Source: Olsenella sp. (GTDB lineage: Bacteria; Actinomycetota; Coriobacteriia; Coriobacteriales; Atopobiaceae). From it: a stretch of DNA of 64,000 bases. Both the position numbers and the translations under genes were made by a program. How positions within the stretch are numbered: position 1 is the stretch's first letter; every line of letters begins with the position of its first letter. Positions 1-64,000 of this stretch are shown here, one piece after another. The notes beneath the pieces were generated by a model. It was not told the origin of the DNA. It worked only from the letters and a program-made list of their open reading frames with translations, and did no database searches. The stretch spans positions 62,001-126,000 of the forward strand of contig JALCMG010000004.1 of assembly GCA_022648325.1 (NCBI GenBank), in the 5' to 3' direction.

Positions 1-1726
1 AGACCGGGCCCTCCGAGGCAATCGTCGCAGGGGCGTCGCCCAGGCCGGCCGCCACGCGCACGTCGGTGACCTTGTCGCCCAGGTCGCCCTTGAGCTCGTC
101 GATGAGGTCCTTGTGCTCGGTGGTTGCCTCGTCGGCCGCCTTCTTCTCGTCCTCGGTCGCGAGGTTGAGGTCCGCAGAGGAGACGTTGGCAAACTCGAGG
201 TCGCGAGCGTCAGTGCCTTTGTGCTCGGAGTCGCCCGCCACGGCGTCCACGTGGTAGGTGCGCATGAACTGGAACATGAACTCGTCGACGTCCTGCGTGC
301 AGAGAAGCACGTCGAATCCGTGGTTCACGGCCGAGGTCACCACGGGCATCTTCTCCAGGCGGTCGCGGGAGTCGCCGGCGGCGTAGTAGATCTTGTTCTG
401 CTCGGCGGGCATGGCGGCCACGTACTCCTTGAGCGTGACCTGCTTGCCCTCCTTCGCAGACCAGAACAGCAAAAGGTCGGCGAGGTCTGCGGCCTTCGAG
501 CCATAGGAGTTGTAGATGCCAAACTTGAGGCCACGGCCAAAGTTGCCAAAGAACTTCTCGTAGCCCTCGCGGTCATTGTCGCGCATGTCCTCGAGCTCGG
601 AGTGGATCTTCTTCTCGATGCGGCGGGCAATGGCCCTGAGCTGGGAGTTCTGCTGCAGCGTCTCACGGGAGATGTTGAGCGTCACGTCGGGCGAGTCAAC
701 GATGCCGCGTACGAAGTTGTAGTAGTCGGGCAGAAAGTCGGCGCACTTCTCCTGGATGAGGACGTTTGACGAGTAGAGCGCGAGGCCCTTCTCGTAGTCC
801 TTGCTGTAGAGGTCGAAGGGCTGCTCGGACGGGATGAAGAGCAGCGCGTCGTACGAGAGCGCGCCCTCGGCGTGGAAGCTGATCGTGCGCTGTGGCTTCT
901 CCCAGTCATGGAAGGTCGACTTGTAGAACTCGTCGTAGTCCTCCTGCTTGACCTCGCTCGGGCGCTTCTTCCAGATGGGCGTCATGGAGTTGAGGGTCTC
1001 CAGCTCCTGGTAGTCCTCGTACTCGGGCTTGTAGTCGTCACCGGCATTCTCGGGCTTTGGCTTCTCGCGGCTCTTCGTGACCATCATCTGGATGGGATGG
1101 CGCACGTAGTTGGAGTAGCGCGTCACGAGGTCGCGCAGGCCCCACTCGGAGAGGAAGCGGTCGGTGTTGTCCTCCTCGGTCGAGGGGCGCAGGAAGAGCG
1201 TCACGTCGGTGCCGTGGTCGTTCTCGCCAGAGCGCTCGCCCTCGGCGGCGGGCTCGATGGTGTAGCCGCTCCTGCCGTCAGACTCCCACGCAAAGGCTTC
1301 GTCCGAACCGTACGCGCGGCTCACCACGCGAACCTTGTCGGCAACCATGAAGGCGGAGTAGAAGCCCACGCCAAACTGGCCGATGATGTCCATGCCCTGG
1401 CCCTGGTGCTCGGCGTTTGCCTCCTTGAAGGCCTCGGAGCCCGAGTGGGCAATGGTGCCCAGGTTCTTGTCCAGCTCGTCCTTGGTCATGCCGATGCCGT
1501 TGTCGCTCACCGTGATGGTGCGCGCGTCCTTGTCGAAGGCGAGGTGGATGGCAAGCGAGTCCTGGTCAACGTGGACGTCCGGGTTGGTGAGGCTCTCGAA
1601 GCTCAGCTTGTCGATGGCGTCCGACGCATTGGAGATGAGCTCGCGCAGGAAGATCTCCTTGTTGGTGTAGACCGAGTTGATCATGAGATCCAAGAGCTTC
1701 TTGGATTCTGTCTTGAATTGCTTCAT
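1..1726 (-). CDS. htpG: Molecular chaperone HtpG (Hsp90), 3' end cut by the window
   Basis: Cytosolic ATP-dependent Hsp90 chaperone. The N-terminal GHKL ATPase signatures are visible: ELISNASDA from residue 29, DNGIGM at about 75-80, GTIAHSG, and IGQFGVGFYSA with the glycine-rich lid. The middle domain follows (FDLY, ISRETLQQ). About 575 residues are visible of a family length of roughly 620-640, so the C-terminal dimerisation part lies beyond the window edge. The start is the ATG at 1724-1726, preceded by an AAGGGAAAGAAG-type Shine-Dalgarno region, and the protein begins MKQFKTESKKLLDLM as in other HtpG. It is transcribed alone, divergent from the dehydrogenase at 2175. No clear CIRCE or HAIR element was found upstream. 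The identification is secure. Confidence 0.97.
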   Translation of the reverse strand, partial: MKQFKTESKKLLDLMINSVYTNKEIFLRELISNASDAIDKLSFESLTNPDVHVDQDSLAIHLAFDKDARTITVSDNGIGMTKDELDKNLGTIAHSGSEAFKEANAEHQGQGMDIIGQFGVGFYSAFMVADKVRVVSRAYGSDEAFAWESDGRSGYTIEPAAEGERSGENDHGTDVTLFLRPSTEEDNTDRFLSEWGLRDLVTRYSNYVRHPIQMMVTKSREKPKPENAGDDYKPEYEDYQELETLNSMTPIWKKRPSEVKQEDYDEFYKSTFHDWEKPQRTISFHAEGALSYDALLFIPSEQPFDLYSKDYEKGLALYSSNVLIQEKCADFLPDYYNFVRGIVDSPDVTLNISRETLQQNSQLRAIARRIEKKIHSELEDMRDNDREGYEKFFGNFGRGLKFGIYNSYGSKAADLADLLLFWSAKEGKQVTLKEYVAAMPAEQNKIYYAAGDSRDRLEKMPVVTSAVNHGFDVLLCTQDVDEFMFQFMRTYHVDAVAGDSEHKGTDARDLEFANVSSADLNLATEDEKKAADEATTEHKDLIDELKGDLGDKVTDVRVAAGLGDAPATIASEGPV

Positions 1727-2133
1727 GTGCGCTTCTTTCCCTTGAGGCAAGCCAACGTCTATCTAGTTACCCAGGGCTGAGGGCGGTAAACCTTGAAGCA
1801 GCAAGAATCTACTATATACGCGCTGAGATTTTCTCTGTGTGCGGGTTGATAGGCGAGAGGGGCGGGGGCTTCTCGGCCTCGGCGGTCTTCTCGGCCCAGC
1901 GGTCTTCTCGGTCCCAACCGCCTTCCCGGCCCCGGTCAAATCGCATCTGGAATGCCTTCGGGCGCTGAGAATTACGCACGGTCGCGTTTAAGCTTTGTGG
2001 AGTGCTGGGCTTTTGTCCGTCTCGCCTTCAGCCGTGCGTAAAACGGGCGCCTGTCGGAGAGGCCGCACGCCCGTTTGACCGGCATGTTTCGCTTGCCACG
2101 GCGAGCGGGGCCCGCAACGCCGCGGAGACTACC
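1727..2133. promoter_or_regulatory. Divergent intergenic region between htpG and the dehydrogenase
   Basis: No gene was recognised here. On the minus strand an ACTATA at 1811-1816 reads as a TATAGT -10 box suitably placed for htpG; its -35 is poor. An inverted repeat, AAACGGGCG at 2041-2049 and CGCCCGTTT at 2068-2076, lies in the likely 5' leader of the dehydrogenase. The rest is GC-rich and featureless to me. Confidence 0.45.
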
Positions 2134-2178
2134 ATGGAGCCGCACTTGGCACGAGAACTAAGGAGAGAAGCAACATGA
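2134..2178 (+). CDS. Possible 14-codon leader peptide coupled to the dehydrogenase
   Basis: An ATG at 2134, preceded by GGAG at a good distance, opens the short frame MEPHLARELRREAT. Its TGA overlaps the ATG of the downstream dehydrogenase (ATGA). The dehydrogenase Shine-Dalgarno (AAGGAG) lies inside this frame. The arrangement fits a leader peptide with translational coupling. Nothing in the peptide is recognisable, and chance occurrence is quite possible. Confidence 0.3.
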   Translation: MEPHLARELRREAT

Positions 2179-3161
2179 AGCTCTTTGCCTACGCCCTGCG
2201 CGAGTACGACGAGCTGGGCTACCTCGACACATGCGCGCGTGAGATGGGATTCGAGTACGGCTGGACGTCCGAGTACCCCAGCCTCGAGAACGTCGACCTT
2301 GCCCGTGGATACGATGAGCTCTGCATCATCACCAACCCCATGCCGGCAGAGCTGCTCGACGCGTTCCACGCGGAGGGCGTGAAGAACCTGGCGACAAGGA
2401 CCATCGGATACGAGCACATCGACATCAGGCACGCGTACGAGCTGGGCATGCGCGTGGCAAACGCCCCCTACCCGCCCGAGGGGGTGGCCAACTACGCCAT
2501 CATGCTGCTGCTCATGGCCCAGCGAAAGGTCAAGCTCCTCGCGCGACAGACCCTCGCGCAGGACTTTGGGCTTCACGGCAAGCTGGGAAAGGATATCTCC
2601 ACCTCCACGGTGGGCGTCATTGGCACAGGACGCATTGGCACCACGGTCGTGAAGCACCTCGCGGGCTTTGGCTGCAGGCTCCTTGCCTACGACCCCTACC
2701 CCAACCCCGAGGTCACCAAGCTTGCGACGTACGTCGACCTCGACACGCTCTACGCCGAGTCCGACGCAATCACGCTCCATGCGCCTGGTCTGCCCGAGAA
2801 CCGCCACATGATCGACGCTGCTGCCTTCTCCAAGATGAAGCGCGGCGTCACCATCGTGAACGCCGCCCGCGGCATGCTCATCGACACTCAGGCCCTGGTC
2901 GAGGCCGTAGAGTCCGGTCAGGTTGGAGCGGCCGCGCTCGACACCATCGAGCACGAGGAGGACCTCTACTACCTTGACCGCAGCAGGGACGTGCTCCCCA
3001 ACCGGGATCGCTCGGTTCTCATGGCGTTCCCCAACGTGATTGTTTCTCCGCACATGGCCTTCTACACCGCCGAGGACGTCGAGGCAATGATGCGCAACGC
3101 GGTGAGCGCGCTTCTCGCCTTCGAGCGCGGCGAGGACACGCCCTTTGAGGTGCGCCACTAG
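2175..3161 (+). CDS. D-isomer-specific 2-hydroxyacid dehydrogenase (D-lactate dehydrogenase type)
   Basis: NAD-dependent cytosolic reductase of 2-oxoacids, most likely pyruvate to D-lactate, regenerating NAD+ during fermentation. The 328-residue length is normal for the family. The Rossmann motif is GTGRIG at 150-155. The catalytic triad is Arg in NAARG (about 232), Glu in the DTIEHEED stretch (about 259-261) and His in SPHMAFY (about 293). AAGGAG precedes the ATG. A possible coupled leader peptide lies just upstream, and a hairpin with T-rich flank follows at 3190-3222, so it is probably monocistronic. VanH and other 2-hydroxyacid reductases share this fold, so the substrate is inferred. Confidence 0.9.
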   Translation: MKLFAYALREYDELGYLDTCAREMGFEYGWTSEYPSLENVDLARGYDELCIITNPMPAELLDAFHAEGVKNLATRTIGYEHIDIRHAYELGMRVANAPYPPEGVANYAIMLLLMAQRKVKLLARQTLAQDFGLHGKLGKDISTSTVGVIGTGRIGTTVVKHLAGFGCRLLAYDPYPNPEVTKLATYVDLDTLYAESDAITLHAPGLPENRHMIDAAAFSKMKRGVTIVNAARGMLIDTQALVEAVESGQVGAAALDTIEHEEDLYYLDRSRDVLPNRDRSVLMAFPNVIVSPHMAFYTAEDVEAMMRNAVSALLAFERGEDTPFEVRH

Positions 3162-3189
3162 AACAAACGGAGGCCACGCAGATAAAAAA

Positions 3190-3222
3190 GAGGGCCGGCG
3201 TCTCCTTCGACTGCCGACCCTC
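3190..3222. terminator. Hairpin terminator after the dehydrogenase
   Basis: GAGGGCCGGC at 3190-3199 pairs with GCCGACCCTC at 3213-3222 with one G-T pair. It is followed by CTCGTTT and preceded by an A-run, so it could work in both directions. Confidence 0.7.
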
Positions 3223-3551
3223 CTCGTTTCGAGTGAGAACCTAGAACTCAGGTATTAGGGTGGTACTCTCCTTTGCTATCGCAACCTTTAGAGCTGCTGT
3301 CTGCGAACTGCCAGGTTGCTAGCGCCCTTGATGCGACTTAAGCTTCGCGTTGCTGACCCTCCCGGGGCTTACAGGTGGGCGTGCCTTGGGTCGGCGGCCG
3401 CAGACAGGTTCGAATTCGTTCCGTCTCCACTGCCCATCGGTATCGCCTCCCCCAATTGAGCCTCAAGCCGTGCCTCGAAGCCTTCCTTCGATTACATGGG
3501 ATTATGTACCCTGCCACACAACAAGTAAACGACACTTGATACGGTTTATGT
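3223..3551. other. Non-coding stretch with no recognisable gene
   Basis: I see no convincing reading frame here. A string at 3401-3427 resembles the T-loop and 3' end of a tRNA or tmRNA (GGTTCGAATTC then GTCTCCA). Its flanks do not pair and no 5' half is present. The region borders a decayed gene, so it may be gene debris. Confidence 0.4.
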
Positions 3552-4176
3552 TCAAAAACTAATGATCGAGACGTACGATACGCAGCCCTCTGAAGCGGCC
3601 GGAGTGACGTCCGAGCAATCTGCGTACGGGTCGTCAAACGACCAGGCCCCACACAGCCCCTGGTTGGCGAGACCCACCTCGAGGTGAAGCATCGCGATTC
3701 CCATGTCAACAAGCTGGACGTCACCGATGGGGCGAAGCGGAAGGGTGCGGCACTCAAAGAGGTCGATGGCGCTGCCCGAGCAGACGAGCCGCCATGGCTG
3801 CAGGTTCTTCGCCGAGGGTGCCAAACGAACGCAAGCAAGCGCCGAGACAAGCTTGGGGCCGCACTCGCCCTGCGACACCATGGGGTGCGCAAGGTCTCCG
3901 CTAAAGAAGAGCGCATCCCACGCCGCACGCTCGTCGGCGTGGGAGAAATCCAACGGCATACCAACTGGTGCCATGGATCACACGGCTGCTTGCACCGTAC
4001 TTCTCGGCATCAACAAGGCGCAGGTCAACAGGGATGCCAAAGGAATTTTCGCCATTGGATGCAAACATCTCCAGCAAGTCGCGCTCGACCTGGGAGAGCC
4101 CGGCACCGTCAAACATGCGAACGGTGCGGCGTCGTGCGCAGGCAGACGCGAGAATTGCGGCCTCCTTTGCATCCAT
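3552..4176 (-). pseudogene. Nitroreductase-family remnant (TM1586-type), internal deletion plus frame change
   Basis: Two frames together look like one TM1586-type nitroreductase that has lost its middle. The first (from 4176) reads MDAKEAAILASACARRRTVR, the FMN-binding N-terminus, and ends near VIHGTSWYAVG. The second (to 3552) resumes at PVGMPLDFSHADERAAW and includes VRLAPSAKNLQPWRLV, the typical C-terminal half with its second flavin-contact motif. The frame changes near 3960-3975, and the segment normally lying between these motifs, tens of residues including the central core, is absent. The fragment is therefore unlikely to make an active flavoenzyme. No other copy is present in the window. 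Confidence 0.75.
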
Positions 4177-4450
4177 GGGAACCCCTCATAAAGAGTCGAA
4201 CGGCTCCAGAGGGCGCCGCATTCGACGCGCAGTCCCTATCATGCTATCGCATGCATTGCGAAAAGAACGCCGACAATGCGGGCAAATCGGGCGGGCGGTG
4301 TTATAGCACCCTTATCGAGCTGGCACTTATTTGGAGAATCAATCGCTTGCCGACGAGAAGGGAACATTAGCCAAACGCGGGACTAACTCTTCCCCAACGG
4401 GGATATAGTCAAGTCATGCACTTCATGGTCGTTCGGCGAAAGGACATGCC
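4177..4450. promoter_or_regulatory. Upstream region of the 102-aa gene
   Basis: AT-richer than its surroundings. A TATAGT hexamer near 4403 is a plausible -10 for the gene at 4451, and CGAAAGGAC just before the ATG is a usable ribosome-binding site. No other feature was found. Confidence 0.35.
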
Positions 4451-4759
4451 ATGGGAAAGAAAGCGGCAGAGGCGCTCGACATCAGCTACAACGATCTGGC
4501 CGACTACCTTCATAGGAACCATTCGGTTTACATGAAGGTCGGGTCGGCCATTTACTACCTCACAGATGTCAACTTTGAGGCGTGGCGCGCGCAGGATACA
4601 TCGAGGCGCAACTCCAAGAACCACTTCGTAGACTGCAGCGAGCTTGTCGACACGGTCGACGAGTTCCTCATGCTCCCCTTTGTCCATGGCAAGACCATCA
4701 AGGACGTGTTTGATCAGGCCACCTTCTACGCCTCGGTAAAGGGCGAGAAGACCGCGTAA
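4451..4759 (+). CDS. Small acidic protein of unknown function (102 aa)
   Basis: I do not recognise the family. The protein starts MGKKAAEALDISYNDLADYL and is soluble, with no signal peptide or membrane segment. It mixes aromatic and acidic residues (YMKVGSAIYYLTDVNFEAW). The middle part NHFVDCSELVDTVDEFLMLP suggests an alpha/beta fold. An AAGGAC ribosome-binding site lies ahead of the start, and a strong terminator follows at 4840, so it is its own transcription unit. It lies convergent to the hydrogenase. It is unlikely to be a shadow frame, because no other frame in the region is coherent. Confidence 0.7.
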   Translation: MGKKAAEALDISYNDLADYLHRNHSVYMKVGSAIYYLTDVNFEAWRAQDTSRRNSKNHFVDCSELVDTVDEFLMLPFVHGKTIKDVFDQATFYASVKGEKTA

Positions 4760-4839
4760 AAAGGCCTTCTCTATTCTTTTCGCCCGGGGCTTCCGGATGC
4801 CGCGGTTCCGGGCCTTGGGTTTCCCACCAAATCTGATAC

Positions 4840-4876
4840 GACCCCGCTGGAGTCATTCGCTCCAGCGGGGTCTTTT
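4840..4876 (+). terminator. Strong rho-independent terminator
   Basis: GACCCCGCTGGAG and CTCCAGCGGGGTC form a perfect 13-bp stem with a 7-nt loop, followed by TTTT. It ends the unit that begins at 4451. Confidence 0.92.
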
Positions 4877-4904
4877 GTTGCGGGCGGGGTGCAACCATCG
4901 CAAG

Positions 4905-4976
4905 GCGCTACACATTCGTTGTACGAATCTGTATCGACCTGCACGGGTCACAAATTCGGGTACGAATGTGTAGCGC
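4905..4976. repeat. 72-bp inverted-repeat element with nested palindromes
   Basis: GCGCTACACATTCGT at 4905-4919 is repeated exactly in inverted form at 4962-4976. Each arm also starts a smaller palindrome: ATTCGT-TGT-ACGAAT on the left and ATTCG-GGTA-CGAAT on the right. It lies between two converging 3' ends, after a complete terminator, so neither neighbour needs it as a promoter or terminator. A 13-base piece of the arm (CGAATGTGTAGCG) recurs at 26461-26473. Confidence 0.8.
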
Positions 4977-5031
4977 TACTCGCCAGGATGGTGGCGAGAA
5001 GGACGATGGGCACAGCCGCCCGCGACCTCCG

Positions 5032-6621
5032 CTACTCCACCGGCCGCTGGGCCTCGAAGGTCTCCTCTACCTCGGTGTCCACGCCGCCCTCATCGGCAAG
5101 GGCGGGAATGAGCACACGATACGCGTTCTCGGTGGCGTTCTCGTGCGGCGAGCGCTTGGCATATCGCTTGACCGCCGCAGCCGACTTGTTGATGGCCTGC
5201 AGCGTTCCGGCTCCGGCCACGCAACCACCGGGGCAGGCCATGCCCTCGAGCAGATAGCCGGGGTACTTGCCACGAACGGCATCCTTCATCATCTTGCGGC
5301 AGTCCTCGAGGCCCTCGGCGTTGGCCACGTTGACCTCGCGATCGGGGTAGCGACGGTGGATGGCGTTGACCACGGCGGTGGCCACGCCTCCCGCCACGGC
5401 AAAGCCGCGGCCGTCCGCAGAGGCCACATCGAAGTCGCTCTTGTTGTCGTCTTCCAGCGAGAGGTAGTCGATCTGCTTGGCCTCCATCATGCCCGCCATC
5501 TCCTCGAAGGTGAGCACGAAGTCAACCTCGCTCCTGATGGACTTGCGCATGGCCTCGAGCTTCTTTGCGGCGCAGGGCCCCACGAAGACGATCTTGGCGT
5601 GCGGGTGCTGGGTTCGGATCATGCGCGCGGTAAGCGTCATGGGCGTGAGGGCCATCGAGATGCAGTTGGCGTACTTGGGGAACTCCTTCTTTGCCATGAC
5701 CGACCACGCCGGGCAGCACGAGGTGCCCATGAAGGGAAGCTTGTCGGGAACCTCGTTCAGGAAGTCGTCCGCCTCCTGGATGGTGCAGAGGTCGGCTCCA
5801 AGCGCCACCTCCTCGACGCCAGAGAAGCCCAGCTGGTGGAAGGCCTCGCGCAACTTGCCCACGTTGCCCTTGCCGCCAAACTGGCCGACAAACGCCGGCG
5901 CCACGGCGGCAATGACCTCGTCGCCCGCGTTGATGGCCTGGATCACCTGGAAGATCTGGCTCTTGTCGGCAATGGCACCAAACGGGCAGTTGATGAGGCA
6001 CTGTCCGCACGAGACGCACTTCTCGTAGTCGATCTGCGCGCGGCCGTGCTCGTCGGAGCCAATGGCATGCATGCCGCAGGCGGAGGCGCAGGGGCGCTCC
6101 TTGTGGAGAATGGCGTGGTACGGGCAGACCTTGGCGCACTGCCCGCAGTGAATGCACTTCTCCTGGTCGATATGGGCCTTCTTGTCCACAAAGGTGATGG
6201 CGCCCTTGGGGCAGATCTCGCGGCAGGGGTGCGCAAGGCAGCCCTGGCACATGTTGGTAACGCGATAGACGTTGTCCTCGCAGGCGTTGCAGGCAAACTT
6301 GATGATGTTGATGAGAGGCGGCTGGTAGTAGGTCTCGGGCTTTGCCGCCTCGGCAAGGCCGTCGGAGAGCTGCTCGGGGCGGTCGACGCCCTGCAGTGGC
6401 AGGCCCAGCGTAAGACGGATGCGCTCGCCCACGATGGCACGCTCGAGAAAGACACTCTCTCGGTACGTGGCAACGTCACCAGGGATGATCTTGTAGGGCA
6501 GCTCGTCGAGCTTCTTCGCCTGGTCGTCGCCGCCCTCATAGGCGATCTTCGCGACCTCGCAAAAGACCTTGCGCCTGATTTCCGTCAGGTTGGTGTACAC
6601 GCCACGCATGGTGTCAGCCAT
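5032..6621 (-). CDS. [FeFe] hydrogenase, monomeric group B type
   Basis: Cytosolic iron hydrogenase that probably disposes of reductant as H2. The 529-residue protein has an N-terminal ferredoxin-like part with several CxxCxxC clusters (residues about 111-215). The three H-cluster signatures follow: TSCCPAW (300-306), GPCAAKK (348-354) and EGMACPGGC (459-467). The PCAAKK form of the second motif, in place of the group A MPCxxKxxE, points to group B. The ATG at 6621 has AGAGGA upstream; longer frames start without a ribosome-binding site. The maturases HydEFG are not in the window. No electron-bifurcation partner subunits sit beside it, so ferredoxin is the likely donor (inference). Confidence 0.93.
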   Translation of the reverse strand: MADTMRGVYTNLTEIRRKVFCEVAKIAYEGGDDQAKKLDELPYKIIPGDVATYRESVFLERAIVGERIRLTLGLPLQGVDRPEQLSDGLAEAAKPETYYQPPLINIIKFACNACEDNVYRVTNMCQGCLAHPCREICPKGAITFVDKKAHIDQEKCIHCGQCAKVCPYHAILHKERPCASACGMHAIGSDEHGRAQIDYEKCVSCGQCLINCPFGAIADKSQIFQVIQAINAGDEVIAAVAPAFVGQFGGKGNVGKLREAFHQLGFSGVEEVALGADLCTIQEADDFLNEVPDKLPFMGTSCCPAWSVMAKKEFPKYANCISMALTPMTLTARMIRTQHPHAKIVFVGPCAAKKLEAMRKSIRSEVDFVLTFEEMAGMMEAKQIDYLSLEDDNKSDFDVASADGRGFAVAGGVATAVVNAIHRRYPDREVNVANAEGLEDCRKMMKDAVRGKYPGYLLEGMACPGGCVAGAGTLQAINKSAAAVKRYAKRSPHENATENAYRVLIPALADEGGVDTEVEETFEAQRPVE

Positions 6622-6776
6622 AGGTGGATCCTCTCGCTTCTCGTCCCTTTTTCGCGCCGCACCGCAAACGGCGTCACGTCGCCACGATGGCGGCGTCCCC
6701 TTCCTAGACAGTATCGCGCAACCCAGCCCGCACTGCATGACCGAACTGGTGCGCATTTGCGGACGGCGTCAGCTCG

Positions 6777-7667
6777 CTACGCTCGGAACCGCTCCGGGAC
6801 TTCCGTGCGGAGAAGCACGTGCGCACCGGTCACGGGATGGTCGAACTCCTCCTCTAGCGCGTGCAGCATGAGGCCGCGCGGGTCTCGCCTGCCGCCGTAG
6901 AGCGCATCCCCCACAAGGGGAAAGCCCAAAGACGAGAGGTGCACGCGAATCTGGTGGTGCCGTCCGGTTCCCAGCTCGACGAGAAGGAGCGTGCGGTTGC
7001 CACGCCGTTCTAGCACGCGCACCCGCGTGAGCGCGGGCTGCCCCTGGCCAGGGCGGCACACGCGCATGCGACGCGCATCGTGCCGGTCGCGGCCGATGGG
7101 CTTCTCGATGGTAGTCACGCTATCCGGGAAGGCACCGCTCACCTCGGCGAGGTAGCGCTTGTGCATGGCATGCCCGGCGACAAGCGCGTCAAACGCGGGC
7201 TGGAACTCCTCGGCCAGCGAGAAGAGCACGAGGCCCGTGGTCTCCACGTCCAAGCGGTGCACGGCCTGGGGGTTGGCAGCCATGCCCTGGCGCGCAAGCG
7301 AGACGCGCACGCGCTCCGTGAGCGTGGGCGCGCCGGTGCCGTCACCGTGCACGAGGATGCCCGCGGGCTTCTCGGCAGCAAGGCAAACGGAGTCCTGGTA
7401 GATGATGGTGGCGGGAGGCAGGTTCGGTCGCGTAGGCATGGCTGCCGGCCGCGCGAGGGTAACGTCTACCACATCCCCAGCAGCCAGCAGCGAGGGCGCC
7501 GCAAGAACCTCTCCCCCACGCGTAAACTCGCCACGCTGGAACGCGCGGGCGGCCGACCGCCGCGACATCCCGGCAGCAAGCGCCAGGTCGAGCGCCGAGC
7601 AGTCCTCAAGCGCGCGGAACTCAAGCCGCGAGGCATCGTCCTTCTCGCCGAGAAACTCGTAGCGCAC
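6777..7667 (-). CDS. RluA-family pseudouridine synthase
   Basis: Isomerises uridine to pseudouridine in rRNA or tRNA. The hallmark HRLDVETTG is present with the catalytic Asp at about residue 140. The family elements GRHHQIRVHL and FPLVGDALYGG follow. An N-terminal S4-like segment (SALDLALAAGMSRRSAARAF) probably binds RNA. The 296-residue length fits RluA/RluC/RluD relatives; the exact target nucleotide cannot be told from sequence. It lies alone on the minus strand, between the hydrogenase and the aldolase gene remnant. Confidence 0.93.
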   Translation of the reverse strand: MRYEFLGEKDDASRLEFRALEDCSALDLALAAGMSRRSAARAFQRGEFTRGGEVLAAPSLLAAGDVVDVTLARPAAMPTRPNLPPATIIYQDSVCLAAEKPAGILVHGDGTGAPTLTERVRVSLARQGMAANPQAVHRLDVETTGLVLFSLAEEFQPAFDALVAGHAMHKRYLAEVSGAFPDSVTTIEKPIGRDRHDARRMRVCRPGQGQPALTRVRVLERRGNRTLLLVELGTGRHHQIRVHLSSLGFPLVGDALYGGRRDPRGLMLHALEEEFDHPVTGAHVLLRTEVPERFRA

Positions 7668-7702
7668 GAACTTCCTCCAACCTCACTGTACCCGCACACC
7701 GC

Positions 7703-7840
7703 TCACGCAAAGCGGAGGCGGAGGGCACCCGCACTCCACTCGACGTCGAACAAAGTCGCGACGCCATTCTCCTCGTCAAGGAAATAGTAGAGCGCGAACG
7801 GCGTGTCGGAGGCCTGGAGAGACCAGTGCGAAAAAGGAAG
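7703..7840 (-). pseudogene. 45-codon open stretch directly after the eda stop, same frame
   Basis: Immediately after the eda TAA the same frame stays open for 45 codons to a TGA. It encodes LPFSHWSLQASDTPFALYYF followed by an LDEEN...DVEWSAG segment. Codon use looks coding-like and the composition is protein-like, but there is no start codon or ribosome-binding site. It may be the 3' remnant of a deleted gene or a former C-terminal extension. I do not recognise the family. Confidence 0.35.
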
Positions 7841-8479
7841 TTACCCGCGAACGATGGCAGTCGCCTCGCGCGAGAGCTCGCAGATGCGGTCGAACTCGCC
7901 CGCGCGAATCATCGCCGGCTTGCACATCCAAGTGCCGCCGCAAGCAATGACGGCCGGGTCGGCAAGGTAGTCCTTGAGGTTCTCGGCGTTCACGCCACCC
8001 GTGGGCATAAAGCGGTGCCCTACAAAGACCAAGGCAAGGGCACGAATGGTGGAGAGACCGCCATACTGCGCGGCCGGGAAGAACTTGGTGACTTCGATAC
8101 CCTCGTTCACGAGCGCTGTGACCTCGGTAGGCGTGACGCCAGCAGGAATCACGGGCACCTCGTGCGAGAGGCACCAGCGAACAACACCCATGTCATAGCC
8201 GGGAGAGACCACAAAGCGGGCGCCAGCGTCAACGGCGCGCTTGGCCTGCTCCTCGTTGAGGACGGTACCTGCACCCACGAGGACGTCCGGGCACTCCTTG
8301 GCGATGGCGTGAATCGAGTCGGCAGCCGCCGCGGTACGGAAGGTGACCTCCGCTGCGGGAAGTCCGCCCTCGGCAAGCGCCTTTCCAAGCGGCACTGCAT
8401 CCTCCGCACGATCGAGAACGACAACGGGCACAACGCCGACCTGCTCAACGCTCTTGTAGAATCCATCCATGTAGCTCAT
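7841..8479 (-). CDS. eda: 2-dehydro-3-deoxy-phosphogluconate (KDPG) aldolase
   Basis: Cleaves KDPG to pyruvate and glyceraldehyde-3-phosphate, the final step for both uronate branches in this window. The 212-residue class I aldolase shows the Schiff-base lysine in EVTKFFPA (about K132), the catalytic glutamate in AAEVTFRT (about E44) and the phosphate-binding MPTGGVN loop. It lies 27 bp downstream of kdgK on the same strand, so the two form a kdgK-eda operon. That operon is probably controlled from the GntR-type operator at 9560. The family is certain. KDPGal aldolase is a close relative, but the context favours KDPG. Confidence 0.93.
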   Translation of the reverse strand: MSYMDGFYKSVEQVGVVPVVVLDRAEDAVPLGKALAEGGLPAAEVTFRTAAAADSIHAIAKECPDVLVGAGTVLNEEQAKRAVDAGARFVVSPGYDMGVVRWCLSHEVPVIPAGVTPTEVTALVNEGIEVTKFFPAAQYGGLSTIRALALVFVGHRFMPTGGVNAENLKDYLADPAVIACGGTWMCKPAMIRAGEFDRICELSREATAIVRG

Positions 8480-8506
8480 TGAATTATTCCCCCTTGAAGA
8501 TGCGCC

Positions 8507-9538
8507 CTAGCGGCTCACGCGCAGCGCCGAGCCGCTCTTTGCAACAGACTCGATCTCTCCAACGCTCACCAGGTTGGAGTCACCGCGAACCGTAAGCTTG
8601 AGGACGCTCGCGGCAATCGCGTACTCTCCCGTCCGGTCGAGGTCAAAGCCGTGGAGCAGCGCGTGGATGAGACCTGCGCCATACGCGTCGCCTGCCGCAA
8701 CGCCCTCGAGCACGTGAACGTGGTGGATGGACGAGAAGTTCGCCTTGTCGTCGGCATAGATGAGCGACATCCAGTCCGAGTCTTCGACGGAGCGGATGTC
8801 TCGAACGATCGAGGCCACCATCTTGCAGCCGTAGCGCTCGCAGACGTCGGCGGCAATCTGCACGTAGGCGTCGCGCTCCTCGATTCCCGTGGCAAGTGAG
8901 CCGGAGCCATGGGATATGCCCAGGCAGGCCTCGGCGTCCTCGTCGTTGGAGATGCAGATGTCAACAAGGGGCAGCAGGCGCTTCATGACCTCGCGGGCGC
9001 GCTCGGGCGACCACAGGCGGCCACGGTAGTTGAGGTCGCAGACCGTTGTGATGCCGTGCCGGCGGCAGGCAGCAAGCGCATCCTCGCAGGCAGCGGCCAT
9101 TTCGGGAGAGACTGCCGGCGTCACGCCGGAGACGTAGAACACCTCGATGCCGTCGAGAATTGCGTCCCAGTCAAAGACGGTTCGCGGAGCAAGGTTCATT
9201 GCCGAGTACTTGCGGTCATACACGCAGCCGTTAGGCCGCACGGATGCGCCCAGCTCAAAGTAGTAGGTGCCAAGACGGTCGCCCGTGCGAACCACGCGGC
9301 TCACGTCCACCCCATAGGCCGCAAGGCTGCGCAGCGCGCAGTCGCCAATGCGGTTCTTGGGCACAACCGAGACGTACGCCGCATTGTCACCCTGGTATGC
9401 CAGAGAGAGCGCAACGTTCGCCTCGGCGCCACCGTAGCGAACGTCCATGCTCGTGGCCTGCTCAAGGCGCAGGTGGTCGGGCGGCGAGAGACGCATCATA
9501 ATCTCGCCAAACGTGAGGACCTTGGTTGAAGCGTCCAT
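8507..9538 (-). CDS. kdgK: 2-keto-3-deoxygluconate (KDG) kinase, PfkB family
   Basis: Phosphorylates KDG to KDPG with ATP. The 343-residue PfkB/ribokinase-fold protein starts MDASTKVLTFGEIMMRLSPP, typical of KDG kinases. It has the GGAEANVA substrate loop and a C-terminal GVAAGDAYGAG, in which the catalytic Asp is kept although the usual GAGD reads AAGD. It is first in the kdgK-eda operon, divergent from a GntR regulator. The intergenic region contains a GntR-type operator. Together with dhuD/dhuI and uxuA/uxuB it drains uronate-derived KDG. Confidence 0.9.
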   Translation of the reverse strand: MDASTKVLTFGEIMMRLSPPDHLRLEQATSMDVRYGGAEANVALSLAYQGDNAAYVSVVPKNRIGDCALRSLAAYGVDVSRVVRTGDRLGTYYFELGASVRPNGCVYDRKYSAMNLAPRTVFDWDAILDGIEVFYVSGVTPAVSPEMAAACEDALAACRRHGITTVCDLNYRGRLWSPERAREVMKRLLPLVDICISNDEDAEACLGISHGSGSLATGIEERDAYVQIAADVCERYGCKMVASIVRDIRSVEDSDWMSLIYADDKANFSSIHHVHVLEGVAAGDAYGAGLIHALLHGFDLDRTGEYAIAASVLKLTVRGDSNLVSVGEIESVAKSGSALRVSR

Positions 9539-9559
9539 ATGTGCTCCTCCTTGGAGTAA

Positions 9560-9573
9560 TCTAACATGCTAGT
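9560..9573. promoter_or_regulatory. Putative GntR (UxuR-like) operator before kdgK
   Basis: TCTAACATGCTAGT. Its reverse complement, ACTAGCATGTTAGA, matches 10 of 14 positions of the perfect palindrome ACTAGTATACTAGT found before uxuB (38653). It lies between divergent kdgK and the GntR gene. Confidence 0.55.
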
Positions 9574-9626
9574 TATGACTGAGATATTCTCGCCATGCGT
9601 GAAGGAAGTCAAGGAATTACGTAGCG

Positions 9627-9648
9627 TTTTAGCAAGTGGATGCTAAAA
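9627..9648. promoter_or_regulatory. AT-rich palindrome in the kdgK/GntR intergenic region
   Basis: TTTTAGCA-AGTGGA-TGCTAAAA is a perfect 8-bp inverted repeat in the divergent promoter region. It may be a further operator or a hairpin; it does not match either operator family described elsewhere. Confidence 0.4.
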
Positions 9649-9753
9649 ATCGGCAAACGCACACCTTGAGCGCCAAGCTTCAATTAGACATAACTTACAT
9701 TCCAGTTTACGAGTAATATGCCAGTCAGCATAAGTTTGACCGGGGAGGGGCAG

Positions 9754-10440
9754 ATGCCAGACAGCGACGACCAAGACCAGCAGGCCGAGCTTGCCTATAG
9801 CGCGCTGCGACGCGGCATCATGGAGTTCCGCTTTGCCCCCGGGGAGCGCCTCTCCCCCACGGCACTTCGCGAGCGCCTGGGCGTTGGGCGCACCCCGGTC
9901 CGCGAGGCAATCGTGCGCCTGCGCCAGGAGGGGCTTGTCGTCACCCGTCCAAAGAGCGGCTCGTACGTGGCGCTGGTCGACCTCGAGGCAGCCGAGTGCG
10001 CGCGCTTCCTGCGGTCGAACACCGAGCGCGCGGTTGTTGTGGAGTGCTGCTCGCGCGCAGGCGAGAAGGACATCGCCTCTCTGCAGACTCTCCTCGACAA
10101 CCAGGCACGCGCCATGGAGGCTCACGACCAGCGTTCGTTCTTCAATGCAGACAACCGCATGCACGAGGAGCTCTACAACATCGCAGGCAGGAGTCGCGCC
10201 TGGACGTGGCTCGAGGAGACCAACCTCGACCTCGAGCGCTACCGCTGGCTGCACGTACAGGCACGCGGCATGGGATGGGGCTCAATTCTCGCTGAGCACC
10301 AAGAGCTGGTTGATGCTATCGCCAGGAAGGATCCTGAGGAGGCATCCTACGTCACGGTTCACCACCTTCACGTGATGCTCGACGAGAGGGACGAGGTCAT
10401 TGCCGCCTTCCCGGGATACTTTGTGCAAGGCGACCATTGA
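9754..10440 (+). CDS. GntR-family regulator with FCD domain (uronate regulator candidate)
   Basis: DNA-binding repressor of the FadR subfamily. The winged helix is at about residues 14-75 (LGVGRTPVREAIVRLRQEGLV), followed by an all-helical FCD ligand domain with metal-type residues (FFNADNRMHEELY, HHLHVM). The ATG at 9754 is preferred because GGGGAGGGG precedes it; the ATG at 9718 lacks one. The ligand domain shares the unusual LERYRWLHV segment with the second GntR at 38843, so they are paralogues. It is divergent from kdgK-eda, with a candidate operator between. The effector is probably an aldonate or uronate intermediate, as for UxuR/ExuR (inference). Confidence 0.88.
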   Translation: MPDSDDQDQQAELAYSALRRGIMEFRFAPGERLSPTALRERLGVGRTPVREAIVRLRQEGLVVTRPKSGSYVALVDLEAAECARFLRSNTERAVVVECCSRAGEKDIASLQTLLDNQARAMEAHDQRSFFNADNRMHEELYNIAGRSRAWTWLEETNLDLERYRWLHVQARGMGWGSILAEHQELVDAIARKDPEEASYVTVHHLHVMLDERDEVIAAFPGYFVQGDH

Positions 10441-10513
10441 TAAACTAATTTTCTCTCTCCATTCCTGTTAAAACTCAAAGCTTATCTGCAGATATTTTCT
10501 TCTCAATGCCATG

Positions 10514-10540
10514 TTGACAAAACCGGTTTACTATTATTCA
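10514..10540 (+). promoter_or_regulatory. dhuD promoter with LacI-type operator in the spacer
   Basis: TTGACA at 10514-10519 is a consensus -35. TATTCA at 10535-10540 is a possible -10 with a short spacer. AAACCGGTTT at 10520-10529, a perfect palindrome, lies between them. A second inverted repeat, TACTATT-ATTC-AATAGTA, follows at about 10529-10546. The first matches the operator family near the lacI-type gene and the PTS genes. Confidence 0.65.
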
Positions 10541-10581
10541 ATAGTACCGAGAACAACCCCTTTCAAACGATAGGAGCACAT

Positions 10582-11403
10582 ATGGATGAGAAGACCGCAG
10601 GCATTCTCTCTAGCTTCTCGCTCGAGGGCAAGGTGGCCCTGGTAACGGGCGCCACCTATGGCATTGGCTTTGCGATTGCCACCGCCCTCGCCGAGGCTGG
10701 CGCCAAGATCGCGTTCAACGACCGTCGCCAGGAGCGCATCAAGAGCGCCACCGCAGAGTACGCAAAGCGTGGCATCGAGGCCCATGGCTTTGTGGCGGAC
10801 GTGACCAGCGAAGAGCAGGTCGCAGGCCTTATTGAGAACATCCGCGAGGTCTATGGGACCACGCCGGACATCCTGGTGAACAACGCAGGCATCATCAAGC
10901 GCATCCCCATGCTGGAGATGAGCGCCGCGGACTACCGCCAGGTTGTTGACATAGACCTCGTTGGCCCCTTCATCTGCGCAAAGGCCGTGATTCCCGGCAT
11001 GATCGAGAAGGGCCATGGCAAGATCATCAACATCTGCTCGATGATGAGCGAGCTTGGCCGCGAGACCATCGCGGGCTACGCCGCCGCAAAGGGTGGCCTC
11101 AAGATGCTCACCAAGAACATCTGCTCAGAGTTTGGCGAGGCCAACATCCAGTGCAACGGCATTGGGCCGGGCTACATTGCCACCCCGCAGACCGCTCCCC
11201 TGCGCGAGCGCCAGGCGGACGGCTCCCGCCACCCCTTTGACCAGTTCATCTGTGCAAAGACGCCCGCTGGCCGCTGGGGCACGCCCGAGGACCTCATGGG
11301 GCCGGCGGTGTTTCTCGCCTCTGACGCCTCGAACTTTGTGAACGGCCACATCCTCTACGTTGACGGTGGCATTCTCGCCTATATCGGCAAGCAGCCGGAG
11401 TAG
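10582..11403 (+). CDS. dhuD: SDR dehydrogenase DhuD-like (makes KDG from unsaturated-uronate product)
   Basis: NAD(P)H-dependent short-chain reductase that converts 3-deoxy-D-glycero-2,5-hexodiulosonate to KDG. The cofactor motif is TGATYGIG (22-29) and the catalytic Ser-Tyr-Lys are at about S153, Y166 and K170 (YAAAK). The C-terminal half (RERQADGSRHPFDQF, NGHILYVDGGILAYIGKQPE) closely resembles, as I recall it, the streptococcal DhuD of glycosaminoglycan degradation. An AGGAG ribosome-binding site precedes the ATG. It is first in a dhuD-dhuI unit under a LacI-type operator. Databases often label such proteins gluconate 5-dehydrogenase or KduD. Confidence 0.88.
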   Translation: MDEKTAGILSSFSLEGKVALVTGATYGIGFAIATALAEAGAKIAFNDRRQERIKSATAEYAKRGIEAHGFVADVTSEEQVAGLIENIREVYGTTPDILVNNAGIIKRIPMLEMSAADYRQVVDIDLVGPFICAKAVIPGMIEKGHGKIINICSMMSELGRETIAGYAAAKGGLKMLTKNICSEFGEANIQCNGIGPGYIATPQTAPLRERQADGSRHPFDQFICAKTPAGRWGTPEDLMGPAVFLASDASNFVNGHILYVDGGILAYIGKQPE

Positions 11404-11429
11404 CACAACCCCACTCGAAAGGAAGCACA

Positions 11430-12068
11430 ATGAAGATCGCGCTCATCAACGAAAACAGCCAGGCAGCCAAGAATGCCATGATTGAGAAGGCCCTGCGCAA
11501 GGTCGTAGAGCCCATGGGCCACGAGGTATTCAACTATGGCATGTACACGGCGGATGACGAGGCCCAGCTCACCTACGTGCAGAACGGCATCCTCGCGGCC
11601 ACCCTTCTCAACGGCGGCGCGGCGGACTACGTTGTGACCGGCTGCGGCACCGGCGAGGGAGCCATGCTCGCACTCAACTCCTTCCCCGGAGTCATCTGCG
11701 GCCACGTGGAGGATCCCCTCGACGCCTATACCTTTGCGCAGATCAATGATGGTAACGCGGTTGCCATGCCCTTCGCCCTCAAGAACGGGTGGGGCCAGGA
11801 ACTCAACCTCGAGTACACCTTCGAGAAGCTCTTTGGCTTTGGCTCTGGCAACGGCTACCCTGCCGAGCGCGTGGTTCCCGAGCAGCGCAACAAGAAGATC
11901 CTCGACAGCGTGCGAGAGGCGAGCTTCCATCCGTTCACCGAGCTTCTCTCCAAGCTCGACCGTGACCTCGTGCGTGGCGCCTTCGCAGGCGAGCACTTCC
12001 AGGAGTACTTCTTTGCAAACGCGACGAACGAGGCTGTCACCAAGGTGGTTCGCGAGGTTCTCGCCTAG
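11430..12068 (+). CDS. dhuI: RpiB/LacAB-family sugar isomerase, DhuI-like
   Basis: Predicted isomerase of 4-deoxy-L-threo-5-hexosulose uronate, the product of unsaturated glucuronyl hydrolase. The 212-residue RpiB/LacA/LacB fold shows the active-site TGCGTGEG loop (70-77, with Cys72). It is longer than RpiB at its C-terminus, as DhuI proteins are. It follows dhuD by 26 bp with a GAAAGGAAGC ribosome-binding site. The pairing of an RpiB-family isomerase with this SDR is the known streptococcal DhuI-DhuD arrangement. A ribose-5-phosphate isomerase role is less likely in this setting. Confidence 0.87.
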   Translation: MKIALINENSQAAKNAMIEKALRKVVEPMGHEVFNYGMYTADDEAQLTYVQNGILAATLLNGGAADYVVTGCGTGEGAMLALNSFPGVICGHVEDPLDAYTFAQINDGNAVAMPFALKNGWGQELNLEYTFEKLFGFGSGNGYPAERVVPEQRNKKILDSVREASFHPFTELLSKLDRDLVRGAFAGEHFQEYFFANATNEAVTKVVREVLA

Positions 12069-12100
12069 GAACCTGCCAATTCCATAAGATGTAGTTTCGC

Positions 12101-12144
12101 TGGTAACGGGGACGCAGGGAAATCCTTGCGTCCCCGTGTTACCA
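12101..12144. repeat. Long hairpin after dhuI
   Basis: TGGTAACGGGGACGCAGGGA at 12101-12120 pairs, with a small bulge, with the following 22 bases ending GTGTTACCA. There is no T-run, so it is not a standard terminator. It could end dhuD-dhuI or be a REP-like palindrome. Confidence 0.6.
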
Positions 12145-12152
12145 TTTGTTTA

Positions 12153-12165
12153 GTAAACCGTTTAC
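12153..12165. promoter_or_regulatory. LacI-family operator, probable autoregulation site
   Basis: GTAAAC-C-GTTTAC is a perfect 6+1+6 palindrome 21 bp before the lacI-type start codon. It belongs to the same TAAAC/GTTTA family as the sites at 10520, 25621 and 26175. Confidence 0.7.
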
Positions 12166-12186
12166 CAATCGTCTGAGCGAGGCTCT

Positions 12187-13206
12187 ATGCCCACAGCCAC
12201 AAAGAAGCGCGTCACCATCAACCAGATTGCCCAGATCGCAGGGACGTCCAAGACAACGGTCTCGTTCTATCTCAACGGGCACACCGACCGAATGTCGCGG
12301 GAGACGCTCGAACGCATCAAGCAGGCAATTAGCGAGACAGGCTATGAGCCTAGTCCCTTGGCACGCAGCATGAACGCAAAGCAGACGTTCCTCATTGGCG
12401 TTGTGGTTGGCGATATCGCAAATCACTTCTCCAACCAGATCGTGAAGGGCATCGACTCCGTTGCAAACGCCGCTGGCTATCGGCTCCTCATTAGCAGCTC
12501 GAACTTCGACCGCGACAACGAGCATGCCCTCATCGACCGCCTCATGGCCGTGGGTGTCGACGGCTTTATCGTGCAGCCAACCGCGCGATTCCGTGAGGTC
12601 GCGGATGCCCTGTCTAACTCCGGAAAGCACCTCGTCTTCTTTGACAGCAAGTACTACGACTATACGGCGAGCTGGGTTAAGACCGACAACTACGAGGCAA
12701 CCCGTGATGCGATCTCGACCTGCCTTGACCGCGGGTACGAGCGCGCGCTGGTGGTTGCTGCAAAGCCACAGCTCCTCAGCTCGCGCACCGAGCGCCTGAA
12801 GGGCTGCATCGACACCTTGGGAGACAGGGGCGTTAAGTTCTCCCAGTTTGTGATTCCGGACAATGGTGTGCCAACGGAGAAGCTCACGCATTGGCTTCAC
12901 GAGCAGCTGGACGAGTCAACCGTACCTACGCTTGTCTTTGCGCCAAACTGCTGGGCCTTACCAGATGTATACGTCGCGATGAGGGACTTCTATCCCCGCA
13001 TGCCACACGAGATCGGGCTTCTCGGCTTTGACAACACCGATTGGGCAAGCGTTGCCTCCCCGAGCGTCTCGGTGGTGGCCCAACCGGCGTTCGAGGAGGG
13101 AGTCCAGGCGGCAAAGATTCTCCTTGACCTCATTGGGGGCAAAGGAGAGATTGACCCGCATCAAATCCTTCCTTGCAAGGTGCAATGGGGAGCAAGCACG
13201 CGCTAG
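12187..13206 (+). CDS. LacI-family transcriptional regulator (RegR-like candidate)
   Basis: Repressor of 339 residues with the classic N-terminal LacI helix-turn-helix (VTINQIAQIAGTSKTTVSFY, about 9-28) and hinge. A periplasmic-binding-like sugar domain follows (LIGVVVGDIANHF, GLLGFDNTDWASV). It sits between dhuD-dhuI and the opposing PTS/glycosidase operon. Matching operators occur before itself, dhuD, PTS IIB and PTS IIA. In streptococci the equivalent glycosaminoglycan locus is controlled by the LacI-type RegR, so a similar role is likely. The effector is unknown. A bidirectional terminator separates it from the operon end. Confidence 0.9.
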   Translation: MPTATKKRVTINQIAQIAGTSKTTVSFYLNGHTDRMSRETLERIKQAISETGYEPSPLARSMNAKQTFLIGVVVGDIANHFSNQIVKGIDSVANAAGYRLLISSSNFDRDNEHALIDRLMAVGVDGFIVQPTARFREVADALSNSGKHLVFFDSKYYDYTASWVKTDNYEATRDAISTCLDRGYERALVVAAKPQLLSSRTERLKGCIDTLGDRGVKFSQFVIPDNGVPTEKLTHWLHEQLDESTVPTLVFAPNCWALPDVYVAMRDFYPRMPHEIGLLGFDNTDWASVASPSVSVVAQPAFEEGVQAAKILLDLIGGKGEIDPHQILPCKVQWGASTR

Positions 13207-13228
13207 CGCCTTTCGCATGACGACGAGC

Positions 13229-13259
13229 AAGGCCGGCCTTCCCAAGTAAGGCCGGCCTT
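13229..13259. terminator. Bidirectional terminator between the lacI-type gene and the PTS operon
   Basis: AAGGCCGGCCTT, a 7-nt loop, then AAGGCCGGCCTT and ATTT. Each arm is itself self-complementary. It ends both the regulator gene and the opposing long operon. Confidence 0.85.
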
Positions 13260-13296
13260 ATTTGCGTGGCGGCTAGGATGTCTGGGACAAGATTCG

Positions 13297-16296
13297 CTAG
13301 CAGGTGACCAGGGTCACCAGCGTCATCTCGCCCCTCCTCACCTGATAGCGCACTGCGGGAATCACTGACTCGGCATGCGAGATGTTCGTGTTAGCCTCTG
13401 CGTGGATGATGACCTTCTCGCCTGGCGTAGCAAGAGCCCGCACCTCGCAGGCGGCGTCAATGTCTGTCTCCCCCAGCGTATGGTAGTTGCCAGGCACCGC
13501 AAACCCGCAGTCCAGGGCCTCGCAGGCGTCATCGGTCCGTACGTGATGGATGCGCAGGTGACCCCGCAGCAGGGGCACAACCTCTGTGCGCACCTCGATG
13601 CCAGGTATGGGTGACCAGGAAAGTCTTGTCTCCCAGAGTTCGCCTGCCGCCGCACGTTGCCCAAGCTCCTCGGATAGCTCGCGGGCGCCCTCGACAAGGT
13701 TCCAAAAAGACCCCACCCATTCCGGAGGCAGCTGAAGCATTTCCGAGTCTGCCGCACCTTCGGGAACAAGGACCCTTCCTCCCACGAGAAAGGAGAGCGT
13801 TCCGTCTGGGGTGGCCTCCTCGGGCGTGCGCTCGGAGCGTGAGGCCGAGAAGCCAAAGCGGGTGCTGTAGGCAAACTTCCCGTACTTGGCTGCAGACTGT
13901 GCGAAGGGGTGTTTGGGAAGAGGTCCCGTGCGGTAGAGAAAGACCTCCCCCTCCCCATCGCGCGCCACGAGGCCAAGGGGCGTCTGGGCAATAGGAGGGA
14001 GCTTTGGAAGTGGCTCGGGGATAGCGCGCCAGACCGGGTCATCCTCCGGAAGTGCGAGGCAAGCAAACGCCATCAGGCTCCAGTAGGGAGAGCCAGGCCC
14101 GTTGTAGCCCTCGGCCATGTGGAGGCAGGGATACTTGTATCCAATCGACTGGACGCCGGCGTTGTCCGTGACGAGATTCCGATCGAAGGACGCAATCGAA
14201 CGCGTCACAAGGCCGAGAAGGGCACCCGAAGAGAAGCCAGGCCCAAGATCCACCCTGGCAGCAAGGGCCTCGGACCAGAACCCTGCGAAGGCAAAGCGAT
14301 AGGTGAGAGACCTGCCAAACGGGACCGGCTCTCCCCTCGAACTAAAGAGAAGGACGTAGTCCCTGGCAAATCGCGCGGCACGCGTCTTGTACTCGCCGGC
14401 ACGCGTGGCATCGCAATCTCCAAAGAGGCGCGCGTAGAGGAGCCCAAAGAAGTGGAAGGTCATCGCGTTGTAGTAGTCAAAGACGCCGCCAGGCCCGTCT
14501 TGGTACCAACCGTTGCCACGATAGAAGCCGTCGAGCGTGGCAAGGTCGTCGGCGAGTTTTTTGTTGTCCCACTCCCTACCCCGCTCGCGCAACGCAAGGT
14601 TTGCCAGGACCCTGAACCAGAGCCAGTTTCCCAATGGGTACTCAGAGCGGTTTACCGCAAGGAGCCAAGTCGCAAGGCGCGCCTTCACGTCCTCTGCGAG
14701 GGGCTCCCAGAGGACGTCCGGAGCGACGAGCAGAGCGTAGGCCAATGCGGCGACCTCAACAAAGCGCTGGTCATGGTCACGAAACCCTCCCCAGTACTCT
14801 GGAGAGGCGGGATCTGTGCCCGCCTCTATCCCCTTGAGATAGACCCTCTCGAAGAAGCCGTCCCTGCTCCTGCCGCCTCCCGCCCATAAGGGAGCGAGCC
14901 CCCAGAGCTGGCGCGCCCAGGCCTCGAAGGAGAGCACATCGTGCTCGTAGAGGGTAGCGCCGCCTGCCAGATCGAGGCGTGCGCACCCCTTGCTGTAGAA
15001 CGGTTTGAGGGGCTCCAGATACCCGAAGAGCTCCCCTGCGAGCCACTCGCGCAGAGACGAGCCTGCCACGGCTAAGGACTCCTTCTTCTTGAGGACCTCC
15101 GCCTCGACCTCCGACGCCTCTGTGATGCGAGGGCCAGAGAAGGGCTCGCCGGTGTCGCAGCCGTAGGTGACGCCCTCTTCGATGAGTCGTGCCCCCTTGC
15201 CAAGCTGGATGCAGGGCTTGCCGGCATCGGTGGCGTCTGGTGAATAGGACACCTCGCAGTCCTTGAGCTCGAGCGTACCGGGAACGTCCTCTCGCCCCTT
15301 GAAGAAGGAGCTCTGGGAGACGCCCGTAGCCTTGCAGCGCACAAGGTGGAGATCAACCAGCGGACGCTCGGTTTGGTAGCCCTTCTCGGAACCATAGTCG
15401 TAGTTCAGGAGCCTGCCGGGGTTCTCGAAGACACAGTCCTGGAAGCGCCAGTTGGCGGCATCCTCCCTAATAACGTCCCCCTTCACGGCGTAGTACTTGA
15501 TTGCGGCGTGCATGTGGTGGGTTCCCTCGAGGATGTGGGGGTACTCACCCGGCCCCACAATCTGGCAGTGGCTCACGAAGAGGTTCACAGCGCCCAGCCG
15601 AAAAGCGTTGCATGCGGTGTTGAGCAGGCAATTCTCCACAAAGACGTTCCGCGCGTCAAAGCCGGCGACGCAGTCGTCCCCGCACTTGAGCGTGCATCCC
15701 TCGATGCTCACGTTCGTGCAGTGGTGGATGTTGAAGCCGTCATGTCCGCCGAGGACCGTGACACCATCAAACCTCACGTTCGTGCACGAGTCGACCTGGT
15801 GGCTCCAGTTTGCGGACTTCTCGAACGTGTAGCCAGAGAGAAAGACGTTGCGGCACCTGCAGACGCGGATTCCCATGGCACCGCGGAAGCCCTCTTCCCC
15901 AGCCGGGTCAGTGCAGTCGGAGCCGCTGATCGAGGAACCCTTCTCGCCGGTGATTGCCACGTCCTCGGCGTCCGCCACCGTGATAAGCGCCCGGGTGTAG
16001 TGGGGCGGAATGCCCTGGATACGAGCGATGAACGGATCTTGGGCGTATGCCAGGGTCGTCGGGATGTCCCAATCGGTGTAGTCCGCAATGTTCGTGCTGC
16101 CTTCGAGGCGCGCACCGGGGGCCAGATGAAGCTCTGTATGGCCAAAGAGACGAACGCTGCCAATGTGGTAGGTCCCCGCCGGCACGATGACACGCGCCCC
16201 CTTCTCCTTGACGGCAGCGTCGAGCACTTCCTGGAACTCTCTTGTCACCAGGCCATTACCGGCTCCCAGTTCCTTTGGTACGACAAGCTCACGCAT
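13297..16296 (-). CDS. Two-domain protein: GH28-like beta-helix plus DUF2264
   Basis: The 999-residue cytosolic protein has no signal peptide. Residues about 1-400 form a right-handed beta-helix resembling GH28 polygalacturonases, with CTNVSIEGCTLKCGDDCVAG containing the GDD dyad at 206-208; the usual later GHG motif is not evident. Residues about 417-999 match DUF2264, starting LFGYLEPLKPFYSKG. I believe CAZy places DUF2264 members in a beta-glucuronidase family (GH154), but I cannot check this. The start is the ATG at 16296, overlapping the upstream stop (ATGCGTGA). It is last in the PTS operon. A joint role on a uronate-containing oligosaccharide is inferred. Confidence 0.78.
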   Translation of the reverse strand: MRELVVPKELGAGNGLVTREFQEVLDAAVKEKGARVIVPAGTYHIGSVRLFGHTELHLAPGARLEGSTNIADYTDWDIPTTLAYAQDPFIARIQGIPPHYTRALITVADAEDVAITGEKGSSISGSDCTDPAGEEGFRGAMGIRVCRCRNVFLSGYTFEKSANWSHQVDSCTNVRFDGVTVLGGHDGFNIHHCTNVSIEGCTLKCGDDCVAGFDARNVFVENCLLNTACNAFRLGAVNLFVSHCQIVGPGEYPHILEGTHHMHAAIKYYAVKGDVIREDAANWRFQDCVFENPGRLLNYDYGSEKGYQTERPLVDLHLVRCKATGVSQSSFFKGREDVPGTLELKDCEVSYSPDATDAGKPCIQLGKGARLIEEGVTYGCDTGEPFSGPRITEASEVEAEVLKKKESLAVAGSSLREWLAGELFGYLEPLKPFYSKGCARLDLAGGATLYEHDVLSFEAWARQLWGLAPLWAGGGRSRDGFFERVYLKGIEAGTDPASPEYWGGFRDHDQRFVEVAALAYALLVAPDVLWEPLAEDVKARLATWLLAVNRSEYPLGNWLWFRVLANLALRERGREWDNKKLADDLATLDGFYRGNGWYQDGPGGVFDYYNAMTFHFFGLLYARLFGDCDATRAGEYKTRAARFARDYVLLFSSRGEPVPFGRSLTYRFAFAGFWSEALAARVDLGPGFSSGALLGLVTRSIASFDRNLVTDNAGVQSIGYKYPCLHMAEGYNGPGSPYWSLMAFACLALPEDDPVWRAIPEPLPKLPPIAQTPLGLVARDGEGEVFLYRTGPLPKHPFAQSAAKYGKFAYSTRFGFSASRSERTPEEATPDGTLSFLVGGRVLVPEGAADSEMLQLPPEWVGSFWNLVEGARELSEELGQRAAAGELWETRLSWSPIPGIEVRTEVVPLLRGHLRIHHVRTDDACEALDCGFAVPGNYHTLGETDIDAACEVRALATPGEKVIIHAEANTNISHAESVIPAVRYQVRRGEMTLVTLVTC

Positions 16297-18088
16297 AGTT
16301 GCTCCTTTCCTGCTCCGCCATTTCGGCGAGCTTGGCAATAAGGTCCTCAATGAGAAATCGCGCATCAAGTTGTTGGTAGACGCGGATGGAGCGCATTGCC
16401 TCGCTGGCGTGAAGATAGCTTCCGTCGTCTCCGATGGATGGCCTCTGAACGCTCTCGTGGAGGTCACGACGCTGGTCCAGAAGCACGCCAGGGGCGGCAA
16501 GGTCTCCGAGCACCCAGCCTTCCTCCGGAATCCACGATGCGCGTCCACGCATGCGCTCCTGGAAGAGCAGGAGGCCTTCCACGAGGAAGGAGCCGAGCGC
16601 GCCAAGAGGCTCCACGCGCCGCCGAAGCTCGGCAAGCGACACCTGCAGCTCTTTGTACGTCCCAACCGGTATCTGCCAGATCGGTATGTCCGAGGCAAAG
16701 ACCTCCTGTGCCGCCTTGACGTCACGGAAGAGATTGGCCTCGTGACCTCCGCCCGGGTAGCGGCCCCCGCCAACCCACACGAGTGTCAAGCGCCCCGCAA
16801 TGCCGGGGTCCTGCCTAAGCGCCAAGGCCGCATCGGTGAGCGCACCCATGCCAAGGAGATACAGAGGGCGCGGGTCGTCGCGCCAAGCCTCGTCGAGAAT
16901 GGCACGAACGCCGGGCACCGACATCGGGCTAACGTCCCCCAAGGAGTCCAGTGGCCCCTCGGCACCCTGGTAGAGCGGGACCCGGGCGGCACTGGCCCCG
17001 AGAAGGTCCATGACGCGCGCTGCCTCGTCAAAGGACGCCCCTGTGGAGCGGGGAAGCCCAAAGTGGCCAGCCACGACCGCGCGGACCTCGATGCTCGGGC
17101 AAAGCAGGGTGTAGGCAAGGGCAAACTGGTCGTCCGCCTCGTTGGCGGTATCGATGAGGACAATTGCGCGATACGTCGAGCGCTGCCTTCCGCTCGCTCC
17201 AAGGGAGAACGAGTCGTCGCACCAGCGAAGGCTAACCCGAGGATGGCGAGCGTGGCTTGGCTCGATTGCCAGAAGGCTGTACCCAGAGACCGCAAGGCTT
17301 CTTGGAAACCAGTGGTCGACAAGGGCAACCGGACGTCCGTCTGCGAGAAAGACGCAGCTCACCTGGCCTCCAAAGGTCTCATGGGGGTCAGGTGTTGGAG
17401 CATCGCTCACACACGGGTTGTCAATGAGCTCCCAAGGTCCAAAGGGGTCCTTTGCGCAGGCGACAAGCGCCGCATTGGGACTCCAACCCGTGCAGCCGCT
17501 CGTGAGGAGGAAGTGCGTTCCCGCCGCGTCAAAGGCACAGGGACTCTCTCGCCTTTGGCCCTCCAGAATGCGCGTGCCTTCCCCCTCGACGCCATCCAAA
17601 CCGGACGATACCCGCCACACATGAAGAGTGCCGTTGCCTTCGGAGGAGGAAATGAGATAGAACTTGCCGCCAGTCTCCCACAGCGTGAAGTCGCGTGAGT
17701 CCTCGCCACCAGGGCGGAAGCACCGTTCTATCTTGAATGGCCCCTCGGAGCGCTCGGCAACGGCAACGGCAAGCTCCGCCTTTTGATAGCTCGTGTCGTC
17801 CACGTGCATCCAGAGGAAGGCACGGCCGTTTTTTGGATCGCGTATGACCCTCGGCCGTTCGACTATCTGGTAGCCGCGGGCGCGCAGCTCTTCCGCAGCC
17901 AAAACAAGTCCGAGGTCCTCCCAGGTAGCAAGGTCAGCCGATGAGTAGAGGTGGATTCCGCGGCAGGTTCCGTCGTTGTCGTAGTCTTCGCCGTACCAAA
18001 GGTATCGTTCCTCGCACGGGAGAATCCAACCGCCGTGCGCCTGCAGCGGCCGACCTGCCCTGTCAAGCCAGGCATGTCCGTTACGCAT
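16289..18088 (-). CDS. Fusion of GH43-like glycosidase and nucleoside-hydrolase-like domain
   Basis: The 599-residue protein has an N-terminal half (about 1-295) that is a five-bladed GH43-type propeller (QAHGGWILPCEERYLWYGED, VERPRVIRDP, DFTLWETGGKFYL). Its C-terminal half (about 305-590) resembles the Ca-binding nucleoside hydrolase fold (LIDTANEADDQFALAYTLL, GMGALTDAALAL, VWVGGG). Such N-glycosidases hydrolyse ribofuranosides, so a pentofuranosyl substrate is conceivable (inference). The start is the ATG at 18088, overlapping the previous stop; an upstream in-frame ATG at 18109 is possible. It is translationally coupled on both sides. Confidence 0.75.
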   Translation of the reverse strand: MRNGHAWLDRAGRPLQAHGGWILPCEERYLWYGEDYDNDGTCRGIHLYSSADLATWEDLGLVLAAEELRARGYQIVERPRVIRDPKNGRAFLWMHVDDTSYQKAELAVAVAERSEGPFKIERCFRPGGEDSRDFTLWETGGKFYLISSSEGNGTLHVWRVSSGLDGVEGEGTRILEGQRRESPCAFDAAGTHFLLTSGCTGWSPNAALVACAKDPFGPWELIDNPCVSDAPTPDPHETFGGQVSCVFLADGRPVALVDHWFPRSLAVSGYSLLAIEPSHARHPRVSLRWCDDSFSLGASGRQRSTYRAIVLIDTANEADDQFALAYTLLCPSIEVRAVVAGHFGLPRSTGASFDEAARVMDLLGASAARVPLYQGAEGPLDSLGDVSPMSVPGVRAILDEAWRDDPRPLYLLGMGALTDAALALRQDPGIAGRLTLVWVGGGRYPGGGHEANLFRDVKAAQEVFASDIPIWQIPVGTYKELQVSLAELRRRVEPLGALGSFLVEGLLLFQERMRGRASWIPEEGWVLGDLAAPGVLLDQRRDLHESVQRPSIGDDGSYLHASEAMRSIRVYQQLDARFLIEDLIAKLAEMAEQERSNYA

Positions 18089-18902
18089 GCGCTTCCCGCT
18101 CTTCCTCACAGGCGTTCGTTCCCCAAACCTCTACCTGAGAGAGCGCGGGAAATCCGGGCTCAGCCTGGACAAAACCCTCCAGCCGAAGCCAGGAGACCAC
18201 GCTGCCGCCAAGGGCAAAGGCCTGCCGCTCGCCCGTCTTCTCAAGGGAAAGCTTCGTCTGGGTTCCATCGGAAAGCACAAGGGTCGCCTCGCGCCACCAG
18301 CCATCGTGGGGAAAGTCAGCCCTGAGCCAGAGCCTCAGCTCGTCGGCCACGACCGGGGTCCCAAACTCAATGGTGAGCTCCGCGTCCTTTCTCCCGGCAA
18401 TGCCCCACGATCCATGCGGCCACGAGCCATGGCGAGAGGGAGAACAGATTCCGTCTATCGCGTTTCTCGCCCAGAACTGGGGATTGTCGCAGGTGACGTT
18501 TGTCTCGGCGTGGGGAAACAGACGGGGTTTCTCGCCATTGCCAAGGTTGAGGTCATGAGAGTTGAGGGCGAGGTTCCTCCAGGAGGAAAGCTCACGAGGG
18601 TCCGCCGCCCTCACCCTCGCCCAGTGTCTCTCGTCTGCGAAAGCCCATCCCTTTCCATAGGCAACCTGACGCGCGGAGTCCGGGATTGGGTAGACAAGGC
18701 GTCCCCCTCGCAGCAGAACGAGGGATGGCTCGAGGCAAATATCAAGCTGCATCCAGAGCCAGGCCTCCGGAGAGTCGGCCTCGACGAGAAGGGCGTCGCC
18801 TTCCTCGTAGCGACCACGCCACGCGAGCATCACCTCGTCCTCGCACTCTCCGTGCCAACGGACGGACGAGTCTGCAGCAATCACGCTGAGGCCAACCTTC
18901 AT
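18081..18902 (-). CDS. Unknown 273-aa protein with a discoidin-like C-terminal domain
   Basis: I cannot assign a family with confidence. There is no signal peptide. The N-terminal half is beta-rich (VMLAWRGRYEEGDALLVEAD). The C-terminal half (about 120-262) looks like an F5/8C-type carbohydrate-binding sandwich: an opening NAIDG loop, then DAELTIEFGTPVVADELRLW, then LRLEGFVQ and a closing SQVEVWG. It sits between two glycosidase genes and overlaps both, so it probably recognises or trims the same imported sugar. It may instead be an uncharacterised enzyme. Confidence 0.7.
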   Translation of the reverse strand: MKVGLSVIAADSSVRWHGECEDEVMLAWRGRYEEGDALLVEADSPEAWLWMQLDICLEPSLVLLRGGRLVYPIPDSARQVAYGKGWAFADERHWARVRAADPRELSSWRNLALNSHDLNLGNGEKPRLFPHAETNVTCDNPQFWARNAIDGICSPSRHGSWPHGSWGIAGRKDAELTIEFGTPVVADELRLWLRADFPHDGWWREATLVLSDGTQTKLSLEKTGERQAFALGGSVVSWLRLEGFVQAEPGFPALSQVEVWGTNACEEEREAHA

Positions 18903-20566
18903 TGGTTAACCCCCTCCAGAATATCGCGGTAGGAAAACGAGGAGAAACTCGCAGAGAAGCTCCGGTCAAACGTGTCAGAGCAGAAGATGCCTACCATGGC
19001 TCCGGTATATGCCCAACCCTCCTGGTACTCGTCAGAAAGGAGCCTGGCGTCGAGGTCAATCGGCTTCCCTTCCAGCGCAAACGGTTGCAACGCACCACCA
19101 TCAAAGCCGTAGGAAAACCTGACGCGCGCCTCATCCATGTGGACGGACAAGTCGATGCGGGAAGCGTCATCGGGAACCGGTATGGCTCCCTCCTCCCCAA
19201 GCGGCATATCAAATGACTCTTCGTCGTTCACCATGAGGTGAAGAACCCGCCGCGCGCGCCTCTCGTCAAACGAGACATACGCAGCAAGCCAGGCGCGTGT
19301 GTCATAGACGCAGGCGATACCCGCCATGTGGTTGTAATGGGTTGGCTTTGCAGCAAGAGAGGTTCGCGCCTCCCAGGAGAAGGAGGAGATGCGGCGAGCG
19401 AGCAGCGCCTGGTCGAAGAGGCTGGTAAGAGACCCTCTGCCCTCCAACACAAGACCGTCTCCACTCCGCTCCATCCAAGATGGCATCATGCGCGGGGCAA
19501 GCCAGCCATCGCACCAGAGGTCGCGCTTGGACGAGAAGTCCATGACGTAGGTGCCCTGCCCATCAGTTGGAGAAAGGTGCCCTTGGACTACGCGATCCGG
19601 AAGCTCAACCTCGTAAGAGTCCCTCGGTTGGATTCCACCATCCGCAAGGCGCGGCCAACCATCCTGCCAGACCACCCGCTGTATGGCAGTCTCGCGACCC
19701 AGCGGAGAGCACCCCGCCTCCCCCTCCGTATAGACCGCGTTCTCCCCCATGCCTTGCTCGGTCCCGGGGAGATACCGCGAGCAGAGATGGCACACGTACC
19801 AGGAGCCATCCGGCCCTTCGAAGAGGTTGCCGTGGCCGGCCTTTCTCAGGTGGGCATCGCTCTCCCACGAGCAGACCAGGGGCTCTGGGCAAACCTCATA
19901 CGGGCCCCAGAGGCACTCGGAGCGCGCCATGCGAATGCGATGGCGCCTGCCCGTGCCCCCTTCTGCGCAGGCCAGGTAGTAGTAGCCCTCACGCCTGAGG
20001 ATGTGCGGACCCTCACGCAGGCCGTTCACGGCGTCATCGTTGTCGAGAACCCTCTTCGCCTCTCCAACAAGGCCATTCTCGTCAAACTCCTGAAGAATGA
20101 TGCCGTTGAAGCGGCGATGACCGGGCAGCGGACGAGGATCCCACTGAGGGTTGGCAACATAGTGCCTTCCACCTTCATGGAACAAGCCAGGGTCAAAGCC
20201 AGAGACGTTAAGAAGCAGCGGCTCCGACCAAGGTCCATCGATGTTGGGAGCTGTCACCAGGTAGTTCTCGACATCCTTGAAGATACCGTCAATCCCACGC
20301 GCAATGGTGTAGACGAGCCAGAACTTGCCGTCCGCATACGTGAGGTCCGGCGCCCAGATGCCGGCGGAGTCGGGAATGCCGGAGAGGTCGAGGCTTGGAA
20401 GCAACCCTCCCCTGCACGTCCAGTGCACTAGGTCGCGCGACTCGTAGCAGCTAACGGCAGGCATCCACTGAAAAGTTGATACCACGAGAAAGTACCATCC
20501 ATCTGGACCCTTGCAGACGCAAGGATCTGGGTGCCAGCCTCTGAGGACTGGGTTGGGTGCCCGCAT
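18899..20566 (-). CDS. GH43 glycoside hydrolase (beta-xylosidase / alpha-L-arabinofuranosidase type)
   Basis: Cytosolic inverting glycosidase of 555 residues. The GH43 catalytic trio is visible: Asp14 in GWHPDPCV, Asp125 in GFDPGLFHE (pKa modulator) and Glu185 in LREGPHIL. The IWAPDLTYADG motif is also present. Residues about 330-555 form the C-terminal beta-sandwich common in xylosidase-type GH43. A GAAAGGAGCG ribosome-binding site precedes the ATG. It implies xylosyl or arabinosyl residues in the imported oligosaccharide, which is unusual beside a glycosaminoglycan-like GH88/DhuI/DhuD set. The precise specificity cannot be read from sequence. Confidence 0.87.
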   Translation of the reverse strand: MRAPNPVLRGWHPDPCVCKGPDGWYFLVVSTFQWMPAVSCYESRDLVHWTCRGGLLPSLDLSGIPDSAGIWAPDLTYADGKFWLVYTIARGIDGIFKDVENYLVTAPNIDGPWSEPLLLNVSGFDPGLFHEGGRHYVANPQWDPRPLPGHRRFNGIILQEFDENGLVGEAKRVLDNDDAVNGLREGPHILRREGYYYLACAEGGTGRRHRIRMARSECLWGPYEVCPEPLVCSWESDAHLRKAGHGNLFEGPDGSWYVCHLCSRYLPGTEQGMGENAVYTEGEAGCSPLGRETAIQRVVWQDGWPRLADGGIQPRDSYEVELPDRVVQGHLSPTDGQGTYVMDFSSKRDLWCDGWLAPRMMPSWMERSGDGLVLEGRGSLTSLFDQALLARRISSFSWEARTSLAAKPTHYNHMAGIACVYDTRAWLAAYVSFDERRARRVLHLMVNDEESFDMPLGEEGAIPVPDDASRIDLSVHMDEARVRFSYGFDGGALQPFALEGKPIDLDARLLSDEYQEGWAYTGAMVGIFCSDTFDRSFSASFSSFSYRDILEGVNQ

Positions 20567-20592
20567 GCTCGCTCCTTTCGCAGAATCTCTCG

Positions 20593-21411
20593 CTAAGTGA
20601 GGGCGGAGATTGCCGCGCGAATCCCATTCGCCGCCCCGTCGTGGATGTTGTCCTGAACAACCATCGATGCCGCTTCTTTGACGGCTGGAATGGCATTGCC
20701 CATGGCAATGTCCAACCCCGCCTCGGCTATGGCCTCGATGTCGTTCTCGTCATCCCCTAACACGGCAACCTTGGACTTACCTAGGCCAAAGTGATTGGCA
20801 AGTACGCGAATGCCCTCTGCCTTTGTGCACGATGCGGCAGTCACATCAATCCAGTTGACATCCGAGCGAGCACAGCGCACGCCATCGACCTTAGAAAGCT
20901 CCGCTCGAAGTCTGTCGTATTGCGCCTGGTCCTTCGCATGCATCGCAAGCTTCAAGAGCCTCCCCGCACGCTTTGATGCATAGTCCTCTAGCTCTTCGTA
21001 GCTTGTCACCTCGTCATAGCGAGAGAACGCTGGTGCGGAAGACTCCTTTCCACGCGAGACCCGCCCACAGCTCGCGTTGAAATCGGCACCGCCAACGGAG
21101 ACATAGGCGGCCTCGTTTGCCGCAACGGCAATGGCTGCCCTAACAGCAGAAAGCCCAAGCGGGATGGTGTCGATAAGTATTCCATCCACAAACGTTGCAG
21201 CACCAGAAAGGCAGACGCACGTAGGAGGAAGTTCCAAACCGTCCATCAACTCAAAGATGTTGAACGGATGCCGGCCAGAAGAGACCGCACAGACAAAGCC
21301 CGCTGCGGCTGCATCCGCAAGCGCTTGTCTCGAGGCCTTGCTTACCTGCTTGTCTGGCCCAAGCAGCGTACCATCAAGATCGCAGCAGATGAGCCCTCGC
21401 TTCTCTACCAC
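20593..21411 (-). CDS. Cof-type HAD sugar phosphatase
   Basis: Haloacid-dehalogenase phosphatase of 272 residues with the motif I nucleophile in CCDLDGTLLG, motif II SSGRHPFN and motif IV GDDENDIEAI; the large type IIB cap lies between. The start is the GTG at 21411, overlapping the GH88 stop, since the frame upstream is shared with GH88 sequence and has no ribosome-binding site. In a PTS operon it may remove the phosphate introduced during uptake, so that the glycosidases can act. That role is inference; the fold is certain. Confidence 0.87.
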   Translation of the reverse strand: MVEKRGLICCDLDGTLLGPDKQVSKASRQALADAAAAGFVCAVSSGRHPFNIFELMDGLELPPTCVCLSGAATFVDGILIDTIPLGLSAVRAAIAVAANEAAYVSVGGADFNASCGRVSRGKESSAPAFSRYDEVTSYEELEDYASKRAGRLLKLAMHAKDQAQYDRLRAELSKVDGVRCARSDVNWIDVTAASCTKAEGIRVLANHFGLGKSKVAVLGDDENDIEAIAEAGLDIAMGNAIPAVKEAASMVVQDNIHDGAANGIRAAISALT

Positions 21412-22552
21412 AGCAGCGCATCCTTCCCCAGCAGGCGCAGCACACCCTCCAGGAAGAAGTAGTCGCCGTAGACCATTGGCACGTGACGGTCGTGCTCGGA
21501 GTGGTAGGCACCCGAGCACATCTGGACGATGCCGTCCCTCGTGGGATCCCAGTCGCAAAAGCGCCTGTCGGTTGCCTTGAGAATGCGGATAGCCCAGCTG
21601 CGGTAGAGGCCCTGCTCAAGCTCCGGCACCTGGCGTGCAATCTCGAGCATTCCGCAGGCGGCGCAGCATCCTGCTATCGCATCCCAATACACGGGCTCTT
21701 CCGGCTGGCGGAAGTCAAGCAGCGCCACATCTCCCGTAAGGGCGACGTTTGCCATGAAGTAGTGAGCAACGCGCTTGGCGGCGTCGAGGTAGCGCTGCTC
21801 GCCGGTATGGCGAGATGCCAGTGCATACCCATAGATTGCCCACGCCTGTCCACGGCTCCAGGAAGAGCCGGACGCATAGCCCTGGCCTCCCGGTGTGTCG
21901 AGAAGCTCGCCGTTTGTAGGATCCAAGACGATGATGTGGTTGCAGGAGCCGTCGGGGCGCACCGTGTAGCGCAGGAGCGTGTCTGCATGGTCCTCTGCGA
22001 TATAGGTGAAGCGGGGATCCTTGAGAACGTCGCTAGCCCAGAAGAGAAGCTGGATGTTCATCATCGAGTCGATAATAACCCACCCCGCACGATCCCGGTT
22101 CCAGGAACGAATGAAGCGCCCACGGGGGTTATAGCGACCAGCCAAGAGATGTGCTGCATGAAGCCCACGGGCAAGCGAGCGCTCGTTGCCCGTAAGGCGG
22201 TAGTCTGCCACGGCGGAGTGGAGCCACATGAAGCCAACGTCATGGTGAAGGCCCGTGTACTGGTCGAGGGCGCGGTCAAGCTCCTCCTCGCAGGTCTCCG
22301 CCGCCTTGCGGAACAAGTCATCTCCCCCGGCCTGCCACATTTGCCAGCAGATGCCCGGCCAGAAGCCGTTGGTCCACCAAATGATGTCGGACTGGGCCTT
22401 GTCCTCCTTGTAGACGCCATCCTCTGCGATGTAGGGATCTTCGCCCCCATGCGGCTGACCTCTGCGCCAAGCTTCTTGCCAAGCTTGGAGAACGTCTCCT
22501 CTGCCCAGGCGAGGTCATCGGCGGACAGATTCTGGCAAAGCTCTTCTGACAT
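21405..22552 (-). pseudogene. GH88 unsaturated glucuronyl hydrolase, frameshifted at a G5 tract
   Basis: Hydrolyses 4,5-unsaturated uronic acid from the non-reducing end of lyase products. The main frame carries the family motifs SDIIWWTNGFWPG, HHDVGFMWLHSAV and DSMMN (the two catalytic Asp regions), GYASGSSWSRGQAW and YGDYFFLEGVLRL. The N-terminal 35-40 residues (MSEELCQNLSADDLAW) lie in another frame. The switch falls at 22444-22448, a run of five C on the plus strand. One extra base there would restore MGGEDPYIAEDGVYKEDK. Start ATG 22552 has AGGAG upstream. It is either a real lesion, a slippage-prone site or a read error; the rest is intact. Confidence 0.8.
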
Positions 22553-22653
22553 CAAAGACTCCTGTCTATCGTGAGATGGAATGCCCTGCCGTATCCCAGC
22601 TTCGACAAGTTGAGATACGGGAGAGCAGCCCGGGGCTTCCCTCCCTTTGGCGG

Positions 22654-23109
22654 CTATGCGCCAAAGGCCCTGGCGTACTGCCGGTTACAGAACTCCTTGC
22701 GCTTCTCGTCAACAAGCTGTGGCGTCATGGCATCCAAAATGCGCCCAGCGTGCTTCTTGTCGTTAACCTTGATGAAGGCGGAGAATCCCTCCATGAGCAG
22801 AGATGCGCGTACAGGATCCGCAAGCCTCATGCCCATGAGGCGGTTGAACTGCTTGACCATCTCGTCCTGCTTCTTCTCCGCAGCAAATGCCTGGAAACGC
22901 AGAAGCTCGCGTGCATAGGGAGAGAGCGCCTGACACGCCAGGCGAGAGTCGATCCTCTTTTTGAAGTCCTCGAAGTCTTCTCGCTTGATGTCATCAAGAA
23001 GACGCGTATGGATACGGATGCGTAGCCAAAGAGAGATGCCCCAGGAGGCACAGGCGATGAGGACAATGGCGACGATCGTAAAACCAAGCGCGTTCACATC
23101 GATGGTCAT
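22654..23109 (-). CDS. Small single-pass membrane protein in the PTS operon
   Basis: The 151-residue protein has one N-terminal membrane helix (FTIVAIVLIACASWGISLWL, about 10-29) and a long, charged, helical cytosolic tail. I do not recognise the tail (DDIKREDFEDFKKRIDSRL). An AGGAGAA ribosome-binding site precedes the ATG. It follows PTS IID, the same position that a YajC-like gene occupies in streptococcal hyaluronate PTS loci, but the sequence is not YajC-like. It may assist the permease or tether the cytosolic enzymes (speculation). Confidence 0.7.
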   Translation of the reverse strand: MTIDVNALGFTIVAIVLIACASWGISLWLRIRIHTRLLDDIKREDFEDFKKRIDSRLACQALSPYARELLRFQAFAAEKKQDEMVKQFNRLMGMRLADPVRASLLMEGFSAFIKVNDKKHAGRILDAMTPQLVDEKRKEFCNRQYARAFGA

Positions 23110-23199
23110 GGCATTTCTCCTAGCACTGGGAATTCCGGTAAGGGAGCCCCCAACCAAAGCAGGGGCTCCCAGTAGTACAAACGACGTGCAAGCTCTACC

Positions 23200-24081
23200 T
23201 TACGCCGCACCGCCAGTCACGCCGAGAAGCGTGAGGACAACGCAGGCGGCAAGGATAACGCCAAGGGCAATCATCGCGGAGTTCTTGTTGGTGCTCTTAC
23301 GCACATAGGCAAAGCAACCAAGCGTGATTGCGAGGGGCACGAGGCCAGGCATGATGGAGTCGAGCGTGGACTGCAGGTTGAACGTGGCACCGCCAGTGGC
23401 AACCTTGAGCGTGGTGGTAACGGTCACGAACTTTGCGGTCATGGCTCCGACCATGATCATGCCCAGGACGGTGAAGCCCTTCGTGAAGGCAGCCATCTTT
23501 CCGGACTCCATGGCCTCGGTCACGAACCCGGTACCGAGCTTCATGCCAAGCGAGCCGCAGTACCAGTGGAGGATCTGGTTGGGGATGTTGTAAATCAGAG
23601 CAAAGAGGATGGGGCCGAGCCAGGAACCCTGCTGAGAGAAGCCGATGGCAACACCCGTGGCGATAACGCGAAGGACGGAGAGCTGGATGGAGTCGCCAAT
23701 GCCTGCGATGGGACCCATGAGGGCGACCTTGATGGCCTCGATCGAGGCGTCATCGTACTCCTCGCCGCGATCGAGCGCAGCCTTGCGCTCGTACTCCATC
23801 GAGATGACGATGGCATAGATGAACGACGCGAACATCGGCGTGGTGTTGAAGAAGTTCTGGTGACGCTGAAGGGCGTCGTAGTACTCGTCAGTGTCCTTGC
23901 CATAGATGTCCGCCAGGAAGGGCTCGAGCACCCAGACGGTCGTGGTGCCCTGCTGCTTGGTGTAGGAGGTGCAGAACATGAGCCACCAGACGCGCGTGAA
24001 GAGCCTGCGGATGATGCCCTTCTGCTTCTGAGGGGTGAGGCCTGCGGAGGATTCCCGCTCGGCAAGAGCAGCGTTAGTCAT
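23200..24081 (-). CDS. PTS mannose/fructose/sorbose family IID component
   Basis: Membrane subunit of a mannose-family phosphotransferase permease. The 293 residues show the IID hallmarks: a cytosolic N-terminus, a charged middle (NTTPMFASFIYAIVISMEYE, EAIKVALMGPIAGIGDSI) and C-terminal hydrophobic segments. The ATG at 24081 overlaps the IIC stop by 8 bp (ATGACTAA). With IIA, IIB and IIC it forms one complete permease. The GH88 and dhu context suggests unsaturated or uronate-bearing oligosaccharides as substrate (inference). Confidence 0.95.
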   Translation of the reverse strand: MTNAALAERESSAGLTPQKQKGIIRRLFTRVWWLMFCTSYTKQQGTTTVWVLEPFLADIYGKDTDEYYDALQRHQNFFNTTPMFASFIYAIVISMEYERKAALDRGEEYDDASIEAIKVALMGPIAGIGDSIQLSVLRVIATGVAIGFSQQGSWLGPILFALIYNIPNQILHWYCGSLGMKLGTGFVTEAMESGKMAAFTKGFTVLGMIMVGAMTAKFVTVTTTLKVATGGATFNLQSTLDSIMPGLVPLAITLGCFAYVRKSTNKNSAMIALGVILAACVVLTLLGVTGGAA

Positions 24082-24943
24082 TGAAGAAGTCCTCGCTTTC
24101 ATCAACGGGGCCGGCAGAAAGCTGCTTGGAGGACGCCTTGTCCTCGATGCGGTGCAGCTCGCGGAAGATTGTGACCGCGCAGATGACGCCGCCGATAACG
24201 GCAACCTCAACCAAGGAGAGAATCGACGTGGTGGAGCTGGTGAGCTTGACCGCGCCATCGACGATCTCGGCACCGGTGACCTTGGTGAAGGTGAAGAAGG
24301 CAATCAGGCCAAAGCCAAGGAAGAAGTACGGGAAGGACTCCTTGGTATAGAGGGACTTGAGGAGCATTGCGAGGCCGAGGGCAGGAAGCGCGGCTGCGGC
24401 AACCTTGAGGGAGGCGTTGAGCCAGGCGGGGATTGCATCAACAAAGGCAGCGACGGCGGGCTGGCCAGCAAGCGTGGCGACGAAGCCAAGCACGAAGTAG
24501 CAAAGCTCAAAGCAGCAGAACTGAATGATCCACAGGCGGTTGTAGCCACCCCAGTTGTGATTGGCAAGGAGCTTCTCGAACTTAGGAACCAGCGAGGTGA
24601 CGACGATCTTCATAAGCGAGTACAGGAGCGAGCCCAGGGCAGAAAGCGGAATGGCGAGGGTCATTGCGACTTCGATGTCCTGTCCGAGGAGCATGGCAAA
24701 GGCGCCACCAAAGATAGAACCCATCGTGATGTCGGACGGCATCACGCCACCAAGGCTCACGTTGCCGATGAAGACCAGCTCGAGCTGGGCGGCAAGGATG
24801 ATGCCCTCAGTAGGATGCCCAAGCAGCGCACCGAGGATGGCAACGCAGAAGATTGGGCGGGCAAGCTGGGTCGATGCCCACCAGTCCAGGAACTTCGCCC
24901 CCATCAGCACAAGGCCGACGATAAGGGCTGCAGATACGTCCAT
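24074..24943 (-). CDS. PTS mannose/fructose/sorbose family IIC component
   Basis: Polytopic translocation subunit of the same permease, 289 residues. Conserved IIC features include the N-terminal hydrophobic run and the LGHPTEGIILAAQLELVFIG segment. The PSDITMGSIFGGAFAM segment follows. The start has an AGGAGGG-type ribosome-binding site. The C-terminus is charged and cytosolic (ASSKQLSAGPVDESEDFF). It is coupled to IID by overlap. A 139-bp gap with two hairpins separates it from IIB. Confidence 0.95.
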   Translation of the reverse strand: MDVSAALIVGLVLMGAKFLDWWASTQLARPIFCVAILGALLGHPTEGIILAAQLELVFIGNVSLGGVMPSDITMGSIFGGAFAMLLGQDIEVAMTLAIPLSALGSLLYSLMKIVVTSLVPKFEKLLANHNWGGYNRLWIIQFCCFELCYFVLGFVATLAGQPAVAAFVDAIPAWLNASLKVAAAALPALGLAMLLKSLYTKESFPYFFLGFGLIAFFTFTKVTGAEIVDGAVKLTSSTTSILSLVEVAVIGGVICAVTIFRELHRIEDKASSKQLSAGPVDESEDFFND

Positions 24944-24995
24944 GTTTCCCTCCTAAGATGTGTTTCTGACCTTTTCGAGGCCAAGCTATGACAGC

Positions 24996-25069
24996 CCCCA
25001 GCCTAGGTTCTGGGGACGCTGTGCCTATTGGCTATGCATACGGGATTGCCGGACGAGAAACAACCGGCA
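24996..25069. promoter_or_regulatory. Two intercistronic hairpins between IIB and IIC
   Basis: CCCCAG/CTGGGG at 24996-25001 and 25010-25015, and TGCCGG/CCGGCA at 25047-25052 and 25064-25069. Neither has a T-run. They could protect or partially attenuate the long operon mRNA. Confidence 0.5.
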
Positions 25070-25082
25070 CGTTGGGTGAGCG

Positions 25083-25565
25083 CTACAGGAGACCCATGAT
25101 GTCCTTGCGGTCATCGGTGGGGACCGGCTGGGTGATGACCTCGATGCCAAGGTCGTGGATGGACTTGATGGCATCGATGTCGTCCTCGGTCAGGTAGACC
25201 GAGTCAGAGATCTTCTTCTTGCCGGAGATGGGGCTGTTGATACGGCCATAGTTTGCAACGTCGAGCGTTGGGCGCTCGGAGATGCCCTGGAAAACAGCGA
25301 GGAGGTCTGCAGGGTCATTGGAGACGAGTAGAATCCTCAGAGCCTGGGAACGAGGGTCGTTCAGGATTGCGACCGCCTTGGCAATTGGCAGCACGGCAGC
25401 CTTCACGCCAGCAGGCGCCGCCATCTTGAGGGCGCTTACCTGTACCGCATTCTTTGCAATCGCATCCGAAGCAACGATGATGCGCGTGATGTTGAGCTGC
25501 TTGCACCACTTCACCGCAACCTGGCCGTGGATAAGACGATCGTCGACACGCGCCATAACAATCAT
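25083..25565 (-). CDS. PTS mannose/fructose/sorbose family IIB component
   Basis: Phosphocarrier of 160 residues that passes phosphate from IIA to the sugar. The active-site His lies in RVDDRLIHGQV near the N-terminus, as in all mannose-family IIB. The ATG at 25565 is chosen because GGAGG sits 7 bp upstream; the longer frame adds an unrelated leader. It is the first gene after the operator/promoter at about 25617-25650, so the IIB-IIC-IID-glycosidase operon can be transcribed separately from IIA. Confidence 0.95.
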   Translation of the reverse strand: MIVMARVDDRLIHGQVAVKWCKQLNITRIIVASDAIAKNAVQVSALKMAAPAGVKAAVLPIAKAVAILNDPRSQALRILLVSNDPADLLAVFQGISERPTLDVANYGRINSPISGKKKISDSVYLTEDDIDAIKSIHDLGIEVITQPVPTDDRKDIMGLL

Positions 25566-25616
25566 GAAACTACCTCCGCTTTCCTGACTGATTCCCCACT
25601 CGGACAACCCTGTTTG

Positions 25617-25650
25617 TTAGTAAACTGGTTTAACTCTTTTTGTTAAAAAA
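25617..25650 (-). promoter_or_regulatory. LacI-type operator and promoter before PTS IIB
   Basis: TAAAC-TG-GTTTA at 25621-25632 is a perfect 5+2+5 palindrome. On the minus strand a TTAACA (-35) and TTACTA (-10) 17 bp apart flank or overlap it. Repression by the LacI-type protein at 12187 is predicted. Confidence 0.62.
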
Positions 25651-25678
25651 AGGCCTTACTCGAGCCACGTCACACCGG

Positions 25679-26104
25679 TTACGCAAAGAAGTCTTCTTCT
25701 CCCTCTTCCGGTGCGGCTTCAAGAGAAACTCGCTTCGTCACGCACGTCGCCTCGGCAATTGCCTCGTCGATATCTGACACGGAGAGTGCGCCATCTCGAG
25801 AAACAATTGAAAGGACAAGCGGAAGGCTCATCCCCGCTAGAACAGTGACGTTGGGCACATCAGAAAGAGCCTGGAGGCACTGGTTGCAAACGCTTCCACC
25901 AAGGAGATCAGCAATAACAATTACCTGTTCAGGCGCTGCATCAAGAGCAAGCTTGCGGACCTTCTCGCCAAGCTCGACAACAGAGCCATCGGGCTCAAGC
26001 CCAAAGCTTGAGAGGCCTTCGATCTTGCCGCAAATCATGGTTGCAGCACCGAGCACCCCCTTAGCAAGGCCATCGTGTGAGACGAGAACAACTCGCTTCT
26101 CCAT
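25679..26104 (-). CDS. PTS mannose-family IIA component
   Basis: Soluble phosphocarrier of 141 residues that accepts phosphate from HPr. The active-site His is in VVLVSHDGLAKGV (about residue 9-10), and IADLLGGSVCNQ is the conserved second motif. The ATG at 26104 has AGGAGAGG upstream. It is separated from IIB by a 113-bp gap with its own operator, and has its own promoter with another operator. The negatively charged tail (EEGEEDFFA) is unremarkable. Confidence 0.93.
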   Translation of the reverse strand: MEKRVVLVSHDGLAKGVLGAATMICGKIEGLSSFGLEPDGSVVELGEKVRKLALDAAPEQVIVIADLLGGSVCNQCLQALSDVPNVTVLAGMSLPLVLSIVSRDGALSVSDIDEAIAEATCVTKRVSLEAAPEEGEEDFFA

Positions 26105-26160
26105 GTATCCTCTCCTGCCAGTTGCGTTGGGTATGAGACTCTCAGGCAATTCTCAGCACT

Positions 26161-26210
26161 AGTTCACTTGTTAGTGAACTGGTTTAGTAAGACTATATGG
26201 CACTCCGTGT
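26161..26210 (-). promoter_or_regulatory. Promoter and LacI-type operator before PTS IIA
   Basis: TGAAC-TG-GTTTA at 26175-26186 matches the operator family in 4 of 5 pairs. AGTTCAC-TTGTTA-GTGAACT at 26161-26180 is a second, perfect inverted repeat overlapping it. A TATAGT on the minus strand just upstream is a good -10, so the operator would cover the transcription start. Confidence 0.6.
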
Positions 26211-26547
26211 GTACGAGCTATGAGTTTTTCGATTTTCGTGAAATATACCGTTTGCCGACGTTCGTCTACCGCTCACAGCAACTTAATGCAGACTCCTTGG
26301 GTCCTATGCCAAGCCTTCGCTCCCCCCAAATATCCGAACGCCAGTTGTCGGAAAACGCTGTAACGCCCAGCCTTGTGCCGGAAGCGCCGATGCACGACCA
26401 TACCAATATCCTACCAACGCACTAGAGATTGAGGAGCGCATCATAGCCATCATCTGTCACCGAATGTGTAGCGAAACCAGCGCGGCGAGGCAGCTTGCCC
26501 GCATCCCCCACTTGGAACGCATACGACACGTCGGAAGGTAACACCCC
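26211..26547. other. Upstream region of the DAACS symporter gene
   Basis: No gene recognised. It contains CGAATGTGTAGCG at 26461-26473, identical to 13 bases of the arm of the palindrome at 4962-4976. GGAAGGTAAC before 26548 is the ribosome-binding site. Confidence 0.4.
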
Positions 26548-27903
26548 ATGCAGATCGACATCACGGCACTTTTGGCACTCGTCGTAACCATTGTGGCGTT
26601 CGCCCTTCTCGCCACGCTCAAGCGCAAGTTCAAGGTTGGCTTTGGCGTGCACACCCTCATTGCGACCGGACTCGGCATAGTCATCGGCATCGCGTTTGGC
26701 CAGGGCTTCTCGTACTACGCGATCTTTGGCACCATCTACGCAAACGTGATCTCCGCGCTTGTGGTGCCGCTCCTCCTCTTTAGCATCATCTCGAGCGTCA
26801 CCAACCTGGCCGACCTCGTGCACCTCAAGGGCATCGGCGTGAAGTCGGTAGTCTTCCTCGTGCTCAACACGCTCACGGCGACCCTCCTCACGCTTGCCAT
26901 TGCGCTGCCCCTGGGCGTGGGTACGGGTTTCTCGCTTGAAGGCGTCACGTACGAGGCCAAGGAGGTCCCCACCGTCACCGACACCATCGTTGGCCTCTTC
27001 CCGCAGAACCTCGCCGCAGCGTGGACCAGCAACGCCGTTGTCCCCATCATCGTCTTTGCGATCATCGTCGCGCTGGCGTACAACCGGCTTGCCTCAGAGC
27101 GCCAGGATGGCGAGAAGGTCGACGTGCGTCCGTTCAAGGCGTTCATCGATGCCGGCAACAAGGTCCTCGGCGAGACCGTGAGCTGGGTCGTTGGGTTCAC
27201 GCCGTACGCTGTGGTGGCGCTCATTGGCCGAGCCGTTGGCCGTGCCGACGTCTCGCAGCTGGTGCCGCTGCTTGGCGTGCTGGCTGTTGCCTACGTGATC
27301 CTTGCCATCCAGTTCTTTGGCATCGAGTCCGCATTTGTGGCCTGGGTGGGCCGCCTCAGCCCGGTACGCTTCCTCAAGGGCATGGCTCCCGCTGCCGTGA
27401 CCGCCTTCACCACGCAGAGCAGCATTGGCACGCTGCCCGTTACCATTCGCTCGCTCACGCAAAACCTGGGCGTGGATGAGGACGTGGCAAGCTTCACCGC
27501 AGGCCTTGGTGCGAACCTTGGTATGCCCGGTTGCGCCGGCATGTGGCCTACGCTCGTGGCAGTCTTTGCGATCAACGCGCTGGGCATCCCCTTCACGCCG
27601 GTCCAGTACGGCTTCCTTGTCCTGCTCACGCTTGTTGTCTCCATTGGCACCGTGGGCGTGCCCGGCACGGCGACCATCACCGCCACGGCGCTTCTGGCCG
27701 CGCTGGGACTTCCCGTGGAGACCATCGCCCTTGTGGCGCCCATCTCCTCCATCGTCGACATGGGCCGCACGGCAACCAACGTGCTTGGTGCGGCAGAGGC
27801 CTCGCTTCTCGTGGCTTCCGGCGAGGGCCTGGTAGACCGCAGCGTCTACGACGGCGACGACTCGTTTGAGCTCAAGCGCGAGGGCCAGGCAAGCGCGGCG
27901 TAG
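26548..27903 (+). CDS. Dicarboxylate/amino acid:cation symporter (SLC1/DAACS), L-cystine-type
   Basis: The 451-residue membrane transporter of the SDF family (PF00375) has about eight helices and the two re-entrant loops: FTTQSSIGTLPVTIRSL (HP1 serine-rich) and GVPGTATITATALLAALGLP (HP2). MGRTATNV near the C-terminus is the cation and substrate site region. The long first segments resemble TcyP-type L-cystine symporters more than GltP, but the substrate is uncertain. It is divergent from the PTS genes and ends at a strong terminator. Confidence 0.9.
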   Translation: MQIDITALLALVVTIVAFALLATLKRKFKVGFGVHTLIATGLGIVIGIAFGQGFSYYAIFGTIYANVISALVVPLLLFSIISSVTNLADLVHLKGIGVKSVVFLVLNTLTATLLTLAIALPLGVGTGFSLEGVTYEAKEVPTVTDTIVGLFPQNLAAAWTSNAVVPIIVFAIIVALAYNRLASERQDGEKVDVRPFKAFIDAGNKVLGETVSWVVGFTPYAVVALIGRAVGRADVSQLVPLLGVLAVAYVILAIQFFGIESAFVAWVGRLSPVRFLKGMAPAAVTAFTTQSSIGTLPVTIRSLTQNLGVDEDVASFTAGLGANLGMPGCAGMWPTLVAVFAINALGIPFTPVQYGFLVLLTLVVSIGTVGVPGTATITATALLAALGLPVETIALVAPISSIVDMGRTATNVLGAAEASLLVASGEGLVDRSVYDGDDSFELKREGQASAA

Positions 27904-27927
27904 TGGTTTCGCAACAGCCTCTCCAGG

Positions 27928-27962
27928 CTCCCCGGTGCCGTCTGGGCACCGGGGAGTTTTTT
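27928..27962 (+). terminator. Strong rho-independent terminator
   Basis: CTCCCCGGTGCC, loop GTCTG, GGCACCGGGGAG, then a run of six T. Confidence 0.95.
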
Positions 27963-28369
27963 CAGCTGCAACGGCTTTGCCCGGCCGCAAGGAATCCGCG
28001 GTTCTCTCGGCAAGCGTTCGTTGCGGGACAGGGGCCACGCGTGACTCGATTTGGCTAAGCCCCAGCAGAATTATTGCGCGATATTTCGTGGTCGTCTCAA
28101 CAATAACTGGTCAAACGCGACAATTGCGAGAAATTACGCTCAATAAATCAGAGGTCTAGAGGTCTAGCCAATGGGCCGCAAGCTCCGGGCCCGCTATCTC
28201 CACCACCCATGGGCGCCAGCGCCGCTTACGGATTTGTAAGCTTGCCGATAGGTTTCTGATGGCAATGCCCCGGTATCATTTCCACAAGAGCATTGAACAG
28301 GCATGACACCGTCACGAACTCGGCGGCACCCCGCACAACCATTTTGGCACCCAAGGGCGAGGAGGACGC
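27963..28369. other. Intergenic region before the efflux operon
   Basis: No convincing gene. An AT-richer part around 28060-28150 could hold the promoter. A short direct repeat AGGTCTAGAGGTCTAG lies at about 28152. GAGGAGGACGC before 28370 is the ribosome-binding site of the next gene. Confidence 0.4.
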
Positions 28370-29764
28370 ATGTCCCAGGAGACCGACCACACCAACGACC
28401 TCGGCGAACCCGACAAGACAACGTCGAAGGCCCATCCGCTCGAAAACCTCCCCGTTGTCTCGGGGGACTCCCCCAACGCTCTTCCTCCCCTGTCTGGCGA
28501 TGACGGCGAGGAGGATGAGGACACGCGCAACGCAATGGCGAGCCTCCTCGCCCACCGCAAGAAGCGTCGCCGCAGGAACATCATCATTGGCGTTGTCGCT
28601 GCCTGCGCGGTTATTGCCATTCTCGTATGGACCGTGACCTCCCAGCAAAGCGCAAACGCTCCCGAGGGGCCAACGCTCCAGACCACCCCCGTCATGCGCG
28701 GAGAGTTCACGGACCAGGTCAAGGCGTCCGGAAACGTCCAGCCTGTGAGCTCCGTCGTGGTGACGCCCGAGGTTGACGGCATCATCTCCGAGGTCTTCGT
28801 AAGCGAGGGCGATTACGTCGAGGCAGGCGACACGCTGCTCACCATTCGCAACGATTCCCTCGACAAGGCCGTGCGCGAGGCAGACATCCAGCTTCGCTCT
28901 GCAAAGTCCCAGCTCTCCTCTGCCAAGGAGAGCTACAACACCGCATACAAGGCCTACTACGCAGACCAGACGGACCTGGCCACGGTGAACTCGGCCGCCG
29001 ATACCGTTGACTCCGCCCAGCTCGCGCTCGAAACCGCCCAGTCCGCCTATGATGACGCAGTTGCCACCGCAGACAAGCGCACGGTCACGGCGCCCGCCTC
29101 GGGCACGATCGTGGTCATGAACGCCGTCGAGGGCGCGGCAGTGGGTTCGGGCGCCGGTGCGGGTGCCGCCGCCACGGTCACCTCCGGTTCATCCGGTTCT
29201 CTCATCACCATCGGCGACCTCTCGCAGATGACGGTCTCGGTGCAGGTAAACGAGATGGACATCCCCAAGGTCTCCGTTGGGCAGACGGCGCGCGCGACCT
29301 TCTCGGCCCTTCCCAACGTCGAACTCGACGCAACGGTCACCCGCATCGCGACGGTCTCGTCCTCGGAAGCTTCGAACGCAGTCTCGGGCCACGGTGGAAG
29401 CGTGGTCACCTATGCCGTCGACCTTCTCATCCCCAACCCGGACCCGTCGCTCAAGCCTGGCATGACGGCCAGCGTCACCATCTCATCGACGGACATACCA
29501 GACGCGTTGATGCTGCCGGTGAGCGCCGTGACCGGCGAGGGCGACCAGGCAACGGTGAGCGTGGTCACCGGTCAGGACGAGACCGGCCTCCCTACAACGG
29601 AGGAGAGGCACGTCACGGTCCTTGCCTCCAACGGCACCATGGCGGCCGTCGAGGGGGACATCGGCGAGGGCGACGAGGTAGTGATCGGCGTGATGCAGGA
29701 GGACGCGACGGCGAGCACAGACACCATGTCCGGTAGCTCATCCTCCTCGAGCTCGGTGGCCTAG
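28370..29764 (+). CDS. HlyD/MacA-family membrane fusion protein
   Basis: Adaptor subunit of an ABC exporter, 464 residues. A charged cytosolic N-terminus (to about 64) is followed by one membrane helix (NIIIGVVAACAVIAILVWTV). The extracytoplasmic part has a lipoyl/barrel-sandwich (VVVTPEVDGIISEVFVSEGD), a helical hairpin (about 160-225) and beta-barrel domains (VTISSTDIPDALMLPVSAV). The Ser-rich C-terminus is low complexity. It is the first gene of a three-gene unit with an ATPase and an FtsX-type permease. In Gram-positives such MacAB-like sets export antimicrobial peptides or lipophilic compounds; the substrate is unknown. Confidence 0.9.
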   Translation: MSQETDHTNDLGEPDKTTSKAHPLENLPVVSGDSPNALPPLSGDDGEEDEDTRNAMASLLAHRKKRRRRNIIIGVVAACAVIAILVWTVTSQQSANAPEGPTLQTTPVMRGEFTDQVKASGNVQPVSSVVVTPEVDGIISEVFVSEGDYVEAGDTLLTIRNDSLDKAVREADIQLRSAKSQLSSAKESYNTAYKAYYADQTDLATVNSAADTVDSAQLALETAQSAYDDAVATADKRTVTAPASGTIVVMNAVEGAAVGSGAGAGAAATVTSGSSGSLITIGDLSQMTVSVQVNEMDIPKVSVGQTARATFSALPNVELDATVTRIATVSSSEASNAVSGHGGSVVTYAVDLLIPNPDPSLKPGMTASVTISSTDIPDALMLPVSAVTGEGDQATVSVVTGQDETGLPTTEERHVTVLASNGTMAAVEGDIGEGDEVVIGVMQEDATASTDTMSGSSSSSSSVA

Positions 29765-29765
29765 C

Positions 29766-30527
29766 ATGGCTTCCCACGTCATCCACGCCGAGAAGGTCTG
29801 CCGCATCTACTCGTCGGCGGCCGGCCTCACGCCCGCGCTACGCGGCGTGAGCCTAGACGTCAAACGTGGCGAGTTTCTCGCCATCATGGGGCCTTCCGGC
29901 TCGGGCAAGTCCACGCTCATGAGCATCCTTGGATGCCTTGACCGCCCGACGTCCGGGAGATACCTCCTCGAAGGCATCGACGTGTCGAAGCTCACCGACG
30001 ACGAGCTGGCACACGTGCGCTCGACGCGGCTTGGCTTTGTCTTTCAGTCGTTCAACCTTCTGCCGCGCGCCACGGTGCTTCGAAACGTGATGCTTCCCCT
30101 GGTCTATAGCAGGGGCTCCACCGTCGACCGCGAGATGAGGGCGTGGCAGGCGCTCATGGAGGTGGGCCTTCCCGAGAGCCTCTACACCCACCGCTCGAAC
30201 GAGCTCTCCGGCGGACAGATGCAGCGCGTGGCCATCGCCCGTGCGTTGGTGAACGACCCTGCGCTCATCCTTGCCGACGAGCCCACGGGAAACCTCGATT
30301 CCGCCACTGGCGAGCTTGTCATGCGCACGTTCAGACGCATGCAGGAGCGCGGCAAGACCGTGGTTCTCATCACGCACGACTCGAGTGTCGCCGGCTGGGC
30401 AGACCGCGTCGTGCACATTAGGGATGGCAAGCTCCTCTCGGACGAGCAGGAACGAGCCTACGTGGCGTCGCTCGCACAACGAGAGCAGCGGACCCTCAGC
30501 GATTCAGGGGAGGCGGCTGGCGCATGA
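29766..30527 (+). CDS. MacB/LolD-type ABC transporter ATPase
   Basis: Cytosolic nucleotide-binding subunit, 253 residues. Walker A is GPSGSGKST, the Q-loop lies in [10 protein letters not shown], the signature is [15 protein letters not shown], Walker B is [14 protein letters not shown] and the switch His is in VLITHDSS. The TGNLDS form is typical of MacB/LolD/FtsE-like ATPases. It begins 2 bp after the adaptor stop and overlaps the permease by 4 bp. Confidence 0.95.
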
Positions 30528-31741
30528 GGATACGGGACCTCTTCTACGAGACCTTCTCGGCCATTCAGGCAAACCGGGGACGCAGCCTTCTCACCATCCT
30601 CGGCATCGTCATCGGCATCGCCGCCGTCATCTCCATGACGGCCCTCATCGACGGTGTCAAGGCGTCGCTCGTGGGCGAGCTGGGACTCTCCCAGTCGCGC
30701 ACGGTCATGATCGACTGCTGGCCGGGGCGCGAGGTCACGATGGATGACATCTCGGCGCTCGAGGCCGGGATGTCCGACGACTACGAGTTCATCACCGCTG
30801 CATCCTACAACTCGGGAACAATCTCGAACGGCGTGACCGAGGAGCAGGGCACGCTCTTGGGCGTGGAGCCCGAGTACTTTGAGGCCATGGGCACCAAGGC
30901 GATTGCAGGGCGGCTCTTCATGCAGAGCGAGGAAGACGCCGGCTCGCGCGTAATTTTGCTCGACCAGACCATAGCCAACCGCATGTGGGGGTCTGAGGAC
31001 GCAGCCATAGGTCAGAGCGTGCACGTGGGCAACGACGACTACACCGTAGTGGGCATCGTTGGAGGCTCGGGCATGATGAGCGGACAGTCCTTCGTGCCGC
31101 TCTCGACCATGCAGACGCGCATGAGCGGAAACTCGGACGTTGGACAGATCATCGGCTTTGCGCGCGAGGGCACTGACATGGACGGCATTGCCGCACGGAC
31201 GGAGTCCTACCTCAGGAGCTACTTCAACCTGCCCGAGGAAGACCCCACGAGCCCCGATGAATCAAACTACTACGTGGGCGTCACGACCATGGCCTCGGTT
31301 ATCAAACAGCTTGACTCGACGATGGGTGCGTTCCAGGCGCTTATGACCTGCGTTGCCGGCGTTTCTCTCGTAGTTGGCGGCATTGGCATCATGAACATGA
31401 TGCTCACCAACGTCACGGAGAGGATCCGCGAGATTGGGCTGAGAAAGGCGCTGGGCGCCAGGCGCTCCGACATCACGTGGCAGTTTTTGCTGGAGTCCGT
31501 CACGCTGTGCCTGGTGGGAGGCGCGTTCGGGATAATCCTGGGGTATGCCGGCGCAAACGTGCTGGCGCAGTTTGCCAGCATGTCGAGCGAGATGGGCGGG
31601 ATGGCGGTAACGCCCGTCATCTCTCCCACGGCGGTAGGTCTCGCCTGCGGGATCTGCGTGGGCATCGGCGTGCTCTTTGGGTTCTACCCCGCCTGGCGGG
31701 CGGCGCGGCTCGACCCGGTGGAGTCGCTGCGGTACCAGTAG
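30524..31741 (+). CDS. MacB-type ABC transporter permease (FtsX family)
   Basis: The 405-residue permease has an N-terminal helix (SLLTILGIVIGIAAVISMTA), a large extracytoplasmic MacB_PCD-like domain (about 45-260) and three C-terminal helices containing GIGIMNMMLTNVTERIREIG and LRKALGARR, the FtsX coupling segment. Start ATGA overlap with the ATPase indicates coupled translation. With its neighbours it forms a mechanotransmission-type exporter. Confidence 0.94.
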   Translation: MRIRDLFYETFSAIQANRGRSLLTILGIVIGIAAVISMTALIDGVKASLVGELGLSQSRTVMIDCWPGREVTMDDISALEAGMSDDYEFITAASYNSGTISNGVTEEQGTLLGVEPEYFEAMGTKAIAGRLFMQSEEDAGSRVILLDQTIANRMWGSEDAAIGQSVHVGNDDYTVVGIVGGSGMMSGQSFVPLSTMQTRMSGNSDVGQIIGFAREGTDMDGIAARTESYLRSYFNLPEEDPTSPDESNYYVGVTTMASVIKQLDSTMGAFQALMTCVAGVSLVVGGIGIMNMMLTNVTERIREIGLRKALGARRSDITWQFLLESVTLCLVGGAFGIILGYAGANVLAQFASMSSEMGGMAVTPVISPTAVGLACGICVGIGVLFGFYPAWRAARLDPVESLRYQ

Positions 31742-31840
31742 GCAGCCCCATCCCTCCACTTCTTGCGCTGCGGCGTCGTCACAGCAACAAGGACCGCTGC
31801 GGCAGGATCTACTCTCGCAACAGCGTAGGCGCGCCGCTTT

Positions 31841-32782
31841 CTACGCCATGCGCGAGCCATCGGCAAACTGCTGGCGAAGCACCTGGTCAAAGCCGAGAAT
31901 GGCCGACCACACGTGGTCGGACGCGCGCCAGGCAACCGAGAGCGGATAGCTCATCTCCTCCCCAAGGTGGATGACGCGCATGCCTGCCGCGGCGGGGTCG
32001 GCAAAGGTGGTGGCAACGAGCTCGGAGGGCACGAAGCACGCACCCACGCCTCGCAGCGCCAGGGCCATGAGCGTCTCGGAGTTCTTCGACACCACGCGCA
32101 CCTCAGGCGAGATGCCCGCCTCGGCAAGCTTGCGACGCGAGAGCTCGCCCGGAACGTCCTTCTCGCCCATGAGGAGGAACGGGCACGCCGCAAGCCCAGC
32201 AATCGAACCCGTTTCCTCGCATGTCTTGGCTACGCGCTCTGCCTCGTCGCCAAAGAGGCCCTCGAGCAGGGAGTTGGAAACGATGAGAACGACCTCCTCG
32301 CGGAAGAGCTGGTGAACCACAAGCCCTGGCACATGCTCCGCGACGGTGGCAACGACCATGTCGAGTCGACCCTCCCCCAGCTCGTCTACAAGCTCGTCGT
32401 TCTCGCCCTCAAAGAGCGCGATAGAGATGTGAGGGTGCGCACGCTGGTACATGGCAATAGCGCGCGGCATGATGATGTGGCCACGCGTGGCGGTGACCCC
32501 CACGCGAATCCTACCTCGGTCATTGTGCGCGATGTCGCGGAACTCCTGGCCCATGGCGCGCTGCTCGGCCTGAAATCTTCGCGCATAGGCGAGAAACTCC
32601 TCCCCCGCGTAGGTGAGGGCGAGGGGAACGGTGCGCTCGACAAGCTTCACCCCAAGCTCGCGCTCGGCGGCGGCAACGCTTGCCGAGAGGGTCTGCTGGC
32701 TCACGTGCATGAGACCAGCCGCCCTCGTGAAACTTCGCTCCTCGGCAACGGCAACAAAGTAGTCCATGGTCTGAAAGTTCAC
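31841..32782 (-). CDS. LysR-family transcriptional regulator
   Basis: The 313-residue regulator has an N-terminal winged helix (MDYFVAVAEERSFTRAAGLM, HVSQQTLSASVAAAERELG) and a LysR substrate domain. The GTG at 32782 is preferred: the protein then starts VNFQTMDYFVAVAEE like other LysR proteins, and AGAGG lies upstream. It is divergent from the NhaC antiporter gene, so it probably regulates that gene and itself. No operator could be singled out. The effector is unknown. Confidence 0.9.
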   Translation of the reverse strand: MNFQTMDYFVAVAEERSFTRAAGLMHVSQQTLSASVAAAERELGVKLVERTVPLALTYAGEEFLAYARRFQAEQRAMGQEFRDIAHNDRGRIRVGVTATRGHIIMPRAIAMYQRAHPHISIALFEGENDELVDELGEGRLDMVVATVAEHVPGLVVHQLFREEVVLIVSNSLLEGLFGDEAERVAKTCEETGSIAGLAACPFLLMGEKDVPGELSRRKLAEAGISPEVRVVSKNSETLMALALRGVGACFVPSELVATTFADPAAAGMRVIHLGEEMSYPLSVAWRASDHVWSAILGFDQVLRQQFADGSRMA

Positions 32783-32964
32783 AATGCTGCACCTCTCAGC
32801 GCAATTCATGCACGCAGCGGCCTTGCCACTGCGCGGTGTTCCAGCTGAACCCATATTACAAAATGATTTGGTGATTCATACCAGATTAATCAGTTTGACT
32901 TGGTTGCCGTACGTCCATAGTGTTTCTTGTGGCCGGAAGGACACGCTGAGAGGGACAAGGAGAC

Positions 32965-34344
32965 ATGGCAGAGACGATAACACTTGGGGTGTTTGCGGGA
33001 ATGCTCGTGGCGGGCACTGCCCTGGGGATTCCCCTCGCAACAATACTCGCTGCGGGACTTGTGCTCTTCCTTGCCTATGGCGTTCGCCATGGCGCCACCC
33101 TCCCAGAGCTTCTTAGGGCAGGGGCCTCCTCGATGCGATCAGTGGGCTCGATGCTCCTCTTGTTTGTTGTCGCGGGAGCACTTGCTGCGGCGTGGCGCGC
33201 CTCCGGCACCATTGCCGCAATCGTGAGCTTGTCCTCGTCGCTCATTCAACCGTCCGCCGCCGTGCTCGCTGCGTTCCTCCTCTGCTGCCTCATGTCGCTT
33301 CTCATGGGCACGGCCTTCGGCACGGCGGCGACCATGGGCGTCATCTGCATGGCCGTCTCACACGCGATGGGCGCAAACGAACTGGCTACTGGTGGCGCGG
33401 TGCTCGCCGGCTGCTACTTTGGCGACCGCTGCTCTCCCCTCTCGGGAAGCGCCGTCCTGGTATCCAAGCTCACTGGCACGAGCCTCTATGACAACGTACG
33501 CCGCATGCTGCGGACCGGACTCGTTCCGTTCCTCGTGGCCTGCGTCGCCTACCTCGCAATGGGAATGCAGGCCAAAGGAGGGGCCAGCGCGGCGGGCGTC
33601 GCGGCAACGCTTGCCGATAAGTTCTCGCTTTCTTGGCTTGCGATCCTCCCGGCGGTGCTGGTTGTGGCGCTCTCGCTTGCCCGCATGAACGTGCTGGTCG
33701 CCATGGCAGCAAGCCTGGGCGTGGCATGCGCTGTGTGCGTCGGAGTGCAGGGCGTCTCGCCTTTCGAGCTGCCGCAACTTCTCATCTTTGGCTACCATGC
33801 CGCGGACCCTGCTGTGGCGCCGCTCATCGACGGTGGCGGCATCGTCTCGATGGCCAACGTGACGCTCGTGGTGGGCATCTCGTCCACCTATGCCGGAATC
33901 TTCAAGAGGACCGGCCTTCTCGACGGAGCCGTGGGGCTCATCACGAGCTTCTCTCGCCGTTCAACGCCGTTCACCGGGGTGCTTGCGACGAGCGTGGTCT
34001 CGTGCATGGTCGCCTGCAACCAGACGCTTGCTATCATGCTCACCGACCAGCTGTGCCGCCGCAGCGAGGGCACTGGGAGCGCGCTCGCGCTTGACCTCGA
34101 GAACAGCGTGGTCATTGTGAGCCCGCTCGTGCCTTGGTCCATCTCCAACGTGGCCGTGCTCTCGAGCGTTGGCGCACCGGCGCTGAGCATCATGGCAGCT
34201 ACGTTCTGCTACCTGCTACCCCTGTGGACGCTGGCGATAAGCGTCTGGCAGCGCAAGCGCCCCGAGTTCCCCGACAGCAAGCCGGCCCAGCTCCTGGGCC
34301 TCACGCCCGCCGACGACGTGCGCAGGATGTGTGCCGCAGCGTAG
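32965..34344 (+). CDS. NhaC-family Na+/H+ antiporter
   Basis: The 459-residue protein has about eleven membrane helices and the NhaC hallmark AGCYFGDRCSPLSGSAVLVS. The cation-site region VLATSVVSCMVACNQTLAIM follows. GGAG precedes the ATG. It is divergent from a LysR regulator. Substrate could be Na+/H+, or malate:lactate exchange as in the MleN-type subgroup; the sequence alone does not decide. It is the last plus-strand gene before the convergent chimeric uxaC. Confidence 0.9.
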   Translation: MAETITLGVFAGMLVAGTALGIPLATILAAGLVLFLAYGVRHGATLPELLRAGASSMRSVGSMLLLFVVAGALAAAWRASGTIAAIVSLSSSLIQPSAAVLAAFLLCCLMSLLMGTAFGTAATMGVICMAVSHAMGANELATGGAVLAGCYFGDRCSPLSGSAVLVSKLTGTSLYDNVRRMLRTGLVPFLVACVAYLAMGMQAKGGASAAGVAATLADKFSLSWLAILPAVLVVALSLARMNVLVAMAASLGVACAVCVGVQGVSPFELPQLLIFGYHAADPAVAPLIDGGGIVSMANVTLVVGISSTYAGIFKRTGLLDGAVGLITSFSRRSTPFTGVLATSVVSCMVACNQTLAIMLTDQLCRRSEGTGSALALDLENSVVIVSPLVPWSISNVAVLSSVGAPALSIMAATFCYLLPLWTLAISVWQRKRPEFPDSKPAQLLGLTPADDVRRMCAAA

Positions 34345-34467
34345 TGCCGCCGGCGGCGGTGGCGCAGGATTGACGCCGCAGCGAGGGTTTCGTACGCTTC
34401 CCGAAAAACGTGCCCTCCAGCGTCAAGTCCTCGCCTACGGGCCAAAGGTCGTCACGACGCAATCACG

Positions 34468-35865
34468 CTATTCGAGGCATTGATGGGAACACTCACCGAC
34501 CTTGTCGCACGCCTTCGTAGCCACCTCTTTACCGTTCACAGCAAGCGTGACCTGCGGCTGGTTTGAGTAGACCTTCACGCGAATCCGGTCACGTGCGCGG
34601 TCCCGGAAGCGCTTAGAGCAGATGTGGACCATGGGCTCGGGGTTCCACCAGCACTTGTAGAGGTAGAAGGCGTCCTTCTTGGTCTTGCGGTCAAAGGTCA
34701 CAAGGCCCTTGTGGTTCATGCCGGGCTCTCCACCCTGGTTGCGCGCATCTGCCGCAAAGTCGAACATGTTCCATACGTGAGTCACCCACAGGTAGGGATG
34801 CCTGTCAAAGAACCTGAGCATGTACTCGTGGTAGACGCACTGGTACTCCTCCGAGTGGTCCCCACGTCGCGGGCGCTCGGAGTGTAGGTTGGGCATGGCC
34901 TCGCAGCCATACTCGCTCATCCCCACGGTGCGGTTGGGATGCACCAGGTGGAAGAAGCCAAACCAAAGGTCATTCAGCCAGAGGCCGGGCACGTACCATC
35001 CCAGGTAGAGGTTCCAGCTCACCACATCGCTCACGAACGCGCTACGATTGAAGGGGCCGTACTCACCCATGAGGAAGAGCGGGAGCGCGGTGCGGTAGGC
35101 GTCTGCTTCCCCCGCGGGGACGGGCTCACCGGAAAGCGCACGCGTGACGATTGCCGCCAACTGCTCGTCCGTGGATGGCACGAACCTGAAGGTATTGAGA
35201 CCATGCTCTGCCAGGCGGCCCCCAACGTCGTGGAATTCCTGCACGCGCTGTGCCACGGCGGCCTTGAGAGATGCCCAGCCGGCAACCTCGACCCCAGACG
35301 CCTTCGAGAGCTGCCGCGCATATGTCGAGAAGCCCGGTGCCTCGACGGCCATGAGCGTGTCTGGGCGGAAGGTGGGGAGCATCTTGAAGCCGGGGTCCTT
35401 CTCCGCCGCCAGCTTCTTGTGCCAGGCAAGGTCGCTTGCCGGGTCGTCCGTGGTACAGATGCAGCGGACCCCAGACGAGCGAATGAGACCGCGGGCCGAG
35501 AAGTCCGGCTGGGCGATGCGCTCGTTGGCGCGCCGGAGTTCGAGGTGGCTCCACTCGTAGAGTGGGTTCCCGAGGGCGCGCTCCATGGTACGCACGTAGG
35601 CAAGGAACTTCTCGTACGGGTCCCCATCGCCCGTGATGAGCTTCTCGGGCACGCCATTCGCACGCATGAGGCGCCACTTGTAGTGGTCACCCGCACCGTT
35701 GTCGAACAGCCAGACCTGGGTGAGGTCATCGAACCGGGCGTCCTCGTAGGCCTGCTGCGGATTGAGGTGGCAGTGGTAGTCGACGATGGGCTGCCCCTCG
35801 GCGTGCCCATGGTAGAGCCTGCGGGCCCATTCGGTTGAAAGCAGGAAGTCCTCGTCCATGAACAT
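34468..35865 (-). pseudogene. In-frame chimera: 5' uxaC (uronate isomerase) joined to 3' GH2 glycosidase
   Basis: Residues 1 to about 270 match glucuronate isomerase UxaC (FMDEDFLLSTEWARRLYHGH, DYHCHLNPQQ, SARGLIRSSGV, ending RTALPLFLMGEYG). Family members continue into an RRGWVMQLHIGALRN-type segment, but here the frame goes straight into the end of a GH2 beta-glucuronidase/galactosidase: SDVVSWNLYLGWY, GMSEYGCEA with the GH2 nucleophile Glu, ATHVWNMFDFA-like WVTHVWNMFDFAADARNQGG and KGLVTFDRKTKKDAFYLYK. UxaC lacks its last ~190 residues. GH2 lacks its N-terminal domains and acid/base Glu. The junction lies near 35045-35070. Probably a deletion product and inactive in both roles. Start ATG 35865, 5 bp after uxuA. 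Confidence 0.85.
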
Positions 35866-35870
35866 CCTCG

Positions 35871-36968
35871 CTACGCCTCCCTCGAGGCTGCGGCAGCGTC
35901 CTTCTCGAGCGTCTCCCAGATGCCATTGATGTAGGTGCAACCCAGGGCGCGGTCATAGAGACCATAGCCGGGGCGTCCCGTCTCGCCCCAGATCATACGA
36001 CCGTGGTCGGGGCGGATGTAGCCGTCGAAGCCGTTCTCGAAGAGGGCGCGGCACATGCGCCAGACGTCCAGAGAGCCCTCCCTGGAGAGGTGTGGCGCCT
36101 CGTAGAAGTCCTTGTTCACGCCGGGCGCAAGGTACTTGATGTTGCGCATGTGCACGAAGTGGATGCGTCCGCAGCGGCTAAACTCGTCGAGAATTGCGTA
36201 GACGTCGTTCGAGGGTTCCTCGGCAATCGAGCCGCAGCAGAGGGTGATGCCGTTGTAGGGGCTGTCGACGCTCGTGCAGAGCCAGTCGAGGTCCTCGCGG
36301 TTCTTGATGATGCGCGGCAGGCCAAACATGCTGTACGGCGGGTCGTCGGGGTGAATGGCCATCTTCACGTCGCACTCCTCGCAGGTGGGCATGATCGCCT
36401 TGAGGAAGTAGACCAGGTTCGCACGGAGGGCGTCCTCGTCGACGTCACGATAAATCTCGAACAGGTGGCGAATCTGGGCCAGGCGCTCCGGCTCCCAGCC
36501 GGGAAGGACGAAGCCATCCGTGCCATGCGCATAGCGGTCGAGAAGGACGTTGGGATCGTCCGGGATGTCTTCGCCCTTGAAGCAGAGGGTACTCGAGCCA
36601 TCGGGCAGACGATAGTTGAGGTCTGACTTCACCCAGTCGAAGACGGGCATGAAGTTGTAGCAGATGACCTTGATGCCGTACTTGGCGAGGTTGCGGATGG
36701 TCTGCTTGTAGTTCTCGATGTAGGCATCGCGGGCGGGCAGGCCAGCCTTGATGTCGTCGTGGATGTTCACGGACTCGATGACCTCGAGCTCGAGGCCGTT
36801 CGCATGCGCCTGGCCGACGAGCGCGGCGATGTCCTCCTCGGGCCAAACCTCCCCCACCGGGATGTCCATGAGGCAGCCAACGATGCCGGAGACGCCGGGG
36901 ATCTGCCGTATGTCCTGGAGGGTGATCTTCTCGGACCCCTCCCCGTACCAGCGAAACGTCATCTTCAT
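35871..36968 (-). CDS. uxuA: Mannonate dehydratase
   Basis: Dehydrates D-mannonate to KDG. The 365-residue TIM-barrel enzyme starts MKMTFRWYGEGSEKITLQDI, as in the UxuA family. Metal-ligand and active-site segments are visible: MAIHPDDPPYSMFGLPRI, CCGSIAEEPSNDV, FVHMRN and GYIRPDHGRMIWGE. It lies between uxuB and the uxaC chimera in one minus-strand operon. An AGGAAAGGACC-type site precedes the ATG. It looks complete. Confidence 0.95.
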   Translation of the reverse strand: MKMTFRWYGEGSEKITLQDIRQIPGVSGIVGCLMDIPVGEVWPEEDIAALVGQAHANGLELEVIESVNIHDDIKAGLPARDAYIENYKQTIRNLAKYGIKVICYNFMPVFDWVKSDLNYRLPDGSSTLCFKGEDIPDDPNVLLDRYAHGTDGFVLPGWEPERLAQIRHLFEIYRDVDEDALRANLVYFLKAIMPTCEECDVKMAIHPDDPPYSMFGLPRIIKNREDLDWLCTSVDSPYNGITLCCGSIAEEPSNDVYAILDEFSRCGRIHFVHMRNIKYLAPGVNKDFYEAPHLSREGSLDVWRMCRALFENGFDGYIRPDHGRMIWGETGRPGYGLYDRALGCTYINGIWETLEKDAAAASREA

Positions 36969-36983
36969 GAGGATGGTCCTTTC

Positions 36984-38597
36984 CTAGATGTACTTCTTGA
37001 TGGTGGCGGCGACGGCACCGGGAGCAGCCAGCCCCTCGAAGAGCATGCCCTCGACCTTCTCGCCGAGACCCACCTCGTAGAGGTCCACGACGAAGATCTC
37101 CTTGTTAGAAAGAATTGGGGCGACCGCGTCGTGCATGGCAGCCGCATCCGTGCAGCCCAGGGAGAGCGAGGAGAGCTGCGTCTGAAGCTGCTCAAGCAGC
37201 GGGTCCGGGCTGGGCTCGAAAGCGTTGCCCGCATCGTCGACGCCCAGCAGGTAGCGTAGCCAGCCAGCGATGGCCAGGGGGATGTAGGTGAGAGACGCCG
37301 GATCGAGTCTGGGGCTCGCCTGGTAGGCCGCGAGGGTATGACCAAAGCGCACGGGAACCTTCTGCGAGGTGTCCGTGGCGATGCGCTGGGGAGCGTCGGG
37401 AAGGGCGGGGTTGGGAAGTCTGTGCGTGAGAAGCTCGTCAATGAAGGACTTGGGGTCGATGACCTTGGGATCGACCACGACGGGCAGGTCCTCGTCGTAC
37501 CCAATGTGACGGACGAGGGAGGCAAGGTCCGGGTTCTCCATCTCCTGCCAGATGCGCGTGTAGCCGAGCAGGCAGCCATAGACGGCAAGCGTGGTGTGGA
37601 GCGGGTTGAGGCACGCGGTGACCTTCATGGTGTCCGCCGCCTCCGCCGTCTCGCGGTCGCAGAGGATGACACCGCCGGCGGTAAGGTCGGGCCTTCCGTT
37701 GGGGAAGGAGTCCTCGACCACAAGATAGTGCGCCTCCTCGGTGTTCGAGAAGCCCGCAAACGTCGAGCGCCCCGCTGAGATGAGCGGGAGGTCCGAGAAG
37801 CCCTGCTCAGCAAGGGCATGCTCGGTCTCGGTCGAGGGGTTGGGTGTGATGCGGTCGATCATGGTCCAGGGGAAGCTCACGCGCGACTCGTCGGAGACGT
37901 AGTCGACGAATTCCTGGCCGACGTGGCCCGCCTGCTGCCATGCCCGGGCAACGTCGAGAACCGCGGAGCGGAAGTGCTCGCCATTCCTGCTGAAGTTGTC
38001 TGTCGACACCATGGCGATGGGGGCGGCACCGGCATTGAAGCGCTCGAGGAGGAGCGCCGCAAAGGTGGCCATGGTGGTCGTCGGCGCGGCGGGTCCAGCG
38101 GAGAAGTCCGCGAGGGCTTGCTCCGAGAAGGAGCCGTCCGCGGTTCTCAGCCCATAGCCCTTCTCGGTGATGGTGACGGTGACGAGCTGCAGGACGGGAC
38201 TCCGGAAGAACGACTTCGCGCGCTCCCAGTCCTCGAGGCGCTGGACGTTCGCGAAGAGGGCGTCCGCCGTCGAGGAGAGCACGCGCTCGGAAAGCGAGCC
38301 ATCAGACTTCATGACGACCTGGAGGATGTCGCAGTTGAAGGGATGGTAGAGCTCGTCGACCGTGAAGGGGCGGAACGTCTCGAACACGACGACGCCCCTG
38401 TCCAGCTTGCCTGCGTCGATGAGGTCCTGGGCGATTGCCGCGTGGAACGCACGGTAGAGGTTGCCGCCACCGACGTGGATCCACGATGGCTGCTCTCTTC
38501 CGGCTTTGCGGACGGCATCGACGTCGCCCGCGGGCAACTGGATTCCGGCTGCCTCGAACTGCGTGCGTTGGTCCTTCCATTGCTTGAGGGACAACAT
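36984..38597 (-). CDS. uxuB: Fructuronate reductase (D-mannonate oxidoreductase)
   Basis: NADH-dependent reduction of D-fructuronate to D-mannonate. The 537-residue polyol dehydrogenase-type protein shows WIHVGGGNLYRAFHAA (cofactor), MVSTDNFSRNGEHF and FPWTMIDRITP, with the usual C-terminal helical domain (ACLNPLHTTLAVYGCLLGYT). The ATG at 38597 follows CAGGAGAG; upstream in-frame codons lack one. First gene of the uxuB-uxuA-uxaC operon, with GntR-type operators 55 bp and 175 bp upstream. Confidence 0.95.
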   Translation of the reverse strand: MLSLKQWKDQRTQFEAAGIQLPAGDVDAVRKAGREQPSWIHVGGGNLYRAFHAAIAQDLIDAGKLDRGVVVFETFRPFTVDELYHPFNCDILQVVMKSDGSLSERVLSSTADALFANVQRLEDWERAKSFFRSPVLQLVTVTITEKGYGLRTADGSFSEQALADFSAGPAAPTTTMATFAALLLERFNAGAAPIAMVSTDNFSRNGEHFRSAVLDVARAWQQAGHVGQEFVDYVSDESRVSFPWTMIDRITPNPSTETEHALAEQGFSDLPLISAGRSTFAGFSNTEEAHYLVVEDSFPNGRPDLTAGGVILCDRETAEAADTMKVTACLNPLHTTLAVYGCLLGYTRIWQEMENPDLASLVRHIGYDEDLPVVVDPKVIDPKSFIDELLTHRLPNPALPDAPQRIATDTSQKVPVRFGHTLAAYQASPRLDPASLTYIPLAIAGWLRYLLGVDDAGNAFEPSPDPLLEQLQTQLSSLSLGCTDAAAMHDAVAPILSNKEIFVVDLYEVGLGEKVEGMLFEGLAAPGAVAATIKKYI

Positions 38598-38632
38598 GGG
38601 GCTCTCCTGACTGGCTTGACGCCTTCTGGACA

Positions 38633-38666
38633 CCTAAGCTCTTAGGATGCAGACTAGTATACTAGT
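38633..38666. promoter_or_regulatory. Perfect palindromic operator before uxuB
   Basis: ACTAGTATACTAGT at 38653-38666 is a perfect 14-bp palindrome resembling the core of UxuR/ExuR sites (TTGGTATACCAA). CCTAAG-CT-CTTAGG at 38633-38646 is a second perfect palindrome just downstream for uxuB. Confidence 0.7.
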
Positions 38667-38771
38667 TTCAATCAATAGCGCTCAATGTCTTTCTCGGCCT
38701 CTAGTTAGAATCGTGCGAACAATAGGAAATTGTTGATTGTGGCGGAGGGGGCCGACGTTCGAACCGGCATT

Positions 38772-38785
38772 TCTCGTATACTACA
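38772..38785. promoter_or_regulatory. Second operator-like site, before the GntR gene
   Basis: TCTCGTATACTACA shares 10 of 14 bases with ACTAGTATACTAGT, including the central GTATACTA. It lies about 60 bp before the regulator start, consistent with autoregulation. Confidence 0.5.
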
Positions 38786-38842
38786 TATCTCGAGAATCGC
38801 CGGTGTCTTACGCCCGCCGCGATATGCCAGAGAGGAGACGCC

Positions 38843-39544
38843 ATGGAGTATGCGCAGGAAACTGGATCTGGAGAGAGCCTCCAGCTCCATGCCTACGAAA
38901 CCATTCGCGAGGGAATCCTCTACGCAAAGTACGCACCCGGAGATCGTCTGCAGGTGAAGGATCTCTGCACGGACCTGGACATGGGCAGAACGCCGGTGCG
39001 AGAGTCTCTCGTTCGCCTTCGCCAAGAGGGTTTGGTGCAGACCATCCCGCAAAGCGGCACATACGTGAATAGAATCAGCCTACGCTCAGTGGAGTGCGCG
39101 CGCTACGTTCGAGAGAACCTCGAGCGCCAAGTGGCCGTTGAGTGCTGTGCGCGCATTGATTCCGATGGCGAGAAGTTCCTCTCGGAGATAATGGCTGGCG
39201 CGCGCGATGCGTGCTCACGTCACGAAACCCGACGTTTCTTCGATTCGGACAACAGATTTCACCAGGCGCTGTACCAGATTGCGGGACGTGAGCGCATCTG
39301 GGATTGGCTTGAGACCCTCAACATGGACCTTCAGCGCTACCGCTGGCTACGCGTGCTGACCGGGGAGCTCGACTGGGACGCAATCACGCGCCAGCATGAC
39401 GCGATCTTTGACGCCATCACGTATCACAACGTCGACGAGACAAGCTTCCTGGTGAGCAACCACTTGCATCTGCTCTTCCAGGAGTCCGGCGCCGTCACCA
39501 AGCGCTTCCCAGACTACTTCCTCCTCGACCTGCCCAAGGCGTAG
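38843..39544 (+). CDS. GntR-family regulator with FCD domain (second paralogue)
   Basis: The 233-residue FadR-subfamily repressor has a winged helix at about 15-80 (MGRTPVRESLVRLRQEGLV) and an FCD ligand domain with FFDSDNRFHQALYQIAGRER, LQRYRWLRV and a late SNHLHLL. The helix-turn-helix recognition residues (GRTPVRE.LVRLRQEGLV) are almost identical to those of the GntR at 9754, so the two may bind related sites. AGAGGAGA precedes the ATG. It is divergent from uxuB-uxuA-uxaC with two candidate operators between them; UxuR-like function is likely. Confidence 0.88.
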   Translation: MEYAQETGSGESLQLHAYETIREGILYAKYAPGDRLQVKDLCTDLDMGRTPVRESLVRLRQEGLVQTIPQSGTYVNRISLRSVECARYVRENLERQVAVECCARIDSDGEKFLSEIMAGARDACSRHETRRFFDSDNRFHQALYQIAGRERIWDWLETLNMDLQRYRWLRVLTGELDWDAITRQHDAIFDAITYHNVDETSFLVSNHLHLLFQESGAVTKRFPDYFLLDLPKA

Positions 39545-39709
39545 CGGGGCATCAGCTTGGCGCCGGGCTGACGTCGGACCCATGTTGACGCCGTAGCGAT
39601 GGTTGCCTTATGACCGTCCTGCGGAAACGCTCCCTCCGGCGCCGAAGGCGCATTCCTTCATCGATGGGGTAACCTTCCAACCAGCATAGTTTTCGCGGAA
39701 AGGTTCGCC

Positions 39710-40441
39710 ATGTTTTTTCTTCTGGCAGACGGCTTCACGCTCTACCTGCTGTTCTTTCTCATCCTGGCCATTGGACCGGCCGTGGCCCTCATGCGCTACG
39801 TCTACAACCTCGACCCTTTGGAGAAGGAGCCATCGGGGCTTCTCTCGCGGTTGATTCTGCAAGGAGTGCTGGCGGCCTTTCTCGCCGGCGTATTCGAGCA
39901 GGTAGGGATATCGGTCTTTGGCCTCTTGTCCGGCCTCGACGAGAACACCCTAGGCTTTGAGCTGCTCTCGGACTTTGTAGTGGTGGGCGTCATCGAGGAG
40001 GCGTGCAAATATATCCTCATGGGTCGCGCCACGTGGAACAATCCCGCGTTCAACTGTCGCTACGACGGCGTGGTGTATGCGGTATTCACCTCGCTGGGAT
40101 TTGCAGGCATGGAGAACGTAATGTACGGGCTCAACTATGGTACAGGCGTGCTTATGAGCCGCGCCGTCATGGCCATTCCTGCTCACATGGGCTTTGCCGT
40201 GCTGTTTGGCATGCTCTACGGAGAGGCCAAGTACCTCGCCGTTCGCGGGCACCGCATTGGGTCCGCGTTGTGCGTTGTCGTTGGTTTTGCGCTCTCAGCC
40301 TTGCTACACGGACTCTACGATGCCACGGTAACGCTGGCAGACTACGGAGACGGAACGTTCCTGCTGGTAGTTGCCTTGATTTACGTGATTGTGTTCCTCG
40401 TGGTGCGCTCGGCGGCCAAACACGACAAGCGCTTCGCGTAA
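39710..40441 (+). CDS. PrsW-family glutamic-type intramembrane protease
   Basis: The 243-residue membrane protein has several helices and the PrsW motifs: EEACKY (EExxK, about 95-100), CRYDGVVYAVFTSLGFAGME with the following N, and the later conserved His in AIPAHMGFAV and LLHGLYD. Members cleave anti-sigma factors or other single-pass proteins within the membrane. AAAGG precedes the ATG. The surrounding genes do not reveal the substrate. Confidence 0.88.
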   Translation: MFFLLADGFTLYLLFFLILAIGPAVALMRYVYNLDPLEKEPSGLLSRLILQGVLAAFLAGVFEQVGISVFGLLSGLDENTLGFELLSDFVVVGVIEEACKYILMGRATWNNPAFNCRYDGVVYAVFTSLGFAGMENVMYGLNYGTGVLMSRAVMAIPAHMGFAVLFGMLYGEAKYLAVRGHRIGSALCVVVGFALSALLHGLYDATVTLADYGDGTFLLVVALIYVIVFLVVRSAAKHDKRFA

Positions 40442-40488
40442 GGTCCGCTCTCGCCACGCGCCACCCCTGTCACAGATCCTCGCTGGCG

Positions 40489-40567
40489 GAGAATAGCTCC
40501 TTCTCTTATAACTAGTTCCGGCGGCCTGGGGAAACGTAGCCGGCGATTAAGAAAAGGAGCTATTCTC
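40489..40567. repeat. Long inverted repeat between prsW-type gene and hisS
   Basis: A 19-base arm (GAGAATAGCTCCTTCTCTT) at 40489-40507 is repeated inverted at 40549-40567 with one mismatch. A nested CCGGC/GCCGG hairpin lies inside. Just beyond, GGGGGCAC occurs in both orientations three times (about 40574, 40619 and 40646). The structure lies between convergent genes and may act as a bidirectional terminator, though its size is unusual. Confidence 0.7.
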
Positions 40568-40686
40568 TGCACAGGGGGCACGACGGAGGGCAGAGAGGCC
40601 ATAGCGCGCGAGAAGGAATGTGCCCCCCGCGCCAGTTGGTGCCAGGGGGCACACGCATGCGGCCTAGAATATACGCCGCAGCCGCG

Positions 40687-42003
40687 CTACTTCGCCAGAC
40701 GCTCAGTCACCGCAGAGACGAGCTCCGCAGCAGGAACCTGGGTCTGCTCGTGCGTCTCCATGTCGCGAAGGGTCACGGCGTTGGCCGCCACCTCATCGGG
40801 CCCGATGACCACGCAGACGCGCGCCCCGAGCTTGTCGGCCTGCTTGAACTGGCTCTTGAGCGAGCGACCCTGGTAGTCGGCCTCGGTACGCACACCCGCC
40901 TGACGAAGCGCGAGCGTGGCCGAGAAGACAGCCTCGCGCTCGTCCGCCGAAATCCCGGCCACGTAGACGCATCCGGGCTGAGGCGTCTCGAGCGAGCCAC
41001 CCTGCGCGGCAAGCGCGAGGGCGATGCGCTCGAAGCCCACGGCGAACCCGATGCCTGGCGTGGGCTTGCCACCCTCGAGCTCCATGAGCCCGTCGTAGCG
41101 GCCACCGCCTCCGATGGCGCCAACGCCGCCGTCCACGGCCTCCACCTCGAAGACCGTGCGCGTGTAGTAGTCAAGGCCGCGCACGAGGGTGGGATCCTCC
41201 ACGTAAGAAACGCCTGCGGCGTCGAGATAGCGCTTTACCTGTGCGTAGTGCTCGGCGCAGTCGTCGCAGAGGTTGTCCTTGGCGAGAGGGGCGTCGCGCA
41301 TGACCTCGCGGCAGTGGTCGTTCTTGCAGTCGAAGCTGCGCAGCGGGTTGATCTCCGCTCGCTCGAGGCAGTCCTCGCACATCTCGTCCGCGTGGTCGAG
41401 AATGAACTGGCGCACCTTCTCGCGATAGGCGGGACGGCACGCGGCATCGCCCATCGAGTTGATGGAGAGCTTCAGGCGAGAGGAATCAAAGCCAAGACGC
41501 TTGTAGTACTCCATGAGCATGATGATGCACTCGGCGTCCGCCGCCGGGTCCGCGGCGCCCAGCCACTCGACACCCACCTGGTGGAACTGGCGCAGACGGC
41601 CCTTCTGGGGACGCTCGCCGCGGAACATTGCCTCGGCATACCACAGCTTGGCAGGTACGGCGCCCTGGGGAACCGTGTTATTCTCGACTGCCGCTCGCAC
41701 CACGCCGGCCGTGCCCTCGGGGCGCATGGCAAGGCGCTGCTTGGGCTTGAGGCCAGCCTCGGAACCCTGCTCAAGCAGGTTCTCGAAGAGCGCGCCAGAG
41801 ACCACGCGGAACATCTCCTTGCGCACGACGTCCGTGGACTCGCCAATACCGTGGACAAAGGTGTCCACCTGCTCGATTGCCGGCGTCTCGACCATGTCGA
41901 AGCCGTACGCGCCAAAGAGGTCGCGCGCCACGTCCTGCATGTGCTGCCAGGCGCGCATATAGCCGCCAAAGAGGTCCTCGGTTCCCTGAACCCGCTGTGC
42001 CAT
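40687..42003 (-). CDS. hisS: Histidine-tRNA ligase
   Basis: Class II aminoacyl-tRNA synthetase, 438 residues, charges tRNA-His. Motif 1 region YGFDMVETPAIEQVD and motif 2 FRGERPQKGRLRQFHQVGVE are seen. The histidine-specific LVRGLDYYTRTVFE and motif 3 GFAVGFERIALAL are seen, followed by an anticodon-binding domain. A Cys-rich insert (CEDCLERAEINPLRSFDCKN, then a second Cys pair) suggests a bound metal, as in some Actinobacteria and Firmicutes. GAAGGAG precedes the ATG at 42003. No T-box was found. Confidence 0.96.
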   Translation of the reverse strand: MAQRVQGTEDLFGGYMRAWQHMQDVARDLFGAYGFDMVETPAIEQVDTFVHGIGESTDVVRKEMFRVVSGALFENLLEQGSEAGLKPKQRLAMRPEGTAGVVRAAVENNTVPQGAVPAKLWYAEAMFRGERPQKGRLRQFHQVGVEWLGAADPAADAECIIMLMEYYKRLGFDSSRLKLSINSMGDAACRPAYREKVRQFILDHADEMCEDCLERAEINPLRSFDCKNDHCREVMRDAPLAKDNLCDDCAEHYAQVKRYLDAAGVSYVEDPTLVRGLDYYTRTVFEVEAVDGGVGAIGGGGRYDGLMELEGGKPTPGIGFAVGFERIALALAAQGGSLETPQPGCVYVAGISADEREAVFSATLALRQAGVRTEADYQGRSLKSQFKQADKLGARVCVVIGPDEVAANAVTLRDMETHEQTQVPAAELVSAVTERLAK

Positions 42004-42094
42004 GCGATGCTCCTTCCGCGCCGCTCGGGCGCATCTGGTCGCGGCCACGAACGGCGCGTCCACGCGCCGCCTTCCGCAACCAAGTTCGGGTTGC

Positions 42095-43246
42095 AAGTAT
42101 AGCGCCCAGGGACCACGCGACGTTCGCGGCAGAGAGGTACACGATGCGACCGTCGGTGCGCGAGGTCGCGTCGGTCTGGATGTCGATGTCCGCACCATCC
42201 GCAATCACGATGGTCCCTCGTACGACGGATCCGTTGGCGAGCTGCAAGGTTGGCACGCCAGCAGCAACGTAGATCGCCGCTGCATGGGAGCTTGCGGAGG
42301 TGACGCCGTCAAGCGAGAGGGTCACGTTGCCGCAGAGCCCAGCAAGGGAGCCTGTCGAGAGAATCTGTGCGTCGACGAGAGAGACGTTGCTGCCGGACCC
42401 TCGGCGCGCACCACGGCACCCAACGTGGCCTCAAGGCTTCCGCGTTCCATCGAGACGATTGCGCCATCAGATGCGGCGATAGCGGCGCACTTTTCGCCAG
42501 AGGCATAGGCAGACGAGTCGCTCAGGCAGGCAACGGAGCCCGTGCCAGTGCATGCAAGCGCGGTGGAATCCTCGCCACGCGCAGAGAGCGTCGAGGCTGC
42601 CGCGACGTCTGCGACGCCGCCGTCAGAGACGCTCAGCGCAGATGATCCAGTGGTGGCAAGCGCGATGATGGTCGAGCCCTGTACCGCAAGGGACTCGCCA
42701 GCGCCCACCTGCACGGCTGCGCCATTGCTCGTAGAGGTGAGGACCTCGCCGTTGAGCTCGTTGGCTGCGTCTTTGCGCGTTGCGTCATCGTCACCGGAGC
42801 CATCCGCTGACTCGTCCTGCTCCTCCCTCCGAGACGTAGGCCGCAGCAAGCGAGAGGGACGCAGAGGATTCCATCGCAGGCTGCATATGCGGCCCCATGG
42901 AATCAGGGACGGTAGCCGAGACCTGCCCCATGCTTCGAACATCCGAGCCATTGTCTGCGGATGACTGCTGGCCGGAAGAATCGTCTGCCGCCTGGGGCTT
43001 GGCTTGTCTCCTCGTAAGCAGTCCCAGCATTGCCAAGCTCCTCCGTAACTGCCTTTGAGGGAGCAAAGCCCAGAACTGCCGTGAGCGCAAACGCGGCCGC
43101 CAGCACACAGACGGCCTTGGAGGAGCGAGACGTTGAGAGGAGACCGGACGCCTCCACCAATGGGCGACAGAGCGCGAGTCGACGTCCCCGCACAAGGAGG
43201 CTGGGATAGCAGTTTGTTGGGTCTTGGCCGATGTCTCTTCGCGCAT
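42095..43246 (-). pseudogene. Surface/secreted beta-helix-type protein, several frameshifts
   Basis: Fragments in alternating frames read as one decayed exported protein. It starts at ATG 43246 (MREETSAKTQQTAIPA). A signal-peptide-like helix follows in another frame (SSKAVCVLAAAFALTAVLGF). Next comes an acidic Ser/Asp-rich linker (ADDSSGQQSSADNGSDV), then QVGAGESLAVQGSTIIALAT and similar Ala/Ser/Gly-rich strands, and finally NVSLVDAQ and VAAGVPTLQLANGSVVRGT in a third frame. At least four frame changes are needed. The repetitive short-strand pattern resembles carbohydrate-binding beta-helix surface proteins of Coriobacteria. Limits are approximate. Confidence 0.65.
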
Positions 43247-43453
43247 ATGAGACTCCCCCTTTCGCACACGGCGCTCCCGCGCCGACTTGCGGAGAAGTCC
43301 TTCCCCCCTCGGAGGGTTTGTGCCCCCGAAAAGACCGCTCGCCATCCCATAGCCACGACATTGCGCGGAACTTGAAAGGGCTGGGGACAAACGGTCTCCC
43401 GGCCCTCTGGTCTGCTGGCAAGCTGGATTCTGGCCACACGCCAGGCCATACCC
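43247..43453. other. Intergenic region
   Basis: No gene or clear promoter. GGGGAG just before 43246 (minus strand) would serve the pseudogene above. Confidence 0.3.
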
Positions 43454-44245
43454 CTACTGATTCTGTCCGTTCCGGTCGTGCCAGAGCCCCGCTGCCTGAA
43501 GCACTTCGAGCGCAGTGTGCTGGGGCTGCTCTGCGGTGGAAGCGGGGCTACGATACTGTGCCATCATCTGCTTGAAGAGAATGGCCGATGCGGGTGGGGT
43601 GTATGTGACGGCATTCGCCCCCGCCTCAACCGTGGCGCGCGTAGACTCCTCAGTGCCGCCGCTCGACGCGATGATGGGGACGTCCGGGAACTTCTCGCGA
43701 ATCTTGCTCACGATGGTCGGCGTGTCCTTGCCGCCAGCGACGTTGATGATTGCCGCACCAGCATCGATTCGTGCGGCAATGTCGGTATCGGCGCTCACAA
43801 CGGTGATGACCGTAGGGATGTCAATAGCGAGAGACACGGCACGGAGGTTGACATTAGAGATGGGCGAGTTGAGCACCACGCCCATGGCACCCTGGCATTC
43901 CACGTCATGCGCGAGGGTCACCGTGCGCACGCCGCGCGTTGTGCCACCACCAATGCCACAGAAGACCGGGATGCTCGACGCGTCGATGATGGCCTCCGAA
44001 ATAGACTGCTGCGGAGTAAAAGGGTAGATGGCGAAGACGGCGTCGGCATCGCAGTTCTTGATGACCGCGAGGTCGGTGGTGTAGACCAACGAGCGAATCT
44101 TGCGGCCAAAGATGCGAATGCCACTCGCCTTCCAGGATTCCTCCGGCATCTTGAGGATCTTGTGCCGCAGCCTTGCTTGGATGATTGGAGCTTCCTTCTT
44201 TGCGGTCGTCGGGACCACAACCGGCTCCACGCTGTTCTCCTCCAT
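43454..44245 (-). CDS. TIM-barrel protein of unknown function (often annotated hydrolase)
   Basis: The 263-residue soluble protein has phosphate-binding TIM-barrel features: IPVFCGIGGGTTRG, AIDIPTVITVVSADTD and IIASSGGTEESTRATVEAGA near the C-terminus, which resembles the loops of HisA/ThiE/dihydroorotate-dehydrogenase-like barrels. It begins with a basic stretch ending FGRKIRSLVYTTDLAVIKNC. I know similar proteins only as conserved proteins of unknown function. The ATG at 44245 has GAGGGGG upstream. It appears monocistronic and divergent from the membrane protein at 44473. Confidence 0.8.
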   Translation of the reverse strand: MEENSVEPVVVPTTAKKEAPIIQARLRHKILKMPEESWKASGIRIFGRKIRSLVYTTDLAVIKNCDADAVFAIYPFTPQQSISEAIIDASSIPVFCGIGGGTTRGVRTVTLAHDVECQGAMGVVLNSPISNVNLRAVSLAIDIPTVITVVSADTDIAARIDAGAAIINVAGGKDTPTIVSKIREKFPDVPIIASSGGTEESTRATVEAGANAVTYTPPASAILFKQMMAQYRSPASTAEQPQHTALEVLQAAGLWHDRNGQNQ

Positions 44246-44472
44246 GAACAATACCCCCTCTTGAACAGGTGACGGCACCATGCGCGATGTCATGCATTCG
44301 GTTATTACCCACCGGATGCGCAGCACGTTCACGGTCCACAGTAATTCTCGACGAAGTCGTAAGGGGAAGCCGCCCAGCGCTAGCCGGGTGCTGTCGAGAA
44401 GAGCCTCGTGGGCTCTCCCCATGTAGTCTAGGATTACTTTCATCACATGTTGAACCGTGAAGGGAGTGTCTT

Positions 44473-45348
44473 ATGCCAAAGGGCAAGCTCCAGTCAATCA
44501 TTCGCCGTCTGAAGAACCGCATAGCGCTCAATCGCCGCACTTTCATCCTCTATTCGGTTCTCAGGGTGCTCGTTCTCGTCACACTCATTCGCTGCATCAT
44601 GACCCAGCGATGGGAGGGCGTGGCGATTTCGATACTGGTGCTCGTCCTTTTCCTCGTGCCCTCGCTTGTAGAGGGCATGGCCCGCATAGAAATTCCCGGC
44701 CTCTTCCAAGCAATAATCTACTCGTTCATCTTCGCCGCAGAGATCCTCGGCGAGATTGACCACTACTACGTGCTGATTCCTGGCTGGGATACCATCCTCC
44801 ACACGCTCAACGGCTTCCTCTGCGCGGCCATTGGCTTCTCTCTAGTCGACCTTCTCAACAGGTCGAGCAAGAACGTCAACCTCTCCCCTGTCTATGTAAC
44901 GCTGGTTGCCTTTTGCTTCTCGATGACCATCGGTGTCCTCTGGGAGTTTGTCGAGTTTGGCTTCGACACCTTCTTTGGGATGGACATGCAGAAGGACACC
45001 TTCGTCACGAACATATCCTCCGTGGCGCTCGACCCCGCGAACGAGGGGGACCGCATCCAGATCAACGACATTGCGACAACCACGATAACCACAGCCACGG
45101 GCGAGGCCACGACCATCAACGGCTACCTCGACATCGGACTCATCGACACCATGAAGGACCTTCTGGTGAACTTTGCGGGAGCCCTGGTCTTCTCGGTTGT
45201 AGGCTACCGGCACCTCAAGAAAAACGAGAGCGGCAACTGGGCAGAGGGGCTCCACGTTAAGCCCATGCCAGTAGAACAGTACCAAGAAGACGAGCGCAAG
45301 CTCGATGACATGGAGGCGAAGCGCGAGGATCGGAGGAGGCGCACCTAG
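44473..45348 (+). CDS. Polytopic membrane protein of unknown function (DUF2238/YjdF-like)
   Basis: The 291-residue protein has about six membrane helices within residues 20-160 and one near 225-240. It contains the motif GWDTILHTLNGFLCAAIGFS and the later IGVLWEFVEFGFDTFFGMDM, which recall the DUF2238/YjdF-like family. Between them and the last helix is a 50-residue polar segment with IQINDIATTTITTATGEATT. The C-terminus is charged and cytosolic. AGGGAG precedes the ATG. Function unknown. Confidence 0.78.
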   Translation: MPKGKLQSIIRRLKNRIALNRRTFILYSVLRVLVLVTLIRCIMTQRWEGVAISILVLVLFLVPSLVEGMARIEIPGLFQAIIYSFIFAAEILGEIDHYYVLIPGWDTILHTLNGFLCAAIGFSLVDLLNRSSKNVNLSPVYVTLVAFCFSMTIGVLWEFVEFGFDTFFGMDMQKDTFVTNISSVALDPANEGDRIQINDIATTTITTATGEATTINGYLDIGLIDTMKDLLVNFAGALVFSVVGYRHLKKNESGNWAEGLHVKPMPVEQYQEDERKLDDMEAKREDRRRRT

Positions 45349-45453
45349 GCAACCCAAAGAGCACCCCCCGGCACCAGACACGACTTGCCATGCGGCCAAA
45401 GAGGAGGCATGGGGGGGCAGGACCGATTCTTGCAATCACGCCCTGCGCATCCT

Positions 45454-46059
45454 CTACATGATGTCCTCCATGGAGATTCTCCCGTTGATTACCGCCCCCG
45501 TTAACCCACGCTCTCGGAGCATACGGGCGATGGCGAAAATGGGATCGGGGTCAACCCCCATATCAGCTGGTGGCTTTACGTTGATGCCGTAGACAACCTC
45601 AGAGAAGCGGGCCCTTGGGTCTATCTCGTCTTTGTCCCAGGTTTGTGCAATGTTGGAAAGGTAGTCCTTCCAGTTCACGTACGAACGCTGGGCAAGCCGG
45701 GGGTCATCATTCCAGGAAGACCGCACCTCATTCTCGTCAACCGGCACAAGATAGGCCTCGTAGTCATCATGCACGACGTCTGCCAGGCCATCTATGTAGA
45801 ACCACCTCCCGCTGCAGCATTGGTAGGGATGACGGTCTCCGCACAACACTACAAACAGGTCGCCCGTCCTCATGGGAATGCGAGGCAGGCAGAGCATGTC
45901 ACCAACTCGAGAAGGAAGCTCGGGACTCACGTCCCTCACCGCTCGCTCCACGCCATACATCCCAAAGAAGGGGTTGTTCCACTCGTCAAACGCCTTGCAA
46001 ATGCCCGCTGCCTCTGCCAAACAGCTGACCTTGACCAAACTCTCCTGGTACCCAGACAT
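45454..46059 (-). CDS. Unknown soluble protein (201 aa) downstream of a LexA-like box
   Basis: I do not recognise the family. There is no signal peptide or membrane helix. Aromatic and acidic residues dominate (FDEWNNPFFGMYGVERAV, WFYIDGLADVVHDDYEAYLV, YVNWKDYLSNIAQTWDKDEI). The start is the ATG at 46059 after a weak GGGGG. It begins about 150 bp beyond a perfect LexA-type palindrome, which suggests DNA-damage control. The Shango-type operon ends just upstream on the same strand, so read-through from it is also possible. Confidence 0.65.
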   Translation of the reverse strand: MSGYQESLVKVSCLAEAAGICKAFDEWNNPFFGMYGVERAVRDVSPELPSRVGDMLCLPRIPMRTGDLFVVLCGDRHPYQCCSGRWFYIDGLADVVHDDYEAYLVPVDENEVRSSWNDDPRLAQRSYVNWKDYLSNIAQTWDKDEIDPRARFSEVVYGINVKPPADMGVDPDPIFAIARMLRERGLTGAVINGRISMEDIM

Positions 46060-46208
46060 ATGATTGCCCCCAAACCGTAAACAATCGACAGGAGGCCGGC
46101 CGTCGCCGACCACGCCCGAGCGTTGATTGCAAGGAGGAGGCGCAATGCCACGTGCCAGTGGGGGCCTCCGGGCACCTCCACCCCTTGCAGGGACATCATA
46201 TCATAGAT

Positions 46209-46224
46209 GAGAACACTTGTTCTC
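46209..46224. promoter_or_regulatory. LexA (SOS) box candidate
   Basis: GAGAACA-CT-TGTTCTC is a perfect 7+2+7 palindrome containing GAAC-N4-GTTC, the Gram-positive LexA core. On the minus strand a TATGAT -10 follows at once and a weak TGACGA -35 precedes, so the box would lie in the spacer of a promoter reading towards 46059. Confidence 0.55.
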
Positions 46225-46225
46225 G

Positions 46226-48637
<2,412 letters not shown>

Positions 48638-48643
48638 GGCGGC

Positions 48644-50026
48644 CTAGATGTCGAACTCTGCAAACTCGTCCTGGCCGGCAGCAGCTGCCCCGCCCGCTCC
48701 ACCAGGAGATGGCGCGCCCTGCTCGGCGGGCGACTTCACCGGCGAGGAGAACTGCTCGCTCCCGAGGAGCTGCTCCACCGTAACGCCGGGGTTCTGGGAG
48801 AGGATGTCGAGCATCTCGACAAAGTCGCGGATGACCTCGCGCGGCGTGAGATGCGTGTCCGCGCCAACGCGGCCGTACTCGGTTTCGAGAAAGCGCACGA
48901 GCTCCGCCTGGGTGATCTTCCGCTGGTAGCCAAAGAGCCCCGCGTGGATATCCGCGAGCTTCTCGACGAGCACCAGCAGCTCCTCGTGAGTGAGCGGCTC
49001 CAAGCGAATGACCGGCGCCAGCATGTCCACTAGTCCGTCCTGCGAGAAGCGCCCCTGCGTAAGGCGACTCCTAAGCGCCTCGTACGAGTAGAGGCCACGA
49101 CGCCTGTCCTCCACGGCCTGGGGCGTGCCACTCATGATGATGCCCAGGTGATGCGCCTTGCCCTGGAGCGTGTCGTTGTACATGGTGAGCACCTTCTCGT
49201 AGCTGTACTGCCTGCTCACCGCATTGGGGATCTTGTAGAGGTTCACCATCTCGTCGAGAAGGATGACGAGCCCCTTGTAGCCCGCGCCAACGAGGAAGGT
49301 CGCGAGGATCTTGAGGTAGTCGTACCAGTCATCGTCGCCGATCACTATGCCCACGCCAAGCTCACGCCTGGCCTCGGTCTTGTTGCGGTACTCGCCGCGG
49401 AACCACTTGGTGACGTTGGCCTTGGTCTCGTCATCCCCCTCAAGGTGGGCGCGCCAGTACATCGTGAGGAGTCGCGCGAAGTCATAGCCGTGGACCAGCT
49501 CCTGCACCGAGGCCATGGTGCCCATGATCCTCCGCTCCATGGCGTCCGCGAAGGCGGAGTCCTCGGGAGAGAGACCGTCCTCGAGCGTCACCTGGGACTG
49601 CACGTTCGAGACCCAACGGTCGAGCACCAGGTTGAGGGCACCACCCTCGGGCCTGGTCTTAGTGCTGAGGTTGCGGATGAGCTCGCGGTAAGTGGCGAGG
49701 CCCTGCCCTCCCGTGCCCTGGAGCCGACGCTCCGGCGAGAGATCCGCGTCTGCCACCGCAAAGCCCCTGCCCATGGCGTGGTTTCTGATGGTCTGGAGAA
49801 GGAAGCTCTTTCCGCTGCCATAGCGGCCCACAAGGAAGCGGAAGCTAGCGCCGCCGTCGGCCACAAGGTCGAGGTCGTGGAGGAGGGCGGCCACCTCGCG
49901 GTCGCGGCCCACGGTGATGTAGGGCAGGCCCACGCGAGGAACGACGCCTCCCTTCAGGGAGTTGATGATCACCTGCGCGATGCGCCTGGGGACGCGAGGC
50001 GTCTGCTCTGCAGTTGCTTGCATCAT
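48644..50026 (-). CDS. sngB: Shango-type SngB: BREX-like (DUF2791) ATP-binding protein
   Basis: P-loop ATPase of 460 residues, related to BrxC/BrxD-type proteins. Walker A is VGRYGSGKSFLLQTIRNHAM and Walker B lies in GLVILLDEMVNLYKI. The N-terminus has RRIAQVIINSLKGGVVPRVG, typical of DUF2791. The C-terminus is a Gly/Pro/Ala-rich tail. The ATG at 50026 overlaps the sngA stop by 4 bp (ATGA). Such proteins are thought to couple nucleotide hydrolysis to DNA or complex remodelling in defence; the exact role is unknown. Confidence 0.87.
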   Translation of the reverse strand: MMQATAEQTPRVPRRIAQVIINSLKGGVVPRVGLPYITVGRDREVAALLHDLDLVADGGASFRFLVGRYGSGKSFLLQTIRNHAMGRGFAVADADLSPERRLQGTGGQGLATYRELIRNLSTKTRPEGGALNLVLDRWVSNVQSQVTLEDGLSPEDSAFADAMERRIMGTMASVQELVHGYDFARLLTMYWRAHLEGDDETKANVTKWFRGEYRNKTEARRELGVGIVIGDDDWYDYLKILATFLVGAGYKGLVILLDEMVNLYKIPNAVSRQYSYEKVLTMYNDTLQGKAHHLGIIMSGTPQAVEDRRRGLYSYEALRSRLTQGRFSQDGLVDMLAPVIRLEPLTHEELLVLVEKLADIHAGLFGYQRKITQAELVRFLETEYGRVGADTHLTPREVIRDFVEMLDILSQNPGVTVEQLLGSEQFSSPVKSPAEQGAPSPGGAGGAAAAGQDEFAEFDI

Positions 50027-51882
50027 GGCTGTAGGTATCCTCCCAGGTCTTGCTCGTAGTCCTCGACGATTGTGGGGCCATCGTCGCCAAACTCCAGCAC
50101 CGTGTCTCCCACCAGGTCGAAGAGCTTATCGTTTATGGAGTCGACGAGCATGTCGACTGACGTTCCCGCCGGGACCTCCACCTTCCGGTGGCCGAGAAGT
50201 GCGGCGAGAATCGCACTCTCCTGGTCTGTGAGGCCATGGCCTGGCTGAGCGGCTTGGGGCGCGGGCGCTGCGGCCAGAGTTGGCGCAGGCGCTGGCACGG
50301 CTGCGGCCTCTGGCACCTCCGGAGCTTCTTCGGGTTCCGCTGCGGCATCGACAGGCACGTACCCCTCGCGCTCCTCGTTCACGAGCAGCGCCTCGCGCGT
50401 GACGGCTGCCGCGCTGCGAATGCCACCCAGCTTGGAGAGGTCGACCTTGAAGCGGCGGCGCTCTGCCTCCACCTCTCGCTCGCGCTGGGCACGGCTCTCC
50501 TCGACGACCATCTTCTCCAGGTAGCGAGGCAGCTTCTGCTCCTTGAGGGGATGACCGAACTCCCAGTCGATTCGCATCTGGCGGTCTATCGCGCGAAGGA
50601 GGCGCGCGAGGTCGCGACTGTGCTCGGTAGTGGAGTAGGCAAGCCGCTCCGTCCAGCGCCCAAAGCGGAAGCCCACTGTCTGGCCGGGGCATATGCGGAT
50701 GGTGCGCTCCGGGCCCTCCCAGCCGTGGTCAAGCGGGACGCCCGCGAGCGGCGTGAACGGCCACGACGTGCGATAGCCCACCAGGCCATCTACCCAGCCG
50801 GTCTTTCTGCGTCGGTTGCAGTGAACGGCCATGCGACGCGCCACGGCCACAGCCACGGCGGCAAAGGACTTCCGGTGGGAACGGGCAAACGGCGAGCGAA
50901 AGATGTCCGTGGTCGAGACGTTTCCCATGGCTACCAGGACCTCGTCGTCCGATGGGGCAGTCGTCTCCTCCCCCGGCTTCTTCTCCACAAGGCCACGGGA
51001 GAGAAGCTCCGCCCGCTCCATGGCCCGAAGGGTCTCGACTCCCGTGCCAAACAGGCGCTCTGACTCCGGCACCGCCTGGCGCACGTCGAGCCCCATGCAG
51101 ATGGCATAGTCCCGCTCCCAGCGCCTGAGGTCCATGGTCACGCTTGGCCCAATGCCCCGTGCATCCTGCTCGGCGCAACACCGCTCGAGCTTGCGCAGGG
51201 ATGCGAGGGCCTCTGCCCCGGGCACGGCAGCCACGCCATTTATCAGCTCGAAAGCAAGGATTGTGGCATAAGTAGCGGGCACGTCGAGGGCCGTCCCCAA
51301 ACGCCACTCGGTGCGCCACGTGAAGTAGCCACGTAGCTCACGGTTCCCAAGGTCTTTGTAGGTTGGCAGGTAACGATAGGGATGGAAGCCCTCGAACGGG
51401 GAATTGTCCTCGTAGTCCGCCGCAAGCCGCGCCTGACGGCAGAAGAGTTCGCCAAGGCGAAGGCCCTCCCCCTCAAGCCAGCGCAGCTCCTGAAGCGTGG
51501 GAGGCAGCTCTGAGTTGGCAGGTTCAGCGTTCTCCCGCGCACCGAAGTCGGGAATGACAAACGAGAACGAGGGCCAGAGAGAAGCCGCTGCAACGGTGCT
51601 GGCCTCTCCCGCTTGGCGGGCTGTGGTTGCATTGGTCTCAAGGTGGTGCCTCTCCGCCCTCTGCTCTCGGGCAGAACGCGCCGCATCGCGCCCCTCTTGA
51701 CACCTTTGCGCCCGCTCACGAGCAAAGTCTGCGCCAGTACGAAGGATGGGCTGGTCAGCATAGGTTTTCTGGCTCATGCTGACAAGTGCGCGCGCGTCCT
51801 TGGAGGAAAGGATCTGCTCCAGGACCTCCTCCGCTCGCGAACGCGCGTGGCCCTCCGAACGGCTGGCTCCACCCTCTTCCAA
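50023..51882 (-). CDS. sngA: Shango-type SngA: TerB-domain protein
   Basis: The 619-residue protein has a TerB-N-like region at about 95-260 (RENAEPANSELPPTLQELRW, FHPYRYLPTYKDLGNRELRG, WRTEWRLG) and a C-terminal TerB-C-like part (ESAILAALLGHRKVEVPAGT). They are joined by a Pro/Ala-rich linker. TTG at 51882 is chosen because GGGAGG lies 5-6 bp upstream; 51918 or an internal ATG are alternatives. First gene of the sngA-sngB-sngC operon. The AT-rich inverted-repeat element lies directly upstream. Confidence 0.82.
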   Translation of the reverse strand: MEEGGASRSEGHARSRAEEVLEQILSSKDARALVSMSQKTYADQPILRTGADFARERAQRCQEGRDAARSAREQRAERHHLETNATTARQAGEASTVAAASLWPSFSFVIPDFGARENAEPANSELPPTLQELRWLEGEGLRLGELFCRQARLAADYEDNSPFEGFHPYRYLPTYKDLGNRELRGYFTWRTEWRLGTALDVPATYATILAFELINGVAAVPGAEALASLRKLERCCAEQDARGIGPSVTMDLRRWERDYAICMGLDVRQAVPESERLFGTGVETLRAMERAELLSRGLVEKKPGEETTAPSDDEVLVAMGNVSTTDIFRSPFARSHRKSFAAVAVAVARRMAVHCNRRRKTGWVDGLVGYRTSWPFTPLAGVPLDHGWEGPERTIRICPGQTVGFRFGRWTERLAYSTTEHSRDLARLLRAIDRQMRIDWEFGHPLKEQKLPRYLEKMVVEESRAQREREVEAERRRFKVDLSKLGGIRSAAAVTREALLVNEEREGYVPVDAAAEPEEAPEVPEAAAVPAPAPTLAAAPAPQAAQPGHGLTDQESAILAALLGHRKVEVPAGTSVDMLVDSINDKLFDLVGDTVLEFGDDGPTIVEDYEQDLGGYLQP

Positions 51883-52555
51883 GTTGCACCTCCCCGCACG
51901 GCACGGCTTTCGTAGCAATCCATTCTACTCCCATACGAATGGAATGAGAACATGTGTACGTAATTTTACACTCGGCGTATTGGCACGAATTGACGGTTGG
52001 TGGCAGTTTTTTGACACACCCCCATGTACAGGCAACGTTGGTTTTCGAATAACCGCAGGTACTTGATTTGCTATATATATGGCTGCATATAAAAGATGCG
52101 TCCAATATTGCCACCAACCGGAGTTTTGTGTTCTGGGGTTCACTCGCAGCCCGCCCGCAAGGCCTGGATACTGGGGCTTCCAAGTCAAACTCGGCTGTCT
52201 CACAGCCCCGCGGACGGCTCCCCATGGCTAGATTACCGGTTGGTGGCAGTTTTTATTTAATTCCTTATATATATGCCTAGACATGGCAATTCCCTGACCT
52301 GCTGTTAATCAGAATTTGAATTTACTCATACTTGAGGCACCCCAGAAAAACTGCCACCAACCGTCAATTTGCGCCACCGGGCAATCACTGGGATTCCTTC
52401 GGGGATTTTGGAGGCAAATCCTTAGCATCCAATGGCCATCAATCGGAGTTACCACCCCACGTTTGGGGCACAAGAGTCATCGAGGCGCGACGGGCAGCTA
52501 GAGGCGTGTCTCGGGCATCGTGAGCCATACGATTCTCGAGAAGTTGAGGTACGCG
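51883..52555. other. AT-rich intergenic region between sngA and the DUF389 gene
   Basis: No credible gene. It contains the nested inverted-repeat element at 51981-52376. A plausible sngA promoter (TAGAAT -10, weak TTCTCA -35, 17-bp spacer on the minus strand) lies at about 51925-51955. It is clearly lower in GC than its neighbours. Confidence 0.5.
51981..52376. repeat. ~396-bp nested inverted-repeat element (four GGTTGGTGGCA ends)
   Basis: The outer arms (51981-52011 and 52346-52376) are inverted 31-base copies with two mismatches, containing GACGGTTGGTGGCAGTTTTT. The inner ends (TTGCCACCAACCGG at 52108-52121 and CCGGTTGGTGGCAG at 52236-52249) are a second inverted pair. This yields two ~130-bp units in opposite orientation, each bounded by GGTTGGTGGCA and each holding a TATATATATG near the middle. 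No transposase is encoded. It may be a MITE-like insertion or paired regulatory hairpins. Confidence 0.75.
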
Positions 52556-53701
52556 ATGGGCGAGAGAAACAAGACGGTCGACGAGAGCACAGGCTGGGTA
52601 CGCCGAGGGGCGGCGGCGCTTCAGCGCGCCTTCAACGTTCGCGAGGGCCGGGCGGCATGGCCGCAGATCAGAAAGCGCTTCGTGGGCGGCTCGAAGCTCG
52701 ACGGAACGCACATGTGCATCCTCATTGTTGCCATGCTCATTGCCTCGATTGGCCTCAACACAGACTCCACCGAGGCCATCGTGGGTGCCATGCTCATCTG
52801 CCCTCTCATGGGTTCGGTGCTGGCCATCTCCTACGCCGTGGCCACGGCAGACATGCGCCTCCTGCGGCACGCCGTCGCGGGCCTCGTCCTTCAGATGGCA
52901 ATCTGCCTGGCGACGTCTACCGTCTACTTCCTCCTCACACCCATCCCCTACGAGACCAGCGCGCTTCTGGACAACTCGACTCCAACCATATGGGACCTGC
53001 TCATCGCACTCGCCGGCGGCTTCGCGGGCGGGTTGGGCAACTCTCGCAAGCAGGAGCCCTCGACCCTTATCGCGGGCGTGGCCGTGGCAACCGCCCTCAT
53101 GCCTCCCCTGTGTTCGGCCGGCTACGGAATCGCACAACAGAGCCTTCCCCGCTTTGCCGGCGCGCTCTACGAGTTTGGCGTCAACGTGGTCTTCATCGCC
53201 CTTGCTGCAGAGATTGTGCTGCTCCTTCTGCACGTGCCACTCCACAGAGACGTCAACGACGACGGAGTGGTGACCCCACAGGAAAGCGAAGAGGCGGTGG
53301 CCATCTCTCGGCACCTGCGCAGGAGCGTCATCATTGGAACGCTCGTCTTTGCAATCCCATGCCTCATGGTGACCACCGGCGTGGTCCAGGAGACGGTCCA
53401 GCAGCACACCAAGGACACAGCGGCGACCCCTTCCCAGACCTCGGACCAGTACGAGACGGCCATCACGACGCAGGATCTCAAGGCGATCCAACCGGAGGTG
53501 GAGCGCTACTCCGTGGGAACCGAGTACGGCTACGCCACAGACTCCTCTCAGCCAACCGAGCGCATCGTGGCAACCGTGACCAGCCAGCGGACGCTCTCCC
53601 AGGACGAGAGGGACCGTGCGGAGGCACTCGTGCGCGTGCACGTCCCAAATGTCGACGAGGTCCGCTTTGTGACAGGAGGCGACAGTCCCAGCGCCCAGTG
53701 A
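52556..53701 (+). CDS. DUF389-family membrane protein
   Basis: The 381-residue protein has about six helices in the DUF389 core: HMCILIVAMLIASIGLNTDS, EAIVGAMLICPLMGSVLAIS and LIAGVAVATALMPPLCSAGY are the family motifs. A polar extracytoplasmic C-terminal domain (about 280-381) is present. The ATG at 52556 with GAGGT upstream is preferred over GTG 52520, which has no ribosome-binding site. Function of DUF389 is not established. It may share a transcript with the dehydrogenase 43 bp downstream. Confidence 0.9.
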   Translation: MGERNKTVDESTGWVRRGAAALQRAFNVREGRAAWPQIRKRFVGGSKLDGTHMCILIVAMLIASIGLNTDSTEAIVGAMLICPLMGSVLAISYAVATADMRLLRHAVAGLVLQMAICLATSTVYFLLTPIPYETSALLDNSTPTIWDLLIALAGGFAGGLGNSRKQEPSTLIAGVAVATALMPPLCSAGYGIAQQSLPRFAGALYEFGVNVVFIALAAEIVLLLLHVPLHRDVNDDGVVTPQESEEAVAISRHLRRSVIIGTLVFAIPCLMVTTGVVQETVQQHTKDTAATPSQTSDQYETAITTQDLKAIQPEVERYSVGTEYGYATDSSQPTERIVATVTSQRTLSQDERDRAEALVRVHVPNVDEVRFVTGGDSPSAQ

Positions 53702-53744
53702 GAAAATGATTCGAGACAAACCACTACACGAGGAGCGAAAGAGC

Positions 53745-54689
53745 ATGGCAACAAACTCGACCATCGGTATCATCGGCTGCAGCCACGTTGGGGCGCACGT
53801 CGCAAACGCGCTGCTCGCACAGGGCCTCGTGGACGAGATTCGCCTGTCGGACACAAACGAGAAACTCTGCCGCGCGCAGGCGAACGACCTCCTTGACGCC
53901 ATGAGCTTCTATCCCCGCCCCGCGCGCGTCGTCGAGTGCGACGACCGCTACGAGGAGCTGGCCTGCTGCGACGTCATTGTCAACGCCGCGGGCCACGTGG
54001 ATGCCGCGCGCACCGACCGCGACGGCGAGCTCGTGCCAACCACAGAGGAGCCCAAGAAGTTCGTCCGCCGCATCGAGGACGCGGGCTTCGCGGGCATCTG
54101 GGTGAGCGTTTCCAACCCCAACGACGTCATCGCCACCGAGATACGCGACCTGGCGGACTGCGACCCCCATCGCGTCCTGGGCTCTGGCACCACGCTCGAC
54201 TCCGCTCGCTTCAAGCATGCGCTTGCCGGCGCGACCGGCCTCAACCAGGCCTCGATCAACGCCTGGATGCTCGGCGAGCACGGCTTCTCCGAGTTTGCCC
54301 TGTGGTCGCACGTCACCTTTGGCTGCCTCACGCCCGAAGAGCTGGAGGCCCAGACGGACGTCACGCTCGACCGCGACGAGCTGGAGATGCAGGCCGTGCG
54401 GGGCGGCTACACCACCATGGTGGGCAAGGCGTGCACCGAATACTCCATCGCCAACGGAACCGTCGCGATCATCGAGGCAGTCCTTGGTGACACCAAGCTC
54501 GTGACGCCCGTCTCGACCCTGGTCGAGGGCGTCTACGGCGTATCCGGCCACTACGCGTCGCTGCCCTGCGTGATTGGCGCAAATGGCGTCGAGAAGGCCA
54601 TCGTCCCCACCATGACGCCGCACGAGCAGGAGCGCTGGCAGGCAAGCTGCAGGCACATCGAGGAGAACATCGCCAAGGTCTCCTGGTAG
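53745..54689 (+). CDS. L-lactate/malate dehydrogenase family protein (HicDH-like)
   Basis: NAD-dependent 2-hydroxyacid dehydrogenase of 314 residues. The Rossmann motif is GIIGCSHVGAHVANAL. The family motif SNPNDVIATEI, the LGSGTTLDSARFKHALA segment and the catalytic His in WMLGEHGFSEFALWSH are present. The substrate loop reads GHVDAARTDRDGE, unlike the classic LDH loop, so L-2-hydroxyisocaproate dehydrogenase-type specificity is possible. The ATG at 53745 follows GAGGAGCG. A strong terminator follows. With the D-specific enzyme at 2175 the cell has both stereochemical types. Confidence 0.87.
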   Translation: MATNSTIGIIGCSHVGAHVANALLAQGLVDEIRLSDTNEKLCRAQANDLLDAMSFYPRPARVVECDDRYEELACCDVIVNAAGHVDAARTDRDGELVPTTEEPKKFVRRIEDAGFAGIWVSVSNPNDVIATEIRDLADCDPHRVLGSGTTLDSARFKHALAGATGLNQASINAWMLGEHGFSEFALWSHVTFGCLTPEELEAQTDVTLDRDELEMQAVRGGYTTMVGKACTEYSIANGTVAIIEAVLGDTKLVTPVSTLVEGVYGVSGHYASLPCVIGANGVEKAIVPTMTPHEQERWQASCRHIEENIAKVSW

Positions 54690-54712
54690 GCCGTGCAGCA
54701 GGAAGACGCTGC

Positions 54713-54751
54713 AAAAGCGGCGGGGGCGCCACGATGCGCTCCCGCCGCTTC
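54713..54751. terminator. Bidirectional terminator
   Basis: AAGCGGCGGG(G)GCG and CGC(T)CCCGCCGCTT form a long stem with an A-rich 5' and T-containing 3' flank between two convergent genes. Confidence 0.85.
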
Positions 54752-54752
54752 T

Positions 54753-56087
54753 CTACTTGAACGTTATCTTGATTCCGCCGGAGCCCTTGCCACCGTCCCC
54801 GCGCGAGAAGAGCCTGTGCAGCCGCGCACCATAGCGCTTGAAGCGGTGGTTGATGCTCTCGCCGCTGGTCGAGCGCAGGCCCAGGAGCGGCGCCGCGCAC
54901 AGCGTGGGCAGGAAGTACTCGATGGCACGCCAGAGCACGAAGCCCGCCGAGGCCTGCGCGCCAAACATGCCGCCAAAGAGCAGCGCAAAGCCACCCTCGG
55001 CGCCGCCGGTGCCACCGGGCAGCGGAATGGCCGAGGTGAGCAGCTCGAGCATCGAGCCGGATGCCAGGCAAGTGATGAGGTCGGCCTCCTTGCCAAAGGC
55101 GTTGAGCACAAACCATGGCAATGCGTAGAGGCAGCCCAGCTGCAGCAGCGTGAGCACCAGCACGCCAACAAGGTCGCCCTTGTTCTTGGCGGCAGACTTA
55201 AAGCCGTTGGAGAACTCCATGATCTGGTTGTTCACGACCTGGTACCAGTGGTCGTAGTCCTTCACCCAACCATGCTTGTTGGCAAAGCGCAGCACCCAGT
55301 TGCCAATGCTCGAGAAGAACTTGGGGTACGCGCAGATGGCAAACAACACCACGCACTCCAGGATCTTGAAGGCAAAGAGCAAGATGCCAATGATGATGAA
55401 GTCACCAAAGGAGTCCAGGAAATAGTCAAGCCTAAAGATGAGCATAATGGCCGCAAAGATACCCTCGCCCGCCTCGTACATGATGAAGCGCGTGGAGTGG
55501 AGCGCGCCGGCACCGCCAACGGAGAGGCCGGCGCGCGTAAGGCGGTAGATCTGCGCGGGCGCGGCGCCCATGCCGTTGGGCGTGAGGTTCATGAAGAAGA
55601 CGCCGGCCGCCTCGACGCTCATGAGGTCGCGCACACCAACGGGAGAGTTGGGATCTGTGATCACCGAGAGCACGTAGGCCGAGACGCCAATCACGTAGTA
55701 GACCAGGTAGCAGAGGGTGCCACGCAGGATCCAGGAGCTGTCGACCTGCGAGAGGCTGCCGAGAAACATGTCCATCTGGCCAGAGAAGATGAGGTACGCC
55801 AGATAGGCAAGCGTAACGCCGCCGAGAAAGACCAGGCTCTTGCGCACCTGGCCCATGCTCTGCTTGTCGGCCTCGCGGTCCTGGGCAGAGACGGCCTTCA
55901 CGGCATTGACGCGGTACTTGACCTTGGCACCCGCGCCGGCGGCAGCAGCCTTGGGGTTGGCGACGGCGGCCGCAGCCACCTTGGCCTTGGGCTTGCCGGC
56001 ACTCACCTTGGCACCAACGACCTGCGGCTTTGGAGCCTTGGGGCGCTTCTGCGCCGCGGGGGCCTTCTTATCGGCGTCCTCTGCCAC
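54753..56087 (-). CDS. Flippase-like membrane protein (LPG_synthase_TM / UPF0104 family)
   Basis: The 444-residue protein has a Lys/Ala/Pro-rich low-complexity cytosolic N-terminus (to about 85) and then about eight helices. Family motifs are seen: FFMNLTPNGMGAAPAQIYRL, TRFIMYEAGEGIF and AIPLPGGTGGAEGGFALLFG. These match the membrane domain of MprF-type proteins without the synthase domain. The GTG at 56087 (GGAGG 5 bp upstream) is preferred over TTG 56117. It probably moves a lipid or lipid-linked substrate. Confidence 0.87.
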   Translation of the reverse strand: MAEDADKKAPAAQKRPKAPKPQVVGAKVSAGKPKAKVAAAAVANPKAAAAGAGAKVKYRVNAVKAVSAQDREADKQSMGQVRKSLVFLGGVTLAYLAYLIFSGQMDMFLGSLSQVDSSWILRGTLCYLVYYVIGVSAYVLSVITDPNSPVGVRDLMSVEAAGVFFMNLTPNGMGAAPAQIYRLTRAGLSVGGAGALHSTRFIMYEAGEGIFAAIMLIFRLDYFLDSFGDFIIIGILLFAFKILECVVLFAICAYPKFFSSIGNWVLRFANKHGWVKDYDHWYQVVNNQIMEFSNGFKSAAKNKGDLVGVLVLTLLQLGCLYALPWFVLNAFGKEADLITCLASGSMLELLTSAIPLPGGTGGAEGGFALLFGGMFGAQASAGFVLWRAIEYFLPTLCAAPLLGLRSTSGESINHRFKRYGARLHRLFSRGDGGKGSGGIKITFK

Positions 56088-56156
56088 AAGCACCTCCGAC
56101 CCGCCAGTCCCAGGCAAGCGCCGTGGGCGTCGACCGACTACATCACTAGAGCTAAC

Positions 56157-57248
56157 TCACCTAGTATAGGCCACCGGGTTTGGTTCCACGATTCCACCGC
56201 CCAGGCAGACGAGACCCCCATAGATGACGGCAGACTGCCCCGGCGCCACCGTGCGCACGGGCGCAGGGTAGCTCACGCGAGCGCGTCCGCCGTCGAGCAC
56301 CTCCACCTGGGCAGGCCGCAGCTCGCCCGTGTGCCTCGTCCTCACCAGGTACTCGCCGTCCGCAGGCTGCTCGCCGGCAATCCAGCGCACGTCGGAGAGG
56401 TCGAGCTGCGCGCACCACAGGCCTGGGCATGCCGGGTCTGCGGTCACGTAGACCACGTTCTTCTCGGTGTCCGTCGAGACCACATAGCGAGCAGGGCCAC
56501 CACCCAGGTCAAGGCCCTTGCGCTGCCCCACCGTGAACAGGAAGGCGCCGTCGTGGTGGCCCAGGACGCGGCCCGTCTCCCACTCCACGATGTCACCGGC
56601 CCGGCGCTCCAGCGTGTCCAGGAGGAAGGTTCGAATGCCCACGGGCCCCACAAAGCAGATGCCGTCGGAGTCCGGCTTGGACTCCACGCCCAGGCCCCTC
56701 TCGGCGCACATGCGGCGCACCTCTGCCTTGTCGCGCACGTCGCCCACAGGGAAAAGCGTACGCGAGAAGGCCTCCTCGCCCACGCGCCAGAGGAAGTAGG
56801 TCTGGTCCTTGTGCTCGTCCACGGCGCGCAGGAGCTGGGTTGAGCCCGTCTGCTGGTCACGGCGCACGCGGGCGTAGTGCCCCGTGGCAATGAGGTCCGC
56901 CCCGTGCGCGAAGGCGCGCTCGGCGAAGGTGCCAAACTTGACGGTCTGGTTGCACATCACGTCGGGGTTGGGCGTGAGGCCGCGCGCGTAGGCGTCTACC
57001 AGGTAGTCCACGACGGTGCGCTGGTACTCCTCCTCGCAGTCCCAGACCTCGAGGCCAATGCCCAGGGTCACGGCGACGCGCTCGGCGTCCGCAAGGTCGT
57101 CTGCCCAGGGGCAGCGGTAGCCCGGCAGGTCGCGCGACCAGTTGCGCATGTAGACGGCCGTGACGTCGTAGCCCTGCTCCACAAGGAGCGCGGCCGAGAG
57201 CGCCGAGTCTACGCCTCCAGAGAGGCCGAGAAAGACCTTCTCGCCCAT
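56157..57248 (-). CDS. mnmA: tRNA-specific 2-thiouridylase MnmA
   Basis: ATP-dependent thiolation of wobble U34 in Lys, Glu and Gln tRNAs. The 363-residue protein has the PP-loop LSGGVDSALSAALL and the two catalytic Cys regions TPNPDVMCNQTVKFG and DSDGICFVG. The C-terminal central and beta-barrel domains follow (FLFTVGQRKGLDLGGG). The start overlaps the cysteine desulfurase stop, so the sulfur donor and the thiolase are co-translated, a common pairing. Confidence 0.96.
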   Translation of the reverse strand: MGEKVFLGLSGGVDSALSAALLVEQGYDVTAVYMRNWSRDLPGYRCPWADDLADAERVAVTLGIGLEVWDCEEEYQRTVVDYLVDAYARGLTPNPDVMCNQTVKFGTFAERAFAHGADLIATGHYARVRRDQQTGSTQLLRAVDEHKDQTYFLWRVGEEAFSRTLFPVGDVRDKAEVRRMCAERGLGVESKPDSDGICFVGPVGIRTFLLDTLERRAGDIVEWETGRVLGHHDGAFLFTVGQRKGLDLGGGPARYVVSTDTEKNVVYVTADPACPGLWCAQLDLSDVRWIAGEQPADGEYLVRTRHTGELRPAQVEVLDGGRARVSYPAPVRTVAPGQSAVIYGGLVCLGGGIVEPNPVAYTR

Positions 57249-58516
57249 CAGCGCCTCCTCCCCACGGCAAGGCCGCCGGCACGGCTGAGCATGTCCTCCT
57301 GCGTGAGGCCGGTGCGCCGCATCTCCGTGCGCACGGCGTCTGCAATCTGCTCCGCAGCGTAGTCGATGTCGTCCATGCTGGTCTGCCGCCCCATCGTGAT
57401 GCGCAGGCTCCCAGTGGAGACTTCTTGGGGCAGCCCCATGGCGTGAAGGACGTGGCTCTCGCGCATGCGGCTGGCCGCGCAGGCGCTGCCCGTCCCCACC
57501 GAGACCCCACGCCGTTCGAGCAGCACCACCAGGCGCCTGGCCTCAAGGCCGGGGAAGCTCACGTGGAGAAGCCCGGGAAGGCGGTGCTTGGGGCTTCTCG
57601 GCCCCGAGACCACCATGCCAGGGAACTCGGCCGCAAGGGCGCTCTCAAGCCGCGAGCGCAGCGCCGCCTCGCGGCGGCACTCCTCGGTGCGGCACTCCTG
57701 CGCAAGTGTCAGCGCGGCGGCAAACCCCACCGCACCGGCCACGTTCTCGGTGCCGGACCGCACGCCGCCCTCCTGGCCGCCTCCAAGGACCAGCGGGCGC
57801 AGGCGCACGCCCTCCCCCGCCCAGAGGACGCCCACCTGTTTGGGGCCGTAGACCTTGGCGGCAGAGAGGGTGACCATGTCGGCCCCTAGTGAGGTCACGT
57901 TACACGAGAGCGAGCCTGCCGCCTGAGAGGCGTCCGTGTGAAGCCAGAGGGGCACGCGGCTTCCCTCGGCCAGGCGCTGCTGGCGCACCGCGGCAACCCT
58001 GCGGGCTATCTCGCGCACGGGCTGTACGGCACCCACCTCGCCGTTTGCAAGCTCCACCGAGACAAGCTGCGTGGTGGGGCCAATGGCCGCGCAGAGGCGC
58101 TCCGGGTCAACGCGACCGTCTGCGCCCACGCCCACCACCACGGCGCCGCGTGCCTGGGCGCAGGCGAGGACGGACTCGTGCTCGGCGGCGTCCGTCACCA
58201 CGCCGCCATCCGTTGCCGCAAAGGCAAGGTTGTTGGCCTCGGTGGCGCCGGCAGTGAAGGTGATGCCGTCGGGCTTGGCACCCATGAGATGCGCGATGTC
58301 CGCCCGTGCACCCTCCACGGCGTCGCGCGCCGCGCGGGCGCGGGCATACGGGGCGGAGGGGTTCTCGAAGCAGCGCGTAAGGTAGGGCTCCATTGCCGAG
58401 AGGATCCTGGGGTCAAGCGGCGTGGCGGCGGCGTAGTCGAGGTAGACCTCGCGGACAGGGGCAGACGCGCCCAGGCCGGCCGCAAAGTGCGCCCGTGCGG
58501 CGGACTGTAGAGCCAT
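57248..58516 (-). CDS. iscS: Cysteine desulfurase (IscS/NifS family)
   Basis: PLP-dependent removal of sulfur from cysteine for tRNA thiolation and Fe-S clusters. The 422-residue enzyme has VYLDYAAATPLDPRIL at the N-terminus, the PLP region DAAEHESVL, the PLP lysine in LSAAKVYGPKQVG and the catalytic Cys in SVGTGSACAASRM. The ATG at 58516 lies just after the upstream gene's stop. It directly precedes mnmA, with a TGATG overlap. It may also serve hydrogenase and other Fe-S proteins. Confidence 0.94.
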   Translation of the reverse strand: MALQSAARAHFAAGLGASAPVREVYLDYAAATPLDPRILSAMEPYLTRCFENPSAPYARARAARDAVEGARADIAHLMGAKPDGITFTAGATEANNLAFAATDGGVVTDAAEHESVLACAQARGAVVVGVGADGRVDPERLCAAIGPTTQLVSVELANGEVGAVQPVREIARRVAAVRQQRLAEGSRVPLWLHTDASQAAGSLSCNVTSLGADMVTLSAAKVYGPKQVGVLWAGEGVRLRPLVLGGGQEGGVRSGTENVAGAVGFAAALTLAQECRTEECRREAALRSRLESALAAEFPGMVVSGPRSPKHRLPGLLHVSFPGLEARRLVVLLERRGVSVGTGSACAASRMRESHVLHAMGLPQEVSTGSLRITMGRQTSMDDIDYAAEQIADAVRTEMRRTGLTQEDMLSRAGGLAVGRRR

Positions 58517-58527
58517 GTGGGCGGACG

Positions 58528-59433
58528 TCACTGCTCGTCGCCCCCAATGACGAGGTTCTGGAAGCGATTGGCTATGAACTCGTCCGTGTAGTGCTCGTCC
58601 ACCCACTGCTCGAAGGCGTTGCTTGCGGGCACGCCGGCGTCGCGCGCGGTCTTACGGTTGAAGCAGGCGATGGTCATCCACATGTCGGCCACGAGGTAGA
58701 CGCTCACCAGGATCACAAAGACCAGCTGGCGATGCGAGGTGGGCATGCCGATGCGGTAGAGCAGCGGCGGCATAATCGCGCGGCACCAGGTGAGCCCCAG
58801 GATGCCCCAGAAGAAGAGGAAGCGCCAGGCGACCCACTGGGTGATGTGGTCGGGCAGGTACTCGTAGGTCCAGGACTCGGCGTGGAAGAGCGTGGCCATA
58901 GACCAGCCGGTGACCTGCTCTAGGATGCCGCCCACGGCCATGGAGATGAGGAAGATCTGCCAGCCCTTGGCGTGGTGGCGGCGCATCTCATAGCAAATAA
59001 GGGTGAGGAATGTGGCGCCAAAGCCATAGAGCGGCGAGAAGGGACCCCATACCAGGCCCACGCGGCTCTGCGTGAGACCTGCCGTCACGAACATCCAGAT
59101 CTCCTCAACGAAGAGACCCGCGATGCAGCCCAGGAAGAAGACAATGATGATCTGGTAGAAGCCCAGATGCATCTCCTCAAGGTATGCCTCGATCGCATCG
59201 TGCTCGGTGCGCATGACCGTGGCGCGCCGCTGCGGGGTGGTCTTGTCGTCTATGCCCTTGAGGTCACGCTCGGCGACCTTCTCGGCAGCTTCCTTTGCCT
59301 CGCGCGCCTCCGACACCTCCGATGCGTCGAGCTTCCTGCCCTGGCGAAGCCAGTCCGCGAAGTAGCGGATCACGCGGACAAAGCCCTCGACGATAAGGGC
59401 GATGAGGAGAAGCGTGAGAAGGCTGAGAATCAT
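58528..59433 (-). CDS. Putative ABC transporter permease-type membrane protein (CmpB family)
   Basis: The 301-residue protein has one N-terminal helix, a charged cytosolic linker (to about 85) and then about five helices with the PF06541-like motifs GFYQIIIVFFLGCIAGLFVE and WGPFSPLYGFGATFLTLICY. The stretch SMAVGGILEQVTGWSMATLF with a downstream WSMATL/WTY pattern is also typical. Function is not established and no ATPase partner is adjacent. It is 11 bp upstream of iscS, so it likely heads the same transcript. Confidence 0.83.
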   Translation of the reverse strand: MILSLLTLLLIALIVEGFVRVIRYFADWLRQGRKLDASEVSEAREAKEAAEKVAERDLKGIDDKTTPQRRATVMRTEHDAIEAYLEEMHLGFYQIIIVFFLGCIAGLFVEEIWMFVTAGLTQSRVGLVWGPFSPLYGFGATFLTLICYEMRRHHAKGWQIFLISMAVGGILEQVTGWSMATLFHAESWTYEYLPDHITQWVAWRFLFFWGILGLTWCRAIMPPLLYRIGMPTSHRQLVFVILVSVYLVADMWMTIACFNRKTARDAGVPASNAFEQWVDEHYTDEFIANRFQNLVIGGDEQ

Positions 59434-59627
59434 GGGCGTCTCCCTTTGGGTGGGCGGTCAGGCGCGACTGCCCCAAGGGCTGCCGCCACGGTGGCCTTGG
59501 GTGCGTGGCCACGCGCCCCCTTAGCATACGACACGACCGACGGCACCGTCCCCAGAGATTCTTCTCGTCATTTTGTGCCTTTTACCTGCGGCGTTTACAA
59601 GACGCTCAAAAAATCTCAAATTCTCGC

Positions 59628-59656
59628 TTGCATCGGCGCGGTGGTTCCCGTATATT
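59628..59656 (+). promoter_or_regulatory. tRNA operon promoter
   Basis: TTGCAT (-35) and TATATT (-10) with a 17-bp spacer, 12 bp before the first tRNA. Confidence 0.8.
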
Positions 59657-59668
59657 ATCCCCTGCGTC

Positions 59669-59744
59669 GCGGGCTTAGCGCAGTTGGTAGCGCGCCACCT
59701 TGCCAAGGTGGAGGTCGCGGGTTCGAACCCCGTAGCCCGCTCCA
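59669..59744 (+). tRNA. tRNA-Gly (anticodon GCC)
   Basis: The acceptor stem GCGGGCT/AGCCCGC is perfect, the anticodon loop TTGCCAA gives GCC, the T-loop is GTTCGAA and CCA is encoded at 59742-59744. It is followed by tRNA-Cys 37 bp on. Confidence 0.97.
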
Positions 59745-59781
59745 TGCATTTCCGGCCGGTGCAAATCGGCCTTTTTCATAT

Positions 59782-59855
59782 GGCGAAGTGGCCAAGTGGT
59801 AAGGCACGGGCCTGCAAAGCCCTTACCCCCGGTTCGAATCCGGGCTTCGCCTCCA
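59782..59855 (+). tRNA. tRNA-Cys (anticodon GCA)
   Basis: The acceptor stem GGCGAAG/CTTCGCC is perfect, the anticodon loop reads CTGCAAA, giving GCA, the T-arm has GGTTCGAATCC, and CCA is encoded at 59853-59855. Confidence 0.97.
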
Positions 59856-59864
59856 GAAAAGAAC

Positions 59865-59893
59865 GGGCACCCGTGAGAGCGGGTGCCCTTTTT
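59865..59893 (+). terminator. Terminator after the Gly-Cys tRNA unit
   Basis: GGGCACCCG, a 6-nt loop, CGGGTGCCC, then TTTTT. Confidence 0.92.
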
Positions 59894-59916
59894 GGTTGCG
59901 CGGGGTTTCTCTCGTC

Positions 59917-60026
59917 GCCGGAATGCCATTTTTGACACCATTTGCAACACTGAGGCTCCTCCGGCGATAATTTGTCTCCGAAAGGCTCTTTTTGACGAGA
60001 GTTGCAACAATATGGGACTACCGGCG
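59917..60026. repeat. Two ~50-bp direct repeats at a 60-bp period
   Basis: Copies at 59917-59966 and 59976-60026 share TTTTTGAC, TTGCAACA 13 bp further on, and end in CCGGCGA/C. Shared blocks are offset by exactly 60 bp. The copies are diverged between the blocks. They lie between a tRNA terminator and the 3' end of the anti-sigma protein gene, and code for nothing recognisable. Confidence 0.65.
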
Positions 60027-60069
60027 ACACCCGTAGCTGCCGTAGCGTCGCTGCCCCGACGCCGCGCCC

Positions 60070-60843
60070 CTACGCGCCGGCGCCGCCGCCCACGACGCCA
60101 ATCTTCTCGCGCGCGGGCACCAGCTTCACGAGCCGCGCCACGGTCCCCTTCCCCGATGGCTTGCGAGTGATCGACACGGCGTCGGTGAGAAGGCGCATAA
60201 GGCGAATGCCGCGGCCGCGCTCGGCACCCGGACCCGTCTCGGGCGGCTCCTCGTTGGCGCCAAGCTCGAAGCCCTCTCCGCAATCCGCGACGTCCACCTC
60301 GATGCGGTCGTCGTAGGCTGTAACGGTAGCGAGCGCGCCCGTCGCGCAGGTGTGGTCAACGGCGTTGCCCAGCGCCTCCCCGCACGCAAGCGTCATATCA
60401 AAGATCTCGTCCTCCGAGAAGGGCATGCCGCGCATGAGCTCGCCCACGTGGTCGCGGGCCTCGCCAAGGTGCACGGCATCCACGGGAAACGTGGTGCGCC
60501 ACAGCGGCAGTACCGAGGAGTCAAGCTCCGAGACGGTCCGCTTGCTTCCCGCGCGAGAGACCGGCATGTAGTCCACGATGCGCATGAGCGCCAGGCTCAT
60601 GTACACGCGCGGGCGCACGTTGGTGAGAGACAGCAGCCCGCCCAGTGACCTCATGCGCCGCAGCTCACAGAGCACAAGCCCCAGCCCCGCGGAGTCCGCA
60701 AAGCCAACGTCGTCCATGTTGAGCACGATGCGCCGGCAGCCATCGGCGATGAGCGCGTCGATGGTTCTTCTCAACGCGCCCACGCTCGTCACGTCCAGGT
60801 CTCCCGAGACGTTCACAACGGCTATGTCCGGCATCCTCTCCAT
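60070..60843 (-). CDS. STAS domain fused to anti-sigma-factor-type HATPase
   Basis: The 257-residue partner-switching protein joins two functions that are usually separate. Residues 1-105 are a STAS domain (RsbV/SpoIIAA type) with the phospho-acceptor Ser in VGFADSAGLGLVLCEL. Residues about 118-245 are a GHKL kinase domain (RsbW/SpoIIAB type) with CGEALGNAVDHT, VADCGEGF and RGRGIRLMRLLTDAV. It is 72 bp downstream of the SpoIIE phosphatase gene and probably in its transcript. A sigma partner is not in the window. Confidence 0.87.
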   Translation of the reverse strand: MERMPDIAVVNVSGDLDVTSVGALRRTIDALIADGCRRIVLNMDDVGFADSAGLGLVLCELRRMRSLGGLLSLTNVRPRVYMSLALMRIVDYMPVSRAGSKRTVSELDSSVLPLWRTTFPVDAVHLGEARDHVGELMRGMPFSEDEIFDMTLACGEALGNAVDHTCATGALATVTAYDDRIEVDVADCGEGFELGANEEPPETGPGAERGRGIRLMRLLTDAVSITRKPSGKGTVARLVKLVPAREKIGVVGGGAGA

Positions 60844-60915
60844 ACGGGAATGCTTCCCACAACCCTATGGGTGTATGCCGAGAAGTGCGCGAACGACACG
60901 CCAGCGCCTCAGACC

Positions 60916-63144
60916 CTACGCGCCCTTGCCCAGCTCGTCGAAGCGCACGGCGACCATCGAGACGTCGTCGTTCAGGTTGCGCCCTGTGAAGTCGTCCAGG
61001 CGTGCCAGGCAGCGGTCGAGAAGCCCGTCGAAGTCCCCCGCCGTCTCGGCAGACACCATGTCGCGCAGGCCATCGTCGCCAAAGAACGCCCCGGAGGGCG
61101 AGCGCGCCTCGGTGGTGCCGTCGGTGTAGAGGAAGAGGATGTCGCCCTCGCAGAGCGAGGCCACGCCGTCACGGTACTCCATGTCGTGGAAGGCGCCAAC
61201 GACGCCGGACTGCACGTCGAGAAGGTCTATCTGGCGCGTTGCCGCCCGCACGAGAACCGCAGGCGGGTGGCCGGCCGAGCAGTACGTGAGAGTTGCCGCG
61301 GCAAGGTCGACAATGCCCACGAAGAGCGTTGCAAAGGTCTCGATGCGAGAAAAGCCGAGGAGGAACTCGTTGAGCGATCGTACCATGCGTGCCGGTGCGA
61401 GCCCCTCCCACGAGTAGGCCCCCAGCGCGGTCTTGACTGCCGCCGAGACCGAGGCAGCCTCCACGCCCTTGCCCGAGACGTCTCCCATGATCACGCAGGC
61501 ACGGCACCCCGGCAGGCGGATGAGGTCGTAGAAGTCCCCGCCCACGAAGGCAGACTCGGTGGCCGAGGAGTAGATGCCGCGGGCAGTGAGGCCGTCCACG
61601 TGCTGCAGCACGTTTCGCATGCCCGTCTGGAGCGCCTGCGAGATGCGCTTGTCCTCCTCGCGCCTCTCCTCCCCCAGGAAGATGTCGCGCACGTCCCCCG
61701 CAAGCCTGCCGAGAAACGCAAGCTCTCCCGCATCGAGGGGCTCCGCACCATCGGGACGAAGAACGAGGCAGCAGCGCCTCTCGCCCGCGAGCTTCCCCGC
61801 GTCCACGAGGGCGCCAACGCAGGGCTCCCCCAGGTCGCGCAGGACGTCGAAGACCGCCGTGCCCGCAAGCACGGGCACCACGGCCACGTCATCCTCCACA
61901 TGGCCCTCCTCGACGGCGTCAAGGTCTATGGGCACGGCGCGCATGCCCGCGACGGGGAGCTCGGCCACCAGGACGTTCTGGTGGACGTTCTGCTCAAGCC
62001 GCACGTAGACGGCATCAAGCTCCTCGGCAGCCTGCACGAATGCCTGCTCGGCGCGCTCGGCAAGGTCCTCGTCGCCCTCGGAAGCATCCAAGAGCTCCTC
62101 TCGCAGCTCGGAACCGCGCTGGTTGAGCCGCTCCGCTCGCTGCTGTCGCATGGTCGAGAAGGCACCCATGAGCTGCACCGAGAGGTAGTGCGCAACGGAG
62201 TCGAGAAGCCGGGCGTCATCGGCATCGAGGGGATGCGGTCGCGACCAGCCAACCTCGATAATCGCTATCACGTGGCCGCCAAACCACACCGGCACGGCAA
62301 AGAAGCTCGAAAAGGGCGGCAGCAGCCCCTTGCTTATTCGGAGTATCTCCCGGGTGTCCTCGTCGACGACCTCGCTCACGCGAATCTTGCCCTGGCGCAG
62401 CGTCTGCGGGTCGGGCGGCTTCACGCGCAGGCGCAGCGCGTGGCCCGCACGCGTGGCGAGGGTCTCGACCGACTTGCCGTACGCCATGAAGTGCGGCACG
62501 CGCGTACCCTCGAGCGACTTCGAGATGCCGCGCAGGTGAAAGCCGTCGGACTCGGCCAGGTAGACGATTGTCGCGTCGGCGTCCATCGTCTGCGTAATCT
62601 CCTCGAGCACGCGCGAGAAGAGCGTGCCCACGTCGCGCGAGTCAAGCGTGTCAAGGACGATGCGCAGCGCACCCGCAAGTCGCTTGTTCGCGCGGCGCAG
62701 GTCGTCGAGGTCCCTCTCGCCCTGACGCTCCTCCAGGCTCCCGCTCTCGGCCGGGAGGGCCACCGTCACGTATGTCTCGCCCGCCGCTTGGACGCGATCG
62801 CAACGCACCCGCAGGCGCATGGGCTCCCCCTCGAGCGACGCCATGGTCACCACCGAGGACGTCCCGTCGACGGGGAACGGCAGCGCGTCCTGCGAGAACG
62901 GCGCCTCCGGGTCAAAGCTGCCTGCCGGCGGGAAGAGCGTGCGAACATCCGCACCCACGAAGTTCTCCCCCTCGCCATGCGGAAGCAGGGCCGACGCCTG
63001 CGCGTTGGCGAGAAGGACCCTCCCCGCCCCGTCGAAGACCACCACTGCCTCCGAAGTGAGCTGCAGAAGACGCGCGAAGGTGGCGGCGAGGCTCCCCTCG
63101 CCTATCCCCTCCACGCGTCGGGTGCTCAGTGCGTTCTTAGACAC
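60916..63144 (-). CDS. PAS/GAF-domain SpoIIE-type PP2C serine phosphatase
   Basis: The 742-residue soluble signalling phosphatase has a PAS-like sensor at about 15-130 (SEAVVVFDGAGRVLLANAQA), a GAF-like domain at about 155-320 (VPVWFGGHVIAIIEVGWSRP), a second divergent GAF-like part to about 510, and a C-terminal PP2C domain. The PP2C metal-binding residues are in FVGGDFYDLIRL and IMGDVSGKGVEAA, with LFLYTDGTTEARS and NDDVSMVAVR. GTG at 63144 is taken as the start. It likely dephosphorylates the STAS domain of the next gene. Confidence 0.88.
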   Translation of the reverse strand: MSKNALSTRRVEGIGEGSLAATFARLLQLTSEAVVVFDGAGRVLLANAQASALLPHGEGENFVGADVRTLFPPAGSFDPEAPFSQDALPFPVDGTSSVVTMASLEGEPMRLRVRCDRVQAAGETYVTVALPAESGSLEERQGERDLDDLRRANKRLAGALRIVLDTLDSRDVGTLFSRVLEEITQTMDADATIVYLAESDGFHLRGISKSLEGTRVPHFMAYGKSVETLATRAGHALRLRVKPPDPQTLRQGKIRVSEVVDEDTREILRISKGLLPPFSSFFAVPVWFGGHVIAIIEVGWSRPHPLDADDARLLDSVAHYLSVQLMGAFSTMRQQRAERLNQRGSELREELLDASEGDEDLAERAEQAFVQAAEELDAVYVRLEQNVHQNVLVAELPVAGMRAVPIDLDAVEEGHVEDDVAVVPVLAGTAVFDVLRDLGEPCVGALVDAGKLAGERRCCLVLRPDGAEPLDAGELAFLGRLAGDVRDIFLGEERREEDKRISQALQTGMRNVLQHVDGLTARGIYSSATESAFVGGDFYDLIRLPGCRACVIMGDVSGKGVEAASVSAAVKTALGAYSWEGLAPARMVRSLNEFLLGFSRIETFATLFVGIVDLAAATLTYCSAGHPPAVLVRAATRQIDLLDVQSGVVGAFHDMEYRDGVASLCEGDILFLYTDGTTEARSPSGAFFGDDGLRDMVSAETAGDFDGLLDRCLARLDDFTGRNLNDDVSMVAVRFDELGKGA

Positions 63145-63203
63145 GTGCCGCCCTTCCCTCGAGAACCTGATCCCAAGGCGACTGCACCCGCTTACACGAC
63201 CTG

Positions 63204-63635
63204 TCACGGAGTGCAAAGCCCCTCTGCGGGGACCATCGTGAGGCCACTCTCGCGCAGCTTGATGGCAAGCGGCTCTCCCGTGACCTTCACGATGTCGACG
63301 GTTCGACCGCCCATGGGACAGGTGTAAGCGTACTCCACGTTGAGGTCGGCCGAGGCCAGATGGTCGAGAAGAACCCCCAGGCCACCGGGAACGTCGGAGA
63401 CCTCGATGCCGACGACCTGGGCGAGCGTGGCGTCGTAGCCAAGCCCGTGGAGGAGCTCCAAGGCGTCTTCCGAGCGGTCGCAGACGATGCGGATGATCCC
63501 AAAGTCCGTGGTATCCGCAACCATGAGCGCATGAATCTGGGTGTTGTCCGCACCAAGTGCACGGCTCATCTTGGCGAGCCTTCCTGGCTCGTTGGGCAGG
63601 CAGACGGTAAGCTGGTCGATCATCGCACTATCCAC
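63204..63635 (-). CDS. Tandem ACT-domain protein
   Basis: The 143-residue small regulator has two ACT-like halves: MIDQLTVCLPNEPGRLAKMS from about residue 5, and GIEVSDVPGGLGVLLDHLAS from about 70. Such stand-alone proteins bind amino acids, but the ligand here is unknown. GTG at 63635 is preferred because GGAAGGGG lies 6 bp upstream; ATG 63623 is the alternative. It is upstream of the SpoIIE gene on the same strand, 59 bp apart. Confidence 0.82.
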   Translation of the reverse strand: MDSAMIDQLTVCLPNEPGRLAKMSRALGADNTQIHALMVADTTDFGIIRIVCDRSEDALELLHGLGYDATLAQVVGIEVSDVPGGLGVLLDHLASADLNVEYAYTCPMGGRTVDIVKVTGEPLAIKLRESGLTMVPAEGLCTP

Positions 63636-63755
63636 GGTCCACCCCTTCCCGGTGGTGTCTTGGTGCCAGCACCGGCACTGCGGCCGACAAGGAACTTTGG
63701 CGATTATGGTCTCGCTTTCAGTTTTCACTTTGGTTGCGGGAGGGCTACGAATGCC

Positions 63756-63790
63756 GCATGAGACAAAGGGACAGTCCCTTTGTCTCATGC
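63756..63790. repeat. Perfect 16-bp hairpin repeat
   Basis: GCATGAGACAAAGGGA-CAG-TCCCTTTGTCTCATGC is perfect, without T-run. Similar GAGACAAAGGGAC hairpins are, from memory, scattered in anaerobe genomes, so this may be a REP-like element. Confidence 0.75.
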
Positions 63791-63817
63791 GCAGCCTCCG
63801 AAAACTCCAATCGGCAT

Positions 63818-63848
63818 AAAAACGGGTCCCCCGTTTCTGGGGACCCGT
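63818..63848 (-). terminator. Terminator of the tRNA-Leu gene
   Basis: On the minus strand, CGGGTCCCC, a short loop, GGGGGACCCG, then TTTTT. Confidence 0.9.
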
Positions 63849-63857
63849 GTACGCTCG

Positions 63858-63948
63858 TGGTGTCGGAGGCGGGACTTGAACCCGCACGACCTTTTAGTCA
63901 GTCACTAGCACCTCAAGCTAGCGCGTCTGCCAATTCCGCCACTCCGAC
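63858..63948 (-). tRNA. tRNA-Leu (anticodon GAG)
   Basis: The acceptor stem GTCGGAG/CTCCGAC is perfect, the anticodon loop CTTGAGG gives GAG, a long variable arm marks class II, GGTTCAAGTCC is the T-loop and CCA is encoded. Confidence 0.96.
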
Positions 63949-63970
63949 GTGCGCCTTGAACGCGAGGAGT

Positions 63971-63998
63971 ATCTTAACACACGCTCGCACGGTGGCAA
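63971..63998 (-). promoter_or_regulatory. tRNA-Leu promoter
   Basis: On the minus strand TTGCCA (-35) and TAAGAT (-10) with a 16-bp spacer, 22 bp before the tRNA. Confidence 0.75.
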
Positions 63999-64000
63999 GC

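Follow-up and report, generated by a model that had tools for sequence, protein, structure and literature searches.

A putative LacI-controlled, lyase-independent PTS locus for a glucuronate-capped oligosaccharide in Olsenella sp.

The window, as the whole 64-kb stretch of DNA analysed is called here, contains a run of minus-strand genes from about position 26104 down to 13297 that combines a mannose-family PTS with sugar-cleaving enzymes (Pfam, NCBIfam), and in which overlaps of a few bases between adjacent genes are frequent. An earlier sequence-only reading of this DNA took the run for one operon; the gene run is real, but its GH88 gene is broken and the roles given to the DUF2264, GH43-fusion and phosphatase proteins are revised below. 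All four subunits of the complete PTS it announced were identified on the minus strand: EIIA (25679..26104; EIIA-man, E 1.7e-16; start codon at 26104 with a ribosome-binding site), EIIB (25083..25565; PTSIIB_sorb, E 1.2e-41), EIIC (24074..24943; EII-Sor, E 9.6e-51) and EIID (23200..24102; EIID-AGA, E 2.6e-78). Between EIID and GH88 lies a small protein absent from that reading (22654..23109, minus strand), with one N-terminal hydrophobic helix and no Pfam match. Relatives of the locus in other Coriobacteriia include an orthologous operon with an intact GH88 gene in genome G213, which belongs to another genus and another family; a homologue of the small protein, 35% identical, occupies the equivalent position there. 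A simple hydropathy scan found no enzyme with a signal-peptide-like hydrophobic N terminus, as had been claimed.

Genes for uronate catabolism occupy positions 7841-13206, beyond the interval 13297-26210 considered earlier. They encode a LacI-family regulator (12187..13206, plus strand; Pfam; 61-64% identical in five other loci), the RpiB-type DHU isomerase DhuI (11430..12068, plus; PDB match gbs1892 (4u8e), E 1.4e-81), a DhuD-like SDR reductase (10582..11403, plus; Pfam; found with DhuI in other loci, 73-86% identical), a GntR/FCD regulator (9718..10440, plus; Pfam), a PfkB kinase that is likely a KDG kinase (8507..9538, minus; Pfam PfkB, E 2.1e-38) and a KDPG aldolase (7841..8479, minus; Pfam Aldolase, E 3.6e-59). 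Scanning the window with a LacI-type operator motif derived from the loci of other genomes gave three putative sites where 0.29 were expected, each about 50-70 bp before a gene: dhuD (10517..10532, plus; ACAAAACCGGTTTACT, three mismatches to the motif), EIIA (26173..26188, minus; ACTAAACCAGTTCACT) and EIIB (25619..25634, minus; GTTAAACCAGTTTACT). Such sites recur at dhuD and EIIA in G213. Since dhuD, EIIA and EIIB share this predicted operator, the uptake and uronate genes are predicted to form one LacI regulon.

The last gene of the minus-strand run (13297..16296) encodes the expected fusion of a GH28-like right-handed β-helix domain with DUF2264, followed by DUF2264_C (Pfam, NCBIfam). DUF2264, formerly GH154, was identified in 2025 as a β-D-glucuronate dehydratase that converts a saturated terminal GlcA to its unsaturated form; the characterised enzymes act on β-GlcA, and their product is the form that GH88 needs, in a dehydratase-GH88 relay published for Bacteroides caccae (PMC12269599). 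The window domain matches solved β-D-glucuronic acid dehydratases (PDB 9o4u, E 9e-31, and also 9nwf and 8oi4) and retains nine of the ten residues whose mutation abolished activity in the B. caccae enzyme BcGDH, including R285, Y289 and Y229. The sole active-site change is at BcGDH N176, where this protein and its relatives in G213 and G228 all have Gly. The DUF2264 half is thus a predicted β-D-glucuronate dehydratase. Across Coriobacteriia, a GH88-family gene occurs in six of eight genomes with DUF2264 but in 27 of the 390 without it (Fisher p 5e-6, uncorrected for relatedness), and it lies within about 10 kb of DUF2264 in all six genomes that have both. A literature text search on DUF2264 returned nothing direct. 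Because the domain belongs to the glucuronate dehydratase family, a saturated GlcA end would suffice and a lyase would not be required. The lyase-made fragment proposed earlier is therefore not needed, and a family-by-family search of the genome for PL8, heparinase II/III-type and pectate lyases found none. Nor does DUF2264 mark a substrate other than a glycosaminoglycan (GAG), as had been supposed, since G228 carries it in a locus that PL8 and a heparinase-type gene adjoin.

The GH28-like half is rare, being found in three of 398 Coriobacteriia genomes, and a profile scan of a collection of genome contigs with its alignment returned solely a distant Verrucomicrobia protein. It resembles rhamnogalacturonidases (NCBIfam, E 4e-18), and D188 and D209/D210 are present at what we take to be the spacing of polygalacturonase. 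The position of the usual GHG histidine reads C231-N-A, so the domain may be inactive or of another specificity. AlphaFold2 models computed without an alignment were unusable both for this domain (pLDDT 48) and for the discoidin-like protein described below (pLDDT 41).

The adjacent gene (16289..18109, minus) had been read as a GH43/nucleoside-hydrolase-like fusion. Both domains are there (IU_nuc_hydro, E 7.8e-21), and the first is reassigned as a GH43_24-type exo-β-1,3-galactanase domain (PDB 6eug, 3vsf, 7bys) in which the equivalents of all eight subsite -1 residues, E57, E102, R103, Y126, D158, E208, W229 and Q263, are kept at window-protein positions 41, 84, 85, 108, 140, 188, 209 and 249. 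In the second, the DxDxxxDD motif reads DTANEADD, with the second Asp changed, and the likely His region reads VLGDLAA; this domain is missing in G213, and a literature search on nucleoside-hydrolase domains in glycan loci found nothing direct. The other predicted GH43 enzyme, of β-xylosidase type with a GH43_C2 domain (18899..20566, minus), matches the xylosidase/arabinosidase 3c2u over its full length (residues 2-549, E 1.3e-116) and has the catalytic motifs HPDP, GFDPG and REGPH (Asp/Asp/Glu). Searches of the genome for xylose isomerase and arabinose isomerase found neither enzyme; the pentose may therefore go unused, and its value as food is doubtful.

Two further genes complete the run. 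A Cof-type HAD phosphatase (20593..21411, minus; TIGR00099, Hydrolase_3) is present as described. Mannose-family PTSs phosphorylate their sugar during import, and the enzyme had been proposed to strip this phosphate first; that step is set aside because the G213 operon has no HAD phosphatase gene. The discoidin-like protein (18081..18902, minus) is conserved in Coriobacteriia uronate loci, with 44-53% identity in three others, and its label holds weakly: F5/8 type C matches were seen in two of four homologues, at best with E 0.0035, and the window protein has no Pfam match.

The GH88 gene (21405..22552, minus) encodes a homologue of unsaturated glucuronyl hydrolase (UGL, PDB 1vd5, E 4e-55), as recognized earlier, but its reading frame is broken in this assembly, which had been overlooked. 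The first ~40 codons (MSEELCQNLSADD...GAKIP) lie in one frame and the remainder (YIAEDGVYKED...WWTNGFWPG...) in a second; comparison with the intact homologues of G213 and G350 shows a gap of one base near 22436. Ribosomes would have to slip by -1 to regain the right frame, and ATCCCTAC shows no heptameric slippery sequence, which makes a mutation or an assembly error likelier than a programmed frameshift. The pathway may consequently be off in this strain, unless the missing base is an assembly error. That the locus is decaying and non-functional here, an explanation that fits any of the substrates discussed below, is somewhat unlikely: the frameshifted copy is the only GH88 found in the genome and G262 retains this locus in a broken, residual form, but all other genes are open, the tested catalytic residues and the operators are kept, and faulty assembly can account for the loss of a single base.

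The presence of a GH43_24-type enzyme beside a β-xylosidase-type GH43 suggests a GlcA-capped β-1,3-galactosyl glycan rather than pectin or xylan. From the observed gene content, active-site conservation, synteny and operator-like sites, we infer activities, an order of steps and a substrate as follows. The PTS would import and phosphorylate a small oligosaccharide with saturated β-D-glucuronate at its non-reducing end. The GH28-like domain would probably take off an α-linked cap, such as rhamnose or galacturonate, that otherwise blocks the GlcA, which DUF2264 would dehydrate in the cytoplasm to its 4,5-unsaturated form. GH88 would hydrolyse this end to DHU, to be converted by DhuI, DhuD, KDG kinase and KDPG aldolase to pyruvate and glyceraldehyde-3-phosphate, and the GH43_24-type exo-galactosidase, together with the GH43 xylosidase/arabinofuranosidase, would cut back the leftover core, with its β-1,3-linked galactose and pentose. 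The most likely source would be plant type II arabinogalactan fragments freed by other bacteria; BT3677, a protein compared below, presumably acts in an arabinogalactan setting with GH43_24 enzymes. We give about an even chance to a LacI-controlled, lyase-independent PTS pathway for such a GlcA-capped galactose/pentose oligosaccharide. The parts are known and their combination is new; no description of arabinogalactan import by a PTS was found in the literature searched. The cytoplasmic, PTS-fed route with uronate- and pentose-type enzymes proposed by the sequence-only reading is supported, and its substrate probably differs from hyaluronan, as that reading held of streptococcal GAGs.

The predicted enzymes point to plant arabinogalactan first and to the proteoglycan linkage region second. 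The latter would supply the GAG-protein linkage tetrasaccharide GlcA-β1,3-Gal-β1,3-Gal-β1,4-Xyl, whole or in part, as a residue of proteoglycan degradation by other bacteria, a source we consider improbable. Equally improbable is the corresponding sequence of steps, in which dehydratase and GH88 would take the GlcA, the GH43_24 enzyme the β-1,3-linked Gal and the GH43 xylosidase the xylose. The predicted activities fit these sugars, the related G228 locus, also from Coriobacteriia, is of the GAG type, and a GlcA-β1,3-hexose whose C-6 is free is similar to the disaccharide of hyaluronan that the streptococcal PTS imports (PMC6837340). However, this substrate leaves no place for the GH28-like domain, the PTS subunits are just 26-34% identical to their counterparts in the GAG loci, the pentose would meet no xylose isomerase found in the genome, and a literature search turned up no paper on bacteria that utilize the linkage region. 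A Gram-positive PTS pathway dedicated to the tetrasaccharide as a remnant of glycosaminoglycan consumption by other gut bacteria, with the dehydratase fused to a β-helix domain of new specificity, has a slimmer chance still. A fragment of pectin (RG-I/RG-II) or glucuronoxylan, the substrate first suggested for the locus, would agree with the rhamnogalacturonidase-like domain, the xylosidase-type GH43 and a GH105-like gene near the G213 operon. It is quite unlikely, as GH43_24 homology points to β-1,3-galactan and no pectate lyase was found in the genome; xylan side-chain uronates, moreover, are α-linked, as against the β-GlcA of characterised dehydratases. Least probable is an ordinary hyaluronan/chondroitin disaccharide locus with acquired extra hydrolases, which shares PTS, GH88, DhuI, DhuD and LacI with streptococcal loci but is opposed by the diverged PTS subunits, by the lack of any PL8 or heparinase II/III-type lyase found in the genome and by the conservation of both GH43 genes and the GH28-like gene in the G213 operon.

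If the arabinogalactan pathway proposed here is correct, glucuronate dehydratases would give PTS-using Gram-positive bacteria a lyase-free route from uronate-capped glycans into the DHU pathway, and GH88-PTS loci could be read anew, an absent lyase no longer meaning an incomplete pathway. It would further suggest a niche for Coriobacteriia on arabinogalactan or proteoglycan leftovers, and the specificity of the rare GH28-like/dehydratase fusion would be directly testable.

Among known systems, the Streptococcus agalactiae GAG cluster gbs1886-1892 (PMC6837340) shares the mannose-family PTS, GH88, DhuI, DhuD and cytoplasmic hydrolysis. The window locus has the streptococcal-type dhuD-dhuI pair but not the hyaluronate lyase, no polysaccharide lyase feeding the PTS having been found in the three families searched, and it adds the dehydratase, GH43_24, xylosidase-type GH43 and GH28-like domains. 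PUL25 of B. caccae (BcPL35-BcGH88-BcGDH; PMC12269599) likewise pairs a DUF2264/GH154 dehydratase with GH88; the window locus differs in that a Gram-positive PTS takes the place of SusCD in import, that PL35 is absent, and that the dehydratase is fused to a GH28-like domain and carries DUF2264_C. By its description, B. thetaiotaomicron BT3677, a two-domain GH154 protein with dehydratase activity on methyl-β-glucuronate (PMC12269599), is similar in joining DUF2264 to a second domain, whereas transport and operon differ. A literature search on GAG use by Coriobacteriia found nothing direct. The uronate/GAG loci of this class in G228, G167, G135 and G350 (L028-L031) share LacI, DhuI, DUF2264, GH88, EIIB, EIIC and EIID with the window locus, as well as the operator motif; DhuD and the discoidin-like protein are shared too wherever the stretch extends far enough to include them. 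Unlike those loci, the window locus also has GH43 and GH28-like genes.

The genes that a sequence-only reading had placed in one run, a PTS with GH88, a HAD phosphatase, GH43 and fusion proteins, are all present on the minus strand (26104-13297), in the order EIIA, EIIB, EIIC, EIID, a small protein with one transmembrane segment, GH88, a Cof-type HAD phosphatase and GH43+C2; after these come a conserved discoidin-like protein and two fusions, GH43/IU_nuc_hydro and GH28-like/DUF2264. Adjoining plus-strand genes encode GntR, a DhuD-like SDR, DhuI (a match to S. agalactiae gbs1892) and LacI; KDG kinase and KDPG aldolase are probably encoded further out on the minus strand. None of the operon enzymes has a hydrophobic N-terminus, in agreement with the claimed absence of signal peptides. 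The small protein (22654-23109, between EIID and GH88) belongs to no family and has a homologue (35%) in G213, a Coriobacteriia genome from another family. Between the convergent ends of LacI and the operon (13207-13297) are GC-rich near-palindromes, GCAAGGCCGGCCTTCC and GTAAGGCCGGCCTTAT, possibly a two-way terminator.

A PDB search with the DUF2264 (former GH154) half of the fusion matches structures named 'beta-D-glucuronic acid dehydratase' and 'glucuronate dehydratase'. One former GH154 member was shown in 2025 to dehydrate saturated terminal beta-GlcA, which makes GH88 cleavage possible, and BT3677, the founding member, is also a dehydratase (PMC12269599). BT3677 has a second domain that the Bacteroides caccae enzyme BcGDH is without (PMC12269599); the window fusion also carries DUF2264_C. 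Nine of the ten residues mutated in that study are identical in the window protein, among them Y229, R285 and Y289, the residues proposed as catalytic (numbering checked against the printed chain). DUF2264 occurs in 8 of 398 Coriobacteriia genomes. Six of these carry a GH88-family gene no more than ~10 kb away; among the 390 genomes without DUF2264, 27 have any GH88-family match over the cut-off (Fisher p 5e-6, with no correction for relatedness). The other two DUF2264 genomes, G262 and G029, have no GH88 match; the lone DUF2264 gene of G029 (1486-3147 of its stretch L002) lies beside a glycosyltransferase-type gene. The PL8, heparinase II/III C and pectate lyase families have no match in the window's genome. 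Given the dehydratase homology and residues, the pairing with GH88 and the lack of matches to these lyase families, the lyase-made substrate proposed earlier is not needed.

In the GH28-like domain D188 and D209/D210 are conserved, with Cys-Asn-Ala at the position of Gly-His-Gly, the GH28 family motif. The domain is rare, with close versions in 3 of 398 Coriobacteriia genomes (that of the window, G262 at 77% and G213 at 62%), and a scan of contigs from 84,980 species with two short patterns returned one distant protein only. GH43+C2 can be matched along its whole length to beta-xylosidase/arabinosidase structures. In the GH43/nucleoside-hydrolase fusion, the N-terminal half resembles GH43 subfamily 24 exo-beta-1,3-galactanases (matches to 6eug, 3vsf and 7bys), and the eight subsite -1 residues given for Pc1,3Gal43A (PMC7939473) are all conserved in it. 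The nucleoside-hydrolase-like half of this fusion (16289-17150), absent in G213, has an altered metal-site motif, DTANEADDQ instead of DxDxxxDD. Other uronate loci in Coriobacteriia also contain the discoidin-like protein, which is not particular to this substrate.

The predicted enzymes would open and remove beta-GlcA and take off beta-1,3-galactose and xylose/arabinose. Two glycans fit these activities: side-chain or backbone fragments of type II arabinogalactan, and the proteoglycan linkage tetrasaccharide. Arabinogalactan is favoured because the GH28-like partner could remove an alpha-linked cap and because arabinogalactan breakdown is a known role of GH43_24 enzymes (PMC7939473). The window's genome has no xylose isomerase or arabinose isomerase matches, which suggests that the pentose is taken off rather than used, or is used via another route.

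A search for the gene order in other Coriobacteriia, proposed with the sequence-only reading, recovered it in G213 (DhuD-DhuI-LacI, GH28-like, GH43_24, discoidin-like, GH43, GH88, small protein, EIID-C-B-A), without the HAD gene and nucleoside-hydrolase half and with DUF2264 as a separate gene. G262 retains a decayed remnant (8881-12245 of its stretch L026), in which GH28-DUF2264 is split by frameshifts and GH43/NH is reduced to ~100 residues; it adjoins ATPase-type ORFs and lacks a neighbouring PTS or GH88. G228, G167, G135 and G350 have related loci that combine DUF2264, GH88 and PTS genes with a similar LacI. Those on L028, L030 and L031 (G228, G167 and G135) are of uronate/GAG type, and PL8 and a heparinase-type gene were confirmed alongside the locus in G228. 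As none of the seven other genomes of the genus has DUF2264, the locus is accessory within it.

A 16-bp palindromic candidate operator motif, AATAAACCGGTTTATT, derived from the G228, G135 and G350 loci, was scanned over the window. At up to four mismatches it occurs at only three sites in 64 kb (0.29 expected), upstream of dhuD, EIIA and EIIB; in G213, sites lie upstream of dhuD and EIIA. This placement, together with LacI proteins 61-64% identical between loci, supports one predicted regulon that spans uptake, depolymerisation and DHU catabolism.

GH88 itself lies in two frames, running from the N-terminus to GAKIP and then as YIAEDGVY...WWTNGFWPG in another. Compared with intact G213 and G350 homologues, the gene lacks one base at ATCCCTAC, near 22436 (22431-22440); translation from an internal start at 22340 would leave out WWTNGFWPG. 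No second GH88 was found in the window's genome. The frameshift puts function of the locus in this strain in doubt. Since every other operon gene is open, the missing base is either a recent change or an assembly error.

PTS uptake with C-6 phosphorylation has a streptococcal precedent (PMC6837340). The window locus is of the known PTS-GH88-DhuI/D type; what appears new is a predicted dehydratase in the place of the lyase, together with an uncommon set of hydrolases.

Follow-up and report, generated by a model that had tools for sequence, protein, structure and literature searches.

Short interspersed repeats of bacteria are usually regarded as decaying selfish DNA. Three described groups come closest to the element reported here. 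ERIC, also called IRU or RU-1, is a 127-bp intergenic imperfect palindrome present in many copies (PMC2229807; PMC2759123); the sections cited list it with terminal repeats of 7 bp, TA ends and duplication of the target site (PMC2229807). REPINs are extragenic and combine conserved, lineage-specific inverted ends with a spacer of fixed length; according to the cited part of their description, compensatory changes are common in both ends and spacers, and the critical features of the spacer are its length and its capacity to form a hairpin (PMC3116915). RUP and other MITEs are intergenic elements of about 100 bp with terminal inverted repeats, and RUP has its ends in common with an insertion sequence (PMC2229807, sections cited).

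The modules described here resemble ERIC as 127-bp intergenic palindromic repeats with many copies. They differ from the ERIC features cited above in having arms of at least 17 bp, CGG tips and no duplication that could be seen, and none of 20,395 E. coli records matched a module at E values up to 1. With REPINs they share two inverted ends, a fixed spacer and lineage-specific ends. In contrast to the REPIN account cited, arm changes in the family shared by the genus (the genus family) are uncompensated and the interior carries conserved boxes and does not fold, genome G142 departing from this pattern with 24 paired and 20 single arm changes. Like RUP and other MITEs, the modules are short and intergenic with terminal inverted repeats, but unlike RUP, as far as the cited sections describe it, no insertion-sequence partner was seen in the regions examined and resident copies are selected in place. 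We file the modules with the short interspersed palindromic repeats, as members of neither ERIC nor REPIN. Open-licence papers yielded no account of miniature inverted repeats in Olsenella or of inverted-repeat MITEs in Collinsella, and no description of the family, which is weak evidence of absence.

The window, a 64-kb stretch of an Olsenella genome, contains two units of exactly 127 bp in opposite orientation, 116 bp apart: unit 1 on the reverse strand (51994-52120) and unit 2 on the forward strand (52237-52363). Their orientation was confirmed by the asymmetric interior, the best model hits being on the minus and plus strand, respectively. The arms lie at 51994-52010 (outer, right end) and 52104-52120 (inner, left end) in unit 1 and at 52237-52253 (inner, left end) and 52347-52363 (outer, right end) in unit 2, and the ends of both units are CGGTTGGTGGCA / TGCCACCAACCG. 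Beyond the right arm, each unit continues into a conserved extension, TGGCACGAATTGA for unit 1 (51981-51993, reverse strand) and TCAATTTGCGCCA for unit 2 (52364-52376, forward strand), with 12.4% substitutions versus 24.8% in flanks; the 116-bp spacer between the units (52121-52236) is not conserved. These data bear out the two opposed units of about 130 bp in the original prediction, as well as its 31-bp outer arms (51981-52011 and 52346-52376), which are 94% complementary. The AT-richness it ascribed to the whole block is real for the units (GC 0.45 and 0.41 in a neighbourhood of about 0.6-0.7) but confined to them, the spacer not being AT-rich. The block is located between divergent genes, about 98 bp from sngA and about 180 bp from a DUF389 gene, so that it does lie directly upstream of the defence operon, as had been noted, but no more so than of DUF389. 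A model search of the 64 kb retrieved no units besides this pair. Upstream of DUF389, a segment around CCCCACGTTTGGGGCACAAGA (52450-52475) is conserved in seven of the eight genomes, including those that lack the units.

The exact 12-mer at the unit ends was found 25 times in the 2.45-Mb genome of origin, mostly paired at exactly 127 bp, versus once for the reversed control, which is far beyond chance. With mirror hits removed, this genome has at least 22 units, and there are at least 129 in the examined regions of eight genomes of the genus, these regions being chosen among the matches listed, with weak matches left out. All eight genomes have units. The further copies exclude a local duplication, the outcome envisaged if none existed elsewhere. 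BLAST with one unit matched the genome of origin and all seven relatives from the genus, and none of 32 genomes from other genera. An end-pattern search of 84,980 species genomes permitted 112-142 bases and returned 21 stretches, all of 124 or 125, the named records all being Olsenella or Tractidigestivibacter. No copy was detected in the viral contigs, phages and plasmids searched. None of 119 units overlaps a predicted gene. The 74 distinct loci comprise 44 tandem, 18 divergent and 12 convergent gene arrangements, and the neighbours examined at other loci of the genome of origin are mostly housekeeping genes (names read from translations). In the single-contig genomes G111 and G135, unit positions were mixed, with no strand bias along the chromosome.

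Each unit is directional. From the left, it consists of an arm (CGGTTGGTGGCAGTTTT), a left inner box (TTATATG in the genus family, AGTA in other families), a centre (CTGACCTGCGG), a right inner box (TACT), the right arm and an extension (TCAATTCGTGCCA). Copies are diverse, with a median identity of 0.65 over model columns, and nearly constant in length. A subclass of 13 units has differing left and right arms. Besides the genus family, a sequence-only model (R1) retrieved a second family from this genus and further families from genus g4, with other arms and a common core. The second genus family (L197-L204, L206) carries arms TTGCGGTTGACGGCC on the shared core; its core has four matches in the genome of origin, and a 139-bp match is identical in G006 and G001. 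Over 24 units, the 17 pairs of the arms are 93.9% complementary, and 10 pairs change on both sides. Covariation between the arms amounted to 58 cells compared with a shuffled mean of 15.8, and none of 500 shuffles reached 58. Since relatedness alone can lift sequences above such a shuffled background when no structure is present, the weightier control is that the signal was gone when slid by 1-3 columns.

A model including the arm helix (R2) matched 99 of the 396 genomes in a sample of Coriobacteriia, from 20 of 153 genera and 4 families; because R2 scores a 17-bp arm helix, this count may include unrelated palindromes. Among 81 distinct sequences inspected, 24 of which had served for model building, the central hexamer was exact in 67 and both inner boxes were present in 57. 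The inner boxes are equidistant from both ends, lying exactly 33 from either model edge in 38 of the 57, the most symmetric pair being taken where several were possible. Total module length ranged from 109 to 133 in the sequences inspected, and each genome has its own fixed value, such as 127 in G314 and 109 in G142. Arms are constant within one lineage and change as a set between lineages, as a co-evolving sequence-specific reader would produce. Next to units in G314 (L369 1180-1400), arm-like sequences form tandem direct repeats of about 40 bp; together with the paired changes in G142, this indicates that some arm turnover may be mutational.

Among the regions examined, units occupy orthologous sites in up to seven of the eight genus genomes, in the same orientation; the modules are old and mostly vertically inherited at intergenic sites. 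Across 90 ortholog pairs (24 groups), the inner boxes changed least (9.2% substitutions), followed by the arms (9.9%), the centre (11.8%) and the right extension (12.4%), compared with 24.8% for flanks, 26.1% for the left extension and 26.2% for the remaining interior. Gap columns made up 0.3-2.2% inside units versus 13.4% in flanks. This comparison used the 119 of 129 units that passed score and flank filters, and excluding units below 75 bits introduces a bias to intact copies that concerns just 7 of the 129. Dead repeats are expected to drift evenly and to accumulate indels. The low motif change and the suppressed gaps indicate that motifs and spacing are kept by selection at each resident site.

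Close pairs among the units examined were inverted in 23 of 23 cases, 12 with left ends and 11 with right ends facing and none in the same direction; some of these pairs are orthologous to one another, so that they represent fewer loci (18 flank pairs). Pairs with right ends facing have spacers of 73, 92-93, 103-106 or 114 bp, exactly 93 at five loci, and are phased at 10.5 bp (R 0.87, p ~0.0005; 10 loci, several from one genome). The window pair has its left ends facing, a kind for which phasing was not significant (8 loci, p ~0.07). Within the spacers of 93 bp, the central 61 bp are 16-41% shared; the 39-41% found at three G005 loci is a level at which block duplication is possible. At murB, two inverted units flank an adjacent gene of about 207 codons (L081 5183-6737, L115 3945-5473, L117 3419-4949). 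These units are identical to each other within the genome of origin and within G007 but 76% alike between the two genomes, a pattern suggestive of gene conversion. At the same site, the two units differ in G006, and G005 has one unit and lacks the 207-codon gene. A CrcB-like gene (name read from its translation) is enclosed by two inverted units in the genome of origin (L078 5309-6206) and is absent between the same two units in G005 (L251 2950-3296), showing that genes come or go between paired units.

The operon beside the window pair is predicted from its sequence to be of Shango type, with adjacent genes for SngA, SngB and SngC (PADLOC 1.3e-54, 3.5e-191 and 1.4e-272); downstream of it, a 219-codon ORF (45454-46113) has no Pfam or PADLOC match. 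The pair might be a regulatory element of this operon or the footprint of its arrival: it lies only some 98 bp upstream of sngA and was there before these species split. However, the Shango genes occupy the locus in all eight genus genomes, next to DUF389 in seven (G005 retains only a 60-base DUF389 trace), whereas the full pair is present in four. Both units have orthologous copies in G001, G003 and G007, and G005 keeps the reverse unit alone; G002 has a fragment of one end, and none is visible in G004 and G006. The simplest history is an old pair that some species have since lost through deletion. The pair did not arrive with the operon, as an insertion footprint would imply, the operon persists without it, and their proximity is incidental. 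The neighbours examined at other loci of the genome of origin, moreover, are mostly housekeeping genes, and we consider a link to Shango very improbable. The proposed promoter hairpins tied to defence genes meet the same objection, and 12 of the 74 loci are convergent; by-eye comparison with sigma-70 spacing gave nothing convincing. Less remote, but still improbable, is a hairpin of RNA or single-stranded DNA whose closing stem is made by the arms. Strong arm covariation between families, the good folding of whole units owing to their arms and the copy-by-copy paired changes in G142 (24 paired, 20 single; 8 copies, one truncated copy left out) are in keeping with it. Against it, canonical units of the genus family show 39 single, uncompensated arm changes and 1 paired (39 of 65 family units counted, 13 belonging to the unlike-arm class and 13 dropped for shifted ends), and interiors fold no better than shuffles (mean z-score -0.36 to +0.11 over 65 units). 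These two observations argue against RNA, and the structured RNAs of the original prediction are not borne out. The 13 units with unlike arms and the use of convergent sites also count against a hairpin, as does the lack of any Rfam match of note, the models giving only tRNAs at gathering scores in the window and weak chance-level matches elsewhere. Searches for an inner helix by consensus folding and interior z-scores gave none, and mutual information returned the arms and a subfamily signal only. Comparison between families gave a weak signal of pairing for the inner boxes, with lowest p values of 0.0125 and 0.017 and no significance at the other positions.

Mobility is the closest rival to the docking sites proposed below, a minority possibility that we take seriously. 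The modules would be non-autonomous mobile elements, MITE- or REPIN-like, whose arms and inner boxes are recognised by a putative transposase; their geometry would then be that of a paired-end transposition complex, possibly kept for mobility rather than for any benefit to the host. The suggestion of a MITE-like insertion holds in that the modules are short, non-coding, intergenic and multi-copy with terminal inverted repeats, and their families have lineage-specific arms. Spread is suggested by a contrast within one genus, G314 having units in at least about 29 places and G324 three matches. Copies closely resembling the genus family occur singly in two genera of another family (G354 and G188; L329 3892-4020, L330 7080-7208), beside the same adhesin-like gene and with a transposase-like remnant nearby (names read from translations), which points to transfer. 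Against a MITE, no target-site duplication or partner transposase was seen at the sites and in the regions compared, and resident copies are under selection. Sites differing between relatives had ragged edges, with no target-site duplication or clean empty site at the few compared: at the cca-marR site, the genome of origin and G007 are set apart by one unit together with a spacer, and one unit of G314 sits in a block of about 550 bp that corresponds to about 24 bp in G324. The examined regions around units contained no transposase with the same ends, and no shared recombinase or transposase stood out among genes beside units, including the single copies of G354 and G188. Resident copies, moreover, retain motifs and spacing across species splits while the rest drifts. 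The same conservation, with the suppression of indels, contradicts the view that the units are remains of once-spreading neutral repeats now in decay, unless detection bias explains it, and only 7 of 129 units score below 75 bits. Deletion losses at the window locus fit such decay, which we nonetheless hold to be quite improbable.

We tentatively favour, at somewhat less than even confidence, a reading of the modules as fixed-geometry docking sites for a putative DNA-binding protein, not part of the defence operon. Two copies of one recognition arm stand inverted at the ends of 127 bp, enclosing a pair of inner boxes and a central box that is asymmetric, with a further box beyond the right end; a putative sequence-specific protein would recognise the arms and the boxes, folding each unit into a single complex, and inverted pairs would build a larger one. 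The docking reading draws on motif change of 9-12% versus about 25% elsewhere with indels suppressed, on the 39 single arm changes versus 1 paired and the unstructured interior, and on inner boxes equidistant from both ends at lengths from 109 to 133. It is also consistent with the inversion of all 23 close pairs, the phasing near 10.5 bp of right-ends-facing pairs (10 loci), and the absence of all 119 units from predicted genes while all three gene arrangements are used. Several observations speak against it. The paired and single arm changes of G142 (24 and 20) are as for a hairpin or inverted-repeat correction, and loss of the pair at the window locus in three of eight genomes makes it dispensable there. 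The phasing comes from 10 loci, several of them in a single genome, and does not reach significance for the window's kind of pair; detection omits decayed copies; and no reader protein was seen among the genes beside units.

The family probably dispersed long ago as a non-autonomous repeat and may be a formerly mobile element since co-opted; at their old sites, modules may now influence chromosome architecture or keep adjacent genes apart. The use of all three gene arrangements, tandem, divergent and convergent, makes a structural function, in looping or insulation, the most likely one in our view. A chromosome-organising or insulating system across the class Coriobacteriia, with a lineage-specific arm code, a co-evolving putative reader and helically phased inverted pairs, is conceivable, and we rate it as unlikely. 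In contrast to the view of such repeats as decaying, the modules show measurable selection on motif and spacing across species, close pairs that are always inverted and an arm code whose parts change together from lineage to lineage. Should a protein read them, they would represent an undescribed DNA-architecture or mobility system in Coriobacteriia, with tens of sites per genome.
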